A stretch of 56,298 bases of DNA from a virus (IMGVR_UViG_3300014911_000533:1-56298); one strand, 5' to 3'; positions 1 through 56,298 are shown, counted from the first letter of the stretch. A program made the numbers and translations. Notes: generated by a model not told the origin, from the letters alone.

Positions 1-37
1 ATAATATATATTATTATTATTAAGAAAAAAGAAATAA

Positions 38-796
38 TCAAAGAAAATCATCCTTCACAGCCTTCAAATGAACATCTATATACTGTTTGAATGGTTCTCC
101 CCAAATTTTCATGTGAACTTTCACAAAGTTACATTTCAAGTCTGGATTGTTATAATACTTGTTTACATAGTCATTTGAATAGTATTTCCAGCTATCTTCA
201 CAGAAAAACCTTTTGTGGGTGGGGTCATTCACAGCTGACATAGTAGGGAAACGTGGCACTGTAATCTTCATTAAACAATTTGGTTTCAAAACTCTCCAGC
301 ATTCGTTCATCAAATGATAAATATTTTCAATATGCTCTAATAAATGCTCTGCCAGAATTTCATCTATAGAATTGTCTGGAAAAGGCAAGTCTTCATATTC
401 TAAGTTCAAGACCAAGTCTACACCTTCAATAACTTGTTTGTCTATATTAATGTAATCCTTTAAAATCTTTCTACCACAGCCTAAATTCAATTTCTGTTTA
501 AAACTTAAAAGCTGAATTGCCTTGTGTTTAATTGATAATTGCTTTTCATTTCTTCGTTCTGCTAAAATTCTCATCATCTGCGCATAATTTGACAAATCAT
601 CAAGATTATCAAATAGATCTTCACTTATTATATCTGCATTAATTATATTCTTTATTCTAACGAACTTTCTATTCAAATCTTGAAAAGCTTCTTTCAAAGT
701 CATATTAAAAAAGAAATCTCCATATTGTTTATTCTTCTTAGCAAATATATCTAAACAATGTTCAAACCTTTTCCTCATCTCTTCCTTCATATTCAC
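38..796 (-). CDS. Nmad1 (DUF1599)-like domain fused to class I SAM methyltransferase
   Basis: A 252-residue two-domain protein. Residues 10-80 match the DUF1599/Nmad1 pattern (KNKQYGDFF at 21-29, RIKNI near 48, DDLSNYA at 66-72), an alpha-helical family tied by comparative genomics to nucleotide modification. Residues 100-250 are a Rossmann methyltransferase with LNLGCG at 103-108, an EHLLEH motif, WRVLKP and a DPTHKRFF segment. That methyltransferase is a paralog of the ones at 30709-31230 and inside 51855-54665. The start is GTG at 796, eight bases after AGGAG, overlapping the upstream stop as GTGA. It follows an FAD oxidoreductase and a dUTPase fusion, so a base- or nucleotide-modifying role is inferred. 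The substrate is unknown. Confidence 0.7.
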   Translation of the reverse strand: MNMKEEMRKRFEHCLDIFAKKNKQYGDFFFNMTLKEAFQDLNRKFVRIKNIINADIISEDLFDNLDDLSNYAQMMRILAERRNEKQLSIKHKAIQLLSFKQKLNLGCGRKILKDYINIDKQVIEGVDLVLNLEYEDLPFPDNSIDEILAEHLLEHIENIYHLMNECWRVLKPNCLMKITVPRFPTMSAVNDPTHKRFFCEDSWKYYSNDYVNKYYNNPDLKCNFVKVHMKIWGEPFKQYIDVHLKAVKDDFL

Positions 797-1629
797 AATA
801 ACTTCTCCTTTAATTTAATAGCTTCTCTCCAGACATCATGAACCATCATTCTTGGCTGCCAGCAAGCGTATCTGCCAAGACAATAAATATTGCTCTGCTC
901 TAAACTTTTTATGATATTAGCTGAATTCATAGAAGGAAGGATTTTCCCTGGATATAAAATCTTATCAAACTCAAATTTGTCAAAAGAAACACTGGCCTCT
1001 GAAAATTCTTGAACCATATAGTCTTGATAAAAAGTTACTCGATAGTATGGAATATCAGGATCAGGGAAATAAAAAGTCTGGATCAAATTTTCAAATATTG
1101 AATATACTGGTGTAAATTTCAGTCCAATTTTGTAATATTCAAAATCTGGCTGATAGTCTATTTCATGAGGAGAGCTATAAACAAGCTTACATATGTTGAT
1201 TAAATCTATAGTGAATATCACTATTTCATGAATATAAGAGTCCTTTATGCCAATTAAACATTTGCGGTCAGAATAATTAACAAAATCAATAATTCGATCT
1301 TTAACATCAGGATTAGGTAATCTGTTCCAATTTAAAATCCATCCTTCATTTGTATAATTGCCAATAGAACTATCTAAGCCACAGGCAACTCTGCTTCTTG
1401 TTTTAATTAAATAATTGTGTTTCTGATTTTTTTTGTCTATAGCTATTACTCTTGAACTCACTAATATTTCTCTGTCTGTTAGTTTTGAGTCAAGAAATCT
1501 GTGGATATAGAAAAATGGCATTTTATTCGATTTGCTAATCTCTCCATACAATGTAGCTTTATCACCAAATATATATTTAGCAATTCTTCCAGAAAGACCT
1601 GCACCAATTATGGCAACCTTATTCTTCAT
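793..1629 (-). CDS. FAD/NAD(P)-dependent oxidoreductase-like protein
   Basis: 278 residues. The N-terminus VAIIGAGLSG (5-14) is a dinucleotide-binding Rossmann motif. The C-terminal GRYACW motif (about 252-257), followed by a conserved Met and Asp, resembles the second FAD contact of amine-oxidase-like flavoproteins. At 278 residues it is short for that superfamily, so the substrate domain is reduced. It overlaps the upstream dUTPase/HAD gene by 4 bases and its stop overlaps the GTG start of the Nmad1-methyltransferase gene, so the three are translationally coupled. A redox step in nucleotide or DNA-base modification is plausible from context. A sugar-nucleotide flavoenzyme such as a UDP-galactopyranose-mutase relative is an alternative. 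Confidence 0.55.
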   Translation of the reverse strand: MKNKVAIIGAGLSGRIAKYIFGDKATLYGEISKSNKMPFFYIHRFLDSKLTDREILVSSRVIAIDKKNQKHNYLIKTRSRVACGLDSSIGNYTNEGWILNWNRLPNPDVKDRIIDFVNYSDRKCLIGIKDSYIHEIVIFTIDLINICKLVYSSPHEIDYQPDFEYYKIGLKFTPVYSIFENLIQTFYFPDPDIPYYRVTFYQDYMVQEFSEASVSFDKFEFDKILYPGKILPSMNSANIIKSLEQSNIYCLGRYACWQPRMMVHDVWREAIKLKEKLL

Positions 1630-2549
1630 TTTAGCCTCCCAATTATGTCATCAAAATTTTTAACTCTTATAACTTTATTATTAGTTTTGCCTTTATTGTA
1701 AGACTTATCAAGTAAAAACACTTTAATTCCCAGCATAGCAATCTTATTCGCATTATCAAGATTGTCTTCAACAGCAAATGCCAAATTTGGGAAAGAGCGA
1801 TATACTGCTTCCTCTTTTTTTTCAGACCAAACAATACCATCAAACATCATATCATTCTCTCTCAACCATTCCAAAGTATCACCATAAATCCTTTTGTATT
1901 TTTTATATTCACGAGCCGTCATCAATGTTATTCCAAACCCCATCTGTTTCAAGCTTTTCAGAAATTCTCTCGATCCATCAATGGGCAAGCCTTTCTTTAA
2001 ATAGCCAGATTGTCGATATTCGTCTTTCAATCTTGATAAAACTGGGATTGAAAATTCTTTAGATAGCTCCACATATAAATCATAATTCTTTATTTCTCTT
2101 TCTATTTTGATACCTGTTTTGTCTTGTATAAATTTGAAAAATTCCTTAGGATAATCATACAAAACTCCATCAATATCAACAGCAACTATCTTATCAAACC
2201 TATTAAGCATTTGCTCTTGAGTCCATCTCTGTTCAACGACAGCAGACTTCCTCCAATATTCTTCCCATAATTGCTTAGCATCAAATTGCCAAATTAATCC
2301 GATGCTGAGCCAATATTTGAATATATCAATCCATTCTTCCAGGAGATTGCTTGGAATAATTCTAATATCTTCTTTTCTGTGTACTTTCCAAGCAATCTCC
2401 CTCAATAGCTCATTACACTCGCTAATCAAACACAATATCAGCTCTTTAGTCCAATACTGTTTTTCAGATTGTGATAAGTCTTTAAGTCTTTTACCAATTA
2501 CTTTTTCATTGAATTCTTTTTGATTTTTCCACAGCTCATTTATTTGCAT
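1626..2549 (-). CDS. All-alpha dUTPase/MazG-like domain fused to HAD-type 5'(3')-deoxyribonucleotidase-like domain
   Basis: 307 residues in two parts. Residues 30-110 resemble the dimeric all-alpha dUTPase/MazG superfamily: a helix with E44 and E47 (LISECNELLREI) and a second with E71, E72 and D75 (LLEEWIDIF), the usual magnesium-binding pairs. Residues 118-307 form a HAD hydrolase with VAVDIDGVLYDYP (nucleophile D125, D127), MTAREYKKY and AVEDNLDNA. The arrangement suggests removal of a noncanonical dNTP down to the nucleoside. Such fusions help phages that exclude or replace a base. It sits in a three-gene coupled set with an oxidoreductase and an Nmad1-methyltransferase. Nucleotide specificity cannot be read from sequence. 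Confidence 0.65.
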   Translation of the reverse strand: MQINELWKNQKEFNEKVIGKRLKDLSQSEKQYWTKELILCLISECNELLREIAWKVHRKEDIRIIPSNLLEEWIDIFKYWLSIGLIWQFDAKQLWEEYWRKSAVVEQRWTQEQMLNRFDKIVAVDIDGVLYDYPKEFFKFIQDKTGIKIEREIKNYDLYVELSKEFSIPVLSRLKDEYRQSGYLKKGLPIDGSREFLKSLKQMGFGITLMTAREYKKYKRIYGDTLEWLRENDMMFDGIVWSEKKEEAVYRSFPNLAFAVEDNLDNANKIAMLGIKVFLLDKSYNKGKTNNKVIRVKNFDDIIGRLK

Positions 2550-3285
2550 ATTTACTCACCAATCGAATGATGAGTTCCTTATCTTTTTTATATTTTTCAA
2601 TTCTAAAATTCATCAGCTTTTTGTCTTTACCTGCCATCATTATCAATCTGTCCAATCTTGCTTTTGGGGAAGAGAGGACATTATGCTCTTGAAACTTTTC
2701 CATGACTCTCTCTAACAGATCCTCATAAGTCCCACCCAATAATAATTCTTCAAATACATAATATGCACCAGAGCCTTCCTCATATGGATTTTTGATATTG
2801 GCTGGTCTCTGTTTCAATACTGTTTCTATTTTTGCTTCTTTTTCTTTGATCTTCTCTCTGACTTCTTTCTGTTTCTTTTTACTTTTTTCAATCTCCTTTT
2901 CTACCAATTTATCTTTTACTTTACTTGCCTTTTCTAAAACTTTCTCAGCCTGCTCTTCTTTCTGTTTTTCTCTCATTCTCTGCTCTGTTAGCCTTTTGCA
3001 TTCTTTTGCATCTACACACTGGCGACATTCTTCAGCTTCATCTGAATAATACTTACCAAAACAATCCTCCTCCTCTTCCTCATAATCCTCATTTTTAACT
3101 TCGTTTTCTGCCATATAATCCCTCCTTCTTAATCTCAAAAATTTTTTCAATTCTTCTGATATATTATCCTCACCGATTAATTCAGCAATATCTAAAATTT
3201 TTAATTCCAATGAGTCAAGATTCTTCTCTGCTCTAATACCCAGTTCATCAGCAAATTTCATCAATAAACTTTTTTCAGTGTCCAT
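2536..3285 (-). CDS. Hypothetical charged coiled-coil protein with Cys cluster
   Basis: 249 residues, not recognised. It has an N-terminal helical part (1-55), an acidic stretch around 65-75, a cysteine cluster (CFGKYYSDEAEECRQC and a following CK) that could bind metal, a long Lys/Glu/Gln-rich coiled coil (about 100-165), and a C-terminal domain with a PYEEGSGAYYVFEEL segment. The C-terminal half looks like it could bind nucleic acid or DNA-bound protein. It overlaps the dUTPase/HAD gene by 14 bases. The ATG at 3285 has only a weak GGTGA ribosome site, consistent with coupling to the end of an upstream short reading frame. Confidence 0.5.
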   Translation of the reverse strand: MDTEKSLLMKFADELGIRAEKNLDSLELKILDIAELIGEDNISEELKKFLRLRRRDYMAENEVKNEDYEEEEEDCFGKYYSDEAEECRQCVDAKECKRLTEQRMREKQKEEQAEKVLEKASKVKDKLVEKEIEKSKKKQKEVREKIKEKEAKIETVLKQRPANIKNPYEEGSGAYYVFEELLLGGTYEDLLERVMEKFQEHNVLSSPKARLDRLIMMAGKDKKLMNFRIEKYKKDKELIIRLVSKYANK

Positions 3286-3392
3286 AATTCACCAAGCAAG
3301 ATACAATCAAATACATACAAAACAGCACCAGCCAAGTTAAGGTGATAGTGCTTAATTTCATCTCTTATAATAATAAACGCCAACTCTGCCAA
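3261..3392 (-). CDS. Possible 43-residue ORF between sigma-like gene and coiled-coil gene
   Basis: An open frame starting with TTG one base after the TGA of the upstream gene and ending inside the start of the next gene. It encodes MAELAFIIIRDEIK, then a hydrophobic segment. No good ribosome site is visible, so translation would need reinitiation. The opening D-L-x-x-L-A-F-I-x-x-R signature recurs in a 14-codon frame at 12124-12168 within the same 12-bp DNA motif, which is the only reason to list it. Confidence 0.25.
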   Translation of the reverse strand: MAELAFIIIRDEIKHYHLNLAGAVLYVFDCILLGELWTLKKVY

Positions 3393-3393
3393 A

Positions 3394-3978
3394 TCATGTC
3401 AGCTGAAATTCCTGGCGACAGATAGCCCGAATTTCTTTCATAGCCATCTGTAAAGCTCTGGTATCAATACCCAAATATGCCATAACCGCATTATAAAATA
3501 CACCAGCAGGTCTCTTAACTATTCTACGACTTCTATATTGCTTCAAAACATTCTCAATAATTTGGTCATTCGGATCCAAAATCAAATCAAACACTTTTTC
3601 AGCTAACTCCGATAGCATTTCCTTAATACGCTTAATGTGCTCTTGATAGTATAATTGATTGTATATGCCTGATGTGTAATCAGCAATTTCATCTGGCAGC
3701 TCAATAACTTCTGCCAAATATCTTTTAGCTCTCAGATATCTCCTGACAAAACTAATATATCGTCTCCTCAACCCTACTGCAAATACTTTATCAAAATCCT
3801 TATTGATTTTTCCCATTTTTTTAGCCAGCTGTATCAGATATAAATACCCTTCAGCTTCCAATTCATCTCTCTGCATCAGAATCTCATTTGGTAGTTTCTG
3901 GCTGTAGATTTGGCTGTAATACTTAATTAAATTTTTTTTGTCTTCTATCAATTGATTTAAATTCTGATTTAATTTCAT
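3394..3978 (-). CDS. Putative sigma-factor-like protein
   Basis: 194 residues, mostly helical. The central part (about 40-100) has an acidic ELEAEGYLYLIQLAKK helix, then FDKVFAVGLRRRYISFVRRYLRAKRYL, resembling sigma70 region 2 where a basic, aromatic helix contacts the -10 element. The C-terminus (about 165-190: GIDTRALQMAMKEIRAIC) could be a helix-turn-helix like region 4. Length is typical of small phage or ECF-like sigma factors. It lies in the promoter-driven cluster of small genes, as expected for a gene controlling later transcription. A generic DNA-binding protein is an alternative, since sequence similarity to sigma factors is weak. Confidence 0.4.
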   Translation of the reverse strand: MKLNQNLNQLIEDKKNLIKYYSQIYSQKLPNEILMQRDELEAEGYLYLIQLAKKMGKINKDFDKVFAVGLRRRYISFVRRYLRAKRYLAEVIELPDEIADYTSGIYNQLYYQEHIKRIKEMLSELAEKVFDLILDPNDQIIENVLKQYRSRRIVKRPAGVFYNAVMAYLGIDTRALQMAMKEIRAICRQEFQLT

Positions 3979-4162
3979 TGATTTTCTCCTCAGAGCTAAA
4001 TAACCCTTTTATATAAGATTCCACAATCTTATATTTCCACTTAGGCTTTACCATCTTTAAAGCAGTAACAAAGCCAATAATAAACCCAAAAGCCTCATCA
4101 TCAGCTTTATCTACCAAACAGCCCAGTTTCTCCACTCTTTTCAGAATATCTTCTTTCTTCAT
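3923..4162 (-). CDS. Hypothetical protein, 79 aa
   Basis: Small helical protein with a Lys-rich C-terminus (KSIDRRQKKFN), not recognised. Its ATG overlaps the stop of the gene above by one base and its 3' end overlaps the sigma-like gene by 56 bases. This is close packing typical of phage early operons. Confidence 0.5.
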   Translation of the reverse strand: MKKEDILKRVEKLGCLVDKADDEAFGFIIGFVTALKMVKPKWKYKIVESYIKGLFSSEEKINEIKSEFKSIDRRQKKFN

Positions 4163-4377
4163 TATGCTAAAATAAAAGCAATTCTCATCAGCACTGGACT
4201 ATTCGCAATCAGCTTTTTAGCTACAGAACGATTAGCATTTACTTCAGCAGCTAACCAATCAATAAATGCGTCTAAAGTTGGTTCGGACAACTTTAAAGAA
4301 CTTGCCACCACCTGTTTAGGTTTGTCACTTACTAAACTTATCGCTACTAATTTATTCAAGTTTTTTTGATTAAACAT
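4162..4377 (-). CDS. Hypothetical protein, 71 aa
   Basis: Small Leu/Ala/Ser-rich helical protein; the pattern around 25-60 (SLKLSEPTLDAFIDWLAAE) could hold a short helix-turn-helix. Not recognised. It overlaps the upstream 72-residue gene by 22 bases and the downstream gene by one base, so it is probably co-translated with both. Confidence 0.5.
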   Translation of the reverse strand: MFNQKNLNKLVAISLVSDKPKQVVASSLKLSEPTLDAFIDWLAAEVNANRSVAKKLIANSPVLMRIAFILA

Positions 4378-4574
4378 TTCTTACTCCCTTTTAGTTTGCT
4401 CATATATTCCGTGACTTTTTCATTTATATCATCAGATGAGCATACTTCCATATTGACACCATTAAACCTAAACTTTACAATACAGCTATAAATTCTTGCA
4501 GCTGTTCGTGCTACTTGAATTGCTTCTTCAATAGCTGTGCCTGCAATGAACCTAAACTTTATCTCTTCTAACAT
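4356..4574 (-). CDS. Hypothetical protein, 72 aa
   Basis: Small protein with mixed alpha/beta pattern: EAIQVARTAARIYSCIVKF, then FNGVNMEVCSSDDI. Not recognised. It is the first gene after the hairpin terminator at 4600-4632 and has a good AGGAG site upstream of its ATG, so it may depend on read-through or an unseen promoter. Confidence 0.5.
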   Translation of the reverse strand: MLEEIKFRFIAGTAIEEAIQVARTAARIYSCIVKFRFNGVNMEVCSSDDINEKVTEYMSKLKGSKKCLIKKT

Positions 4575-4599
4575 TTTAATATCTCCTTTTCAAAATACC

Positions 4600-4632
4600 A
4601 AAAAGGGAGAGCAAATAATGCTCTCCCTTTTT
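4600..4632 (-). terminator. Rho-independent terminator, perfect hairpin
   Basis: A perfect 13-bp inverted repeat AAAAAGGGAGAGC / GCTCTCCCTTTTT around a 7-base loop. It is symmetric, so it could work in both directions. It lies at the 3' end of the DUF932-like gene, whose stop codon overlaps its stem, and is the strongest hairpin I found in the left half. Confidence 0.85.
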
Positions 4633-5578
4633 AAATTATCAATTTCCCTGCGACTTTCTCCAGATATTGCTGTTTATAAAAATCTTCTTCTTCTTGAGCT
4701 GCCCTTGTTAACGCTTGAATAACACCGAACTTATTCCTTTCAGGTTCTTCACCAAAACACTTCAATATTCTTACTTTCTGTTCTTCAGTTAATCGATATT
4801 CCTTACCAATTCTATTGATTTCAGCTTCAACATCTACCTCAATATCTCTAAGTCCTTCAACTTTCTTGACAATTGACTCACAGCTATTTACAGCTCTATC
4901 AAATACTGTTTCAATCTCCTGCCAGAGCGATTCATTATCAGCTTTGCCATAATGAACCCTTCTGTAAAGACCTTGAATCTCTTCTCCTGAATAAATAAGA
5001 CCATTATTACAGACCAATCTCAGCATTCTGGGATGAATTTTAAGTGCACCATGTCCAGTTTCTGAATTCATTATTTGAACTCCTGGCACCCAATCATTAT
5101 CAATCATGTCATCCATAAATAGCAAGTTAATAGTCAAGTATCTGTCATCCAGATGAGCAAAACATTCAGCTTTAGCAAATTTTTCCATTGTTCGCTTGCC
5201 AATCAATTTCACAAGATCCAAATGATTCACGATTCTATACCCTTCAGTTAAAACTGCCCTAACTTCGTCCATTTCATATCTTATCAAGAATCGTTTATTA
5301 GCAAACTTTTTCAGCCATTTATTAACATTCTCAATTGCCAGATCTGGTAATTCAGTTTTCATTTTCTCAAAATATCTAATCGGTATCCCCAGCCTATATG
5401 CAAGACCTTTCTCTGCATCTTCTCTCAATACATGAACCTTTATTCTACCATTAGATACTTCCAGAGTTCCAATATCAGGATAGCGGAGCTGAGCTGCTGA
5501 TTTAACTTCGTCTTTCTGGAGAGCTTTCAAACTTTCTAAGGTGTCCCACAGATCTCCAATTTTATTAAATCTTGCCAT
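4631..5578 (-). CDS. DUF932-like phage/plasmid protein
   Basis: 315 residues resembling the DUF932 / phage-plasmid-like TIGR03299 family: an N-terminal region with GIPIRYFEKM and RVLREDAEKG, a central LTEGYRIVNHLDLVKL, then HPRMLRLVCNNGLIYSGE and a helical C-terminus. Family members are common on phages and conjugative plasmids near replication or stress genes; their biochemical role is not established. It ends at the hairpin terminator at 4600-4632, making it the last gene of the first unit downstream of the 7690 promoter. Assignment rests on motif order and length. Confidence 0.6.
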   Translation of the reverse strand: MARFNKIGDLWDTLESLKALQKDEVKSAAQLRYPDIGTLEVSNGRIKVHVLREDAEKGLAYRLGIPIRYFEKMKTELPDLAIENVNKWLKKFANKRFLIRYEMDEVRAVLTEGYRIVNHLDLVKLIGKRTMEKFAKAECFAHLDDRYLTINLLFMDDMIDNDWVPGVQIMNSETGHGALKIHPRMLRLVCNNGLIYSGEEIQGLYRRVHYGKADNESLWQEIETVFDRAVNSCESIVKKVEGLRDIEVDVEAEINRIGKEYRLTEEQKVRILKCFGEEPERNKFGVIQALTRAAQEEEDFYKQQYLEKVAGKLII

Positions 5579-5579
5579 T

Positions 5580-5849
5580 TTAATACCTCCTTGTATTATA
5601 ATTTTTGGTTCTGATTTTTACAAGAACTAATTTTTCATCTTTTCTAATTTCCTTTATTTTCCAGATTTTTCCATCATCTAATAGAACCCATCTTCCTTCT
5701 TTTATTTCTCCTGCTATCACTTCCCTTATCTCAACTTCTTTCTCTACTAATTCGATCTTAGAATTTTCCCCACTGCAGTAAGGACATCTGCTCTTCTCAG
5801 AAGCACTATAAGATATTTTACCGCATTTTTTGCACTTTAATTCTTTCAT
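5580..5849 (-). CDS. Zinc-ribbon protein, 89 aa
   Basis: The N-terminus has C5-x2-C8 and C22-x2-C25 (CKKCGK ... CPYC), a classic zinc ribbon, followed by a small beta-rich domain with a DDGKIWKIKEI stretch resembling an SH3-like barrel. It probably binds nucleic acid or protein; no specific role is recognised. It sits between two unknown small genes with short gaps, in the operon from the 7690 promoter. Confidence 0.6.
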   Translation of the reverse strand: MKELKCKKCGKISYSASEKSRCPYCSGENSKIELVEKEVEIREVIAGEIKEGRWVLLDDGKIWKIKEIRKDEKLVLVKIRTKNYNTRRY

Positions 5850-5863
5850 CTTTTCTCCTTTTT

Positions 5864-6091
5864 TCAGCCTATATCTGAGTTCGCCTGCAAGAAGGAGTCT
5901 CCTTCCCGAATGACCTTCCCATTCCTTACATCAATCTTCACTATCCTTTGTCCAACGTCTCTCTCGTTGAGTATCCAAGAAATATAGTCAACCGCATCAA
6001 GAAAGTCTTCGCATACCTCCCAAATTCCTTCACACCCTTCTTCTCTTACTATATATTTTTTACCCTTGTTTTCTATCACAATTCCGGGCAT
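5864..6091 (-). CDS. Hypothetical protein, 75 aa
   Basis: Small acidic protein with a beta-hairpin start (GIVIENKGKKYIVREE) and a helical middle (EDFLDAVDYISWILNE). Not recognised. AGGAGG precedes the ATG, and it is surrounded by other small early-type genes. Confidence 0.55.
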   Translation of the reverse strand: MPGIVIENKGKKYIVREEGCEGIWEVCEDFLDAVDYISWILNERDVGQRIVKIDVRNGKVIREGDSFLQANSDIG

Positions 6092-6116
6092 CGCTTACAC
6101 CTCCTTTCATGTCTTT

Positions 6117-6377
6117 TCAATCAAATTCCTTTGTATCCAACCCACTCTCTATTCTTTGCAAAGCACGCCAGACAACCCTTTCCACCCAAGTATCATCGTA
6201 TCGGTGTCTCTGTGCTACCTCATCGATGACATCCCATCCAGTATCATTGCTACACAGAGCATACATTCCTTTTGTGGCACCTTTTTCCTTCACAAATGTG
6301 ATAAATTCTTCCCAATTCTTCCCAGCACACTCCACCGCTTCCCTGAGGAGTTTTATCTCTTCTCTAATGTGATTCAT
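6117..6377 (-). CDS. Hypothetical protein, 86 aa
   Basis: Small helical acidic protein rich in Trp and Glu, not recognised. AGGAG lies upstream of the ATG. Possibly a host-takeover factor, judged only by size and place. Confidence 0.55.
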   Translation of the reverse strand: MNHIREEIKLLREAVECAGKNWEEFITFVKEKGATKGMYALCSNDTGWDVIDEVAQRHRYDDTWVERVVWRALQRIESGLDTKEFD

Positions 6378-6402
6378 TTTTTATCCTCCTTTTCATTTTT
6401 CT

Positions 6403-6594
6403 TCATTTTTTCTCCAACTTCAAACCAAAATAATATTCACCAGTTCTTGCCACAATTAACTCATAGCCAATAGTACCAACCAACCTATCAAAGGTTTCAA
6501 GTAAACCATCAGTGTCATTAACTTCAGCTAACAAATATTCCTCAAATTTGTCCTGAAAACCCTTGCTGGCAGGATTTAAGCTGACTTCTTTCAT
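6403..6594 (-). CDS. Hypothetical protein, 63 aa
   Basis: Small acidic protein, not recognised; pattern suggests helix-helix-strand-strand. It starts immediately after the stop of the SprT-like gene, so translation is probably coupled. Confidence 0.5.
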   Translation of the reverse strand: MKEVSLNPASKGFQDKFEEYLLAEVNDTDGLLETFDRLVGTIGYELIVARTGEYYFGLKLEKK

Positions 6595-7116
6595 TTATTT
6601 CTTCCTTATAACTTTATTATCGAAAGTTATCACTACCTTTGGCTTTCTCTTTCTCGTGCCTCTGACACAGTAATACTTTTCACAAATGTCACAGAATAGA
6701 TTTCTTCTCTTTCTTGTGTGGGCAATATAATAGAATATCCTGCCCTTTTCAAAACAATATGGACAGAAATAGTACCATCTCTCTCGTGATATGTAGCGAT
6801 TGTCTTTCAGCCCCACTCTCTTCGCAATTTCCCGAAAATGCTTGCAATGATGAATCCTGCATTGAGCATGCTGAGGTATTTTTTCTACAGCAAAGTGAAT
6901 TAATTCATGTAGGATAGTGTTTCTGATTTCGCTTCGGGAAGCTTTATTAACATAGTCCCTGCTTAACTCTATTTTCTTGTTATCCCAAAGGAATGCCCGC
7001 CCATTGTAGCTCTTCAATCGGCCATTGAGAACAATTGGAACAAATTCCAGCTGAGGAAAATGTTTATCAATTAATCGCCTTTCGATTTTCTCAAGTTCCT
7101 TCAGACTATATTGCAT
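6595..7116 (-). CDS. SprT-like zinc metallopeptidase domain protein
   Basis: 173 residues. The HELIH motif near residue 70 is the HExxH zinc-binding and catalytic signature of the SprT/Spartan fold, and a further His-rich segment (CRIHHCKHFREIAKRVG) supplies the third ligand. The C-terminal third carries CPYC and CDIC pairs, the zinc ribbon that follows the SprT domain in many members. Spartan proteases degrade DNA-protein crosslinks; phage versions are frequent and could protect replicating DNA, but this is inference. The 5' end overlaps the gene above by 11 bases. Confidence 0.8.
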   Translation of the reverse strand: MQYSLKELEKIERRLIDKHFPQLEFVPIVLNGRLKSYNGRAFLWDNKKIELSRDYVNKASRSEIRNTILHELIHFAVEKIPQHAQCRIHHCKHFREIAKRVGLKDNRYISRERWYYFCPYCFEKGRIFYYIAHTRKRRNLFCDICEKYYCVRGTRKRKPKVVITFDNKVIRKK

Positions 7117-7642
7117 TCTTTCTCTCCAATTCTTTCAACTTTTTTTCAATGCAATTCACATGTTTATAAGTGCCACAGCTGGAATAATACATATATTTTT
7201 GTCCCTTTACAATTAATTCTCCGCACAAAGTGCAAACCCTGGATAGAGTCTTAGTGGCAATTTTGGGTTTAACTTTGTGCAACCAATCTCCAAATTCATC
7301 ATCGATGTTAGGTAAGCTTTTTTCACCAATCTCTTCAACTATCTCTGCTTTCATTATCCAGCCTAAACATCTGCCTTCCTTAACTTGTTGTATAGTATAC
7401 TTCATGTCTTCCTTTAGCTCTTCGATTGTTTCATAACCTTCACATCTTCCCAGTTGTCTTGGTCCATATGTGGGTCCAGCTTCCCAAAAGTAATACCGCA
7501 GTGTAGGCTTTTCTAAATGTTGTTTCAAAAATTCTTTCCTTTCCTTTGCTGAACCTGTTTCAAGTAATTCTGTCCATTTTTCCCAATTGAATTCTTTTCC
7601 TTTTCCTTTTCCTTTTCTTTCTTCTTTTTTAACTTCTCTCAT
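7106..7642 (-). CDS. Hypothetical zinc-binding protein, first gene after promoter
   Basis: 178 residues. It has a basic N-terminus with GKGKGK, a middle with YYFWEAGPTYGPRQLGRCEGYETI, and a C-terminal CTLC...C..H..C array (about 136-165) resembling a LIM- or PARP-type zinc finger. Not recognised as a family. It is the first gene downstream of the promoter at 7674-7701, with an AGGAGGT-type site just before the ATG, so it should be among the first products of that transcript. Confidence 0.6.
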   Translation of the reverse strand: MREVKKEERKGKGKGKEFNWEKWTELLETGSAKERKEFLKQHLEKPTLRYYFWEAGPTYGPRQLGRCEGYETIEELKEDMKYTIQQVKEGRCLGWIMKAEIVEEIGEKSLPNIDDEFGDWLHKVKPKIATKTLSRVCTLCGELIVKGQKYMYYSSCGTYKHVNCIEKKLKELERKNAI

Positions 7643-7673
7643 TTTTACCTCCTTTCATTTTATTCCACTATAT

Positions 7674-7701
7674 ATTATAATGGATTTTTCAAAAAAGTAA
7701 A
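7674..7701 (-). promoter_or_regulatory. Sigma70-like promoter for the left operon
   Basis: Read on the minus strand: -35 TTTACT, a 16-base spacer, then a perfect -10 TATAAT, about 30 bases upstream of the ATG at 7642. The whole 7643-7900 gap is AT-rich and non-coding. A second consensus -35 (TTGACA at 7750-7755) has no matching -10, so I list only this one. It would drive the genes from 7642 leftwards, at least to the terminator at 4600. Confidence 0.7.
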
Positions 7702-7900
7702 GCCCCTAAAAATCCAGTAATTAACACAATCTTCACAATCACAGATTTTTGTCAATCCATTTTGCTGTTATAATCAGCATTACAGAAGTCAGAACTTATT
7801 GTAAATGAATTTTAAACTGCTTTCAACGAGAATTTTATTTACGATTTAAAATGGGAGAGTCTTTATTAAACAGTATTTTTAGCAACAAACGTAAACAAAA

Positions 7901-8815
7901 TTAACTAATTACACTGTTCAATAATAGAGCATATTTCCTAAATGGGCGGGCTTTTTTCAATGTATTTTTAATCAACTCTGAGGAAGCTTTACCTGGATCT
8001 CCATATTCCAAAAAAGCGACAAAGAGCTTTGTCTCATCAAGGTAAGAATATAGCTTTTTAGCCAATACAATACTTTCAACTTTAGCATCACTGTCTAACA
8101 TAATAACAATTTTTTTCAGCTTCTTCTGACTGATTTTCTTAGCCTGATAATTGCTGATATCTTTGCCAAATATACAGATACCTTCATCTCCCACTTTCAT
8201 CGCATCAAATACTCCTTCAGTTATTATCGCTCTACCAATTTTAGCAGCCCTATCCAGATTAAAAACAAAATGAGACTTGCCATAAATATAACTTTTAGGT
8301 GGGTTCAAATATTTAGGTTCTTGTCCTCTAAATGTGCGAGCTTGATAATATACTAACTTCTTCCCTTCAAAAACAGGAACAATTATTCTGCCAGCATACC
8401 ATCCACTGGTGCAATAACCTAACTTGTATTTCTCAATGTACTCTTTGGTAATTCCCCTTGATCTCAAATATTCTAAAGCTTCTTTACCCGCTTTAGTAGC
8501 AGAAAAATCAAAATTTGTCCCATTTGGGTATGATATAGCTGTTTTAATTGTCCCAGTAATAGTTTTATATCTATTTGTTAATTTGAACAAATTCTCCGGC
8601 TTGACATGCTGTGACTTTTTTATATTCAGCAGTCTGTATAACTGGGATTTATTGCACTTAAATCCACACCTGTGGCAATAACCTAAACCACTCAATCTAT
8701 TCAGATAAAAATGCTGTTCTTTACCACACTTTGGACATTTTAAAATAAATTCACTATTATCGCCATTTAATCTAACTTCATCAAAATTCTCCCTTATAAC
8801 TTGTTCAAGATTCAT
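7901..8815 (-). CDS. DNA primase (CHC2-type zinc finger plus Toprim)
   Basis: 304 residues. The N-terminal zinc-binding part has CPKCGK (about 27-32) and CHRC (about 47-50). The region RSRGITKEYIEKYKLGY is the usual linker seen in DnaG-like proteins, followed by the Toprim core: GRAIITEGVFDAMKVG (acidic Glu) and VIMLDSDA (DxD). It is about half the length of bacterial DnaG, matching phage primases that work with a separate DnaB-type helicase. That helicase is the next gene upstream, overlapping by 11 bases. It makes RNA primers at the replication fork. Confidence 0.85.
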   Translation of the reverse strand: MNLEQVIRENFDEVRLNGDNSEFILKCPKCGKEQHFYLNRLSGLGYCHRCGFKCNKSQLYRLLNIKKSQHVKPENLFKLTNRYKTITGTIKTAISYPNGTNFDFSATKAGKEALEYLRSRGITKEYIEKYKLGYCTSGWYAGRIIVPVFEGKKLVYYQARTFRGQEPKYLNPPKSYIYGKSHFVFNLDRAAKIGRAIITEGVFDAMKVGDEGICIFGKDISNYQAKKISQKKLKKIVIMLDSDAKVESIVLAKKLYSYLDETKLFVAFLEYGDPGKASSELIKNTLKKARPFRKYALLLNSVIS

Positions 8816-10085
8816 TGCTTCTCTCCCTTATCATCATTTTAGACCAATCAGCACTCACATTCACAGAACCATAGGAAGGATTGTGACGCTGATGTGCCAC
8901 AAAAATACGCATCTCACCTCTTTCTCTTTCCTCTTCAGTTTGACTCAGACTCAATACAATATCAGCTGAAGCCAACTTCGGGAAACTGTATGCTACATGT
9001 TCCAAATCCACTATGGATTTATTTTTAGCACTTCGTATGATTTGGCTGGCGGTCCAGACTGGTATTTTTCTTTTTACTGCTAAACCTCTTAGTTCAGCAT
9101 ATATTTGTTTTTGCTCTTGCCAATCAGCTTCATAATATCTACTACTCTTCAACTCGTCAGCATAATCCACAATAATTAAATCTGGCACAAAGTCACTGCC
9201 ACTCAGCATCTCTAAATGAGATTCTAAAGTTGCTACTGTGGCTGACTTGGTGGGATATTGTTTGATTATTAAATCACCTTTGAATAATTGGCAAATCCAC
9301 TTTAGCCTTTCAGCAACTTCTTTAGAATATTCAGATAAATTGCCAGTTCCATAACCACTGAGTGCACTGTCAAGCCTAATAGCTATATGACTCTCACTCA
9401 TTTCTAAAGTATAATAAACAACTTTCTTACCCTGGAAAATTGCACCTCTGGTCAACCAGATTAAGAATGCAGTTTTACCTCTACCTTTGAACCCTAATAC
9501 TACTCCTAATTCACCAGGTCCCAAACCTCCTCCAATTTTATCGTCCAGTCCTTTTATCATTGTTCTGATGCGTCCTGTGACTTCTGATTCGTGATTAGTT
9601 AGTCTTTTTTCAGGATTATCAAAATACTTGATACCAATATGTTCAAGGTTCTCTCCTACTCTAATTGCATCTCTTACCAGCTGTTCAATTTGCTCATATT
9701 TATCCTGCTCTAATAGTTTAGCTGATTCTAAAATGGCAGACTTCATAGCTTGATGTTTAGCAAATTTGATTAACAATTCACAAGTATATTTACTCTCTAC
9801 ATTATAATTGATGCTATAAATCTTGTCAATCTCTTTCTCATAAACTTCAAGGTCTAATTGTAAATCCTTATTAGCAACCTCTTCTTTTAACATTTCTGGC
9901 GTTGGTAATTGTCCATAACTATCAGTTAGATTCAAGATTAGCTTGCACAAATCTGAATGAACAATTTTTTCAAAATACTCTGGCTTTAGCACTTCTCTAA
10001 ATTGATAAATAAAATCTTTATTCCTTGCCATCATCGCCAATAAGTTTTCCTGAAAGTGTATGTTAAAATCGTATTTTGCACTCAT
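8805..10085 (-). CDS. Replicative DNA helicase, DnaB/T4 gp41 type
   Basis: About 426 residues from the ATG at 10085, which overlaps the upstream TAA as TAATG; an in-frame TTG seven codons earlier has no clear ribosome site. The N-terminal helical domain (1-130) is followed by the RecA-like hexameric core: Walker A GFKGRGKTAF, EMSESHIAIRL, Walker B LIIVDYADEL, the ASQI motif, and an arginine-finger segment near the end (VAHQRHN). The GLDDKIGGGL entry motif is typical of DnaB. It unwinds DNA for the primase encoded immediately downstream. Confidence 0.9.
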   Translation of the reverse strand: MSAKYDFNIHFQENLLAMMARNKDFIYQFREVLKPEYFEKIVHSDLCKLILNLTDSYGQLPTPEMLKEEVANKDLQLDLEVYEKEIDKIYSINYNVESKYTCELLIKFAKHQAMKSAILESAKLLEQDKYEQIEQLVRDAIRVGENLEHIGIKYFDNPEKRLTNHESEVTGRIRTMIKGLDDKIGGGLGPGELGVVLGFKGRGKTAFLIWLTRGAIFQGKKVVYYTLEMSESHIAIRLDSALSGYGTGNLSEYSKEVAERLKWICQLFKGDLIIKQYPTKSATVATLESHLEMLSGSDFVPDLIIVDYADELKSSRYYEADWQEQKQIYAELRGLAVKRKIPVWTASQIIRSAKNKSIVDLEHVAYSFPKLASADIVLSLSQTEEERERGEMRIFVAHQRHNPSYGSVNVSADWSKMMIRERSNES

Positions 10086-10684
10086 TATTTCAGCTGTTCT
10101 AACCAAGCAATCACAGCTTCTTTATTATTGTTTTTTAACATTTCTTTAACTAAATATGCAAATTCTTTTTCAGCCTTTTTGATTTTTTCAGCTTCTAATA
10201 ATGGTCTTTCTTCCAATAGCTTCTTTCTATTCTTTTTCACTTTCCATCTATCGTACCTGTCAATAGCAGCAACTTGTGTTAAACTCCTGGGAGTTGGAAT
10301 CGGAAATTTCTCCCAATTCTCCATTTCTTCAAACTGTGCAATAATGAATTCACGCATGTCATAGTGATTGTCTTTAATAATCTGGTAGGCTTTTTTAAAC
10401 CATTTCCAATTGACATTTTCTTTAGGTGATAATACCTTTCTCTTTTTATTCTTACCTCTACCAATAGTCACTGTCCTGGGATAAAATGTTTCATAAAACT
10501 TAATGCCTGTTTTCTCCCTACGCACTTGTTGATAAAACAGACCTAAATCAATTATTTTCAAATCCTCTTCTGAAAATCTATTAAATTTTACCCCTGGCAA
10601 TAAGGATTGTCTGTATTGAAGAGCGTAATTCTGAAGTGAGTTCTTCCTTAGCCTTGGCTTTCTACGAGGTCTTCTTTTAATCAT
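10085..10684 (-). CDS. Basic protein of replication module, possibly helicase loader or DNA-binding
   Basis: About 199 residues from ATG at 10684 (GGAG six bases upstream). The N-terminus is strongly basic (MIKRRPRRKPRLRK), the rest helical with many Lys/Arg and aromatic residues, ending with a Lys/Glu-rich helix. Not recognised. Its place between a UvsW-like helicase and the DnaB helicase, with a TAATG overlap to the latter, would suit a helicase loader or single-strand-binding accessory factor, but no AAA+ or OB motif is visible. Confidence 0.6.
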   Translation of the reverse strand: MIKRRPRRKPRLRKNSLQNYALQYRQSLLPGVKFNRFSEEDLKIIDLGLFYQQVRREKTGIKFYETFYPRTVTIGRGKNKKRKVLSPKENVNWKWFKKAYQIIKDNHYDMREFIIAQFEEMENWEKFPIPTPRSLTQVAAIDRYDRWKVKKNRKKLLEERPLLEAEKIKKAEKEFAYLVKEMLKNNNKEAVIAWLEQLK

Positions 10685-10730
10685 TACCCACTCCAATTAT
10701 TTTAAATTTGTTTATTGGCAATGATATCAA

Positions 10731-12116
10731 TTATTCTAAATGTCCCTTAATCATTACATCAAAACCCTCATTTTTATAATCCTTTATTCTTTTATTACTG
10801 TGTCTCCTTAAGTACACATTTGTATCATCATAAAAATCAGTAACATATAATATATTCTCACTATTTTGTTTTTTTCTTAAACCACGGCCAACTCTCTGAA
10901 CATTTTTAACATAACTTTTACCCCCTGCTGCTATTACTAAGTGCTGAATGTTTGGTACATCTATACCTTCATCTAAGATAACTGTACTAATCAGACATTT
11001 AATTTTACCTTTCTTAAATTCCTCAATTACTTTATTTCTAAAATCACTATTCTCTTGGCCACTAATAAATTCACAGTTAAAGCCAGAATTGAGAAACAGA
11101 TTTTCCAAAATTCTACCATGTTCCAGCAATTTCACAATAATTAAGGAGGGTTTATCAACTTCTTTACATCGTTCTAATATCAAATCATTTCTATATTTAT
11201 TTTCACAGATACCAATCCTATAAGCATCTTCATAGTTGAGATTCTCGATATCTACAGGCTCTCTAACTGGAATAATTATTATTTTTGGTTCAGCTGAATA
11301 ACCTTTTTCAATTAAATCCTGATTAGTTACACTATGGACAATTTCTCCAGTCATAGCTAATAACCGCCAATCTTTTACATCATTTTTTTGGAGAGGTGTA
11401 GCACTTAACCCAAATCTATAACTCGCTTTACATTTCATTGCTACTCTGTAAAATGTCTTGACCGAACTACCTAAATGATGACACTCGTCAATTATCAGTA
11501 CTTTAAAAGGTAACAAAAAATTCTTTAGATCTTTCCTATTATATAGACTCTGAACCATCGCTACAGTTATTCTTTTAATATCCTCAATTCCATCACCTAC
11601 TTTACCAACTTTAATGCCAAGTCTATCCTCAATTCTTTCAGCTGTCTGATACATCAGCTCCTTTCTGTGAGTTAACCAAATGGTAGGTAAACCTAAAACT
11701 TGAATAATGCCACAGCCCACTTCTGTCTTGCCTGCATTTGTGGCTTGAGCTATGATACCATTTCCTTTATTTAAAGCTGTCCAAATTGCTTCTTTTTGAT
11801 AATCTCTTAACTGGATATCCTTAAGATTCAGATAATGCCAATCCTCCTGAGGTAATCTGTAACGGAAGTCTTGAATCTGATAAGCTAACTTCTGAATCTC
11901 AAAAAACTTAGTAGCTCTTTCCAACAACCCTGTCGGAAAGCTATGCCAGCTCCTATTATAAAAATGAATTCTACCATCCCATTGTCCACTACGAAAAGCA
12001 TTTGAAAACCAATAACCATCTATCTTTTTGGCGAAGAAATTGTCAAGCAATTCGTCCACAACAAAGGAGCTACCCACTAAATAACTATATACATTCCTCA
12101 CTTTTATTGTTAGCAA
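10731..12116 (-). CDS. Superfamily 2 helicase, UvsW/Rad25-like
   Basis: 461 residues; TTG start at 12116 with AAGGAGGT nine bases before. The N-terminal 95 residues resemble the small T4 UvsW-type DNA-binding domain (FRSGQWDGRIHFYNR). Helicase motifs follow in order: Q-region LRDYQKEAI, motif I ATNAGKTEVG, motif II IIDECHHLG, motif III GLSATPLQ, motif V STVILDEGIDVPNI, and motif VI QRVGRGLRKK. UvsW-type enzymes unwind R-loops and branched DNA during phage recombination-dependent replication. It heads the replication block here. Confidence 0.88.
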   Translation of the reverse strand: MLTIKVRNVYSYLVGSSFVVDELLDNFFAKKIDGYWFSNAFRSGQWDGRIHFYNRSWHSFPTGLLERATKFFEIQKLAYQIQDFRYRLPQEDWHYLNLKDIQLRDYQKEAIWTALNKGNGIIAQATNAGKTEVGCGIIQVLGLPTIWLTHRKELMYQTAERIEDRLGIKVGKVGDGIEDIKRITVAMVQSLYNRKDLKNFLLPFKVLIIDECHHLGSSVKTFYRVAMKCKASYRFGLSATPLQKNDVKDWRLLAMTGEIVHSVTNQDLIEKGYSAEPKIIIIPVREPVDIENLNYEDAYRIGICENKYRNDLILERCKEVDKPSLIIVKLLEHGRILENLFLNSGFNCEFISGQENSDFRNKVIEEFKKGKIKCLISTVILDEGIDVPNIQHLVIAAGGKSYVKNVQRVGRGLRKKQNSENILYVTDFYDDTNVYLRRHSNKRIKDYKNEGFDVMIKGHLE

Positions 12117-12123
12117 AAATTAT

Positions 12124-12168
12124 CTACCTCCTTAAGTAAATAAACGCCAAATCTATTAAATCTTGCAT
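12124..12168 (-). other. 14-codon open frame overlapping a repeated motif and the helicase ribosome site
   Basis: ATG-initiated frame MQDLIDLAFIYLRR ending in the AGGAGGTAG that serves as Shine-Dalgarno for the helicase gene. It shares the DNA word AATAAACGCCAA (12139-12150) and the peptide pattern D-L-x-x-L-A-F-I with the frame at 3261-3392. It could be a leader peptide, a gene remnant or a coincidence. Confidence 0.25.
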
Positions 12169-12224
12169 AATTATTGAAAATTGTGTATGATTAAAGAGTC
12201 TGGAAAGGCACTATATGAATAAAT

Positions 12225-12614
12225 TCAACCGTTGTACTCAAAATGATAGGGATCTACCAATTCAAAATCTCCTCCCCATCTATTGTAAGGATCTAATTTT
12301 TTCCAGTATTCTCCAAGTTTTTCATAATGTATTTTTTCTTTCAGCCAGTTACCTTCCTTGTCTAATATAAAAATATCTATTGCTAACTTGTCCTGATGTT
12401 TGGAGTGTCTGGCTTTACTATAGCCCATATATCTATAAACATCCTGCAAATCAAAAATAAATTCTCTATTACAATGAGGACACTTGAATCTTAAATGTGC
12501 TGGTCTATAAACTTCTCCTATAGAAAAGTTGATATCATTCTTTATAGACCAGCACAATAACTTGGTGAGTAAATTTCTAAAGTGAATCTGTTTGCGACTA
12601 AGTCTCATCTCCAC
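12225..12614 (-). CDS. Endolysin-type M15 peptidase with CxxC insertion
   Basis: 129 residues. The M15/VanY zinc peptidase pattern is clear: RHSKHQDKLAIDIF (zinc His and Asp), LGEYWKKLDPYNRWGGDF, and a final DPYHFE with the third zinc His. These enzymes cut L-Ala-D-Glu or D-Ala-D-Ala linked peptides in peptidoglycan and serve as phage endolysins. A CPHC pair (about 45-48) and a short insert precede the catalytic part, probably a small extra metal knuckle. No signal peptide is present, so release should need a holin; a holin-like gene lies two genes upstream. Confidence 0.85.
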   Translation of the reverse strand: MEMRLSRKQIHFRNLLTKLLCWSIKNDINFSIGEVYRPAHLRFKCPHCNREFIFDLQDVYRYMGYSKARHSKHQDKLAIDIFILDKEGNWLKEKIHYEKLGEYWKKLDPYNRWGGDFELVDPYHFEYNG

Positions 12615-13090
12615 TCATAAGTGATAGCCAACCCAAATCTACCGCTGGTGTAATAATATAGAAGTTGGAATCTCGTATTTCTAAACTCTTCCAAAGTAAT
12701 CTTCTTCTGAAATTCAAAAGGTTTAGCATTCATAATTCCAATCGCATTGCCAGCTGGATTAGTAGACCAGATCCAGTTGATATTCTCACCTTCGACAATA
12801 TGAATGTAACCACCTAACTTGTATCCTTCAGTAATGGCAACATTGAAATTCCCGCTTTTCATTGCTTTTTCCAGCATAGGAGTAATTAAGTCTACTACCA
12901 CTCCCCACCAATCAGGAACAGAAATAGGATTCTGTTCAATTGATTCTGCAACTTGGTTGCTGGCTACCTCTAAAGAAATTACCTCTTCATCATCAACTTG
13001 CACAGCTACTACAGCAGTAGATAATCCCAAAACTAACACACAAGCCATCAGCAAAGCCAATAACTTCAGCAAGATTAATAACTTTTTCAT
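12605..13090 (-). CDS. Secreted protein of the lysis region
   Basis: 161 residues with a clear signal peptide: MKK, a long Leu/Ala core, and a probable cleavage near VVAVQ (about 30). The mature part is acidic at first, then beta-strand-rich with aromatic residues and a YTSGRFGLAITYEWR end that looks like a final outer strand. Not recognised. Between the holin-like gene and the endolysin (10-base overlap), a role in envelope disruption is possible, for example spanin-like, but there is no lipobox. Confidence 0.55.
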   Translation of the reverse strand: MKKLLILLKLLALLMACVLVLGLSTAVVAVQVDDEEVISLEVASNQVAESIEQNPISVPDWWGVVVDLITPMLEKAMKSGNFNVAITEGYKLGGYIHIVEGENINWIWSTNPAGNAIGIMNAKPFEFQKKITLEEFRNTRFQLLYYYTSGRFGLAITYEWR

Positions 13091-13104
13091 CTGGCTAACC
13101 TCCT

Positions 13105-13386
13105 TTATTTTTTCTTCTTCTTACTTAAAGCACACTTAGCTACTTCATTGGTCAGCTCTTTAGCAACCTTACTCTCAGGGTTCAAACCTTCAGCCTGTAA
13201 TCCCTTAATAATCAGATCAATCACAGCATCAACATTGTCAGGAGTTACTTCCTTAACATCAGTTAGAATTTTTACAATCACATTCCTGTACTTCTTCTTC
13301 GGGTCAATTTTGTAAGCTGACAGCAATAAAGTGATTAAAACTACAATAGGGTAAGTTAACTTTAAAATTAAATCAAGATAATCCAT
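13105..13386 (-). CDS. Holin-like single-span membrane protein
   Basis: 93 residues: one hydrophobic segment near the N-terminus (about 9-27: KLTYPIVVLITLLLSAYKI), then a soluble helical part and a Lys-rich tail (SKKKKK). This topology fits class III-like holins or tail-anchored lysis regulators. It is placed three genes before the endolysin product in a compact set. A phage membrane protein of other function is possible. Confidence 0.5.
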   Translation of the reverse strand: MDYLDLILKLTYPIVVLITLLLSAYKIDPKKKYRNVIVKILTDVKEVTPDNVDAVIDLIIKGLQAEGLNPESKVAKELTNEVAKCALSKKKKK

Positions 13387-13400
13387 TGTATCTCACCTCC

Positions 13401-14045
13401 TTAAACATATCTTACAAATCTTGTTTTGTATACTTCTGTAATTTCATCCTCAATCCCTTCTGCTTTCATTTCCTCAAATAACTGATAGAAATATTCATCA
13501 ACGGACTTACCTATTGTTTTCAGTGATGCTTTTCTTACCGCACTTTTTACCTTAGCCTGAATCAACGGCAGAGGAAATTTCTTCTCCTTTTTATGGCAGG
13601 TTGGTAGCCTTTTCGTAAATTCTTGAAATTTTTCTGGAGTAAATACTTTGTCATTCTGAGGCTCAATAAGTAAAACATTAAGTCCCTCAGCTAAGATGAT
13701 ACTGTTGTAGCTATGAACCCTTGAATCTGTAATTATAAAATGCCACTTGTTTTTAATGATTGATTTGGCAGTTAAGACCAAAGAGAAATCATCACAATCA
13801 AACCAATCTTTTCTATATTTGAATTTATCAGTTTCATCTTCTTTTAGAAATTGAATTACTTGACTCCTAACAGGTAGCCAATAGTTCTCATCTGCTAAGT
13901 AGAGAAAAGTAGTATTTCCAAAAACTCTTTTCAGTACTTTTTCAATAGTTTGCCAATTTTGAACACTGGCTCCAGGTTTTTTAACCAAAAGTGCACCAAA
14001 GAATAAAAAAACAAACCACCAGATGAAATTTTTAATCTTGCTCAT
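13401..14045 (-). CDS. Membrane-anchored Cys-Asp-Asp (transglutaminase-like) domain protein
   Basis: About 214 residues from the ATG at 14045, chosen because AGGAGG lies nine bases upstream; the longer frame to 14075 has none. An N-terminal hydrophobic helix (KNFIWWFVFLFFGALLV) is a signal anchor. The soluble domain has YRKDWFDCDDFSLVL, then HSYNSII and IEPQND. Cys, His and Asp/Asn in this order resemble papain/transglutaminase-like phage proteins, some of which bind or cleave cell-wall peptides. The 5' end overlaps the gene above by 14 bases. Catalytic function is not proven. Confidence 0.5.
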   Translation of the reverse strand: MSKIKNFIWWFVFLFFGALLVKKPGASVQNWQTIEKVLKRVFGNTTFLYLADENYWLPVRSQVIQFLKEDETDKFKYRKDWFDCDDFSLVLTAKSIIKNKWHFIITDSRVHSYNSIILAEGLNVLLIEPQNDKVFTPEKFQEFTKRLPTCHKKEKKFPLPLIQAKVKSAVRKASLKTIGKSVDEYFYQLFEEMKAEGIEDEITEVYKTRFVRYV

Positions 14046-14598
14046 CCTTATCAACCTCCTCTTCAGATGCACCATGAGCTGTGCATCCTTCTTTTAAATT
14101 TGTCGCTCCTTTTTCTTGTAAACTCTGCAAATAAGACTTAGAAAGTTCAAATGCAGGAGGATAAAAGTGTTTGAAATTTTTAAATTCTCTCAATAATTTC
14201 TTCATCACTATAATAGCATCCATCATTGTCCAGTGAGTATCAATTAGTCTACGGAGTGTCAATGAAAGGACTTTAACTTCATGTGACTTAATAGTCATCT
14301 GATTCCAATTGAATGCTAACAGACTAAATTCTATCGACAAATCTTTCAGAATTGGAACTATAGGATGTGTAATAACTATATTAATTAATAAATTTAATAT
14401 TCTCCTAACCAAAGTCTCTTTATCCTCAGCATTAATGCTTTTACCATCCAAAACATCATCAATATCATTCTTCATAGTACAAACTGAAGATTTAATTTGT
14501 TGTAAATTATTCTGTCCAAATAGTTTTAACAAATCCTGCTTGTAAGTTAATATTTTCTCGAGTTTACCAACATTTTTCCTATAAAGTTCTACTGACAT
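14032..14598 (-). CDS. Hypothetical helical protein downstream of radical SAM genes
   Basis: 188 residues, almost all helical with hydrophobic heptads (LLNLLINIVITHPIVPIL) and an acidic C-terminal tail (EGCTAHGASEEEVDKDEQD) holding one of its two cysteines. Not recognised. It starts at the stop of the second radical SAM gene, so it may belong to that set as a partner or chaperone; alternatively it begins the lysis block with which it overlaps. Both options are inference from position. Confidence 0.5.
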   Translation of the reverse strand: MSVELYRKNVGKLEKILTYKQDLLKLFGQNNLQQIKSSVCTMKNDIDDVLDGKSINAEDKETLVRRILNLLINIVITHPIVPILKDLSIEFSLLAFNWNQMTIKSHEVKVLSLTLRRLIDTHWTMMDAIIVMKKLLREFKNFKHFYPPAFELSKSYLQSLQEKGATNLKEGCTAHGASEEEVDKDEQD

Positions 14599-15924
14599 CT
14601 ATTCCTCCATTATTTTTTCTATAAATCGAAATGACATAGCTTTTCGCTCATCAATGTAATTAAGTATGGTTTTATACATATTGACTTTTTTGAAACCTTT
14701 AATCATTGCCATTACTTTAGCGTGAAACAATTTACAGACCGTAGGAATCGGAGAAAACATATCTCCAGTCACTTCCAACATTGAGCCCAAACATTGTGCT
14801 TGGCATAAATATTTAATAGCACACACCTCACACTGAGGCTGAGAATAATAATGAAAAGTTTTAGTGCCAATTAATAGTTCAGGATTTACTGCTTCAATTC
14901 CAACGATTCTATTATTGTCCACTATGAATTTAGCTAATGTATTCTGTGGGTAGCTGATACGATGACAAGGAACAATTGCTAAATCTCCCATTCTGATATA
15001 AAGACAGGACTGGAGTGAACAGCCTATTCCTCTTCCAGTATTAGTCAATGGAGCTGATAGAATATTATAGCCTTTAAGGGTGAACAAAAATTTCATAAAT
15101 TTCTTCGGATCACTTTTGCAAGGGTGTTTGAAAGTCCATTCAATTAAGAACTCAATAAATTTCATATATTCTTTAATCTGCCAGTCTGTCCATTCTACAT
15201 TTCTAACTTCTAACAAATAAATATTAAAAAAAGGCAAATCATATTTCCTGAAATATGATTGAAACCATAAAAAGTTATCTATCCAATTTTCAATCAGCTC
15301 AGAATATATCATCGGGTGGAAACCAAATTTATGTTTTACAGCAAATTTGAAGCACTTATCATAGTATTCGTCGTCTCTATTATCAATGCCAATTTTTAAC
15401 GGTCGATTTCTTTCACAATATTTTCCATCAAAGCTTGCACTTAAAGCTAATCTAATTCCAATCTTTTTACTTTTTTCAATCAGCCTTTCTACTTTTTCAG
15501 TTAGTTTATCATTTAGAATAAAAGTAAAATTCGTTGGAACGCAAATCATCATTGGCTTCTTCTCAGCACTTGCGAACTTATCAAGAATTAAATCTAAAGC
15601 ATCAAAACCAAGCTTCTGCACAAAAGGTTCTCCGCTGAAAAAATCTATCTTTGGAGCCATCCCATTCTCGATCCACCAATTGCACAGCAATTCTAAATTC
15701 TGCATAATTCTATCATAGTTGATAATCTTTGAAGGATATAGTTGCTCACCAAAGTGAGTATGATAACAATATTTGCACTTTAAGTTGCACTTTGAAGATA
15801 AATAAATTTCAGCCCTTGAAAAATTCTGTAAGTTTATATTTGTAGGTTCTTTCCATGCCTTGAAATATGTGCTTTCAAGAAATGAACTTACCAATTGATT
15901 ATTTTCTTGCTGAAATGTTAACAT
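14599..15924 (-). CDS. Radical SAM/SPASM-like maturase 2
   Basis: 441 residues. The radical SAM cluster motif is CNLKCKYC (about 52-59), followed by FFSGEPF (the GGEP equivalent) and a TIM-barrel core. The C-terminal part has a dense cysteine array (CSLQSC; C in VPCHRIS; CEVCAIKYLCQAQC; a late C in PTVCKLF) matching SPASM auxiliary-cluster domains used by peptide-modifying enzymes. It overlaps the other radical SAM gene by 26 bases, and both follow two tetrapeptide-repeat genes. By analogy with known two-enzyme repeat-protein systems I infer that it modifies those repeats or another virion protein; the reaction is unknown. Confidence 0.85.
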   Translation of the reverse strand: MLTFQQENNQLVSSFLESTYFKAWKEPTNINLQNFSRAEIYLSSKCNLKCKYCYHTHFGEQLYPSKIINYDRIMQNLELLCNWWIENGMAPKIDFFSGEPFVQKLGFDALDLILDKFASAEKKPMMICVPTNFTFILNDKLTEKVERLIEKSKKIGIRLALSASFDGKYCERNRPLKIGIDNRDDEYYDKCFKFAVKHKFGFHPMIYSELIENWIDNFLWFQSYFRKYDLPFFNIYLLEVRNVEWTDWQIKEYMKFIEFLIEWTFKHPCKSDPKKFMKFLFTLKGYNILSAPLTNTGRGIGCSLQSCLYIRMGDLAIVPCHRISYPQNTLAKFIVDNNRIVGIEAVNPELLIGTKTFHYYSQPQCEVCAIKYLCQAQCLGSMLEVTGDMFSPIPTVCKLFHAKVMAMIKGFKKVNMYKTILNYIDERKAMSFRFIEKIMEE

Positions 15925-17230
15925 CTTTCAGAATCTCCTGAAATGCACCATTTGCAAATAACCTAATCATGCTGACTGGAGTAAAATGGATGCAGCCCGT
16001 ATTTAACAAATTCTCAGTTGGACAAGAACATGCAGTATTGATGAACAAAGAAAATAGGATGCACAAATCATTATTAGTTAAGTATACCTTATCAGCCTGA
16101 CCACAGAGTGCGAGTTCTTTCAGCATTGCAACCACATAACTATTCTTCAATTTAGTGAAATCATGATAATTTCTCAATATATACTTCCATCGTAAAGTAT
16201 TATGTGGATCATCGACATTCACAATATATCTATTTCGGATAAAATCAATTTTCTTACCTTCAAACAGAGAGACGTCCCAATTGTCAATATCTTTTTGTGT
16301 GAGAATACTGTTCAGATATTCATCACAATTTAGATAAAATGTTCTGTGACAAATATGCAGGTCATCATCTATTCCCACACCAGAATTACTATCACCACCT
16401 GAACAGGTAAACATGGCAGGATTTACATTTAGCCTGTCCCAGTGGTCAAATACCTTTTTAAATCTGAAACAGTAAGTATTTGGATATTTCATTTCACGCA
16501 GATTTTTGAAGAATGTAGCCAATTGCTTCCCGTCTTCACTTGTGTATTTTCCTGGAACAACTAAAGTTGGTGAACAAGTGTTTCTGAAACTGACTTGTCT
16601 TTGCTTGTTAATTGCTTTGAATCGAGCCTGCATATCTTTAAAGTATTCAAAATACTGCTTGATTTTGTTTTTATCCTTATTCAATAATCTAATATTTTCT
16701 TTCGAGAAAGTTGATTTCACTTTAAACTCAACAGTTAGTTCATTCAAACTAACTGCATTCAACTCTTTTAATAGAGAGCAAAAGTTAGAAAGTATTTTCT
16801 CACTTGCGCCTTTCATACGGTTTTTATCAGTAATAAAGCTTGGACCATCTACAGAAATTTGGATCTTAAGTTTCAGTTTTTTATTGGTATTGGATAGCTG
16901 CTTAACAAAGTCGACTAATATGTTTGTATTGGTAAGCAAGTTTGTCGAAAAACTAATTTCTTTCAAGTTGGGAAAACTCTGAAGACATCCAATTATGAAA
17001 TCCGTAGATTGCAGCAATGATAGAGTTGGCTCAGTACCCCAAAGTCCAAGGTATTCCAAATTACTTCTATAAATTGTAGCAAGGTTTCCAAAGTAATAAT
17101 CTTTTCTCAGTTTTGTGACAATCTTGTTGTGGAGCTTAACCATTTCTTTACTTTTTGGTATATAACAATATTTGCAGTTCAAATTGCAGTAACCTGAAGT
17201 CAAAACTTCTACAGCTTTCATTCTGTCCAT
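15899..17230 (-). CDS. Radical SAM maturase 1
   Basis: 443 residues. The 4Fe-4S motif CNLNCKYCYIP is at about 15-25, followed by LWGTEPTLS in place of GGEP and the strand ISVDGPS. The C-terminal half has further cysteines (FTCSGGD, HICHRTFYLNCDEY, TACSCPTENLLNTGC) that could hold auxiliary clusters, although the spacing is not textbook SPASM. It starts 8 bases after the 131-residue repeat protein gene and ends inside the start of the second radical SAM gene. The pair should be made together. A peptide or protein substrate is inferred from neighbourhood. Confidence 0.82.
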   Translation of the reverse strand: MDRMKAVEVLTSGYCNLNCKYCYIPKSKEMVKLHNKIVTKLRKDYYFGNLATIYRSNLEYLGLWGTEPTLSLLQSTDFIIGCLQSFPNLKEISFSTNLLTNTNILVDFVKQLSNTNKKLKLKIQISVDGPSFITDKNRMKGASEKILSNFCSLLKELNAVSLNELTVEFKVKSTFSKENIRLLNKDKNKIKQYFEYFKDMQARFKAINKQRQVSFRNTCSPTLVVPGKYTSEDGKQLATFFKNLREMKYPNTYCFRFKKVFDHWDRLNVNPAMFTCSGGDSNSGVGIDDDLHICHRTFYLNCDEYLNSILTQKDIDNWDVSLFEGKKIDFIRNRYIVNVDDPHNTLRWKYILRNYHDFTKLKNSYVVAMLKELALCGQADKVYLTNNDLCILFSLFINTACSCPTENLLNTGCIHFTPVSMIRLFANGAFQEILKDVNISARK

Positions 17231-17238
17231 CTTAGCCC

Positions 17239-17634
17239 CTATAAAGAACTATCGTGTATTCCATCATATCCACTATCGTAAACGCCATCATACCCAATAT
17301 CATGACCGCTATCAACATCACCATCTTCTCCTAAATTATAACCACTTTCGTGAGTAGCATAGTAAGACCCCTTGTCATCAACATCCACCGTAACATCATC
17401 ACCGATGTCATAAGTACCTTCGTCAGCAGTGTCATATGTACCATGTTCATTGTTATAAATTGTACTATCAAATGCAGAATCTATTCCATTATCGTAATCA
17501 GCGTTGTAGGTACCCTTGTCAGTTACACACGCTTCGTTGTCTTTGATATAGTCAATATTCGTGCGTATCTCATCTATCGCTGATTTTATATGGACCGAAC
17601 CAACCCCAATATCTTCTGTCCAAGAAAAAGCCAT
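17239..17634 (-). CDS. Tetrapeptide-repeat tail protein B (23 repeats)
   Basis: 131 residues. The N-terminal module (1-35, MAFSWTEDIGVG then IDEIRTNIDYI) matches a motif repeated in the neighbouring protein. Right after Cys36 come 23 uninterrupted four-residue units (37-128), such as GTYN ADYD NGID SAFD and IGYD GVYD SGYD GIHD, then SSL. Position 3 of a unit is mostly Tyr, Phe, Ile, Val or Asp; position 4 mostly Asp, Asn or Glu. Composition is extremely acidic and Tyr/Gly/Ser rich, with almost no Lys. Such regularity suggests a solenoid or extended fibre. It lies between a fibre gene and two radical SAM genes, which may modify it. Confidence 0.75.
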   Translation of the reverse strand: MAFSWTEDIGVGSVHIKSAIDEIRTNIDYIKDNEACVTDKGTYNADYDNGIDSAFDSTIYNNEHGTYDTADEGTYDIGDDVTVDVDDKGSYYATHESGYNLGEDGDVDSGHDIGYDGVYDSGYDGIHDSSL

Positions 17635-17644
17635 TTAATCTCCT

Positions 17645-18139
17645 TTAATAAACATTAGCTTCAAACCCACTATTATAATCACCATTATCTCCTGAATTCG
17701 CTCCAATGTCGTCTGAGGCATCATATCCAGCATCATCAGTTGAGTAATCCGATCCATAGTCAAGAGAATCATAGCCTGATACTGCAGTTGCATCTTCACT
17801 GCTATCAAAAGAACTATCATAACTTAAATCATAACTTGAGTCATAACCTATATTATCTCCATTATCAACCCCAGTATTGATATCATTATCAATTGTCGAA
17901 TCATATGTAGCATCATGCTGTCGGCAGTAATTCATATCGTCTGCATAATCAACTTTATTACGTATCTCTACAAACTGAGCACTCTTTATAAAGTCGCCAG
18001 CATTAACAGGCAGATTAGTCCAAGAAGGTGCACCTAATAACAAATCAGAATATACTATTTCAATATTCGTTTGTATCTCGTCAATAATGTCATCAAGTTC
18101 AATATCACCCACTAAAATTGAAGTCCAAGAAAATCCCAT
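17645..18139 (-). CDS. Tetrapeptide-repeat tail protein A (23 repeats)
   Basis: 164 residues. The N-terminal part contains two copies of a roughly 35-residue module (FSWTSILVGDI...DEIQTNIEIV and PSWTNLPVNAGD...EIRNKVDYA). After Cys72 there are 23 in-register tetrads to the last residue (73-164): RQHD ATYD STID, then IGYD SSYD LSYD SSFD and so on. The paralog at 17239-17634 has the same repeat count after the equivalent Cys, so length seems constrained. It resembles the repetitive ends of clostridial phage tail fibres in style only. Probably a virion-surface protein; a substrate role for the adjacent radical SAM enzymes is inferred. Confidence 0.75.
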   Translation of the reverse strand: MGFSWTSILVGDIELDDIIDEIQTNIEIVYSDLLLGAPSWTNLPVNAGDFIKSAQFVEIRNKVDYADDMNYCRQHDATYDSTIDNDINTGVDNGDNIGYDSSYDLSYDSSFDSSEDATAVSGYDSLDYGSDYSTDDAGYDASDDIGANSGDNGDYNSGFEANVY

Positions 18140-19201
18140 TTATCTCACCATCACCAATGCCCAAATTCTTTTTTTCTGTTTAGGCAATAAATCCTCAAGT
18201 GCTTTAGCTACAACCGCTCCAATAGGATTCCCTCTCATGGCATAGCCTTTTATATTACTTGTAGTTAACAAATCACCAACTGTCACAGGACCAATTGTCT
18301 TAACTTTAACCCTACCAGAGATAGCCACTGGCACATAGCCTTTCTCAATAGCTTTCTCAATTGATTTTTCATTTTCTCCTCCAAGACAGTACCCAAAAGT
18401 ATCAGAATAAACACCAACCACCCTTTTGTCCCCAATAATATCAGTTCTTCCTACTCTACCATTTTCCCAGATTAATACATCACCAGGTTTTAAAGACTCA
18501 CTTGCTGGCATTAATTCTGCAAGATCATTATAAACAGCTCTCCATACTTTAGCAGAATCATCAATAATGGTATAAGAAGTGCCGCCAGAATCATTTTTAA
18601 TCAGCAATTTACCAGAAGCAAGTTCTATTTGAGCGGTAATCATTGGTGCTCCTGAATGGCCTTCGGCAAGTGCTGTAAAGTTGTCTTGATTCTGAGTCAT
18701 TTTTGTTGAAGTTAATAGTGAGCCAGAAGGATAAGTCAAATCTGTCCAAGTACCTCTAATAAATCTTGGTCCAAGTTTATAGCTGAGTTCAAGATAGCAA
18801 TCAGGACAGACAATAGGCATCCTATTCGTACCCAACTCTGACAAAGAAGGCAAATATATCCAGCCAGGATAGCCAATACCATAGATCTTCTCCTTGTGCT
18901 TCTTTCCACATCTTGAACACCTGACTATTCGAGGCTCTCTAACTGTTATCTTATTGCTTATTTTCTTTAGACAATCTGGACAAACTTCAGGAGCTTTGCC
19001 TTCAATATCTAAACTGATCGGGAGAATTGCCCATCCAAAGAAGCCTTCATTCGGATATGACTCTTTGACGTGCTTTTTACAGAAATGACAATCTGCTGTG
19101 CGGAGATATTCATTATTCCATCTTAATGGTCTTACTTTATGTTTAACTTTCCACTTTTGCCATTTTTCTTTAATTAAACTTTCAATTGTTTGTTTGTTCA
19201 T
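18140..19201 (-). CDS. Tail fibre-like protein with two zinc modules
   Basis: 353 residues. The N-terminal 140 residues hold two homologous zinc modules, each CxxC then CPDC: C38/C41 with C74/C77, and C95/C98 with C132/C135, both with a shared Gly-Trp (GWAILP, GWIYLP). Next is a segment with WTDLTYPSGSLLTSTKMTQNQ typical of phage fibre trimer regions, and a C-terminal domain (PVAISGRVKVKT, VTVGDLLTTS, PIGAVVAKALED) seen at the ends of many tail fibres. It lies between the tailspike gene and the repeat proteins, so it is probably part of the adsorption apparatus. Confidence 0.65.
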   Translation of the reverse strand: MNKQTIESLIKEKWQKWKVKHKVRPLRWNNEYLRTADCHFCKKHVKESYPNEGFFGWAILPISLDIEGKAPEVCPDCLKKISNKITVREPRIVRCSRCGKKHKEKIYGIGYPGWIYLPSLSELGTNRMPIVCPDCYLELSYKLGPRFIRGTWTDLTYPSGSLLTSTKMTQNQDNFTALAEGHSGAPMITAQIELASGKLLIKNDSGGTSYTIIDDSAKVWRAVYNDLAELMPASESLKPGDVLIWENGRVGRTDIIGDKRVVGVYSDTFGYCLGGENEKSIEKAIEKGYVPVAISGRVKVKTIGPVTVGDLLTTSNIKGYAMRGNPIGAVVAKALEDLLPKQKKRIWALVMVR

Positions 19202-19246
19202 TATTAAATACTCCTTCTAATTTAAAATGTTTATTCCTGTTAATAT

Positions 19247-20959
19247 TTATAAACTCAATAGCTTCCGCAATGGAAACTCATATCCTGTTGCTTGTGAATC
19301 CGCTTCATAAAACCAGAGTGCACCCCAAGAAAAATCTTTTGAATAAGCACGAGCTCTATCCATTGATACCAACAAGTATCTTGTTTCACCCTGTCGATAA
19401 TAAGGGATAATCATTGGATGAGGATGTCGATGACCTGTTTTAACATTTATGGTTATATTAGAAACAGAAGTAAGATTAGGATAATCCCAATAACCAAAAT
19501 TATCACTATTATTGGAAACAACATAATATGTGCCATTGACTTTCACAATTTTTGTTCCTTCCGCCTCTGTTGCCAAGGAGCTACTTGCAACAGCAGACCA
19601 GCTTGTAAAATCTCCTGTACTTTCTGCAACAGCTACTGTTCCTATTCCTTTAATATATGCAATACGCCATTTTTCCACACTATCATCATAAATAACAAAT
19701 GGGTCATAGACATGTACAGTACCTGTTCCTGGTAGTGAACAAGAAGAGCTCAGAAGATAATGAATTCCGGTTAATAAATTTTCTCTGGCTTCACTATATT
19801 CAACAGTACAATATGTGTTATCGCCTAACCGTTGCGCTCCCCAAGTAGACCAAAACACATACCACTTTTCTGCATCTTGGTCAAAAAATATATGAGAAGC
19901 ATGGTCTGGACGAGTCTTGCCATTACTATTCTCTCTAAATAACAAAGACTCAAGACAGATATCATAAGAGCGCGGATTAAAGCTGATAATCCCTTGGCAA
20001 GAAGTTCTTATACTCCATCCTGCCAGAGTAACTCCTAAAAAAATTCTTCCATTTTGTATAAGGGGAGCTCCGTCTTTCCATGTAATCACAGTAGGATCAC
20101 GCATGCCCAATGGAGTAAACTGATAGATAGTAAAGTTATTGAATGTACACGAATTAGTATCAGCCAAACGGTAACCGAAACCAATATCCCAATCATCTCT
20201 TACTGCCGGATCTAACAAGTCAATCTCAGTCCAGCTATGTGTGCCAACAAAGTGCCAATCTTTATTGTTCTCTCGTGTAAAGATTGCAATGTCATTCCCA
20301 GCCATCAAAACTCCCAGCTCATAAGGTGGAGTTGGTATTGCTGCTTCAATCGTAGTAGCAGCTCCAGTTCCACCAAACATTTCATATACTTCTACTCTAC
20401 TTTGAACCTTATTCACAACTATAACTATGTAATTATTCACATCTTTGTCAATACAAATCATCACATTACGAGAACCCGATGTACCAGAAATGGATTCCAC
20501 ATCCAATTTTATAAATTGGAATGGATGCTGTCCTGTCCCTCTAACTAAAAAATGTTCTTCACTATCTGCCCCTGTTGAATTCGTGATTGTTAATTGTCCA
20601 TCATTAATAGATTTAGTAGAAGCAGATCCTGTAGTTACAATCGATTTGAAATAATTTGTATTAGTTGAATCAAATAAATTAGCTCTAAAATTCGACCTGT
20701 GCTGAATTCTATCATCAATAAGACGGAGTATTTCACGACTAACATTCATAGTATTGAAAGTAAGAGAGCCAATATCAGTACCTCCACTAAGAGACTGGGT
20801 GACTTCTGAATACAAATAATATTTTCCTTTAAATAATGACACATTGTCAGCAGAGTGAAAGTTAAAGTCCAAGTCAGCACGAAGTTTACCACCATCTCTC
20901 AGATCCTTATGGTGTGCATTTGAATCTTTTATGTGAGCTTGTAAGTCTATTAATGCCAT
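19247..20959 (-). CDS. Tailspike/receptor-binding protein with GH43-like beta-propeller
   Basis: 570 residues. The N-terminal part (1-85) looks like a virion-binding helix-rich region, then a jelly-roll-like domain (about 90-280, with DKDVNNYIVIVVNKVQSRVEVY). From about 285 it shows repeated blade motifs of a five-bladed propeller: MRDPTVITWKDG, HIFFDQDAEKWYVFWSTWG, VYDPFVIYDDSVEKWRIAY, EGTKIVKVNGTYYVVSN. Asp at the first two blade starts and Glu in EGTKI match the catalytic pattern of GH43/GH32-like glycosidases. It follows the tail tip gene, as expected for a tailspike that digests a host surface glycan. Enzyme activity is inferred. Confidence 0.7.
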   Translation of the reverse strand: MALIDLQAHIKDSNAHHKDLRDGGKLRADLDFNFHSADNVSLFKGKYYLYSEVTQSLSGGTDIGSLTFNTMNVSREILRLIDDRIQHRSNFRANLFDSTNTNYFKSIVTTGSASTKSINDGQLTITNSTGADSEEHFLVRGTGQHPFQFIKLDVESISGTSGSRNVMICIDKDVNNYIVIVVNKVQSRVEVYEMFGGTGAATTIEAAIPTPPYELGVLMAGNDIAIFTRENNKDWHFVGTHSWTEIDLLDPAVRDDWDIGFGYRLADTNSCTFNNFTIYQFTPLGMRDPTVITWKDGAPLIQNGRIFLGVTLAGWSIRTSCQGIISFNPRSYDICLESLLFRENSNGKTRPDHASHIFFDQDAEKWYVFWSTWGAQRLGDNTYCTVEYSEARENLLTGIHYLLSSSCSLPGTGTVHVYDPFVIYDDSVEKWRIAYIKGIGTVAVAESTGDFTSWSAVASSSLATEAEGTKIVKVNGTYYVVSNNSDNFGYWDYPNLTSVSNITINVKTGHRHPHPMIIPYYRQGETRYLLVSMDRARAYSKDFSWGALWFYEADSQATGYEFPLRKLLSL

Positions 20960-20968
20960 TTCTACCTC

Positions 20969-22603
20969 TCAATATAATGGATTATAGTCTTGGTCCAAAA
21001 GTCCATAATATGCATCATCCAGCCAAAAAGCAACTAAAGCCTCATCACTAATTTCTCTTGCTTTAAATTTAACCAAACCTGTTCTCAAATCTATCGATTC
21101 AATTTCTTCAACTCTTGCTGGATTTGTGTTCAAACCTTTTAAATCTTCAGTTACAGTAATATCATCACCCAACTGGAGTAAATAACCTACCATTGTTGCT
21201 GTGATGCTTAAGACTTCTAAAGGCTGTTTGTTCTTATCAACTACCCTATCAGCGTAACTTTTAGCACTTCCTGAGGTGCTGTGCCAAACTACTTTATTTT
21301 CAATTATCTTTTCTTTTATTCCATAGTTTGATTGGCTTGTAGCATCTTCTGCGGTATAGCTACCAGTAAAATCATCTGAATCTGGATCGTAGCCATAATA
21401 ACACACAGCCTTGTTTATCAAGTTACCTTTGTCCAAAGAAGCATCAATTTGAATACAGTTGCTTCTATTAAAATCAATTAATTCTCCTGGTGCATATGGA
21501 GGTATTGGTCGCTTAAAATGAAACTTACCGTCTCCATCTACCCAGATATAACTATTAGTTAACTCTGCAATCATAGACAAAGCAGTTTTAATTGTGTGTC
21601 CGGTAAATCTGGCTTTCAATCTGAAACTCAAAGTGTCACAATCTTCCTTCCACTGAGACCAGCTACTATAGTCAATATCTTCATTGTAAATACTGGTCGT
21701 TGGATCTAATTTCCCCTGATTTACTAAAATATCCCAAACCAAATCAGCAGGATTCCAATCACTACTATAATAATCCATAGGACTTTGGCCACTTCCAAGT
21801 TCTTTTTCCAACATAGGGAGCATTCTATCTTTTATGTGCAAAGATATTTTAGCTCCACTGTGATAAACACTTTCAACAGTGCCAGTAAATACATCCATAT
21901 ATTCGTCACTACCCACAAACTGAAGTCGCAATTTGCCCAGCTTACCCAAGTTCGTTTTATCTTCTAAGAAAATATTCCAATCTTTATTTATGTTACTCAA
22001 TTCTATCGATGCGAATCCAGAAGTAATTTCAGTGCTTCGTGAAATCTGTGAAATACCAATTAGCAAATCTTCTCCAGCCCTCTTTAAAGAGATATCATCA
22101 AAATAAACTTGTCCAGAGGTTTCATTCGCCAATTCAAAATAAACCCAGTTATCCTCAACGGTTGGCTCACCTGAAGCTTCTGAATATTCCCAATCTGTAT
22201 TTGCTTCAATGATTTTAGCTTCTGCCCAATAATCATCTACCGGATTGTAAACTCTTGCATAAGCTGCTCCTGTAGTCCTTTCAGGAAAATATATCCAAGC
22301 ACTGACTAAATGTGGCTTATTGGTTTCCAGAGTTACTTTCTGATAACCTCCAAACCCTCTTCTGTCGTTAATCTGAGTTGCCAATTTAGCTGCATAATAA
22401 TCACTATGATAAACATAATCTTCTTTATACAAATCCCTAACTGTATCCAAAATATTCCATTCATTCCACTGGTCCAATAAATTACCTGTCCATTCTTCCA
22501 AACCCCCATCCACAACTAACTCATCCCCAAAAAGAAACCTGATAAAAGGTTTATTTACTTTAGCTTCTAAGTTGTTTCTAAAACTGTCAGATACTGATTG
22601 CAC
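20969..22603 (-). CDS. Tail tip/baseplate hub protein with inserted carbohydrate-binding-like domain
   Basis: 544 residues; GTG start at 22603 in a TAGTG overlap with GGGAGG upstream. The hub-like core (about 178-544) contains SAMIAEL-type and SYIWVDGDGKFHFKRP segments typical of tail hub proteins. Near the N-terminus, residues 30-175 form an insertion starting VVDGGLEEWTG and ending VYFDDISLKR, the beginning and end pattern of CBM4/9/16-like jelly rolls. This could bind host polysaccharide before the spike acts. Position right after the distal tail gene supports a tip role. Exact family is uncertain. Confidence 0.65.
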   Translation of the reverse strand: MQSVSDSFRNNLEAKVNKPFIRFLFGDELVVDGGLEEWTGNLLDQWNEWNILDTVRDLYKEDYVYHSDYYAAKLATQINDRRGFGGYQKVTLETNKPHLVSAWIYFPERTTGAAYARVYNPVDDYWAEAKIIEANTDWEYSEASGEPTVEDNWVYFELANETSGQVYFDDISLKRAGEDLLIGISQISRSTEITSGFASIELSNINKDWNIFLEDKTNLGKLGKLRLQFVGSDEYMDVFTGTVESVYHSGAKISLHIKDRMLPMLEKELGSGQSPMDYYSSDWNPADLVWDILVNQGKLDPTTSIYNEDIDYSSWSQWKEDCDTLSFRLKARFTGHTIKTALSMIAELTNSYIWVDGDGKFHFKRPIPPYAPGELIDFNRSNCIQIDASLDKGNLINKAVCYYGYDPDSDDFTGSYTAEDATSQSNYGIKEKIIENKVVWHSTSGSAKSYADRVVDKNKQPLEVLSITATMVGYLLQLGDDITVTEDLKGLNTNPARVEEIESIDLRTGLVKFKAREISDEALVAFWLDDAYYGLLDQDYNPLY

Positions 22604-22971
22604 TAAGAAACCTCCCTTAGTATCAGTTCACCTTCGAAGTAAGTTTCCCAACCAGGGTCAAACATTGCTTGCAACGGTCTTTCTTCATTGATAATCCTAA
22701 CACTGATGCTATCTGTAGGATCATATTTTAAATCTGGATAAAAAGTTAACTTCGTTAAATTCTGCCACCAGCCCACAAATATGTCTCTATCGTCTCTACT
22801 TATCTTTGTTACAGGTACAACATACTTCCTTTTATTGCCCCATTCGTAGATATAAAGTTCACCATCTAAAGTTTTGTGAGCAGTTCTCGGTCTATCTTCA
22901 GGTACTTCAAAGCCTTTAGCAGGAGAAAATTCTATTGAAGTAACTCCATCAGTTAATTTCATTACTCTCAT
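22603..22971 (-). CDS. Putative distal tail protein, small
   Basis: 122 residues, beta-rich (GELYIYEWGNKRKYVVPV; WWQNLTKLTFYPD; TYFEGELILREVS). It occupies the place of the distal tail (Dit-like) gene, directly after the tape measure with an ATGA overlap and before the hub gene. It would form the ring joining tube and tip. The family is inferred from position and size rather than motif. Confidence 0.5.
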   Translation of the reverse strand: MRVMKLTDGVTSIEFSPAKGFEVPEDRPRTAHKTLDGELYIYEWGNKRKYVVPVTKISRDDRDIFVGWWQNLTKLTFYPDLKYDPTDSISVRIINEERPLQAMFDPGWETYFEGELILREVS

Positions 22972-25900
22972 CTTGCCACCAGCTCTCCAACTAAGTCTGA
23001 GGATAAAATACCAGATCTTGCAGCATCTTTAATAGCAGGGATAAATTTTAGCCTAAATATGCGATTTATCTTGCTCTGGTCCAAATTCTCTAAATCAACA
23101 TTTGGCAATTCTATAGTTACATTAATATCACCAAATCTTATAATGTTACCAGCTCTCCCTCCAATCAATTTGACTGGCACTGCTCCTCCTTCTAAAGGAA
23201 TAATTGCTTCTGGTCTTCCTCCTTCTCCAACCAATCCTAAAGTTGGTTTAGTTACTATTGCTCCTCCTTGTGCTTCTAAAGGTTCAAATCCTCCTTTTGC
23301 CATTCCTCCTTTTTCAAAGCCAATAATCCCTGCTACGAGCCTGCCAATTCCTGCAACTACTGCTCCAGCTGCTGCCAGACCTAAAATCGGACCTACAAAA
23401 GGAATTCCTGCAAAAGCTGCATATGCTGCAGCTGCTGCTTTAGCTGTAAACAAAGCTATTTCTTTCATAACAGTGAAGACAGTTTTAGCCAACATAACTC
23501 CCATACCCCACAGATACTTAGCAACTATTGCTAAAATAGACTTCTCTTCCACTTTCTGTCTGGTTTTTGCACCTGCAATTGTAGCAAGAGTCATCATTAC
23601 TTGTTTAGCTATCCATTCACTTGCCATTTCAGCAACACTGCGGTAAAAAGATGTTTTAATTTCTTCCCAAATCCTATTTGTAAAATCTTCCCAAGTACTC
23701 AATCCTCTCATCCATTCTTCAACTACAGGCACAAATCTACCTTTCATATCCTCATAGAATCCTGCAAACATCTCTCTCCAGGTAATAGTACTTTCGAGAA
23801 TTTCGTCCGTAACTTCCCCAAGAGCAGTCTTTACTGGTGCAACTATTTTCTCCCACTCATAGAATTTTTTGTAAAACTTACTTACACTGCCTCTGGCTCT
23901 GTCCATTGCTTCAATTAAAGAATCTGTTGCTACAATCGTTGTACTAATTCCATATGCAGGTGCCTCTGGAAATTTACGAGACATTAAATCGTACATCTCA
24001 CCCCAAGATTGTCTCGCTCCTTCCATCCAGTAAATAAATTCAGAGCCTTTTGTGCTAATATCGGACAAGCCATAAGCTGGTGCTTCAGGAAACTTCCTGA
24101 AGAAAAGATTATAAAACTCCTGCCATGCTAACCGTGATTTTTCAATATAAGTAGCAAAATCTTTAGCCAATTCAATGAGCGTTGAAATTCCATACGCAGG
24201 AGCTTCTGGGAATTTGCGGGATAAAACATCGTAAAATTCTTTCCAAGCCATTCTTGCCTTCTCAATATGTACAGCGAAATCCTTAGACTTCTCTGTAATA
24301 TCTGGAATACCGTATGCAGGAGGCTCAGGAAACTTTCTGGACATAAGATTATACATCTCCTGATATTCTTGCCTTGCTCCTTCGATATATACAGCAAAGT
24401 CTTTGGATAATTCTATGATATTTGAAATACCATATGCTGGAGGTTCAGGAAACTTACGAGATAGGATATTATAGAACTCTTGCCAACCTAATCTCGCACT
24501 TTCTACCCAAATAGCAAAATCTTTAAGTTTCTCTGTAACATCTGAGATACCATAAGCTGGAGATTCGGGAAACTTTCTGGACATAAGGTCGTACATTTCT
24601 TGATATTTTCCTCTTGCTTCTTCAATATACATAGCAAAGTCCTTAGCCAAAGCCATAGTTGTGCTAAAACCATAAGCTGGAGCATCAGGGAATTTACGAG
24701 ACATTAGGTCATACATTTCTTGATATGCCAGCCTTGCTTTTTCAATATAACCAGCGAAGTCTTTAGACAGAAGTATAAGTCCAGCAAGCCCATAAGCTGG
24801 AGTTTCTGGAAATTTACGAAGTAATAGTTCATAAAACATCTGCCATTCTACTCTCGATTCTTCCACCCATTCAGCAAGTTCTAATCCTATTATTGATTCT
24901 ATATTCTCGTCTAATTTCACAAGTTCTTTATTCAAATTGCTCAATTCTCTCTTAAATTTTCCAGATTCTTCTGCTCCTTGACCAAATTCATCAGCAAGCT
25001 GACTTGTGCTACTGGCAGCATCTAAAGCTGACCTTGAAGTTTCATTTATATTTTTTTCAACTTCTTCTAAGCGATTTTCAAGAATTGTAAAAGCTCTATC
25101 AACACTTACTCCCACCATTTTAGGTAACTTTTCAGTTACTGGCTTGAAGCCTTCTAATAAAGGAGTCCAATCGGGAGGTTCAATCTTCTTAAACCAGTTT
25201 TTAGGATTTAATTTCTTTATTACCCAGCCGACCCAAGATGTAATATTTTTGCCTAAATTAGTAAAAACAGTTAGCACTGCCTTACCAGCATCAATAAATA
25301 TATTTGGGAAATTACTTATAAACCAATCAATAAAATTCCCAATATTGATACCAACTGATTTAAAACTTTCAATTATTATTCTACCAAACCATTCAATATA
25401 TGCACCCGCTTTCTGAACAGACTTTCTAAAAGTTTCACTTCTTTGATATAACAAATACAAACCAGCAGCTGCTACAGTAAGTCCCAGTATAATCCACCCA
25501 CCAGGCCCCATTCCAGCAAAAGCTGCCATCAATGCTGGACCTAACTTTGATAAAACTGAAATAAAGAAACCTATTGCTCCCACAGTTTTCATTATTGTAG
25601 GAGCCATCATTAATAAAGGTCCTCCAACTGCTAATAACCCTCCCAATACCATAGCAAATTTAACAAGTGCTGAAGTAATTTTAGGATGAGCTTTCGTCCA
25701 TTCTCCAATACTTCTAACTATATCCTTTATGTTTTTAATCATAGGAGTTAAAGTGGGCAATAGCACATCACCAAGGACTAATTGTACTTCTTCAACTGCT
25801 GATTTCAATAACTTTAAAGTGCCTTGCCATGTGTTAATTTGTCTTTCTGACATCTCAGCAGCTTTATTCGTCCCTGTAATTCTATTTTCAAGTTCTTTAA

Positions 25901-26834
25901 GAGCTTCAGAGCCAGTAGCTAACATCCTTACCATTGCAGGACCAGCTCTCAATCCAAACAATTTCATTGTTTGTTCAGTAGTAATACCAGCTTTGTTTAA
26001 TGTTTCAATTATTTCAGTAAATTTGTGTGTAGTTGGTGACACATCTTCGATAGTAAGATTTAATTCAGCTAAAGTATCTCTCATTTCTTTGGTAGGATCC
26101 ATTAATCTACTTAAAGCTCCTCTGAGAGCTGTACCTGCCATACTGGCATCTATACCAGCATTATATAATACACCTAATGCAGCCGCTGTTTCTTCTAAAG
26201 TATAACCTAAACCAGCTGCTACAGGGCCGACATATTGCATAGAAATTCCTAATCTGTCCATTGTGGCTTGTGAAGAACCTATTATTGCTGCAAAAGTATT
26301 AGCTACTTTAGTAGCATCTTCAGCTTGCATTTCAAATTGATTTAAAGTAGAAACTACTATTCTTGTTGTTTCAGCTAAATCATATTGTGTAGCAGCAGCG
26401 AGATCCAAAGTTCCTGGTAAAGCCTTCATCATTTTATTAACATCATATCCAGCACTGGCCAAGTAATACATTGCATCAGCTGCTTGAGAAGCCGAGAATA
26501 CGGTATCAGCTCCCATTTTCCTGGCAAATTCACTCAATTCTTTCATCTGTTCAGAAGTGGCTCCAGCGACAGCTCCAACATTTGCCATAGAATATTCAAA
26601 TTTCCCAGCAGTATGTAAAGCAAATCCTAAACCAGCAACAATTGCCCCACCAGCTACAGTAGCAGCAAGTCCCATACTTCTGAAGTGCTGCTCGTTCTTT
26701 TTAACGAAATCCCTTAGTCCTTTAGATTTTATTTCAGCTTGTTCAACTTTACTGCTATAATCTCTTAAAGGCTTGCTGTAAGCATCAATAATTGCTAACT
26801 TGAGACCAAAACCTTCTCCAATATTAACAGGCAA
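22968..26834 (-). CDS. Tail tape measure protein with eight 40-residue repeats
   Basis: 1288 residues. The N-terminal 330 residues are the TP901-type tape measure core (MGLAATVAGGAIVAGLGFA; SQAADAMYYLASAGYD; GMAGTALRGALSRLMDPT-like region). Hydrophobic membrane segments lie at about 380-460, a coiled region follows, then eight tandem repeats (about 660-965) built on YDLMSRKFPEAPAYGIS and KDFAxYIEKAR. The end has Ala/Gly-rich membrane segments (about 1130-1180) and the GLVGEGGRPEAIIPL motif. At about 1.5 A per residue a tail near 190 nm is predicted. It follows the chaperone genes, as is standard. Confidence 0.93.
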   Translation of the reverse strand: MPVNIGEGFGLKLAIIDAYSKPLRDYSSKVEQAEIKSKGLRDFVKKNEQHFRSMGLAATVAGGAIVAGLGFALHTAGKFEYSMANVGAVAGATSEQMKELSEFARKMGADTVFSASQAADAMYYLASAGYDVNKMMKALPGTLDLAAATQYDLAETTRIVVSTLNQFEMQAEDATKVANTFAAIIGSSQATMDRLGISMQYVGPVAAGLGYTLEETAAALGVLYNAGIDASMAGTALRGALSRLMDPTKEMRDTLAELNLTIEDVSPTTHKFTEIIETLNKAGITTEQTMKLFGLRAGPAMVRMLATGSEALKELENRITGTNKAAEMSERQINTWQGTLKLLKSAVEEVQLVLGDVLLPTLTPMIKNIKDIVRSIGEWTKAHPKITSALVKFAMVLGGLLAVGGPLLMMAPTIMKTVGAIGFFISVLSKLGPALMAAFAGMGPGGWIILGLTVAAAGLYLLYQRSETFRKSVQKAGAYIEWFGRIIIESFKSVGINIGNFIDWFISNFPNIFIDAGKAVLTVFTNLGKNITSWVGWVIKKLNPKNWFKKIEPPDWTPLLEGFKPVTEKLPKMVGVSVDRAFTILENRLEEVEKNINETSRSALDAASSTSQLADEFGQGAEESGKFKRELSNLNKELVKLDENIESIIGLELAEWVEESRVEWQMFYELLLRKFPETPAYGLAGLILLSKDFAGYIEKARLAYQEMYDLMSRKFPDAPAYGFSTTMALAKDFAMYIEEARGKYQEMYDLMSRKFPESPAYGISDVTEKLKDFAIWVESARLGWQEFYNILSRKFPEPPAYGISNIIELSKDFAVYIEGARQEYQEMYNLMSRKFPEPPAYGIPDITEKSKDFAVHIEKARMAWKEFYDVLSRKFPEAPAYGISTLIELAKDFATYIEKSRLAWQEFYNLFFRKFPEAPAYGLSDISTKGSEFIYWMEGARQSWGEMYDLMSRKFPEAPAYGISTTIVATDSLIEAMDRARGSVSKFYKKFYEWEKIVAPVKTALGEVTDEILESTITWREMFAGFYEDMKGRFVPVVEEWMRGLSTWEDFTNRIWEEIKTSFYRSVAEMASEWIAKQVMMTLATIAGAKTRQKVEEKSILAIVAKYLWGMGVMLAKTVFTVMKEIALFTAKAAAAAYAAFAGIPFVGPILGLAAAGAVVAGIGRLVAGIIGFEKGGMAKGGFEPLEAQGGAIVTKPTLGLVGEGGRPEAIIPLEGGAVPVKLIGGRAGNIIRFGDINVTIELPNVDLENLDQSKINRIFRLKFIPAIKDAARSGILSSDLVGELVAR
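23860..24870 (-). repeat. Eight tandem 120-bp coding repeats in the tape measure gene
   Basis: The words encoding K-F-P-x-x-P-A-Y-G recur at steps of exactly 120 bp near 23950, 24070, 24190, 24310, 24430, 24550, 24670 and 24790. Units vary between Met-Tyr-Asp-Leu-Met and Phe-Tyr-Asn forms and have diverged at third positions, so they are old and selected rather than fresh duplications. Outer boundaries are approximate. Confidence 0.9.
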
Positions 26835-27074
26835 CTAAAACCTCCTCCTTCTATATAACCCTTTACTCCTTTCCTCAGCTTCTCTTAATTTTTGTTCTAA
26901 CCTCATTTCTTTTTCTCTTTTTTTTCTTTCTTCTTCTAATTTTTCATTTCTCCATTTATCATAATATTTCCATTCTACAAACTCCTTAGCACTCATTCGC
27001 ATCCCCAATTCAGCTCGGGTCATGCCTAATCTTTCAGCTAATACAAAAGAGTAAATAAAATCTTCATCTGTCTC
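26835..27074 (-). CDS. Tail assembly chaperone, frameshift extension (T-like part)
   Basis: The frame +1 to the upstream chaperone is open from its stop: GAG ACA GAT GAA encodes ETDEDFIYSFVLAERLG, which leads without a break into MTRAELGMRMSAKEFVEWKYYDKW and a charged helical tail. The L-A-E-R-L-G-M ... E-F-x-E-W pattern matches the short second chaperone of siphophages (DUF4035-like). The ATG at 27023 has no ribosome site, so the part is best explained as the end of a roughly 205-residue fusion made by +1 frameshift. It directly precedes the tape measure gene, which such fusions chaperone. Confidence 0.75.
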   Translation of the reverse strand, partial: ETDEDFIYSFVLAERLGMTRAELGMRMSAKEFVEWKYYDKWRNEKLEEERKKREKEMRLEQKLREAEERSKGLYRRRRF

Positions 27075-27090
27075 AAAACCTGCTCCTTAA
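27072..27090 (-). promoter_or_regulatory. Programmed +1 frameshift site resembling prfB
   Basis: On the minus strand the junction reads AAGGAG-CAGG-TTT-TGA-G. The Phe tRNA on TTT can move one base onto TTT, reading GAG next. An internal Shine-Dalgarno sits 4 bases before the slip codon and UGA follows, the same three elements as the RF2 (prfB) site (AGGGGG, 3 bases, CTT TGA). A -2 shift gives the same frame but lacks a -2 slippery word. Confidence 0.7.
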
Positions 27091-27453
27091 AGCTTCCTCC
27101 ATTTCAGCCCCAAAACCAGAGAGCTCAGTTATTTTTCTTGTGATTCTATCTAATACTGAAGCATTCTTTTCTCTCAATTTTTTAATGTCAGCCTTAGTAA
27201 ATACTTGATTACCGTCCTTGTCTCGAATGCCAACTATCAATACAGCCATTTGAAAATTTTCTCCTCTTTTTAGCTCATCTTCATCTCCAGTTCTGGCTGC
27301 TTCTAATGCTTCGCTTCTCTCTTGCTGAGTGAGTGATTTAATCCAAATAGTCACTCCCCATTCCTCAATTTTCATTGGCTCAAATTTAATATCTTTTGCT
27401 GTGAAAATTTTCTCTCTAAGCTCCTCAGCTGTTAAATCTTTTTTTGCTGTCAT
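27073..27453 (-). CDS. Tail assembly chaperone, first part (G-like)
   Basis: 126 residues; helix-rich with a small beta part: IKFEPMKIEEWGVTIWIKSLTQQERSEALEAAR, then a helical end LDRITRKITELSGFGAEMEEALRSRF. The EPMKIEEWGVTIWIKSL opening resembles XkdN/gpG-type proteins that specify tube-domain contacts on the tape measure. Most copies end at the TGA; a minority should continue by +1 shift into 26835-27074. It lies between tail tube and tape measure genes. Confidence 0.8.
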   Translation of the reverse strand: MTAKKDLTAEELREKIFTAKDIKFEPMKIEEWGVTIWIKSLTQQERSEALEAARTGDEDELKRGENFQMAVLIVGIRDKDGNQVFTKADIKKLREKNASVLDRITRKITELSGFGAEMEEALRSRF

Positions 27454-27464
27454 TATTCTCTCCT

Positions 27465-27773
27465 TTAATAATTTATAAATCGTGGAGGCTCAGTAGCAAC
27501 AAAAATCAATCTCGATTTTAATGTTTTACCGACTTGTGGCTGTCCTCTGGGTTTACATTTAATTAATATCTTGCTGGATCCAGCCAATAAAGATAATTCA
27601 TATTCACAGTCAGGCTCATACCAATATTCATTAAAATAGTATGAGTCTACCTGAACTTCTATAGGATTTCCAGTCATTGAAAACTCCCACTCACCAACAC
27701 TACCTACTACCAAGCCTCCACGTAATATATGACCAATTTTTCCTTTAATTACAGACTCACCAAACACATTCAC
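27465..27773 (-). CDS. Hypothetical tail protein, beta-rich
   Basis: 102 residues, beta-rich with VEVQVDSYYFNEYWYEPDCEYELSL-like strands and a KCKPRGQPQVGKTLKS loop. Not recognised. It lies 7 bases after the tail tube gene and just before the chaperones, so it is probably a tube-associated or tube-decorating protein. It may be a shortened relative of the tube fold. Confidence 0.55.
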   Translation of the reverse strand: MNVFGESVIKGKIGHILRGGLVVGSVGEWEFSMTGNPIEVQVDSYYFNEYWYEPDCEYELSLLAGSSKILIKCKPRGQPQVGKTLKSRLIFVATEPPRFINY

Positions 27774-27780
27774 CTCCTAA

Positions 27781-28179
27781 CTAAAAACCAGATTCATGCA
27801 ACTGTCCAACTCCAGTCAAAGTCCCTGAAATATCAATAGCACCATCCACAGGCACATCAAGATCAAAATCACACCAAGCATCACCATAAAAATATTTGGT
27901 CAAATCACTTTTTTCTGGATACAGATACACATCCTTTTCAGTAGTAGAATTCACCACATCATAAAACTTACCCACATTGGCTCTATCATAATAAGCAGAG
28001 AAACTACCAGACCAGCTACCCTGACCTCTTACTGAATCTTTATATTCTTCTCCCTGCTGTGGTGTATCAACTATATCTCTGGAAAAACTTAGGCTCCAAC
28101 CATGTAGCTGATCTACCACTCCTATCCCTTCAATAATCAAATACCCACCTTTTCCGTGAACCTTAGAAATTTTAACCAC
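27781..28179 (-). CDS. Major tail tube protein
   Basis: 132 residues. The pattern VVDQLHGWSLSFSRDIVDTPQQGEEYKDSVRGQGSWSGSFSAYYD is typical of siphophage tube proteins of the Hcp-like fold (strand, WSGSFSAYYD, small C-terminal beta-strands DGAIDISGTLTGVGQL). It has the usual place before chaperones and tape measure. It would polymerise into hexameric rings around the tape measure. No sheath gene is visible nearby, which favours a siphovirus morphology. Confidence 0.8.
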   Translation of the reverse strand: MVKISKVHGKGGYLIIEGIGVVDQLHGWSLSFSRDIVDTPQQGEEYKDSVRGQGSWSGSFSAYYDRANVGKFYDVVNSTTEKDVYLYPEKSDLTKYFYGDAWCDFDLDVPVDGAIDISGTLTGVGQLHESGF

Positions 28180-28210
28180 CCCCTTTTAATTTTTGAAACA
28201 CTTTATTCTT

Positions 28211-29314
28211 TTATAATTTAACAAGTTGTAAAAGCTTTTCAGCTCTATTTAAATATGTGTGTTTCTTAATTTTTCTGTTACCACTTTGAGCAATTTTTTT
28301 TCTCTCTTCTTCATGTTCCAAATAATAAAATATCTTTTCAGCTGCATCTTTAGCATCTTTATAAATCACAAGATCCTCACCAGGAACAAACAAGTCATCA
28401 ATTTCTTTTCTATAATCAGTCATTAAGAAACCACCAGCAGCTAATATTTCATACACTCTGGGATTTAAGCTGTAAGGCTCTATTTCTTCAACTCGGCTTT
28501 CTCCAGTTTTAATATTCCTTACTATTTTTTTGGACTCATTAACTCTAAAATGATTCAATACTATTTTTGAATTAGCATAGTACCGAATAACTTCATACTT
28601 GCTCAATGTAATTGGAATATAAAAAGGTTCCAGCTGTGGACACAATCCCTTATCTATAGAAGGAAATACTCCAAAAATTTTAAAAGCCACCTTTCCTTTA
28701 ATATAAGAGACCAAATCTGTCAAGAATTCAATTCTTCCAGGCACCTCAGATCCTACAAAAAACAAATCTGGGGTATATACAATTTGTTCCCATCTTTTCA
28801 GTTCAGTTTTCCATTCATAGTGGGAGTTATAACCTACTGGCAAATAATAACTATTCGGATTAAATCTACGATATATTTTCTCACAAGCTTTATCACAAGT
28901 AAACACATAATCATATAATGGTGCTCTTTGAATTTCATGAGCAATATTATAAGGTGACTCCGTAAACCAGATAACCTGTTTCATATGAGGAAATCTCTCC
29001 TTAATCAAAGCTGGCACCCAAGCTGGTATATATTGACCTGTGATATAAATTATCAATTGTGGCCAAAGATGGACAACTGTAGTAATCAGCCCTTGGCAAG
29101 CTGCTGAATAAACATCTTTCCAAGCAACTCTATCATTAGTACCTTTTAAAAAAAATTGCACTGCCTGACGATAAAACTTCAGTCTATCCTTTAACTCAAA
29201 AGGATATACTTCTTGTCCCATCATTTTAAGAGCATCTCCCAATCCATAATAAACATCTATAGTGCTAATGCCGTGACCAGGTGAAACTAACAAAATTCTT
29301 GGCTTTTCTGCCAT
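28211..29314 (-). CDS. CgeB-like GT-B glycosyltransferase
   Basis: 367 residues with a two-Rossmann GT-B layout. N-terminal half: RILLVSPGHGISTIDVYYGLGDAL, VIWFTESPYN and YDYVFTCDKA. C-terminal half: LFFVGSEVPGR, SKIVLNHFR, then LNPRVYEILAAGGFLMTDYRKEIDDLF with the donor-binding Glu. These match the CgeB/DUF3880 glycosyltransferase_1_2 family, which includes the maturation-protein CgeB of Bacillus spores and many phage island members. It closes the sugar island directly before the tail tube gene. Donor and acceptor are unknown; the heptose donor made upstream is a candidate. Confidence 0.75.
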   Translation of the reverse strand: MAEKPRILLVSPGHGISTIDVYYGLGDALKMMGQEVYPFELKDRLKFYRQAVQFFLKGTNDRVAWKDVYSAACQGLITTVVHLWPQLIIYITGQYIPAWVPALIKERFPHMKQVIWFTESPYNIAHEIQRAPLYDYVFTCDKACEKIYRRFNPNSYYLPVGYNSHYEWKTELKRWEQIVYTPDLFFVGSEVPGRIEFLTDLVSYIKGKVAFKIFGVFPSIDKGLCPQLEPFYIPITLSKYEVIRYYANSKIVLNHFRVNESKKIVRNIKTGESRVEEIEPYSLNPRVYEILAAGGFLMTDYRKEIDDLFVPGEDLVIYKDAKDAAEKIFYYLEHEEERKKIAQSGNRKIKKHTYLNRAEKLLQLVKL

Positions 29315-29325
29315 TTTATCCTCCT

Positions 29326-29949
29326 TTAATATCCATCAACTCTCCGCCCCAACCAGGCAAAAGCTGGTTGCCCGATCTTGTTCCTCCACTTCCTCCAACC
29401 ATATCTTACAAGTCTGGATACAATACATTCAAAATGATTATCAACTATATTTCTAAACCAGCTGTATGTTAAACTGTGTTTGTGTGCTGGATGTGGGTTA
29501 ATTATACTATTATTTATACAACAATGAACAGCTAAAAAACCTCCTGGTCTCAATATTCTCCACATTTCTTTGATAGCTTTAGTTGGATTTTCAAAATGGT
29601 CCAAAGCATTCATACACAGAACCAAATGAGCAAAGTTATCATCCAGTGGCAAATTCTCTGCTACTCCCTGAATCCAAACTATAGATGTATCTCTGGGAAT
29701 CAATTTAACATATTCGTCAATTAGAGGGTCAACAGCAACTTTCATAATAGCTTCTGGTATATATACTAAAGCTGAAATTGGTCCACTACCTACATCAACA
29801 ATTATTTTATTGTCCAATCTCAGCAGGTTAACCCCCATTTCTTCCAGCATCTTTGGATACCTAACTTTTTCTCTCTCAAGTTTTTCCCATCTTTTTTCTT
29901 CATCTGATAATAGCCAAGTTGATAATTCAGCTTTCAATATTTCATTCAT
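29326..29949 (-). CDS. Class I SAM-dependent methyltransferase
   Basis: About 207 residues from ATG at 29949 (GGGAG eight bases upstream; the frame extends to 29964). Motif I VDVGSGPISAL is at about residue 50, then the acidic VDPLIDEY, LVLCMNALDHFENP and LRPGGFLAVHCCI. A small-molecule or sugar methyltransferase is likely from its position among glycosyltransferases; it would add O-methyl groups to the glycan. It is not closely similar to the PTHK-type methyltransferases elsewhere in the window. It overlaps the upstream GT2 gene by 8 bases. Confidence 0.75.
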   Translation of the reverse strand: MNEILKAELSTWLLSDEEKRWEKLEREKVRYPKMLEEMGVNLLRLDNKIIVDVGSGPISALVYIPEAIMKVAVDPLIDEYVKLIPRDTSIVWIQGVAENLPLDDNFAHLVLCMNALDHFENPTKAIKEMWRILRPGGFLAVHCCINNSIINPHPAHKHSLTYSWFRNIVDNHFECIVSRLVRYGWRKWRNKIGQPAFAWLGRRVDGY

Positions 29950-30709
29950 TTGGCACACTCCCAAAAATTAAAGGTTTTTTGCTAACCCCTACTTCTTTAC
30001 CTTTCCATCTCATGCTTGTAAAAGGTTCACCAAACCCAAAATTGGTCACTAAGTCTATTTTTGGCAAAGCTATCCAATACCCTTCTTTTTTTAAGTGCAT
30101 TTTGTATTCATAGTCTTCTCCAAATGCCCACGAGCCTTCAATAAAATCTCCATATTTTTCATATATCTCTCTCCTAAAAGCCATTGCTGAGCCAACCTGA
30201 TCCTCGTGAATTTCAATAGTCAAACCATCTCTGGTAACTTCTTTAACCAACATTTTTCTCCAATCACAAGGGTCATACCAATATTTGAACAATCCCAAAA
30301 CCCCAATCTCTGGAAATGTTTCAAGAATTGCCACAGCTTTTTCAAGCCACAAAGGCTTAAATTCCAAATCAGAGTCCAACTTGAACAAATATTTTCCGTG
30401 AGCACAATGGAAACCTTTATTAATTGATGCTCCTACTCCTTGATTCTTGCCTGCATTTAGAATTAAACAGCTTAATTCTTTAGCTTTATATAACCTTAAA
30501 AGAAATTCCACATTCTCCTCTTCCATCGAACCATCATCTACTATTATGAGTTCGTACGGATATTTGGTATTCTTCTTCAATGAAGCGATTGTAGTATGAA
30601 GAAACTGTGGCCTGTTAAAAGAAAGAACTACCAAACTTGCTAATGGTTTATTTCCTACTGTAATGTATGGTATTCTATTTTCTTTATCATCTAAAAATTT
30701 CTTTTGCAT
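29942..30709 (-). CDS. GT2 family glycosyltransferase
   Basis: 255 residues. GT-A core: ASLVVLSFNRPQFLHTTIASL, IIVDDGSMEEEN (first Asp), GKNQGVGASINKG, and KLDSDLEF as the DXD metal site. The C-terminal part has GSAMAFRREIYEKYG and WAFGEDYEY with the catalytic ED. Complete, with no membrane segment. It overlaps the methyltransferases on both sides, so the three are probably made in fixed ratio. Confidence 0.88.
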   Translation of the reverse strand: MQKKFLDDKENRIPYITVGNKPLASLVVLSFNRPQFLHTTIASLKKNTKYPYELIIVDDGSMEEENVEFLLRLYKAKELSCLILNAGKNQGVGASINKGFHCAHGKYLFKLDSDLEFKPLWLEKAVAILETFPEIGVLGLFKYWYDPCDWRKMLVKEVTRDGLTIEIHEDQVGSAMAFRREIYEKYGDFIEGSWAFGEDYEYKMHLKKEGYWIALPKIDLVTNFGFGEPFTSMRWKGKEVGVSKKPLIFGSVPNE

Positions 30710-31230
30710 TATTTAACTGCCATCAAAGTTGTAAATAAACCTTCGCCTTGAACAAAATTTTTCAATACTTCAAATCTGGCTTTAACTCCGTAAGCTTCTC
30801 TGTCTCTATTATCAGCTGAAGGCAGCCACCATGACCATAAATCTGGGTGAATTAATCTTTTGTGGTCAGGATGTGCATATGCATATTTAGATGTCCACAG
30901 AGGATTAATCATTTCTAATATGCCTTTTCTTTTCAGTACTCTCCAAATCTCCTCCATAACAAAAATCAAGTTGTTCACATGCTCCATAAAATGTGAAGCA
31001 AAAATAAAATCTATAGTACAATCTCCAAAAGGCAAACCATGTTTATCCACATCCCTAACAATATCAACTCCAGGATATTTATAATTATCAATTCCTATAA
31101 AACCAGGAGGAATTTGCCTTTTTCTATCTCCACAGCCAAGATCAACTTTCACACAATTTGGATTTGTTAATGGTAAAGCTATTGAATCACTACTTGTTAA
31201 TCTCAACTTAACTTGAATACTTTCAATCAT
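30709..31230 (-). CDS. SAM methyltransferase of the PTHK-type paralog family
   Basis: 173 residues. KVDLGCGDRKRQIPPGFIGID is motif I, then DIVRDVDKHGLPFGDCTIDFIFASHFMEHV, EIWRVLKRKG and HPDHKRLIHPDLWSWW. The same order occurs in the C-terminal domain of 38-796 and inside 51855-54665. At 173 residues it is the shortest, with a reduced C-terminus. Its place in the island suggests sugar methylation; the other two copies have different partners, so the substrate may not be a sugar. Confidence 0.78.
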   Translation of the reverse strand: MIESIQVKLRLTSSDSIALPLTNPNCVKVDLGCGDRKRQIPPGFIGIDNYKYPGVDIVRDVDKHGLPFGDCTIDFIFASHFMEHVNNLIFVMEEIWRVLKRKGILEMINPLWTSKYAYAHPDHKRLIHPDLWSWWLPSADNRDREAYGVKARFEVLKNFVQGEGLFTTLMAVK

Positions 31231-32258
31231 AGTATGCTACAAACCCTTTTTCTATTTTTGTGTGCCCAATCCCAAATTATGTCTATTACTTGTTTTGGAT
31301 TGAGTTTTGGCTGCCAATACTTCGAGACTTTCCTGATATCACTTACATATACCAAGTGGTCAGCTGGCCTCCAATTTTGATACACCACTCTATATGGCCG
31401 TTGGTCTAAATTAGATAGATATTCCAATACTTCAATCAGTGATACAGTATTATTAGGTCCACCACCAACATTATACACTTGGCCTTTGTGTATATCTATA
31501 TCTTCAATCTCTTTCAAAAACAAATCAGCCAAATCTCCAACATATAACACATCTCTAACTTGCTTACCATCACCATAAATATTTATCACAGCATCAACCA
31601 TTTTAGCATAAACAAACCAAGATACCCACCCTTGTTCTTCTTTACCAAGCTGCCTTTCCCCAGCTATACAGCTCATCCTATTCACAACAGTAGGAACACC
31701 ATAAGTATGATAATATTCTTGGCAATATCTATCTCCTATATATTTAGAACAACCATATGGGCTATAAGCGGCTCTACCTCCAGAGTCAACTGGAAAACCT
31801 TCAGGGATACCTAAAATAAATTTTTTGTCTATCCATTTTCTCTTATTGTCAAAGATCTTAGATTGAATTTCATTTACTTCACAAGAATAAACTTTATTAG
31901 TGCTACAATAAATTACTGGTATTTTACCATTATTCTTGGCCAACTCAAGCACATTTAAAGTACCTAAAGCATTTACTTCAAAGTCATAAATGGGATCTTC
32001 AATTGAAGCTGGAACTCCTGGCTGTGCTGCTGTGTGAATAATGGCATCAACATTTTTAATTCTGGACAGCTGGTCATAATTCCTTACATCTCCCTTTATA
32101 AAAACAAAATTATGATTTTTGCTCAATTCCTCTAAGTTGCTTTCTGAGCCTTTTCTGCACAAATTGTCAAAAGCAACCACACTGTACCCTCTACTTAAAG
32201 CTTTCAATGCCACATTTGTACCAATAAAACCACAGCCACCAGTAATTAATATTAGCAT
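31227..32258 (-). CDS. SDR nucleotide-sugar epimerase, CDP-paratose 2-epimerase (TyvE)-like
   Basis: 343 residues, extended SDR. NAD motif GGCGFIGTN (7-15), IYCSTNKVYS, YSPYGCSKYIGDRYCQEYY (catalytic YxxxK), RMSCIAGERQLGKEEQGWVSWF and YGDGKQVRDVLYVGDL. The STNKVY and QGWVSWF words are hallmarks of CDP-paratose 2-epimerase relatives rather than of RmlB or GalE. It would epimerise or reduce a nucleotide-linked deoxy sugar. It overlaps its methyltransferase neighbour by 4 bases. The actual nucleotide and sugar are unknown because no CDP-sugar synthase is visible. Confidence 0.75.
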   Translation of the reverse strand: MLILITGGCGFIGTNVALKALSRGYSVVAFDNLCRKGSESNLEELSKNHNFVFIKGDVRNYDQLSRIKNVDAIIHTAAQPGVPASIEDPIYDFEVNALGTLNVLELAKNNGKIPVIYCSTNKVYSCEVNEIQSKIFDNKRKWIDKKFILGIPEGFPVDSGGRAAYSPYGCSKYIGDRYCQEYYHTYGVPTVVNRMSCIAGERQLGKEEQGWVSWFVYAKMVDAVINIYGDGKQVRDVLYVGDLADLFLKEIEDIDIHKGQVYNVGGGPNNTVSLIEVLEYLSNLDQRPYRVVYQNWRPADHLVYVSDIRKVSKYWQPKLNPKQVIDIIWDWAHKNRKRVCSIL

Positions 32259-33083
32259 CTATGCTCTCCTTTCATTCTTAACATATTCTCCAATACATTC
32301 TGGAATCACTTCCTCAATATTTCTTACTTTAAAGCCCGATTGTTCAAGTTTTTGAGTGGACAAAATCAGATTAGTCCTATTAAGTCCCAATTCCTCAAAG
32401 TCAATAACTTTATATTCAAACTCTGGGTGTGCTTTTTTGTAATATTCCATTAATTGTGGGTATCTTAGCCCACCTTTATTAACAACATTATATATTCCTC
32501 TTGCATCAATTGAAATCAAATGTTCTACAGCTTTTATAAAGTCAGGGATATATGTAATAGAATTTGGAATATCTATAACTTTTTTATATTTAATTAGCTT
32601 AGTCAGAAGATTATGTGAATGAACCTTTATATCCAGAGGAATTCTAATCCTGACGATTAAAATTGGGTAACTTTTAGCTAAAACTGATAATGCCCTTTCT
32701 GCATAGATTTTGGATCTTGAATAAAAAAGCTTGAAATAATCTGGCGGTAAATTCTCTGTGATCTCAGACCCATGATAATGATAAATACAACCACTGCTAA
32801 TATGAACCATTTTAATTCCTTTCCTAATAGCAATTTCAGCTAAAATAATAGGAATTGCCACATTAGCAAATATTGTTTTATCTTTATCCAGTTCACAGTC
32901 ATCAACATTATTAACTCCTGTATAACCTATACAATTGATTATAATTGATGGTGAATACTTTTGGATCTCATTCTCAGCATCCTCAAAAGTATAAATCTTA
33001 CGATCTGATATTTCACATTGTAACCCCTCCAAAAGCCTACCGCCTATAAATCCCTTACCGATTATTAGAATTTTTTGTTTCAT
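32259..33083 (-). CDS. RmlD-like SDR reductase
   Basis: 274 residues. GKGFIGGRLLEGL (9-21) is a NAD(P) motif, SIIINCIGYTG and CELDKDKTIFANVAIP match the RmlD/NDP-4-keto-sugar reductase pattern, with YSRSKIYAE as YxxxK and a C-terminal substrate domain. It would reduce a 4-keto-6-deoxy sugar nucleotide. The window supplies a 4-keto precursor through RmlB (dTDP) and perhaps the SDR at 34105. No RmlC epimerase was found, so the product need not be dTDP-rhamnose. Confidence 0.7.
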   Translation of the reverse strand: MKQKILIIGKGFIGGRLLEGLQCEISDRKIYTFEDAENEIQKYSPSIIINCIGYTGVNNVDDCELDKDKTIFANVAIPIILAEIAIRKGIKMVHISSGCIYHYHGSEITENLPPDYFKLFYSRSKIYAERALSVLAKSYPILIVRIRIPLDIKVHSHNLLTKLIKYKKVIDIPNSITYIPDFIKAVEHLISIDARGIYNVVNKGGLRYPQLMEYYKKAHPEFEYKVIDFEELGLNRTNLILSTQKLEQSGFKVRNIEEVIPECIGEYVKNERRA

Positions 33084-33570
33084 TTTCTATAACCTTTGAT
33101 GCCTCCAATAAATTTGCAGCAATTGTTGGACTTAAAGGACTCTTAACCAAAATGCTCCTGCAGCCCAAAGTATCAGCAGCTACTAAATCAGACAGACTAT
33201 CTCCTATTACATATGATTCCTTAATATCTATATTCCAATCTCTAATAGCTTTCACAAACATACCCAATTTCGGCTTTCTGTCACTACTATAATCTGGACA
33301 GACATAAATCGCATCTATAGCTATTCCAAACTTTTCAAACCCTTTTTTCAAATGCTCATGAATAGCTTTTACTTCTTGATCCGTCACTTTTCCAAGACAT
33401 ATACCAGCTTGATTTGTAACAATAATTATCAGATAACCCAATTTCTTAAGTCTTTTCAGAGCACCAATAACTCCAGGGAGGACCTTAAAATCTTCAGCCT
33501 TATTAACATATTTTCCTGGCTCAACACGATTAATCACCCCATCTCTATCTAAAAATACTGCTTTATTCAT
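33055..33570 (-). CDS. gmhB: D-glycero-D-manno-heptose 1,7-bisphosphate phosphatase (GmhB-like HAD)
   Basis: 171 residues. HAD motifs: FLDRDGVINR (nucleophile Asp and acid Asp, 7-15), VTNQAGICLGKV, RKPKLGM and IGDSLSDLVAADTLG, the order of histidinol-phosphatase/GmhB phosphatases. The short zinc loop usual in GmhB (CxH ... CxC) is reduced here to CPDYSSDRKP with only one Cys, so metal binding there seems lost. It would remove the 7-phosphate from heptose 1,7-bisphosphate. It stands next to GmhA, HddA and HddC, which makes the assignment much stronger than sequence alone. Confidence 0.85.
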   Translation of the reverse strand: MNKAVFLDRDGVINRVEPGKYVNKAEDFKVLPGVIGALKRLKKLGYLIIIVTNQAGICLGKVTDQEVKAIHEHLKKGFEKFGIAIDAIYVCPDYSSDRKPKLGMFVKAIRDWNIDIKESYVIGDSLSDLVAADTLGCRSILVKSPLSPTIAANLLEASKVIENETKNSNNR

Positions 33571-33571
33571 T

Positions 33572-34108
33572 TTATTCTCTGTCCTTCAAATAATTTGAAA
33601 TTGCATGCGCTATGGCAAGATGTATATCTTCTACCATTTCATAGCTCTTTAAACCAATCCCTAAATACTTATCGCAATATTCAGCTACCTGTCCACTACC
33701 CGAAAAACCCAACAAAGCAAATACAGTCATTCCAATCTTTTTAGCAACTTTTGCTGCTTCAACCAAATTCTTCGAATTACCAGAAACTGAAATTATAACC
33801 AATATATCTTGGTCAGTACCAAACAATTTCAGCTGCTCTGAATAACTTTTTGAAAAATCTATATCATTTGACAAAGCTGTTACCAAGCCTGAATTGTCAA
33901 CCAGCGAGATAGCTCTAATACCACAGTTCTTCGCCAAGTCAGTAGCGAAATGGCTCGCAGTTTCAGCAGATCCACCATTCCCAACAATATATATTTTACC
34001 TTCACATATTTTCATATACTCAGCCATATAGCCAATATCATCTATATAATCAGCAATTGACTCCAAGAAATAAGCTGTCAAATGAGCAAAATAATCATCA
34101 ATTTTCAT
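33572..34108 (-). CDS. gmhA: Sedoheptulose 7-phosphate isomerase (GmhA-like SIS protein)
   Basis: 178 residues, typical GmhA length. SIS motifs: VGNGGSAETASHFATDLAKN (phosphate-binding), LVIISVSGNSKNLVEAA, and the C-terminal VEDIHLAIAHAISNYL with the catalytic His/Glu helix. It converts sedoheptulose 7-phosphate, taken from the host pentose phosphate pathway, to D-glycero-D-manno-heptose 7-phosphate, the first step of the island pathway. It overlaps the SDR gene by 4 bases and is one base from GmhB. Confidence 0.88.
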   Translation of the reverse strand: MKIDDYFAHLTAYFLESIADYIDDIGYMAEYMKICEGKIYIVGNGGSAETASHFATDLAKNCGIRAISLVDNSGLVTALSNDIDFSKSYSEQLKLFGTDQDILVIISVSGNSKNLVEAAKVAKKIGMTVFALLGFSGSGQVAEYCDKYLGIGLKSYEMVEDIHLAIAHAISNYLKDRE

Positions 34109-35034
34109 GTTATTCCCAAAACCTCCCTCTTAATCCATTCAGCTGTCAGTCTAATTGCCTCCTCTGGTGGTACTTTTGGATTATAACCCAGCACTCTTCT
34201 TGCTTTTTCATTGGAAAATAGCTCCCTCTGTCCAAACTCACCAGGTCTATAAGGCTTTTCAATAATTGGCACTCTTTTCCCGCAAGCTTTCATGCACAAC
34301 TCAGCTATATCTCTCACTTTCAGCTCTTGACCATAGCTAACCTGAAATTTTTCTCCGACCACTTTTTCCTTTGGTGCTTGAATAGCTAACTCCCAAGCGT
34401 CCAAAACATCATCAACATAAGTAGTATCTCTTGTTTGGTCGCCTCCTTCCAGAATTATTGGTTTATTTCTCAAAATATTATAAATCCATTTGAATACAAA
34501 AATTTCCCTTCTCATGCCAGGACCACAAATATATCCATTACTCATCACCACAATTGGAACCTTATAACTCCTATACCACGCCCAACAAGCCAACTCCTGT
34601 GCACATTTACTCCAGGAATAAGGATTGTGTGGCATTAAGGGATGATCTTCATCTATAGGTAAATACAATGGTCTACCCCATTCATTTCCACTGCCAGCAT
34701 ATATTAATTTCTCAATTTTGACTTTTCTGGCTGCTTCCAACAATGCCACTGTACCCATAGCATTTTCCCAAGCAGTCCAGACTGGAGAAGGAAAGCCCAT
34801 TGGCACATCCGCTTGTGCACAGAAGTGAACAACAATATCATGGCCTTCAATATCTTCAGGTTGAATATCATGAACAGCTTTCCACAAATAATTTAGTTTT
34901 GGATTATCAATATCTAAACCTGAATGCAAAGGAGCCACAATATCCAGAGCTGTTACTTCATAACCTTTTTTCAGCAGCCTCTTAGTTAACCCAGATCCAC
35001 CAAAACCAGCTGCTCCAGTAATTAGTACTTTCAA
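34105..35034 (-). CDS. SDR nucleotide-sugar dehydratase/epimerase in heptose cluster
   Basis: 309 residues, extended SDR. The dinucleotide motif is GAAGFGGSGL (7-16), with Gly in place of the usual Ile, then VVHFCAQAD, IYAGSGNEWG in place of S-x-x-x-V/A-YG, YSWSKCAQE (YxxxK), and DTTYVDDV. Flanked by GmhA and HddA, it may act on the GDP-heptose product, for instance as a 4,6-dehydratase or epimerase of GDP-D-glycero-D-manno-heptose. That reading comes from context. Which reaction it does cannot be decided from motifs. Confidence 0.7.
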   Translation of the reverse strand: MKVLITGAAGFGGSGLTKRLLKKGYEVTALDIVAPLHSGLDIDNPKLNYLWKAVHDIQPEDIEGHDIVVHFCAQADVPMGFPSPVWTAWENAMGTVALLEAARKVKIEKLIYAGSGNEWGRPLYLPIDEDHPLMPHNPYSWSKCAQELACWAWYRSYKVPIVVMSNGYICGPGMRREIFVFKWIYNILRNKPIILEGGDQTRDTTYVDDVLDAWELAIQAPKEKVVGEKFQVSYGQELKVRDIAELCMKACGKRVPIIEKPYRPGEFGQRELFSNEKARRVLGYNPKVPPEEAIRLTAEWIKREVLGIT

Positions 35035-35045
35035 GGTATACCTCC

Positions 35046-36014
35046 TTAATTAACATAAATTATCCTTGAACCCTCGAAATCAAATCTGAAAGGCACTTCT
35101 ATTAACGGCCAAAGCGATTCTCTAACTTTTTGGCGATTATATTTTTCAACAAATAAAAGAAGAAAACCTCTGCCCCCAGCTCCGCACAGCTTACCACCTA
35201 ATGCTCCTGCCTTTTTCGCTGTTTCATAAATTGTATCAATATCTTCATTCGTGATTAATTTAGATAATTTCTTCTTCAGCTTCCATTCTTCATCTAACAG
35301 TAAACCAAAATCTGTAAGTTCTTTACCTTCTTCCAAACAATCTTTCATTTCATATGCCAATTCTCTCATCTCTTTCAAGACCAAATAGTTCTCTTTAAAA
35401 TTATAAGTAGAAATTACATCAGAAGCTTTTTTCCGCTTACTTATACCAGTATAAATTAACATCAGACTCTGATTTAATTCATCTTTAATCTCAAGTTCAC
35501 AAAGTATAGGCTTGATGTTTACCGCATCATTAGATTCAAATTCTATAAGGTTCAAGCCTCCATATGCTGCAGCATATTGGTCTTGTTTTCCTATATGCTC
35601 CTTAAGAATATCTATCTCTATTGCACAGGCTAACTCTGCCAATTCTGTTCTTGACAAATATTTACTTTTCAGTGCACACAAAGCATTCAGCAAGCCAACA
35701 GTAAAACTTGAAGAAGATCCTAAACCTGTCGCCTGAGGAATATCTGCAATCGAAGCTATATCAATACCACTCACATTGATTAGTTTTAAACATTCCCGAA
35801 TAATAGGGTGTTTAATTTGATTAACTTTTTCAACTTCTTCCACTTCAGAATAGGATGCTCTTATCCCACCATCAAATCTTCTATTTAGAAAAATATACAT
35901 ATAGCGATTGATAGTCGTAGAAATTACTGCTCCTGTCTCCAAACCATAAAAGTCCTTGATATCAGTACCGCCACCAGCAAAACTAATTCTAAATGGTGTT
36001 CTTGAGATTATCAT
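35046..36014 (-). CDS. hddA: D-glycero-alpha-D-manno-heptose 7-phosphate kinase (HddA-like GHMP kinase)
   Basis: About 322 residues from ATG at 36014 (AGGAG eight bases upstream; the frame opens at 36020 with TTG). RTPFRISFAGGGTD at the N-terminus is characteristic of the HddA/FKP-type branch of GHMP kinases. The ATP loop is ATGLGSSSSFTVGLLNAL and the C-terminal motif GALGGKLCGAGGRGFLLLF. It adds phosphate at C1 of heptose 7-phosphate. The alpha-anomer GDP pathway is indicated because this kinase, not HldE, is present. Confidence 0.87.
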   Translation of the reverse strand: MIISRTPFRISFAGGGTDIKDFYGLETGAVISTTINRYMYIFLNRRFDGGIRASYSEVEEVEKVNQIKHPIIRECLKLINVSGIDIASIADIPQATGLGSSSSFTVGLLNALCALKSKYLSRTELAELACAIEIDILKEHIGKQDQYAAAYGGLNLIEFESNDAVNIKPILCELEIKDELNQSLMLIYTGISKRKKASDVISTYNFKENYLVLKEMRELAYEMKDCLEEGKELTDFGLLLDEEWKLKKKLSKLITNEDIDTIYETAKKAGALGGKLCGAGGRGFLLLFVEKYNRQKVRESLWPLIEVPFRFDFEGSRIIYVN

Positions 36015-36047
36015 TGGCAAATCTCCTAAATTTTTAATAACACATTT

Positions 36048-36725
36048 TTAAACCCCAACCATTTCTTTTTTAAATTTCTGCAGCCCAGAAAAAGTTCCAA
36101 TATCATAAAACCTATTCTTACTTACATATGTTTTTACTTGTCTTTCAGAGATTAACTTCGGTAATACTTCCTTTTCAAATGAAATAAAATATTTATCAGG
36201 AAATAAATTGAATATACCTTTATTCATTACCGAAACTCCTGCATCAATATAAACTGAGTCGAAACCTAATTTGCTATACTCAATTAAATCACCACGCTGA
36301 CCAATTTTACAATTTGCTTTTTCAGCTTCGCACACAACCATCATCATTAACCTATTGGATCTTTTAAATAACTTATATAACTCCAAATAATCAATATCTA
36401 AATAAGTGTCTCCATTAACTATAAAAAAATCCTCTCCCAATAGATTTTTAGCTAATTTCAGTGAACCACCAGTGCCTGCTGGAATAACTTCATGGCTATA
36501 TTCAATATTAACACCAAAAGCAGCTCCATCTCCAAAATATTTTTTTATCTGCCCACCTAAATAGCCAGTGCAAATAACTAAATTAGCGATCTTATTCTTT
36601 TTCAGCAGCCTAATCACATATTCCAAAAATGGGTATACACCTATCCTAATCATGGGCTTTGGCTCCAAATATGTCAAAGGTCTTAACCTTGTACCTTGCC
36701 CACCTGCCAAAATAACTGCTTGCAT
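36048..36725 (-). CDS. hddC: D-glycero-alpha-D-manno-heptose 1-phosphate guanylyltransferase (HddC-like)
   Basis: 225 residues. LAGGQGTRLRPLT (6-18) is the nucleotidyltransferase signature, with EPKPMIRIG, a catalytic VNGDTYLDIDY and ENRFYDIGT-like ending (KNRFYDIGTFSG). Length and motifs match HddC/RfbA-like short nucleotidyltransferases. With HddA, GmhA and GmhB adjacent, the likely product is GDP-D-glycero-alpha-D-manno-heptose. A mannose- or glucose-1-phosphate enzyme is the alternative on sequence alone. Confidence 0.82.
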   Translation of the reverse strand: MQAVILAGGQGTRLRPLTYLEPKPMIRIGVYPFLEYVIRLLKKNKIANLVICTGYLGGQIKKYFGDGAAFGVNIEYSHEVIPAGTGGSLKLAKNLLGEDFFIVNGDTYLDIDYLELYKLFKRSNRLMMMVVCEAEKANCKIGQRGDLIEYSKLGFDSVYIDAGVSVMNKGIFNLFPDKYFISFEKEVLPKLISERQVKTYVSKNRFYDIGTFSGLQKFKKEMVGV

Positions 36726-37553
36726 TCATCGCTCCTTTAACACTCCCCAGCTTCTCCCAACGTTAACTTTCCATTCATTAGGTTTCCTTGATTGCATCTT
36801 TAAATAATTTTTCTTAACTAACTCTGGCTGCCGAGCATATGAAGGTGGAGGTTCATGATATAGATGTATAGCAATTATCTCGTTCGTTCTAACTTCCTCA
36901 ATTCCATAATATCTCAGTCGAGTTAATAAATCAATATCATCATAGCCTCCAGCTCCTCCATCTAAAAATTCTTCATCATAACCACCAATCGCCAATAAGT
37001 GTCTCTTAAATATTATTGCTATGTGATGAGTACCTCCATTTGGGAAATAAGTAATTGTGTCCGGTGGTGAACAATAGCCTACATAATAATCATACACATT
37101 TGGCAATTTAGTTATTAAAATAGGATTTAACAATTGCTCTTCAGTCAACCGCCTTAAAGCTATTTCGTACACAGCATATAAAGGATTAGCAATTAATATC
37201 TTATTTTCATTCCCAGGTTTAGAAAAAAATTCTTTAGCAATCTTAACATCTGGTGTTGGATGAAGGATTTCTGGCTCTGTTAGCATAATTAAATCTCCAG
37301 TAGCTTTCTTAATACCACAATTCATCCCATGAACACAAATAGTCCAACCTGGATTGTTATTATAATAATATTTCAAATTTACTTCAGGATGTTCTTTCAT
37401 AAAATTCTCAATAATTCTACCAGTACCATCTACAGAGCCATCATCGATGAAAATAATCTCATCAGGTGGCACTTGTTGGTTAACCAAACTCAATAAACTC
37501 CACCTAATAAGCCCACCTCTGTTATAAGAAGACATTACAGCCGATAATTTCAC
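36726..37553 (-). CDS. GT2 family glycosyltransferase, paralog of next gene
   Basis: About 275 residues. I chose GTG at 37553, giving MKLSAVMSSYNR to match its paralog MKVSVIITTYNR and a GTGA overlap with the upstream stop; the frame opens at 37571. Motifs: EIIFIDDGSVDGT, YYNNNPGWT, and LTEPEILH where most GT2 enzymes have DXD, then GGYDDIDLLTRL as the catalytic ED-like site. It is a tandem duplicate of 37550-38347, with about the same layout. Both probably act on neighbouring linkages of one glycan. Confidence 0.85.
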   Translation of the reverse strand: MKLSAVMSSYNRGGLIRWSLLSLVNQQVPPDEIIFIDDGSVDGTGRIIENFMKEHPEVNLKYYYNNNPGWTICVHGMNCGIKKATGDLIMLTEPEILHPTPDVKIAKEFFSKPGNENKILIANPLYAVYEIALRRLTEEQLLNPILITKLPNVYDYYVGYCSPPDTITYFPNGGTHHIAIIFKRHLLAIGGYDEEFLDGGAGGYDDIDLLTRLRYYGIEEVRTNEIIAIHLYHEPPPSYARQPELVKKNYLKMQSRKPNEWKVNVGRSWGVLKER

Positions 37554-38347
37554 GTCCTTATTACTCCCCATTCTTTACCTTTATTTGCTATTATTGGCTT
37601 GTTAGGATCTTCGTGTAAGGTCTTATTGTAATTCCATTTTTCAAGACATCCTGTATAACCATGAGCTAAATGAACCACTTTTATACTTTCATCAGGAATA
37701 CACCTGACGCCAAATCTGCTTAATCTTGATTGCAAATCAATATCATCCCACCCCCAATGAGGCAAAAATCTCTCATCAAAACCACCAATTGCCATCAGCC
37801 ACTCTTTTCTCACTGATGCACAATAGCAAGCTGAAACTCTTCTTGATACAGCAATATCTTCATACTGAGGGATATAACCTTCTCTCCATTCAACCACTTC
37901 TTTTATTTTTGTAATTAATTCGGGATTTCTAAAATGTTCAAGACTTAAAATCCTAATAATCCCAGCAAACACAAAATAAACCGTCCCTGCTGACACAAAT
38001 AATTTAAGCTCTTTTTCGTGCCAATCCACATGCTGTTTAATAGTATTGCCTATATGTAACACTTCTGGCTCTGTAAAAATAATCAGCTCTCCTTTAGCTT
38101 GTTTAATCCCGATGTTTTTTGCCAAACAGCAATTTGTATATCCTGGATTATTGTTATAAATATATCTAATATTATGATTAGGATATTCACTCTGAAATGT
38201 TTTTACTAAGTCAGCCGTATAATCCTGACTACCATCATCAACTATAATTACCTCATCAGGTTTATAATCTTGATTCAACAATGTATATAAACCCCTATTT
38301 AGATGTCCTGCTCTATTATAAGTTGTTATTATTACTGATACTTTCAC
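37550..38347 (-). CDS. GT2 family glycosyltransferase
   Basis: 265 residues. MKVSVIITTYNRAGHL, VIIVDDGSQDYT, YNNNPGYTNCCLAKNIGI, and FTEPEVLH in the DXD position, WGWDDIDLQSRL near the C-terminus. It shares the TEPE word and the YNNNPG word with the gene downstream, showing duplication. The GT-A core is complete. Overlaps the small 38344 gene by 4 bases. Confidence 0.85.
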   Translation of the reverse strand: MKVSVIITTYNRAGHLNRGLYTLLNQDYKPDEVIIVDDGSQDYTADLVKTFQSEYPNHNIRYIYNNNPGYTNCCLAKNIGIKQAKGELIIFTEPEVLHIGNTIKQHVDWHEKELKLFVSAGTVYFVFAGIIRILSLEHFRNPELITKIKEVVEWREGYIPQYEDIAVSRRVSACYCASVRKEWLMAIGGFDERFLPHWGWDDIDLQSRLSRFGVRCIPDESIKVVHLAHGYTGCLEKWNYNKTLHEDPNKPIIANKGKEWGVIRT

Positions 38348-38637
38348 CTTTTCTTTTTCTGATGTTTCTGAAATTTAACAAATTCTTCTGCAAGAGTTGC
38401 CAGTTTATCTAATTTTTCACTAATAGTGGCAAGTTTAGAATTTATATTCAACGATCTATCTTCCTTTGGTTTTGGCCAAACAAATAATACGGATTCCAAA
38501 ACATAATCCTCTTTTTTTTCTACAATCTTCTTTAACTCTTCTACTGCTGTATCAAAGTCCTTGATATAATATTCTTCTGATTTATTCCATCCTTTAATAA
38601 CTACCTTTATCATCTTTGCTGGGTCAATTAATGCCAT
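38344..38637 (-). CDS. Hypothetical protein, 97 aa, between glycosyltransferases
   Basis: Small protein: an N-terminal alpha/beta part (KVVIKGWNKSEEYYIKDFDTAVEELKKI), a VLFVWPKPKED strand, and a C-terminal amphipathic helix ending in KKKR. Not recognised. One base after the stop-start border of a GT2 gene and overlapping the next; it could be a small accessory subunit. Confidence 0.5.
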   Translation of the reverse strand: MALIDPAKMIKVVIKGWNKSEEYYIKDFDTAVEELKKIVEKKEDYVLESVLFVWPKPKEDRSLNINSKLATISEKLDKLATLAEEFVKFQKHQKKKR

Positions 38638-39465
38638 TTAATGCCTCCTTTTATGTTTGTTATCTATATATTTTATATTTTTCTTCAAACTTTCTATGTT
38701 TGCTTCTTGATTTCTTTCATGCCAAATATGCCAACCCATCACCTCATCTGTAAAAATGAACTCATATCCAAGTTCGTCAATCGTTTGACCTAAATCATTG
38801 TCCTCTCCCCCATGCCCAACGATATTTTCATCAAAACCTCCTGCTTGCAAGAACGCATCTTTAGGTATTAAAACATTACCACCAAATAAAGCACCACCAG
38901 ATCCTGAAACTGGTCTCCTTGATGGATTGTCTCTATACCTTTTATCTCTTTCAAATAACGACTGTCTTATATCAGCACCAATTAATTCACCCTTAGGAAT
39001 ATATTGAACATTTACCCTATTGCTTACCACCAAATCAAACCTAAATAATATATCCTCCAAAGTAAGTTTCATTGGTAATAAAAAATCATATCTACCACAA
39101 ATAACACAATTCGGAAATTGTGTGTGTAGCTTATGGTAAGTAGCCAACCAATTATCTCTAACGATAATATCAGAATCCATAAATATTATTGCATCAGAAT
39201 TTTCGTCCATCAATTCAACACCTCTATTACGAGCTTGACCTGCTCTAAACCCTTTATCTGGTTGCCAAAAATATTTAATATTAAAATCAAGATTAGCAAA
39301 TTTCTGCACAATAGAAAGAATGTTATCCTGAGAGCCATCATCACATACAATCACCTCAAACTTATCATGCCTAAACTTCTGCTTAAATATACAAGTCAAA
39401 CAGCACTCCAATCCGAACATTCTATTATATACTGGTATCACAATGGAGTATTCAATCAACACCAA
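38638..39465 (-). CDS. GT2 family glycosyltransferase with galactosyltransferase-type C-terminus
   Basis: Up to 275 residues. Three non-ATG starts are close together (TTG 39465, GTG 39462, TTG 39459) after AAGGAG; the last has the best spacing and matches the paralog start. Motifs: YSIVIPVYNRMFGLE, VIVCDDGSQDN, FRAGQARNRGV, IIFMDSDIIV (DXD), and GFDENIVGHGGEDNDLG (catalytic GxGGED of Glyco_transf_7C). It is the tandem paralog of 39452-40369. Complete. Confidence 0.87.
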   Translation of the reverse strand: MVLIEYSIVIPVYNRMFGLECCLTCIFKQKFRHDKFEVIVCDDGSQDNILSIVQKFANLDFNIKYFWQPDKGFRAGQARNRGVELMDENSDAIIFMDSDIIVRDNWLATYHKLHTQFPNCVICGRYDFLLPMKLTLEDILFRFDLVVSNRVNVQYIPKGELIGADIRQSLFERDKRYRDNPSRRPVSGSGGALFGGNVLIPKDAFLQAGGFDENIVGHGGEDNDLGQTIDELGYEFIFTDEVMGWHIWHERNQEANIESLKKNIKYIDNKHKRRH

Positions 39466-40369
39466 GCTCCTTTCTTTTTTCAGAAGAAATAAATGTCCCT
39501 TTGTCGCAGTAAATCATGTTTTTCTCTGGCTCCGCAATAATTCCATATTTAATGTGCAAATCTCGATACTTATTTTCTATGTACTTAATGTTCTTTTTAA
39601 CATCCTGCTCATTCTGAGCTTGATTCCTCGGATGCCAGATATGCCAGCCGATCACGTCTTCTGAAAACAATGCTTTTGCTCCTCTTCTGAACAACTCCCA
39701 TCCTAAACAGCAATCTTCTCCTCCGTGTCCTTTTATATTCGCATCAAAACCTCCTGCTTCCAAAAAAAGCTTTTTAGGGATTAGCAAATTACCCCCAAAC
39801 ATCCCCAAAGCAAAAGGTTTACCTGTAACTGGCGATAAACTACTCGGCTCTTTCCAAAATTTTGTCTTTTCATCTTGCCACCTTGGGTCAATTCCTGGTA
39901 GTGGACCAGCAGAGATAGGAGCTACTTGTGGAAACTGATTACTTACTACTTTATCAAATTGATTTGCAACTAATTCTTCAGTTATATTCATAGGCATCAA
40001 CCAATCATATCTGCCACAAATTATTGTCTCAGGATATAAACTGTGTAACTTATCATAGGCTTTCAAAGCATTAGGATTAAGAATCACATCTGAATCCACG
40101 AATATCAGAGCTTCTCCAATAGCAATTTTGCTTGCCAGATTTTTTGCTGGACCTGGATTACCTGTTTTGCCTATTCTCCATAGATACTTTATATTCATTA
40201 TAGTTGAATACTTCTGAGCTATCTTCACAGCAGGGTCTGTACCTTCATCGCTAATAATGACTTCCCAAAATTCTGTAGGGAAGGTTTGTTTTGCTAAAGC
40301 CATTAAACAACATGATAAATTCTGATGTCTATTATAGGTAGGAATTATAATAGAAAATTTAATTGACAT
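39452..40369 (-). CDS. GT2 family glycosyltransferase with galactosyltransferase-type C-terminus
   Basis: 305 residues. FSIIIPTYNRHQNLS, VIISDEGTDPAV (SDEG instead of DDG), NPGPAKNLASKIA, LIFVDSDVIL (DXD), and GFDANIKGHGGEDCCLGWEL. Same architecture and motif spacing as 38638-39465, with a roughly 30-residue longer C-terminus and an insertion around 140-190. The changed SDEG motif is the notable difference. The pair resulted from tandem duplication. Confidence 0.87.
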   Translation of the reverse strand: MSIKFSIIIPTYNRHQNLSCCLMALAKQTFPTEFWEVIISDEGTDPAVKIAQKYSTIMNIKYLWRIGKTGNPGPAKNLASKIAIGEALIFVDSDVILNPNALKAYDKLHSLYPETIICGRYDWLMPMNITEELVANQFDKVVSNQFPQVAPISAGPLPGIDPRWQDEKTKFWKEPSSLSPVTGKPFALGMFGGNLLIPKKLFLEAGGFDANIKGHGGEDCCLGWELFRRGAKALFSEDVIGWHIWHPRNQAQNEQDVKKNIKYIENKYRDLHIKYGIIAEPEKNMIYCDKGTFISSEKRKELGVD

Positions 40370-40384
40370 ATTTTACTCCTTATA

Positions 40385-42049
40385 TCAATCTGCGATATAA
40401 CTGACGCCATAAGGGCCGTCAAGAAAACAACTTGGTTTAAAACATTTATCACTCAAAGCCTCATAACCTACCAAACACCACTCTTTAGTCCTACCCCAAA
40501 CTCTTGGTATATCTTTTAAGTGAGCCAATGGCTCTCTTTCGTGACAAATTGAAACCATTAAATCAGTATTAACCACAAGCGATTTCCTATAAGCTTCGCA
40601 AGGTTTATGAACACCTTCCCTCAAAAAATGAGGCAGAGCAAAAACAAATTTGTCAAATGATTTCATGTAGTCAGGAGCACTGTTCATTATCTTTTCAAAT
40701 TTATCAATCTTCTCGCTCGTCCACTTACCCAATACTTTACCGCCAAAATAACTTCCACTTACCCCTGCTCTTATACAGAAAGTAATTCCTAATTTCTGGA
40801 CCAAATCAATTAAATATGGCAACTCATCAACTGTATCTGGATATACAGTAATACTAATTCCACATTTCCTTGGCCAAATAGTATTCACAATTCTGACAGT
40901 CTCAACCGCTTGCTGAAAAGTTCCCTTAACTCCTCTCAGCTCATCATGAACCTCTTCACTACCATCTATAGAAACCCTTACAACAAAATTGCCTCTTAAA
41001 TTATTAGCAATTGTTTCCCAAATTTTTCTCTGATTTTCAGGTAGAGTTCCATTCGTAATTATACCAATTTCAGCACCTTTCCATCTATCTGCACAGATAG
41101 CAATTAAATCTACAATTTTATGGAATAAGGTTGGCTCTCCCCCAAAAATTGCAATATTATTTATATTATTAAAAAATTCATGTGAGATCCACTTCTGAAA
41201 TTCATGTATATTAATTTCTTCTTCCGATTGTTTTTTCCATATATCACAATGCTTACACATTAAATTACACCTCCAAGTAGCAGCGACAGCCATCCAAAAT
41301 GGAGTAATAACATCCAATCTTCTATGATGAATCCATTTATCCTTAAACAAAGTCTTATTCTCAGCTTCATGTAGAAATCTACCTTCAGAAGCAAAACGAT
41401 GATGCAGTATTACAGCTTCTGCACAATAATAAATTCTAAAGCCTGCTTCCCTTGCCCTTAAACAAAAATCTACATCTTCCCAACCATTAATAAATTCTTC
41501 ACAGAAACCACCAAGCCTTTCAAATACATCTTTTTTCACCAGCATACAAGCCGCAGTCACAGCCTCAGCTTCTCTGCTTTTATTACAACTATAATCATCT
41601 GCCGGTCTTCCCTGACCATACTCATAAGGATATCCAGAAGCTGCCATGAACTTAATTCCTGCATGCTGTATATATTTACCATCAATTGTCAGCAATTTGG
41701 CACCAACTATTGGAGATCTGAAATAATTATCCTCAGCTATTTTCAGCATATATTCCAAAAATCCCTTTTGTGGCTCTGTATCATTATTAAGAAATAGTAC
41801 ATATTCAGCTTCTAAACTCTTAGCACCTCTATTACAGCTTTTAGCAAAACCAACATTTGCTTCATTCCTAACATAATTAATTCCTGAATGTCTTTCTGCC
41901 CATTTATCAGTGCCATCTATAGAGCCATCATCTACCAAAGTTAATTTCCAATTTATCTTATTCGATATATTCTCTTTTAAACATCTCCATAAAGGATCTA
42001 AAAACTTCTTGCCATTATAAGTTGGCACAACAATATTTACTTTATACAT
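40385..42049 (-). CDS. GT2 glycosyltransferase fused to radical SAM domain
   Basis: 554 residues. Residues 1-245 are a GT-A/GT2 domain: VNIVVPTYNGKKFL, DDG (40-42), GFAKSCNRGA, LNND (87-90) and INGWEDVDFCLRA. Residues 250-554 are a radical SAM domain: CNLMCKHC (261-268), IFGGEPTLFH with GGEP at 303-306, VRVSIDGSEEVHDELRG, and late cysteines (KPCEAYR, ICHE, WCLVGY, KCFKPSC) suggesting an auxiliary cluster. There is no stop or frameshift at the joint. It may combine sugar transfer with radical modification of the same glycan or glycopeptide. I do not know a described enzyme of this design. Confidence 0.9.
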   Translation of the reverse strand: MYKVNIVVPTYNGKKFLDPLWRCLKENISNKINWKLTLVDDGSIDGTDKWAERHSGINYVRNEANVGFAKSCNRGAKSLEAEYVLFLNNDTEPQKGFLEYMLKIAEDNYFRSPIVGAKLLTIDGKYIQHAGIKFMAASGYPYEYGQGRPADDYSCNKSREAEAVTAACMLVKKDVFERLGGFCEEFINGWEDVDFCLRAREAGFRIYYCAEAVILHHRFASEGRFLHEAENKTLFKDKWIHHRRLDVITPFWMAVAATWRCNLMCKHCDIWKKQSEEEINIHEFQKWISHEFFNNINNIAIFGGEPTLFHKIVDLIAICADRWKGAEIGIITNGTLPENQRKIWETIANNLRGNFVVRVSIDGSEEVHDELRGVKGTFQQAVETVRIVNTIWPRKCGISITVYPDTVDELPYLIDLVQKLGITFCIRAGVSGSYFGGKVLGKWTSEKIDKFEKIMNSAPDYMKSFDKFVFALPHFLREGVHKPCEAYRKSLVVNTDLMVSICHEREPLAHLKDIPRVWGRTKEWCLVGYEALSDKCFKPSCFLDGPYGVSYIAD

Positions 42050-42666
42050 ATAACAGCCTCCAACTGTGCTCTTCTCTTATTTCCAGAAGCAAAAGCATTA
42101 TCCTGCAATTTAAATTCAATAATTTCTTTATCAGCAAATACTTCTCTAAATATCTTCCTCCACCAATTGATATTATAACAACTCACATGTGTAGGATCTT
42201 GTGGTTCATTAGGAAAATGTTTAGCTATACTTCCATAATTCTTATCAAATACTGTAATACCATGATATATATATTTATCACTCACTCTCCTACACTCAAT
42301 CAGACACCTTAATATCTCTTCAGATTTTAAGTGTTCCAAAAAATCCCAAGAAAATACTAAATCAAAATAACAATCCTCAAATATCCCCAGCTCAGTTGCA
42401 TCTCCTTGCATAATATATTTTTTCATTTCAGGATGACAATTAGCTACAGCATATTCAGATATATCAACCCCATATGCCTCAACTCCAATCATTCTCATCG
42501 CTTGAACCAAAAAACCTTTTGCACATCCTAATTCTAAAAATTTGAATATCTTAAATCTTCTTATTAATTGTTTAGCTATCTCAATATAACCATCATGCCA
42601 ATAATACAAACCATAGCCCTTCCTATTATCATATTTAGGATCTTTATAAGCTCTGGGATCTCGCAT
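42037..42666 (-). CDS. SAM methyltransferase (5' end apparently shifted out of frame)
   Basis: 209 residues as an intact frame from the internal ATG at 42666. Motif I LELGCAKGFLVQAM, GVDISEYAV, DLVFSWDFLEHL. The ATG at 42666 has no ribosome site. Good coding sequence continues upstream in the same frame (RPEDLSNWIDINYFDG) and then in another frame up to an ATG at 42755 with AAGGAG six bases before it. The two join if one GA of the tract at 42711-42720 is removed. The full protein would be about 238 residues. It opens the main island after the tail terminator gene. Confidence 0.8.
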   Translation of the reverse strand: MRDPRAYKDPKYDNRKGYGLYYWHDGYIEIAKQLIRRFKIFKFLELGCAKGFLVQAMRMIGVEAYGVDISEYAVANCHPEMKKYIMQGDATELGIFEDCYFDLVFSWDFLEHLKSEEILRCLIECRRVSDKYIYHGITVFDKNYGSIAKHFPNEPQDPTHVSCYNINWWRKIFREVFADKEIIEFKLQDNAFASGNKRRAQLEAVICIK

Positions 42667-42755
42667 TCCATCAAAATAGTTTATATCAATCCAATTAGAT
42701 AAATCCTCAGGTCTCTCTCTGCTCTTTCTGGATTACCTGGAATGAATACTGGCAT
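42667..42755 (-). other. Out-of-frame 5' part of the methyltransferase gene
   Basis: Starts at ATG 42755 with a strong ribosome site and reads MPVFIPGNPERAER, then runs into the wrong frame at a (GA)4 tract and stops after 24 codons. Removing two bases restores one open frame into the methyltransferase. It may be a sequencing error, a real mutation, or a switching tract. Confidence 0.6.
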
Positions 42756-42777
42756 AAACTACTCCTTTTTATGAATT

Positions 42778-43317
42778 TTATGAATTACTATTTATAAATT
42801 TTTTAGTTTTATCTTTTAAAACTTCCCAATATCCATCAATCATGCTTCTAAATTTCCTTACTATATCCTCTTCTGTTTCTCCACCCAGAGGTGTAATATT
42901 ACCTAATTCAATATCAGCAACAACTAATTCAGAACCCGCATCAGGATTGCCACTATTATCAAAACCTTTATAGATCTGAATTCCATGTTTATTACCAACC
43001 TTAGAAGACAGAATCACTCTCCTCACAAGCTCTGGTAGCTCTCTTTGCTGAGAATAAGTCTGACAATAAACTCCAATAGTAAAATTAAATCTCGCTAATC
43101 TTGATTCTGTGCCTTCATAATCAGGCTGAACATTCACATCATGTTCTTCTAAGTAAGAATGAATAAGAATGAAAGGTAATGCTAAATCTGAAAGATTTAA
43201 ATCAGGATGACTGATATAAATTCTATCATCAAAATCACTTTCCAAATCTGCTGAGCTTCTTAAGAAGTATACCAAACTATTATAAAAAGCTTCTCCAAGG
43301 TTATTGACTAAAGACAT
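42778..43317 (-). CDS. Tail terminator/tail completion-like protein
   Basis: 179 residues with an alpha/beta pattern: a first helix (EAFYNSLVYFLRSSADL), DRIYISHPDLNLSDLALPFILIHSYLEEHDV, ARFNFTIGVYCQTYSQQRELPELVRRVI, and a helical end. This strand-helix order is that of tail terminators such as lambda gpU-like proteins. It overlaps the 3' end of the RmlA gene by 17 bases, so a structural gene is embedded in the sugar island. It would cap the tube at the tail-head joint. The assignment depends on pattern and neighbourhood. Confidence 0.55.
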   Translation of the reverse strand: MSLVNNLGEAFYNSLVYFLRSSADLESDFDDRIYISHPDLNLSDLALPFILIHSYLEEHDVNVQPDYEGTESRLARFNFTIGVYCQTYSQQRELPELVRRVILSSKVGNKHGIQIYKGFDNSGNPDAGSELVVADIELGNITPLGGETEEDIVRKFRSMIDGYWEVLKDKTKKFINSNS

Positions 43318-44056
43318 CTTTAATTCCCTGTTTTTTACTATTGTTTAATCTTATTTTTCTTTCATAAAAATGCTGACTACTCTTAAAAAGGGAAATAAAA
43401 GTCCCCGCATCGCTCCAGAATCCATCAAGTATTCTATATGTTAAACGGTGATGAACAAGGTAGTACCGATTAGTATCAGTAATTTCTAACTCTCCTCTAT
43501 CTGAATATTCTTGGCTTCTAATTACATCAAAAACTTCACAATCATATAGATAGAAACCTGTTACCGCTAAGTCACTGATAAACTTCTTAGGTTTTTCAAT
43601 AATCCTCATTACTTTGCTATCTCTAATTTCAGCTACTCCAAATCTCTGGGGATCGCTAACTTTCTTCAGAAAAATCTTAGCCCCTCCAGTAAAATCAAGA
43701 ACATCAGACTTGAAATCCTCTTCAAAAATATTATCTCCCAAAATTACTGCAACATTATCATTCTGAACAAAACCTTCAGCTAACAATAGTGCCTCAGCAA
43801 TTCCTCCCGCTTGGTCTTGGACTTTATAAGTAAACTCTACTCCAAAGTCTTTTCCGCTTCCCAAAGTCTGGATAACTGCTCCCATATGTTCCCTGCCAGT
43901 AACAATCAGAATTTCTCTAATCCCTGAATTAATTAAAGTTTCCAGAGGATAGAATATCATTGGTTTATTGAACACTGGTAGAAGATGTTTATTCGTTACC
44001 TTAGTGCAAGGATAAAGCCTCGTTCCTTTACCACCTGCAAGCAATACTCCTTTCAT
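43301..44056 (-). CDS. rmlA: Glucose-1-phosphate thymidylyltransferase (RmlA-like, short form)
   Basis: 251 residues. LAGGKGTRLYPCTKVTNKHLLPVFNKPMIFYPLE is the start region of RmlA with both signature blocks (6-14 and 22-27), then YKVQDQAGGIAEAL, ILGDNIFEEDF and TGFYLYD. About 40 residues shorter than E. coli RmlA at the C-terminus, matching the short forms that lack the allosteric helix pair. It makes dTDP-glucose for the RmlB encoded immediately upstream. Possible loss of feedback control is inferred from the shortened C-terminus. Confidence 0.85.
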   Translation of the reverse strand: MKGVLLAGGKGTRLYPCTKVTNKHLLPVFNKPMIFYPLETLINSGIREILIVTGREHMGAVIQTLGSGKDFGVEFTYKVQDQAGGIAEALLLAEGFVQNDNVAVILGDNIFEEDFKSDVLDFTGGAKIFLKKVSDPQRFGVAEIRDSKVMRIIEKPKKFISDLAVTGFYLYDCEVFDVIRSQEYSDRGELEITDTNRYYLVHHRLTYRILDGFWSDAGTFISLFKSSQHFYERKIRLNNSKKQGIKDVFSQ

Positions 44057-45027
44057 TTATCATCCTCTCTAAGTTTTAATTTCTTCCACCACCACTCATT
44101 ATTAATATACCAATTAATGGTTTTATTCAAATTTGTTTCTAAATTATCTTTTATTTCAAAACCTAATTCAGTAATTTTTTTACAATCAACTGCATATCTC
44201 CTATCATGCCCAGGTCTATCAGGAACAAATTCTATAAAGTACTCATAGTCAAGCGCCATATTCTCAATTATAAACTTGATTAATTCATAGTTAGTCACAT
44301 CATCATATAAAGAGCCTATATTATATATTTCTCCAAATTTCCCTTCGTGAAGAAGAAGGTCTATAGCTTTACAATTATCTTCTACAAATATCCAGTTTCG
44401 TATTTGGTCTCCTTTCCCATAGATAGGCACTTTTTTATTTTCGAGTAAATTTGTTATTGCGAGAGGAATTAGCTTCTCAGGATACTGATAAGGTCCAAAG
44501 TTATTAGTACTCCTGCTGATAATATATTTAAGTCCATAAGTTCTTCCGTAAGCTTGTACTAACAAATCCGCTCCTGCTTTACTTGCTGAATAAGGAGAAG
44601 AAGGCTTTAAAAGGGAATTTTCGTCCGCAAACCCATCAAGCACTTCTCCATATACTTCATCTGTACTAATCTGAAAAAACTTACAATCATGCTGAACTGC
44701 ATAGTCAAGAAGTTTCTGCACTCCTAAATAATTGCTTTTTATAAAAGGGGAAGAATCTCTTATACTTCTGTCAACATGACTTTCAGCAGCAAAGTTGACT
44801 ATCCAATCAGGAGGATCCAAAGGGAAATCCTGGATATCACATATGTCCATTTTAATAAAAATATAATTAGGATTATTTTCAATATCCTTCAAATTATCAG
44901 GATTGCCTGAGTAGGTGAGTTTATCTAAATTGTAAACTTTATAGGTAGGATAGCTTTTAAGAATATGACGGATAAAATTAGACCCAATAAACCCACATCC
45001 CCCAGTAATTAATAATTTTACACTCAA
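44053..45027 (-). CDS. rmlB: dTDP-glucose 4,6-dehydratase (RmlB)
   Basis: About 324 residues. TTG at 45027, five bases after AAAAGGAGG, gives MSVKLLITGGCGFIGSN and avoids overlap with the previous gene; the open frame extends to 45051. Motifs: GGCGFIGSNFIRH, NFAAESHVDRSI, STDEVYGE (catalytic TDE), YSASKAGAD (YxxxK), RSTNNFGPYQYPEKLIPL, all diagnostic of RmlB. It makes dTDP-4-keto-6-deoxyglucose. The matching 3,5-epimerase (RmlC) is missing, so the 4-keto sugar may be passed to the SDR enzymes in the island. Confidence 0.92.
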   Translation of the reverse strand: MSVKLLITGGCGFIGSNFIRHILKSYPTYKVYNLDKLTYSGNPDNLKDIENNPNYIFIKMDICDIQDFPLDPPDWIVNFAAESHVDRSIRDSSPFIKSNYLGVQKLLDYAVQHDCKFFQISTDEVYGEVLDGFADENSLLKPSSPYSASKAGADLLVQAYGRTYGLKYIISRSTNNFGPYQYPEKLIPLAITNLLENKKVPIYGKGDQIRNWIFVEDNCKAIDLLLHEGKFGEIYNIGSLYDDVTNYELIKFIIENMALDYEYFIEFVPDRPGHDRRYAVDCKKITELGFEIKDNLETNLNKTINWYINNEWWWKKLKLREDDK

Positions 45028-45044
45028 ATCTACCTCCTTTTCAA

Positions 45045-45308
45045 TTACCACTTAATCATTACTAAAGCTGAAACTAAAGCGCCAATCACAGTAATTAATA
45101 AAGAGAAAAATATCCTCCTTGAAAACTTTTTGTATTCATCAATACAACTTGCCAGCCTATCAATCTTGTCATTAGCCACTTTCAGCTGTTCATATATATG
45201 TTTAGTCTCATTACTTATCAGTTTTTCAACCATTTCCTTAAAACTCAATAAAATAGCTCTTGTTTCCCTACCATAAGAACAGCCATTTTTTGTATTCTGT
45301 TGAGTCAA
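45045..45308 (-). CDS. XhlA-like small tail-anchored membrane protein
   Basis: 87 residues: a helical region with heptads (KHIYEQLKVANDKIDRLASCIDEY) and a C-terminal transmembrane helix (FFSLLITVIGALVSALVMI). This order is shared with XhlA/hemolysin-type phage proteins that assist holins. Its place between a connector gene and RmlB is unusual for a lysis protein, so it may instead be an unrelated membrane protein. Confidence 0.5.
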   Translation of the reverse strand: MTQQNTKNGCSYGRETRAILLSFKEMVEKLISNETKHIYEQLKVANDKIDRLASCIDEYKKFSRRIFFSLLITVIGALVSALVMIKW

Positions 45309-45309
45309 G

Positions 45310-45714
45310 TTACATCACCCCTTTTTTCCAAAAATCTCCCAATATTTTGGTCAATAAATTGGCTGCTTCTTTTTTCATTGGCTCTTTCACACTCTTAACA
45401 CCTTTGTGAATAAAATGGCTCTTAGTTTTGTGTTCAAATTCTTGTTTAGCAGCATATGGCAAAGCCGAACCAACTAAATATGTTAACTTATCTACTTTCT
45501 GACCTGTCACAGCAGGATAAACCCTATTTCTATAATCTACAGAAGCAGCCAAACTTTTTTGCAGAGTACCATACCTGACTGGGCACAAAGGCTTAGCATT
45601 TTCCGCAGCTTCAACTGCATATCTCTTGACAACTCTATCTAAAGCTTCTGTTATAGCATCATCACTTTTACCAACATTTTCAGCCTTGTCCCAATTAAAC
45701 ATTTCTGCTGGCAT
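45310..45714 (-). CDS. HK97 gp10-like neck/minor tail protein
   Basis: 134 residues. The pattern VKRYAVEAAENAKPLCPVRYGTLQKSLAAS, LVGSALPYAAKQEFE and a final Lys-rich helix is the HK97 gp10-like fold, found between head completion and tail terminator genes in siphophages. It forms part of the neck. Overlaps none; 2 bases from the next gene upstream. Confidence 0.8.
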   Translation of the reverse strand: MPAEMFNWDKAENVGKSDDAITEALDRVVKRYAVEAAENAKPLCPVRYGTLQKSLAASVDYRNRVYPAVTGQKVDKLTYLVGSALPYAAKQEFEHKTKSHFIHKGVKSVKEPMKKEAANLLTKILGDFWKKGVM

Positions 45715-45716
45715 TT

Positions 45717-46142
45717 CTATCCGCCTGCCTTTTTACTCAAATAAATTATCTGCCTCGTTATTTCAGAGCCTAAACCAGTCTTGTGCACTTGTTTGATAAC
45801 ATAAGTTTCATCTTTGTAAACAGCCTCGTAGTATTGAGTATCTCCTACAACAGTTGGTTCAGATGTATCTATTTCTTCTTTTCTCCAATCAATCGTAGCA
45901 ATTATATCTCCCCGTTCAAGAAAGCCTGGTGCAGCTACGATTTCTCTCTCTTCACCTTTCAATATCTGAATTACTGGCTCACAATATTCGTCTGTATATG
46001 TCCAACTTTTTTCATTCGTAAATGGATCAATGCTATCCAAAGTTCTTTTCTTAAAATAAAATTCTCCCGGGCTACATCTCCTTCCTCTATAAATACCGAG
46101 CTCATTCAGCTTTGTCCATTTTATGTCTTCTTTAGTTAACAT
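45717..46142 (-). CDS. Head closure/head-tail adaptor protein
   Basis: 141 residues, beta-rich (DEYCEPVIQILKGEEREIV, LERGDIIATIDWRKEEI, YYEAVYKDETYVIKQVH). Beta-barrel pattern and gene order (connector, this gene, gp10-like protein) fit a head closure protein. Family motif is not distinctive, so position carries weight. Confidence 0.6.
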   Translation of the reverse strand: MLTKEDIKWTKLNELGIYRGRRCSPGEFYFKKRTLDSIDPFTNEKSWTYTDEYCEPVIQILKGEEREIVAAPGFLERGDIIATIDWRKEEIDTSEPTVVGDTQYYEAVYKDETYVIKQVHKTGLGSEITRQIIYLSKKAGG

Positions 46143-46144
46143 TT

Positions 46145-46705
46145 CTAATCCTGATAAATCCCTGTATAATCATCTTCATTCTCTGAATATATCTCAGTTC
46201 TCAATACACCTACAGCTAAGCTTGCTGCTTGTTCTTCTTTAGCTTTCTGTTCAAATGCTTCTGCCATTCTCAAGAAATTCTGGCATTCTTTAGTTTTGTC
46301 TACTTTCTCGTCGCCTGACCAGTAAACGAAGAATTTAGCAGCATTTGTTGCTAAAGCTCTGCAGCAGTGAGCAGCAGCCATATTTATATCGTTGCCATAA
46401 TCCGATAGAATCTGGTCAAGCTCATCATCACTGAAAGCATTGTATTCATACTTCTGAGCTTTCAATATAGCTCCATTACTTGGAGCTGAAGTCATTGTGA
46501 TCAAACCAGTATCATTGTCAATTGTGTAGTCAATATCTCTTGTTTGTGAACTATTATTTAAAACGATAACTTCAGTAGTTGCCCTAACTGGATACATACT
46601 CAATTGAAAGTACTTATTACTCCCATCACCAACACCAAATTGGTCATTAACCATTATTTTATTCTTATCTCCAATTAAAAGCCTTAATTTTTCCCTATTA
46701 GTCAA
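46145..46705 (-). CDS. Head-tail connector protein with inserted beta domain
   Basis: 186 residues. N-terminal helix MTNREKLRLLIGD and C-terminal helices FSDDELDQILSDYGNDINMAAAHCCRALATNAAKFF are the gp6-like connector pattern. Between them (20-85) is a beta insert with VRATTEVIVLNNSS and TGLITMTSAPSNG, a variant seen in many phage connectors. It would form the ring under the portal. Confidence 0.75.
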   Translation of the reverse strand: MTNREKLRLLIGDKNKIMVNDQFGVGDGSNKYFQLSMYPVRATTEVIVLNNSSQTRDIDYTIDNDTGLITMTSAPSNGAILKAQKYEYNAFSDDELDQILSDYGNDINMAAAHCCRALATNAAKFFVYWSGDEKVDKTKECQNFLRMAEAFEQKAKEEQAASLAVGVLRTEIYSENEDDYTGIYQD

Positions 46706-47014
46706 TTACATCACTCCTATTTGTAAATGGAAATGGTCTCTAACTTTAAAATGACTAATATCAATATTTTCAATCTTGTTAATTCTTCCTTCTTGAATAA
46801 GTTTATTCACAACATCTATTCCTTTCTGGAGCATATATTCAATAGTTTCAGCTCTGTAACTTTCGTACGGTTTGTGATAAGGCTTCCCATTAAAGACAAC
46901 TAAAATTCTCAATTTGAAGTTCTTACTATCTAAATCTTCACAGACCACCAAATCTTTTTCTTTCAAAAACCACTCGGTCTTTTTCTCTATTGAGCAAAAA
47001 GGACAATCTTTCAT
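46706..47014 (-). CDS. HIT-like protein with CxxC
   Basis: 102 residues. CPFC at 4-7, a small alpha/beta core (LRILVVFNGKPYHKPYESY) and DHFHLQIGVM at the very end, which is close to the HIT signature H-x-H-x-phi. The third His is missing: DHFHLQIG has two. HIT proteins are nucleotide hydrolases or transferases such as GalT. Its presence inside the connector genes is odd. A connection to nucleotide-sugar metabolism is possible but unproven. Confidence 0.55.
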   Translation of the reverse strand: MKDCPFCSIEKKTEWFLKEKDLVVCEDLDSKNFKLRILVVFNGKPYHKPYESYRAETIEYMLQKGIDVVNKLIQEGRINKIENIDISHFKVRDHFHLQIGVM

Positions 47015-47056
47015 TTAAACCCATTGAAATAATAATTTATCAAAAATCATTTCTTC

Positions 47057-47602
47057 TCAAGGAGATGCTACACCGTTTCTGTCAACCTGGAAGTATAGCC
47101 CAAGATGAACAAGGGCAGCATCAGAGCCGTAATCGTCTGCCCCATTATCAGCATCTCTGTAAATCCTCATCGAGATAGTATCCTTAGCCTGAATTCCTGT
47201 CCCTGATATTGTTATGAAATCTGTTAATAAAAGTTCATTTGCAAGACCTTCTGCTGAATCAGTTACAGTTGCGGTAGTAGTTGCAGCTGTTAGAACTTCA
47301 TCGTTATCTGGAGTTACAATCGTATATTCCGTTGCCCAAACGACATCGCCCGTTGATGCATCAGTTGGCGCCCAAGCAAATCTTAACTTTATATCAGAGC
47401 CTGGATCATAATTATCAGGCACTGCCCACTCATAATATATCTCTTCATCAACAGTAGCATCAAAGAGAAGAACTGGAGTAACGCCGATTTCACTTTCAGC
47501 AGGATAATTAGTTCCAGGTTTATAAAACTGTGCAATATGAGCCCTTTGCTCCTGGTATACCGGCGTCCACTGAAGCTCTCCTGATGCATTTTCAAAGCCC
47601 AC
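47057..47602 (-). CDS. Virion-associated beta-sandwich protein
   Basis: 181 residues, beta-rich and low in Lys. A strand pattern (VLLFDATVDEEIYYEWAVP, DIKLRFAWAP, SMRIYRDADN, VHLGLYFQVD) like phage surface jelly rolls. No conserved motif found. It lies among head genes after the capsid terminator, so it may decorate the head or neck. Confidence 0.5.
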   Translation of the reverse strand: MGFENASGELQWTPVYQEQRAHIAQFYKPGTNYPAESEIGVTPVLLFDATVDEEIYYEWAVPDNYDPGSDIKLRFAWAPTDASTGDVVWATEYTIVTPDNDEVLTAATTTATVTDSAEGLANELLLTDFITISGTGIQAKDTISMRIYRDADNGADDYGSDAALVHLGLYFQVDRNGVASP

Positions 47603-47608
47603 TTTATA

Positions 47609-48100
47609 CTACGTTCCTCCCTTATCCCAAATGAGCCACCAACGATTATCGTCTGTGTCTTCCCAGAGGGCTACTGTATCACTACCTATATCTGGTTCAG
47701 CAGTTTGTGAATATGTATCTATTCTGGTTACAAATACAGTCATTAATTTTTTAGTGTCAGTTAACCGAAGTTTATCTAACCATGTTATTGCGTCACTCCC
47801 ACTTGATACAGCTTGAATTATCAGGTCGCTGTCAACAACTAATCGTACTCTCCATGCCCCTTTTGATTCATCAATCCTGTACCAGTTACCGCTTGCCTCA
47901 TCGTAGTAGGCATTGGCTACAAGGTTAAGCTCATCTTTCCCTCTTATCCGCTCAACATTGAATAATTCGTGGTCATTAGCGTCTACATCTCTCATCCAAT
48001 AATAGATATCCGGAGAATAACCCATATAACGAGCATTACAAATTGATGCTATATTCAATAATAAAACTGTTATTAGCCCAATAAATTCAAGTTTTTTCAT
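47609..48100 (-). CDS. Protein with signal peptide and fibre-like end, in head module
   Basis: 163 residues. A textbook signal sequence (MKKLEFIGLITVLLLNIASICNA, about 1-23) precedes a beta-rich domain. The end VALWEDTDDNRWWLIWDKGG resembles the terminal motif of tail fibres. A secretion signal is unusual for a virion gene: it may be exported to the host surface for superinfection control, or the segment may be a membrane-inserted anchor. Not recognised as a family. Confidence 0.5.
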   Translation of the reverse strand: MKKLEFIGLITVLLLNIASICNARYMGYSPDIYYWMRDVDANDHELFNVERIRGKDELNLVANAYYDEASGNWYRIDESKGAWRVRLVVDSDLIIQAVSSGSDAITWLDKLRLTDTKKLMTVFVTRIDTYSQTAEPDIGSDTVALWEDTDDNRWWLIWDKGGT

Positions 48101-48102
48101 CT

Positions 48103-48408
48103 TTAACTCCCTTCAAGTATTCTCACATCTTCAGTCCCTGAAGCCACTACCCCATACAAAACTACCCCTACATCCAATTTAAAACTATATGAACCTCCCG
48201 GGGGCATCGGCAAGCCATTTCCCACAGTAACATTCGCATCTCCGAGGTAAACAGTATTTGAGCCGTTGTTATATACGATTATGCTTCTTCGGTGATTTAG
48301 TGCTGTGGTGGGTAACGGAGTAGGAGTAGTTCCTACATTAACCTGGTTTGGTTTAATAGCTCCTGTTAACCAGTCTCCTACTGGTAGTCTATTCTTAGTT
48401 AATGCCAT
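48103..48408 (-). CDS. Small virion beta protein
   Basis: 101 residues; NVGTTPTPLPTTALNHRRSIIVYNNGSNTVYLGDANVTVGNGLPMPPGGSYSF-type pattern is common in small phage structural proteins of the head or head-fibre type, including many with one domain of this size. It has no cysteine or catalytic motif. It lies two genes after the capsid gene. Confidence 0.55.
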   Translation of the reverse strand: MALTKNRLPVGDWLTGAIKPNQVNVGTTPTPLPTTALNHRRSIIVYNNGSNTVYLGDANVTVGNGLPMPPGGSYSFKLDVGVVLYGVVASGTEDVRILEGS

Positions 48409-48414
48409 TAGTTA

Positions 48415-48603
48415 TCACCTGCTTTTTGGTCTTCTTCTAATCTTTTCTTTTTTCAGCTTCTCCTGTCTCAATTTTGCTTCTTGTTTTTTCTTCCTCTTAA
48501 TTTCGTCCAACTCTTGCCATTGTTTCAATATCTCCTTATTGGCTGGTCTCTTAATAGGTTTAATCACCACAGGTATACCACTATACCCTGAAGAAATACT
48601 CAT
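48415..48603 (-). CDS. Small basic protein, 62 aa
   Basis: Lys/Arg-rich after residue 20 (KIRRRPKSR at the end), helical. Not recognised; could bind DNA or the capsid interior. It is the first gene after the capsid terminator hairpin, with AGGAGG upstream of its ATG. Confidence 0.5.
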   Translation of the reverse strand: MSISSGYSGIPVVIKPIKRPANKEILKQWQELDEIKRKKKQEAKLRQEKLKKEKIRRRPKSR

Positions 48604-48619
48604 TTAATTAACCTCCTTT

Positions 48620-48657
48620 AAAAAATGGGTAGGAGCCAACACAAGCTACCTACCCAT
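48620..48657 (-). terminator. Terminator after major capsid gene
   Basis: Minus-strand hairpin ATGGGTAGG ... CCTACCCAT with a 15-base loop followed by TTTTTT, between the capsid gene stop and the next gene. It probably makes capsid mRNA more abundant than the downstream transcript by partial termination. Confidence 0.8.
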
Positions 48658-48703
48658 ATTTGAAGAGGAGCGACAACATACCAGCTCCTTTATCTCAATA
48701 TTT

Positions 48704-49657
48704 TTAATATTCTGTCCTGACCCATTTATCTGGTTCCAAAATATCAGCATCAAATCTTGCCTTAGCTCTGGCATTTTCTGTGTCTCGTAATAAATCTTGC
48801 CATTGCTTAATCTGTAGCATTAATCTCCTTAAAAATACACAGCCTCCTCCGGTCTTCGCTTTCCCGATGTAATAATAATCAGAATCCACATACGGAGAGC
48901 ATATAATATTCAGCACATTCTGAAATACATTAGTTCCACCAGCTGCTACAGTCCCACCAATATTAGCAGTTACAGTTAGAGAAGTATTAATTAATTCCCT
49001 GGCCTGATACAAATGAGTAGGATCAACAATTATCACATCAGGAGCAATAGGATCTCTCTCAGTTCTTCCTCCTGCTGTTACAGTTCTGTTCATCAAGGTT
49101 GCAATAGCCGATTCGAGAGCCGCTGCATTCAATCCAGTATTAGTATTCTGATTCATCGAAGCTCCCCGAGTAGTAAAAGCCCCAAAAGCTATTTCATCTT
49201 CTTTCTGTTTAAACCTGTGACCAACTACCCTTAAACACCACCCCATAACATCAACTTCTGCATCTTCCAGCATCTCCTCAGTGAAACCCAGCAAACACTC
49301 AAATTTCCTTGGCTTCATAGTTGCTTCACCAGACACAGGTCCAGTAAAGTGTTTCTCCTGTCCGCTAATCGCCTCATAAACATGAATGCCTTTCAGTCCT
49401 GGAAAATCAATCTCCTTACCTTTAGTCATTGTGACCAAATCAAAAACCTGAGGCCACAATGCCACATGCTCCATATAACCATCCAGCAATTTCGTATTAA
49501 AAGCTGTCCTTAATAACTCTGGCATCTCTGAAGTTGTACGAGCTTCCTTCAGCAGTTTTCTAATCACTCTTTGCTGAGCTTCTGTCCAACCTGAAGTTTG
49601 AACCGCTGTTTCTCTTAAGTCTTGCACACTAATCAACTCTGTATCGTTATTTTTCAT
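48704..49657 (-). CDS. Major capsid protein, HK97 fold
   Basis: 317 residues. N-terminal arm (about 1-45), then the HK97-type core: MEHVALWPQVFDLVTMTKGKEIDFPG, FTEEMLEDAEVDVMGWCLRVVGHRF (spine-helix-like), a VDPTHLYQARELINTS segment, SPYVDSDYYYIGKAKTGGG and a final strand. No scaffold delta domain is attached, matching the separate scaffold in the protease gene. It is followed by a strong terminator and preceded by a decoration-like protein. Confidence 0.88.
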   Translation of the reverse strand: MKNNDTELISVQDLRETAVQTSGWTEAQQRVIRKLLKEARTTSEMPELLRTAFNTKLLDGYMEHVALWPQVFDLVTMTKGKEIDFPGLKGIHVYEAISGQEKHFTGPVSGEATMKPRKFECLLGFTEEMLEDAEVDVMGWCLRVVGHRFKQKEDEIAFGAFTTRGASMNQNTNTGLNAAALESAIATLMNRTVTAGGRTERDPIAPDVIIVDPTHLYQARELINTSLTVTANIGGTVAAGGTNVFQNVLNIICSPYVDSDYYYIGKAKTGGGCVFLRRLMLQIKQWQDLLRDTENARAKARFDADILEPDKWVRTEY

Positions 49658-49692
49658 TTTATTAAATCACCTCCATCGCTTTCAAGCTTAAA

Positions 49693-50160
49693 TTATAAGT
49701 ACGGATTAGCCTGGTTATAACAATATGGTGAACGCTTCTGAACTGGAGTAATAAATACCTCCACAATTTCACCACTCGCAGATCCTGGTGTTGAAGATTC
49801 TGCTACTCCTACTGAAATTTCTTGGTCTCTACCACCACCCAAATCAACTGTATTGCTCCCAGTAGCATACACATAATTTCCAGGTTTTATTGCCTGAGCA
49901 ACAGAAGTTGTAAATTCAAATACACCAGTCTGCCAAAGCAAAACTTCTTCTCCTTCAGCAGCTTTAGTCTCAGCCACACCTGCTATCCCTCCTCTACCAA
50001 ACAGTAACATAGGGTCAGCTGCAGGTCTTGCTTTACCTGCTCCGTCTAAATAGCACATATCTCCAGCTTCAATATCTGCCCCAGCTGTAAACTTACTCAA
50101 TATTCCTGCTCTCACATAGTTCTCTAATGAAGAATTATATGTCATTATTTTCCTGCTCAT
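49693..50160 (-). CDS. Head decoration-like protein (DUF2190-like)
   Basis: 155 residues, beta-rich. The words AGADIEAGDMCYLDG, GIAGVAETKAAEGEEVLLWQTGVFEF and GSNTVDLGG resemble the DUF2190/capsid-stabilising family that caps capsid capsomers. It lies between protease/scaffold and capsid genes, the typical place of decoration genes. Confidence 0.65.
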   Translation of the reverse strand: MSRKIMTYNSSLENYVRAGILSKFTAGADIEAGDMCYLDGAGKARPAADPMLLFGRGGIAGVAETKAAEGEEVLLWQTGVFEFTTSVAQAIKPGNYVYATGSNTVDLGGGRDQEISVGVAESSTPGSASGEIVEVFITPVQKRSPYCYNQANPYL

Positions 50161-50194
50161 TTAATTAAATCACCTCCTAATAACTCTCTGTAAC

Positions 50195-51814
50195 TTAATC
50201 CTCGTCTTCTTCATCATAAATTTTCTGTATATTCTCAGCCAAATTCCACAGTTTCTCATTACCTTCTTTTAAAATATCTGCTTCAGTTTTAGCTGTTGTC
50301 CTTGTCTTTCCTGCTGGAGGTTTACCATACACTAAAGTCTTCTTCTCTCTGGTAAGTGGAACCAACTCCTTAATATAGTCAAGCTCCGCTTTAAGTGACT
50401 CTTCTACTTCCTTTTCATTACTACCAACCACTCTCTTCCTCAATAACTCCTTAACCTTATCATCAACATCCAATTCCTCAATTTTCTTATTAATAAACTC
50501 TTCTAACTTTTTCTGCTCTATTTCTGCTTTTAATTTATCTCGTTCTTGCTCAGCAGCCACTAATTTAGTCTCCAGCTCTTTAATCTTCTCTTGTAATTTA
50601 TCAAATTCCTCTTGTAGCTTTTCTTTTTCAGTACTCAATTCCTCAACCTGTGCAGCTAAAGTCTCCTTAGCATCCTCAATCAGATCCTGAACTTCGCTCA
50701 TCTGGAGTAATTCCTCCTTTGTCATATTTTCAACACCTCCCTTGTTTTCATACACTTCTTTAACTTTTGCTCCTGGTATTGCTCCCTCTAACACGAGATC
50801 AATACCTTTTAAATGCATTTCTAATACTTTTTCTCTTTTATGACCATTGACTTTTTCAGTCATCAAACTACCTTCTGCCCTTATGGACAGCTCCTGTGAA
50901 CCAGGAGGTCTAAATTTCAGTAATTCTTGCGCATCCTTACCCAAAGATGTATTATTTAACTCAGCAACAAAAGTAACTTCCCCATTGTCATTTAAATCTA
51001 TCTCGACAGGTCTGCCAACAATCCTACTGGGATCATCACCTGTCGGATGACCCATCATAATTGTTAACTTTTCAATATTCTCTTTAGCCTCTTTAACCGC
51101 CGATTCTACTACTTCTCTCGGATAAAATCTGCCATTGGCACTTTCTGCATTTGCTTTTAAAGCTACCCCACTGAATCTGAATGGTTTTTCTTTATCTTCT
51201 TCTATCCAGTCTAAACTAATAACATTCTCTGTAATTTCTTGATTCTTGCGAATTGCGCCTTCTGATAACTTTGGAGTTCTTTTTGGAGGTTTACTTTCTT
51301 TAATCAATTCAGCTATTTTATTCAGCTCACTAATATTCATACTTTTCAGTTTAGCTATTGCTTCAGTAGTATTCTGGATGGCCAATTCCTTAGAAGCATA
51401 ATAACCATATTTGGGTGCTAATAGATTCCTAATCTGGGTTAACTTGGTTTGTGTCGCTTTGTCTTTTATTGTCTTAATTAACTTATCTAACAGACTGAGA
51501 GCTTTCTTAAACTGTTTGTTATATTTGCCATAATAACCATAGCCATAATAACCATAGCCATACTTGCCATAATCACCATATTTCCCATAATTACCATACT
51601 TCTTAGTTACTTTTTTAGCTTCATCAGAGCCTCTCATCATATTGCCACATTTTGGGCATTTTATTTGGACACAAGGAATCGACTTGCCCAACCCAATCTT
51701 TTTGTGAACAACCTTATAACCACATACTGGACAAACACAATATTTAGCTCCTCCATCTGCTTGAGGGTAACCTCCTACACCTTTACCATAGCCTCTTGCT
51801 TCTACAATGCCCAA
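50195..51814 (-). CDS. Prohead protease/scaffold fusion with N-terminal zinc knuckle
   Basis: 539 residues in four parts. Residues 20-60 have C28xxC31 and C53xxC56, a rubredoxin-like knuckle. Residues 73-98 are Gly/Tyr repeats (KYGNYGKYGDYGKYGYGYYG). Residues 195-345 are a T4 gp21-like prohead protease: FRFSGVALKANAESANGRFYP, MMGHPTGDDP with the His, and QELSIRAEGS with the probable Ser nucleophile. Residues 365-475 are a coiled-coil scaffold. Self-cleavage would release the capsid core. The zinc and Gly/Tyr parts are not typical of this family. Confidence 0.8.
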   Translation of the reverse strand: MGIVEARGYGKGVGGYPQADGGAKYCVCPVCGYKVVHKKIGLGKSIPCVQIKCPKCGNMMRGSDEAKKVTKKYGNYGKYGDYGKYGYGYYGYGYYGKYNKQFKKALSLLDKLIKTIKDKATQTKLTQIRNLLAPKYGYYASKELAIQNTTEAIAKLKSMNISELNKIAELIKESKPPKRTPKLSEGAIRKNQEITENVISLDWIEEDKEKPFRFSGVALKANAESANGRFYPREVVESAVKEAKENIEKLTIMMGHPTGDDPSRIVGRPVEIDLNDNGEVTFVAELNNTSLGKDAQELLKFRPPGSQELSIRAEGSLMTEKVNGHKREKVLEMHLKGIDLVLEGAIPGAKVKEVYENKGGVENMTKEELLQMSEVQDLIEDAKETLAAQVEELSTEKEKLQEEFDKLQEKIKELETKLVAAEQERDKLKAEIEQKKLEEFINKKIEELDVDDKVKELLRKRVVGSNEKEVEESLKAELDYIKELVPLTREKKTLVYGKPPAGKTRTTAKTEADILKEGNEKLWNLAENIQKIYDEEDED

Positions 51815-51854
51815 AATTTTTCACCTCCTCTTATAATAATCAAAATATGATTTT

Positions 51855-54665
51855 TCATTCATCCTTGAAAAAAGTTTGATCCTTAGGTCTTTTGGCTATC
51901 CAAATTCGCTTGCCGTCAGCAATTGGAGCATACATGAATAACCATCTACCTGACAAATTTTTGTTCCTTGTGAAATTGAACTCAAATTCTTTAATATGCT
52001 CTTCTTGTTTGTGAGCTTTCCAATCTATGAAATCTATTATTATCATTACTGCATATGACTTACTGAATGCGCCCACTTCTCCTGGTTCAAATATAGCTGG
52101 ACTTTTCTTACCAAAATCCAGCCATGACAAAGGTCCTCTAATTACTTCAGCCTCACCTTCACCTTTCCTGGGCTGTTTCCACATAAACCGTAAGCTGTCT
52201 CCAGGTTTATAATCTGCCAACTTATCAAGTCCTTTAATATTGCCGATTAGTATTTCTCCACCTTCCCAATAATTCATACCTGAAGGATGTAATCTTAAGT
52301 CTATGTGACAACCCGCTGAAATTAACGATTGCATTATATCTCTAAAAGGTTTAAGACCTTTTCTAACGGCTGCCATGATTCTTAACGAATTCCTCATAAT
52401 TTTTTTCACCCCATCCTCAGTTAAACCCATTATGTGTAGTTGAAGAACTCCATCACCTTTCATTCCTTTAGTAATAGTAATATTCCCTCTCTCTCCTGCT
52501 TCACCTTCCTTTTTTGCTTCAATGATAGCAAAACTTTCACTTGATGATATCAATTTACTTTTCTTCAGCTCATCCCTCACATCAGGACTAATCTGCAATA
52601 TACCTGCAGCATAAGCTCTCTTAATTATTTCTTCAGCTGTTTCTGGATTCTTTCTGGCTAATTCTATATCTCGAACTGCTGGCACAACTGCACCAATGAG
52701 CCAACGACCATCTTTGAATTTTGGTATAATTTCTTGTGCGGTTATGGTCAGTATATCGCCAGGATTTGCTTTCACAGTTGTGTTAAAAGTTTTACCCAAA
52801 GTCTCCAGCTTACCTTTAGACAAATACCCAACAGTATAATTGAACACATTAGTAGTACCTTTAACAGGATTCCTTTTTATTACTTGAACCTTGAATTCAA
52901 CTATTGTTTTAATTTTAGCCCAAGCAGGAGTCTGTCCAGTTAAGGGATATGTAGAATCAGTTACTTTACACACAGCCCCTTCTGAACCCTCAACTTTACT
53001 AACTTTTTGGATATCTTTTATCAAGTCTGCTTTATTATCAGAAATATTTTTAGGAGACAGCTTGAAAATCTTAAAGTCATATTTAGCAAAAATATTCTCC
53101 AATTGTTCTCTGCGAGTAGTCCAAGGTTCATTGTGCAAATCTTTATCATCATAATACAGACAGTCAAACACATGACACACTAAAGTTCCTTTCACTCCTG
53201 CTGGTGTTTCAAACTTGCGATAAACTTTATCCTTAGTAGTGCCCCAGTAAGCTAAGTCTTTCCTGGCTATAACTTTACCACCTGGACCAATAGCTCCTAA
53301 TTCAGCGTCCAATATAACTGGCTTGTCTATAACTTTCAAGTCTGCCACCAAGTCTGGAAATTGATTGCTTCTGTCTCTTTTAGAATCCTCAAAGTAAATT
53401 AAAGTGTTACCATTGTCCTTCTGCAAAACAGTTCTCCAACCGTTGTATTTAATCTCTGTGTCTATTTTCTTACCTCTCTTCAAGTAAGCATCAGCCCACT
53501 TATCAACAAAAGTTTTAATATCATAATATTCCTGCATAGTATATCCACTCGAGGTCTTAAGTGGAGTAAAAATCTGGAGAGGCTTGAGATTTTTACTTTC
53601 AAGCACTTCATCTATCCCAGAGTTCTTAACACATCTTAACTTACCAACCAAATACACAACATCCCACTCAGGATCGTCATATTCTTCCAACTTTTCTATT
53701 TCAAACTTGGGATATATGAAATGGCTCTTGCGCAAATTGTCTTCACAAAAAAATTGTATAGTAACCGCATTCCACAGGCTTTTGTGGGTAGGATTGCCGA
53801 ATGCTCCTTGTCCTTTAGTACTGGGAAATTCAAATTCAAAGATGCCTCCAGGTTTCAATACTCTCCAAATTTCCGACATAATGAAAAAATGGTTGCTCAA
53901 ATGTTCAAGTGAGTGTTTAGCCAGCACATAATCCACAGAATCATTGGGAAATGGTATGCCATGTTCCAAATCCCAATATAAGTCAGGATGTCCAGTAATA
54001 TCAATATTAACAAAACCAGGTAGCTTATTATCACCACAGCCTAAATTCAGCTTGATAACTTTTTTCTCCTCATTTCCATTCCTGTTTTCATTAACCTTAA
54101 CAATACCTTTGTCCTTAGCCCTTAACACCAAATCAAACAAAGGCACATAGTCATCATGAGGACCTTCTGGATTATATACCCAATGATAATCTTTATTCTG
54201 CCTGCCGAGAGTCTTAGCTATCAATACTTCTAAGCTTGGATCTCTGGGTGGTCTTCTGAACAATATGTCTATGTCTTCATAATTGTCTTTCTTGACACTG
54301 CTACCTATCTGGCACACAAAGTCAGGAATATATACTACATCTTTTTCGTTCTTTAACTTCAAGCTTTCTGTCACATCTGACAACTTCTTGCCAATTCTAT
54401 TCAATATTTTTTTTAATAGCTCTAAACTACTTTTCTTCATCTTGTCTGGGTGGAAAACTATTATCTTTCTCTTCAGCATTTCTCTCATTACTTTTTCAGC
54501 AAATTCAATCAAATCCTCAATTTTAGCAAATTCAGTCTTCCCACCTTTCTTCATCACGCTATACTTAGCACACAACAACCTCCAATCATCCCTCAATTGG
54601 TCATCTCTTACTTTACTCGCATCATAGCCTTTAACCTTGAATTCATTTATTTTTATTTTTATCAC
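51855..54665 (-). CDS. Four-domain protein: nucleotidyltransferase, methyltransferase, ATP-dependent DNA ligase, LigD-like 3'-phosphoesterase
   Basis: 936 residues; GTG start at 54665. Domain 1 (about 105-185) has GSSVKKDNYEDIDILF, a pol-beta-type nucleotidyltransferase signature with D131 and D133. Domain 2 (about 203-345) is a SAM methyltransferase (LNLGCG 206-211, NPTHKS 291-296). Domain 3 (about 395-680) is a ligase: EIKYNGWR with probable K406, LDAELGAI (452-459), EGAVCKV (562-568) and AKIK (583-586). Domain 4 (about 700-936) shows CHIDLRLHP (H787, D789, R791), FEPGEVGAF and LSGRWLFMY, as in LigD phosphoesterase modules. It would repair DNA ends. It takes the place usual for the portal, ahead of the protease. 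Confidence 0.75.
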   Translation of the reverse strand: MIKIKINEFKVKGYDASKVRDDQLRDDWRLLCAKYSVMKKGGKTEFAKIEDLIEFAEKVMREMLKRKIIVFHPDKMKKSSLELLKKILNRIGKKLSDVTESLKLKNEKDVVYIPDFVCQIGSSVKKDNYEDIDILFRRPPRDPSLEVLIAKTLGRQNKDYHWVYNPEGPHDDYVPLFDLVLRAKDKGIVKVNENRNGNEEKKVIKLNLGCGDNKLPGFVNIDITGHPDLYWDLEHGIPFPNDSVDYVLAKHSLEHLSNHFFIMSEIWRVLKPGGIFEFEFPSTKGQGAFGNPTHKSLWNAVTIQFFCEDNLRKSHFIYPKFEIEKLEEYDDPEWDVVYLVGKLRCVKNSGIDEVLESKNLKPLQIFTPLKTSSGYTMQEYYDIKTFVDKWADAYLKRGKKIDTEIKYNGWRTVLQKDNGNTLIYFEDSKRDRSNQFPDLVADLKVIDKPVILDAELGAIGPGGKVIARKDLAYWGTTKDKVYRKFETPAGVKGTLVCHVFDCLYYDDKDLHNEPWTTRREQLENIFAKYDFKIFKLSPKNISDNKADLIKDIQKVSKVEGSEGAVCKVTDSTYPLTGQTPAWAKIKTIVEFKVQVIKRNPVKGTTNVFNYTVGYLSKGKLETLGKTFNTTVKANPGDILTITAQEIIPKFKDGRWLIGAVVPAVRDIELARKNPETAEEIIKRAYAAGILQISPDVRDELKKSKLISSSESFAIIEAKKEGEAGERGNITITKGMKGDGVLQLHIMGLTEDGVKKIMRNSLRIMAAVRKGLKPFRDIMQSLISAGCHIDLRLHPSGMNYWEGGEILIGNIKGLDKLADYKPGDSLRFMWKQPRKGEGEAEVIRGPLSWLDFGKKSPAIFEPGEVGAFSKSYAVMIIIDFIDWKAHKQEEHIKEFEFNFTRNKNLSGRWLFMYAPIADGKRIWIAKRPKDQTFFKDE

Positions 54666-54804
54666 CCCTCACAATAAACAATTTTAATTCCTCCAATTCT
54701 AAACAGAGCTTCTCCACTAAGTCACTAAAAGCCACACTCTCCTTTTTTAACCATTCTTTTAATTCATCAATTTTGTATTCAATTTCTTCTCTCAATCTGA
54801 CCAT
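54643..54804 (-). CDS. Small coiled-coil protein, 53 aa
   Basis: A complete ATG-initiated frame: MVRLREEIEYKIDELKEWL then helical heptads to a Lys/Asn-rich end. It overlaps the end of the 69-residue gene (ATGG-TGA overlap) and the GTG start of the big fusion gene, so coupling is expected. Not recognised. Confidence 0.55.
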   Translation of the reverse strand: MVRLREEIEYKIDELKEWLKKESVAFSDLVEKLCLELEELKLFIVRGDKNKNK

Positions 54805-55001
54805 CTCACTGGTGTACTTTTCTTTGGTTTCAAATCATATTCTCTCTCCAATTTATCAATTACTATATCAGCCACAGCTTCACCAACTTCATCAATGTTC
54901 AAATAGTTGACAGCTCTCACTCTATCTTTCATCAAGCCCCTATAGTCCATCATTGTCTTGACTATTAACTGTTTTACCTCATTTTTTTCTTCCTGTGTCA
55001 T
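54792..55001 (-). CDS. Hypothetical protein, 69 aa, first gene of the structural operon
   Basis: Helical protein: MTQEEKNEVKQLIVKTMMDYRG, then VNYLNIDEVGEAVADIVIDKLE and a basic end. Not recognised. AGGAGG lies just upstream of the ATG and the promoter at 55042-55070 is 41 bases away, so it should lead the head-tail transcript. Confidence 0.6.
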   Translation of the reverse strand: MTQEEKNEVKQLIVKTMMDYRGLMKDRVRAVNYLNIDEVGEAVADIVIDKLEREYDLKPKKSTPVRWSD

Positions 55002-55041
55002 TTTAATTCCTCCTTTTGAAAATATTTTTTACCACTAAAAA

Positions 55042-55070
55042 ATTGTAGCGGGAAATCAATTTTTGGTCAA
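55042..55070 (-). promoter_or_regulatory. Sigma70-like promoter for the head/tail operon
   Basis: Minus strand: -35 TTGACC, exact 17-base spacer, -10 TACAAT, each one base off consensus. It is preceded on the same strand by three tandem 8-9-base ATTTGA words (55084-55109), which could be a regulator site. Confidence 0.75.
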
Positions 55071-55082
55071 TTTTCAATCGTA

Positions 55083-55204
55083 TTTCAAATGGTCAAATTT
55101 GTCAAATGGTGTCAGGGATGGCAGGTTGGGGCTTTAGTGAAATACTGAAAAATAAAAATTTGAGTGTAACTCCCTAACCTCCCAACCAGCCATCCAGCGA
55201 ATCA
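55083..55204. repeat. Repeat-rich leader upstream of structural promoter
   Basis: The 278-base gap 55002-55279 holds no gene. Contents: three tandem words (55084-55092, 55092-55100, 55101-55109) with core TCAAAT; a 14-bp inverted repeat with one mismatch, GATGGCAGGTTGGG (55117-55130) and CCCAACCAGCCATC (55181-55194), with a 50-base loop; and CCAGCGAATCA (55194-55204), repeated exactly at 56202-56212. It could be an origin, an operator or a packaging site. Confidence 0.6.
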
Positions 55205-55279
55205 ATTAGGGTTTCAAAAATCCAACCATCATGAAAAATTATTCACCAGCTACTGGACAGCCAGCAAATAAATATGATA

Positions 55280-55387
55280 CTAATCGTCCTTTGCAATTTT
55301 CTTTCCTATTTTCCAACAAGCTCCCAATATTCCAATCACAAAAACAATTATAGCAAATACAGCTGCGAAGACTATTACACTCTCCAT
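55280..55387 (-). CDS. Tiny membrane protein, 35 aa
   Basis: A complete frame with AGGAG eight bases before its ATG: MESVIVFAAVFAIIVFVIG, then ILGACWKIGKKIAKDD. One transmembrane helix with a short positive tail. Not recognised. It begins one base after the stop of the 46-residue gene, so the two are a pair. Confidence 0.6.
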   Translation of the reverse strand: MESVIVFAAVFAIIVFVIGILGACWKIGKKIAKDD

Positions 55388-55388
55388 T

Positions 55389-55529
55389 TTATTTTCTCCT
55401 TTTTTTGTATTTATTAACTATCTTATTTATCTCTCTTTTTCTTATTCCTTCTATAACACTCCATTTAACAACTACAATAACCAGATTTACAATAACGCAA
55501 ATCCCAATAATTGCAAACAACTCTTTCAT
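55389..55529 (-). CDS. Tiny membrane protein, 46 aa
   Basis: AGGAG precedes the ATG. MKELFAIIGICVIVNLVIVV is a transmembrane helix followed by a strongly basic tail (KREINKIVNKYKKRRK). Not recognised; topology suits a small toxin-like, holin-modulating or superinfection protein. Confidence 0.6.
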   Translation of the reverse strand: MKELFAIIGICVIVNLVIVVVKWSVIEGIRKREINKIVNKYKKRRK

Positions 55530-55714
55530 CTTTTAATCTCCTTTTTATTGTCACAAATAAATACTGCATTTGAACATTTTCACAGAATTTACTCTCGGAG
55601 ATCCTCAAAAATTGGGATACCACATCCAGATTGTGTCAAATAGCGAATTTGAAAAAATTGATGTTTTTTCTGCCCATGAAAACAATGAATTTTTGTTCAA
55701 AGTCAATAGCCAAG

Positions 55715-56095
55715 CTATTCATCCACATTTCTCAAGTCCTTTAAGTCTATAATGATATCATTCTTCTTAATTATAACTGGCGCTCTCATTCTCTTCAATC
55801 CATCATTCCAATATTCCCTAAGCTCTCTCCAAGGAATAGCAAACCTACAATTTTGTGTCACCCTGCGAGAATGCAGAGAAGTGGGAGATTTAGCAAATTG
55901 AAATAATAACTTAGATCCTTCTCTATATACATTTACATATTTATATTGTGTAAAGTTATATATCTTTTCTCTAACATAAACTGGCAAGTAAACCTCAAGT
56001 CTACGACTATGACCAACCCTACAAAAAGTGATTAATTCTTCTTCTATATTCACTTTCTTTTTTACTAACTGCCAAGTCATTTTTATTTCTCTCAC
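55715..56095 (-). CDS. Hypothetical protein, 126 aa
   Basis: 126 residues, beta-rich with many Arg: ITFCRVGHSRRLEVYLPVYVREKIYNF, YKYVNVYREGSKLLFQFAKSP and AIPWRELREYW. The swapped-hairpin look of the middle part is like AbrB or SpoVT DNA-binding proteins, but this is weak. GTG start at 56095 with AAGGAG three bases before; an ATG five codons later has poor spacing. Confidence 0.5.
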   Translation of the reverse strand: MREIKMTWQLVKKKVNIEEELITFCRVGHSRRLEVYLPVYVREKIYNFTQYKYVNVYREGSKLLFQFAKSPTSLHSRRVTQNCRFAIPWRELREYWNDGLKRMRAPVIIKKNDIIIDLKDLRNVDE

Positions 56096-56128
56096 AATCT
56101 CCTTTTTTATTTATCAGCATTCCCAAGA

Positions 56129-56212
56129 CATCCAGCGATTGCCAAGATGCTCACAGGGACACAAATTGAGCGAGCGATGGGCGATATTCCACCCCTGACA
56201 CCCAGCGAATCA
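56129..56212. repeat. GC-richer repeat region at window end
   Basis: The last 203 bases have no gene. They contain CCAGCGA (56132-56138) and CCAGCGAATCA (56202-56212), the latter identical to 55194-55204; CCCTGACACC (56193-56202), the exact complement of 55108-55117; and several GCGA words around 56171-56184. Together with the 55083-55204 repeats it flanks the small genes at 55280-56095. Confidence 0.5.
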
Positions 56213-56298
56213 TACCCAAATTTCATATTGCCTAAAAAGTGATACAGTAAAACTGAAGTAAAATTGAAATTGATAAAAATTGGATATTTTATTGTATA

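Follow-up and report, generated by a model that had tools for sequence, protein, structure and literature searches.

Radical-SAM peptide maturation is familiar from the natural-product and cofactor pathways of cells. TvgB modifies a TVGG tetrapeptide array and generates cyclopropylglycine at Val (PMC9062424), and PapB links Cys to Asp or Glu (PMC9413430). CXXX-repeat peptide maturase (TIGR04115) is likewise a radical-SAM enzyme with a four-residue repeat target, and the His-Xaa-Ser system (HxsB/HxsC) combines two radical-SAM enzymes with a repeat protein, as does the locus considered here. Among short-repeat proteins, pentapeptide repeat proteins place four repeats on each coil of a square solenoid (PMC8145042). 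In this study, a phage locus encoding two tetrapeptide-repeat proteins (A and B), two radical-SAM enzymes (RS1 and RS2) and a third partner (C) was compared with its relatives and with these systems. The cassette is conserved and widespread and apparently applies radical-SAM maturation to virion proteins, which would be a new virus assembly chemistry. A literature search of partial coverage turned up no account of a phage system of this kind.

Phage contig and organization of the cassette

The window, i.e., the whole stretch of DNA that was analyzed, is a 56,298-base contig (C2) within a 1.74-Mb bin. Its gene content marks it as a tailed phage: a tape measure gene (22968-26834, E 1e-102), matches to a head maturation protease and head proteins, genes for a DnaB helicase and a primase, and a sugar-modification cluster. 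The cassette (Table 1) lies after the tape measure gene and fibre-type genes, and the genes next beyond it are read as lysis genes on the basis of sequence motifs only. The coordinates that the first-pass annotation gave for A and B are exact, and so are the Cys followed by 23 units that it noted in both A and B and its close packing of the enzyme genes: RS1 starts 8 bases past B and overlaps RS2 by 26 bases. Protein C was not named there.

Table 1. Genes of the cassette and its flank in the window
Feature	Length (aa)	Coordinates	Strand	Characteristics
Flanking tail-fibre-type protein		18140..19201	-	Homologue directly upstream of A in L162, L190 and L227; after tape measure gene
Tetrad protein A	164	17645..18139	-	N-terminal domain, C72, 23 tetrapeptides to C-terminus
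Tetrad protein B	131	17239..17634	-	N-terminal motif, C36, 23 tetrapeptides + SSL
RS1, radical SAM enzyme	443	15899..17230	-	CX3CX2C at C15/C19/C22
RS2, radical SAM/SPASM enzyme	441	14599..15924	-	CX3CX2C at C46/C50/C53
C, third cassette protein	188	14032..14598	-	All-helical; conserved WN(x)N motif

The N-terminal domain of A contains two W...E[IV][QR]..[ID][DE]-type motifs, and the N-terminal region of B contains one W...EIR..ID motif. This common motif and the gene position, rather than membership of a known tail family, suggest that A and B are tail proteins; no relevant Pfam match was obtained for 25 tetrad proteins. By phmmer, A has homologues in L227 (3e-41), L162, L211, L190 and L160, and B in L162 (1.6e-22), L227, L211, L190 and L160.

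Regarding the host, no convincing CRISPR-spacer-like match to positions 8000-27900 was found among 147 related genomes, and archaeal S28e is absent from the window's bin. The metagenome-assembled genomes (MAGs) holding cassette relatives include both archaea and bacteria, and one MAG contig groups with an IMG/VR record; this spread and grouping suggest that the MAG contigs are binned viral contigs. Elsewhere in the window, a glycosyltransferase family 2 domain is fused to a further radical-SAM domain (40385-42049) in the sugar cluster, which also holds three nucleotide-sugar epimerase genes.

Distribution and gene orders

Single-sequence searches of IMG/VR with RS1 or RS2 found nothing. When the radical-SAM motif CN[LF]xCKYCY was scanned for as a DNA pattern, 99 IMG/VR stretches were obtained, in which phmmer detected homologues of A, B, RS1 and RS2 together. 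Scans built on alignments brought in a further 29 and 39 loci from IMG/VR, along with a few close contigs from GTDB. Grouped by common enzyme sequence, the cassette (A, B, RS1, RS2 and C) is represented by 47 groups including the window; two distant members beyond these were picked up through their arrays, namely L212 and the L313/L230/L277 contig. The common gene order is A-B-RS1-RS2-C. A and B lie between the enzymes in L274, L290, L296 and L300 (RS1-C-A-B-RS2-C), and L263, L298 and L278 have the order RS1-RS2-C-A-B. Conservation in 47 groups through three gene orders means that the association survives rearrangement. The survey allowed for recoding (TAG in L301, L316, L228 and L313; TGA in L272 and L279), for truncated contigs (L279 and L324) and for L213 and L307 being two loci on one contig. 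The cassette thus also occurs in phages that apparently decode a stop codon as sense, and their enzymes are full length only with readthrough.

At least one tetrad array was found by score in 41 of the 46 contigs with enough flanking sequence. Two short tetrad proteins were recognised by eye in L316, and triplets take the place of tetrads in L314 (S/D-H-S units in a neighbouring protein, 5659-6423); NFG-like triplets occur in L228. In the divergent L307 and L328, RS1 and RS2 are present and no repeat protein was found nearby; searching the entire L307 record with profiles yielded none either. Arrays occurred in 2/163 control loci, both of which proved to be distant family members; these controls came from the radical-SAM scans, nearly all via other radical-SAM genes, and represent the sequence neighbourhood of the enzymes, not a random sample of genomes. 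The first-pass annotation had proposed that the enzyme pair belongs with the tetrad proteins and had named beforehand the outcome that would speak against this, namely a pair occurring mostly without them. That outcome was not found in the relatives, and the arrays of the 41 contigs, together with their absence from unrelated radical-SAM loci, bear out the proposal.

Several further loci were encountered in this survey. L314 contains divergent RS1/RS2 and three more radical-SAM genes. L328 (4734-9063) is a Peptococcaceae contig, a candidate prophage, in which a gene on the opposite strand separates RS1 from RS2 and phage-like tail genes come next. Group 1 glycosyltransferase genes lie 3' of the cassette in L249 (7918-8901), L299 (7789-9186) and L247 (7341-8492). 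Most hits of a DNA scan for pure YD tetrads were simple repeats lacking the cassette, which means that composition by itself does not identify it; other viral YD-tetrad proteins (GAYDGSYD type; ten CPYD units) occur in L077, L109, L110, L112, L114, L130 and L136 and in L023, L035 and L086, with no radical-SAM gene found in those stretches. The cassette was not found in GenBank phage records, where convincing matches were limited to Campylobacter phage radical-SAM genes (about 24% identity) and gut ‘phage’ scaffolds carrying cellular genes, and no plasmid matched it. In one gut scaffold labelled phage and carrying cellular genes (L149, 615-3777), two radical-SAM genes flank short ORFs.

Tetrapeptide arrays

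The array of A runs from RQHD to ANVY, and that of B from VTDK to GIHD. Scored with a position matrix built solely from the arrays of other phages, the window being left out, A reached 106.9 (shuffle maximum 42.0) and B 109.6 (shuffle maximum 39.9), each against 20,000 shuffles of the same residues. Of the periods from 2 to 8, only period 4 carries power for the small residues in both arrays, a signal matched in 0/20,000 shuffles. The tetrad arrays of the window are not due to chance. The first-pass annotation called the units unbroken, which is right for the phase and too strict for the residues: H, E and A also occur at position 3, and position 4 is D, N or E in 19/23 units of A and 18/23 of B, the remainder being Y, K, H or V. 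Neither array contains Cys. In an AlphaFold2 (AF2) prediction of B, a helix spans residues 17-37, the array has pLDDT <50 and the bare array is unfolded; this is weak evidence because the repeat alignment is poor, and the low confidence may come from that thin, badly aligned input rather than from a need for modification.

Across the family, the unit is small-small-[Y/V/H/D/E/N]-[D/N/Y/H/K/C/R]. Positions 1 and 2 are S, G, T or A in 70% and 78% of units, position 4 is almost never a small residue, and Cys accounts for about 5% of position 4. The “Tyr-Asp” modification site suggested earlier is therefore too narrow, and because the residues at positions 3 and 4 vary, no single cross-link rule would hold for all units. 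Array sequence is strongly variable. The preceding Cys sets the array phase in 57 of 58 arrays, and the phase runs on uninterrupted for as many as 103 units.

A superperiod, not described in the first-pass annotation, overlies the tetrad. Units are alike at lags 2, 4, 6 and 8 and unlike at lags 1, 3, 5 and 7, the best lag over all positions being 4, i.e., 16 residues (z +9.9); Val at position 3 gives z -5.9, +3.4 and +5.2 at lags 1, 2 and 4. This 8/16-residue signal is family-wide, the two arrays of the window alone being too short to show it clearly. Recent DNA duplication is not its main cause, since the similarity of synonymous codons is barely raised at lag 4 (0.489 vs 0.457) and shows no excess at lag 2. 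By analogy with the four repeats per coil of pentapeptide repeat proteins (PMC8145042), a 16-residue coil is plausible.

Array length ranges from about 9 to 103 units in A and B. Within a phage, the unit numbers of A and B correlate (Spearman 0.73 for 29 pairs; 0.62 without arrays above 60 units), suggesting that the two proteins work side by side. The equal repeat number noted in the window does not extend beyond a minority: counted from the anchor Cys, the numbers are identical in only 4 of the 29 pairs, although the lengths correlate. Unit-by-unit pairing of A with B arrays gave no clear signal.

Radical-SAM enzymes and the third partner

The CX3CX2C motif is invariant across all RS1 and RS2 sequences aligned. 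PF04055 matches the window enzymes with E 3.5e-6 and 3.4e-5, slightly under Pfam's cut-off, and 9/12 RS2 proteins at E <0.001; by motif and domain match, both enzymes belong to the radical SAM superfamily. RS2 has seven invariant Cys (C302, C320, C365, C368, C374, C378 and C397) with SPASM-like spacing, which form the complete set for two auxiliary clusters, and TIGR04085 matches 10/12 RS2 proteins. RS1 has only three extra invariant Cys (C276, C294 and C403), implying a SPASM-like or reduced auxiliary-cluster set. Both clades are monophyletic (RS1, 37/37, support 0.997; RS2, 38/38, support 1.0). The nearest NCBIfam models are the PapB, GrrM/OscB, YhhB, AmcB, QhpD and SCIFF maturases, all scoring far below their curated cut-offs; the PapB model matched 13/13 RS1 and 12/12 RS2 proteins and was the best or near-best match, and most of the matches are to maturases that form cyclophanes or thioethers. 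For RS1 there is also a likeness to sulfatase maturases, and no epimerase-named model is among the matches listed for either enzyme. Solved relatives by profile are the radical-SAM proteins ChlB, 5wgg/8vpo and SkfB; 5wgg is CteB. Judged by sequence, RS1 and RS2 are thus two uncharacterised maturase clades near peptide-crosslinking maturases. The likeness to SPASM-type peptide-modifying enzymes noticed at first holds, since the seven-Cys set of RS2 is complete and both enzymes are nearest to peptide maturases.

The AlphaFold model of C is all-helical (pLDDT 82), with no match to a solved structure below E 0.001. In phages whose enzyme genes lie apart, C is duplicated, beside RS1 and beside RS2, which suggests one C per enzyme.

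Proposed function and alternatives

The cassette is probably a phage maturation system for a tail appendage, in which RS1 and RS2, together with C, repeatedly modify the arrays of A and B and turn them into stiff rods. A and B would be tail-tip or fibre proteins, each consisting of a short N-terminal domain and a long small-small-X-X array; the N-terminal domain probably attaches to the tail and is recognised by the enzymes in the manner of a RiPP leader peptide. C may serve as a docking or chaperone subunit of RS1 and RS2, and the enzymes would modify their putative substrates unit after unit. Cross-linking is the first choice because the nearest named enzymes cross-link, the likeliest chemistry being radical cross-links through side chains at positions 3 and 4, namely the aromatic ones and those of Asp/Asn. 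Once modified, the arrays would become rigid rods and probably coil into solenoids, each turn taking up four tetrads (16 residues), and the similarly long A and B would lie side by side. It is conceivable, although only as a tentative elaboration, that the two enzymes staple a tetrapeptide polymer tail fibre, one acting on odd and the other on even units, to give a rod of 16 residues per turn; such a covalent stapled rod would be a new covalent solenoid fold. To our knowledge, this would be the first radical-SAM chemistry in virion structure.

In the alternative that survives best, and which we nevertheless regard as unlikely, A and B are the substrates of RS1 and RS2, but the chemistry would be epimerization or another single-residue modification (D-residues, cyclopropylglycine or oxidation) instead of cross-linking, and the alternation would arise because each enzyme takes every other unit. 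Small residues at positions 1 and 2, the alternation of Val at position 3, the formation of cyclopropylglycine at Val by TvgB (PMC9062424) and the likeness of RS1 to sulfatase maturases would fit such chemistry; however, the nearest named maturases are mainly cross-linkers, and the lack of epimerase-named models among the matches listed argues against epimerization. It is very improbable that the two enzymes have their target in some other protein of the tail or the host, with the tetrad proteins being mere neighbours, an ordinary receptor-binding pair with low-complexity tails. Strong sequence variation of the arrays and the presence of the enzymes without detected arrays in L307 and L328 are compatible with this, but the near-constant co-occurrence through three gene orders, the position of A and B between RS1 and RS2 in four loci and the absence of arrays from unrelated radical-SAM loci oppose it. 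About as improbable is the reading of the arrays as mainly Ser/Thr-rich glycosylation scaffolds with the radical-SAM enzymes acting on sugars or a sugar pathway, which draws on the large sugar cluster of the window with its three epimerases and glycosyltransferase-radical SAM fusion and on the glycosyltransferase genes beyond the cassette in L249, L299 and L247. Against it, the likeness of RS1 and RS2 is to SPASM-type peptide maturases, and the cassette does not regularly include glycosyltransferases.

If the arrays are matured by RS1 and RS2, the system would be a possible source of stiff genetically encoded polymers, and the two maturase clades would come with repeat substrates that are long and easy to assay. 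A concrete structural prediction follows from the 16-residue superperiod.

Comparison with known systems

Identity with the His-Xaa-Ser system was rejected because neither the sequence models nor the repeat fit: the HxsB model TIGR03978 matched neither window enzyme at E 0.001, with distant matches in some relatives, and HxS tripeptide repeats are absent from the window and most relatives, triplets of this kind occurring only in L314. The phage unit instead has a period of four and lies in a phage tail locus. The PapB model (NF047865) has a cut-off of 340 bits, against which RS2 scored 57.1 and RS1 41.7 bits, and the Cys/Asp pairs of the PapB substrate are lacking in the phage arrays, which are almost without Cys. 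Similarly, the TIGR04115 scores of 24.4 and 20 bits lie below its cut-off of 350, and the phage unit is not Cys-based. Pentapeptide repeat proteins, which form a quadrilateral beta-helix (PMC8145042), share short in-phase units and a four-unit superperiod with the phage arrays, whereas the phage unit has four residues and no regular Leu/Phe core position.

TvgA/TvgB is similar in that a radical-SAM enzyme acts on copies of a tetrapeptide repeat (PMC9062424), and TvgB is a tested precedent for the modification proposed in the phage. That system uses one enzyme in a cellular gene cluster and near-identical TVGG units to make a poly-cyclopropylglycine RiPP, whereas the phage cassette has two enzymes and C, and its two arrays are long and variable and belong to tail-locus proteins. 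The probable chemical rework of tail repeats would be a new way to build a part of a virus particle.
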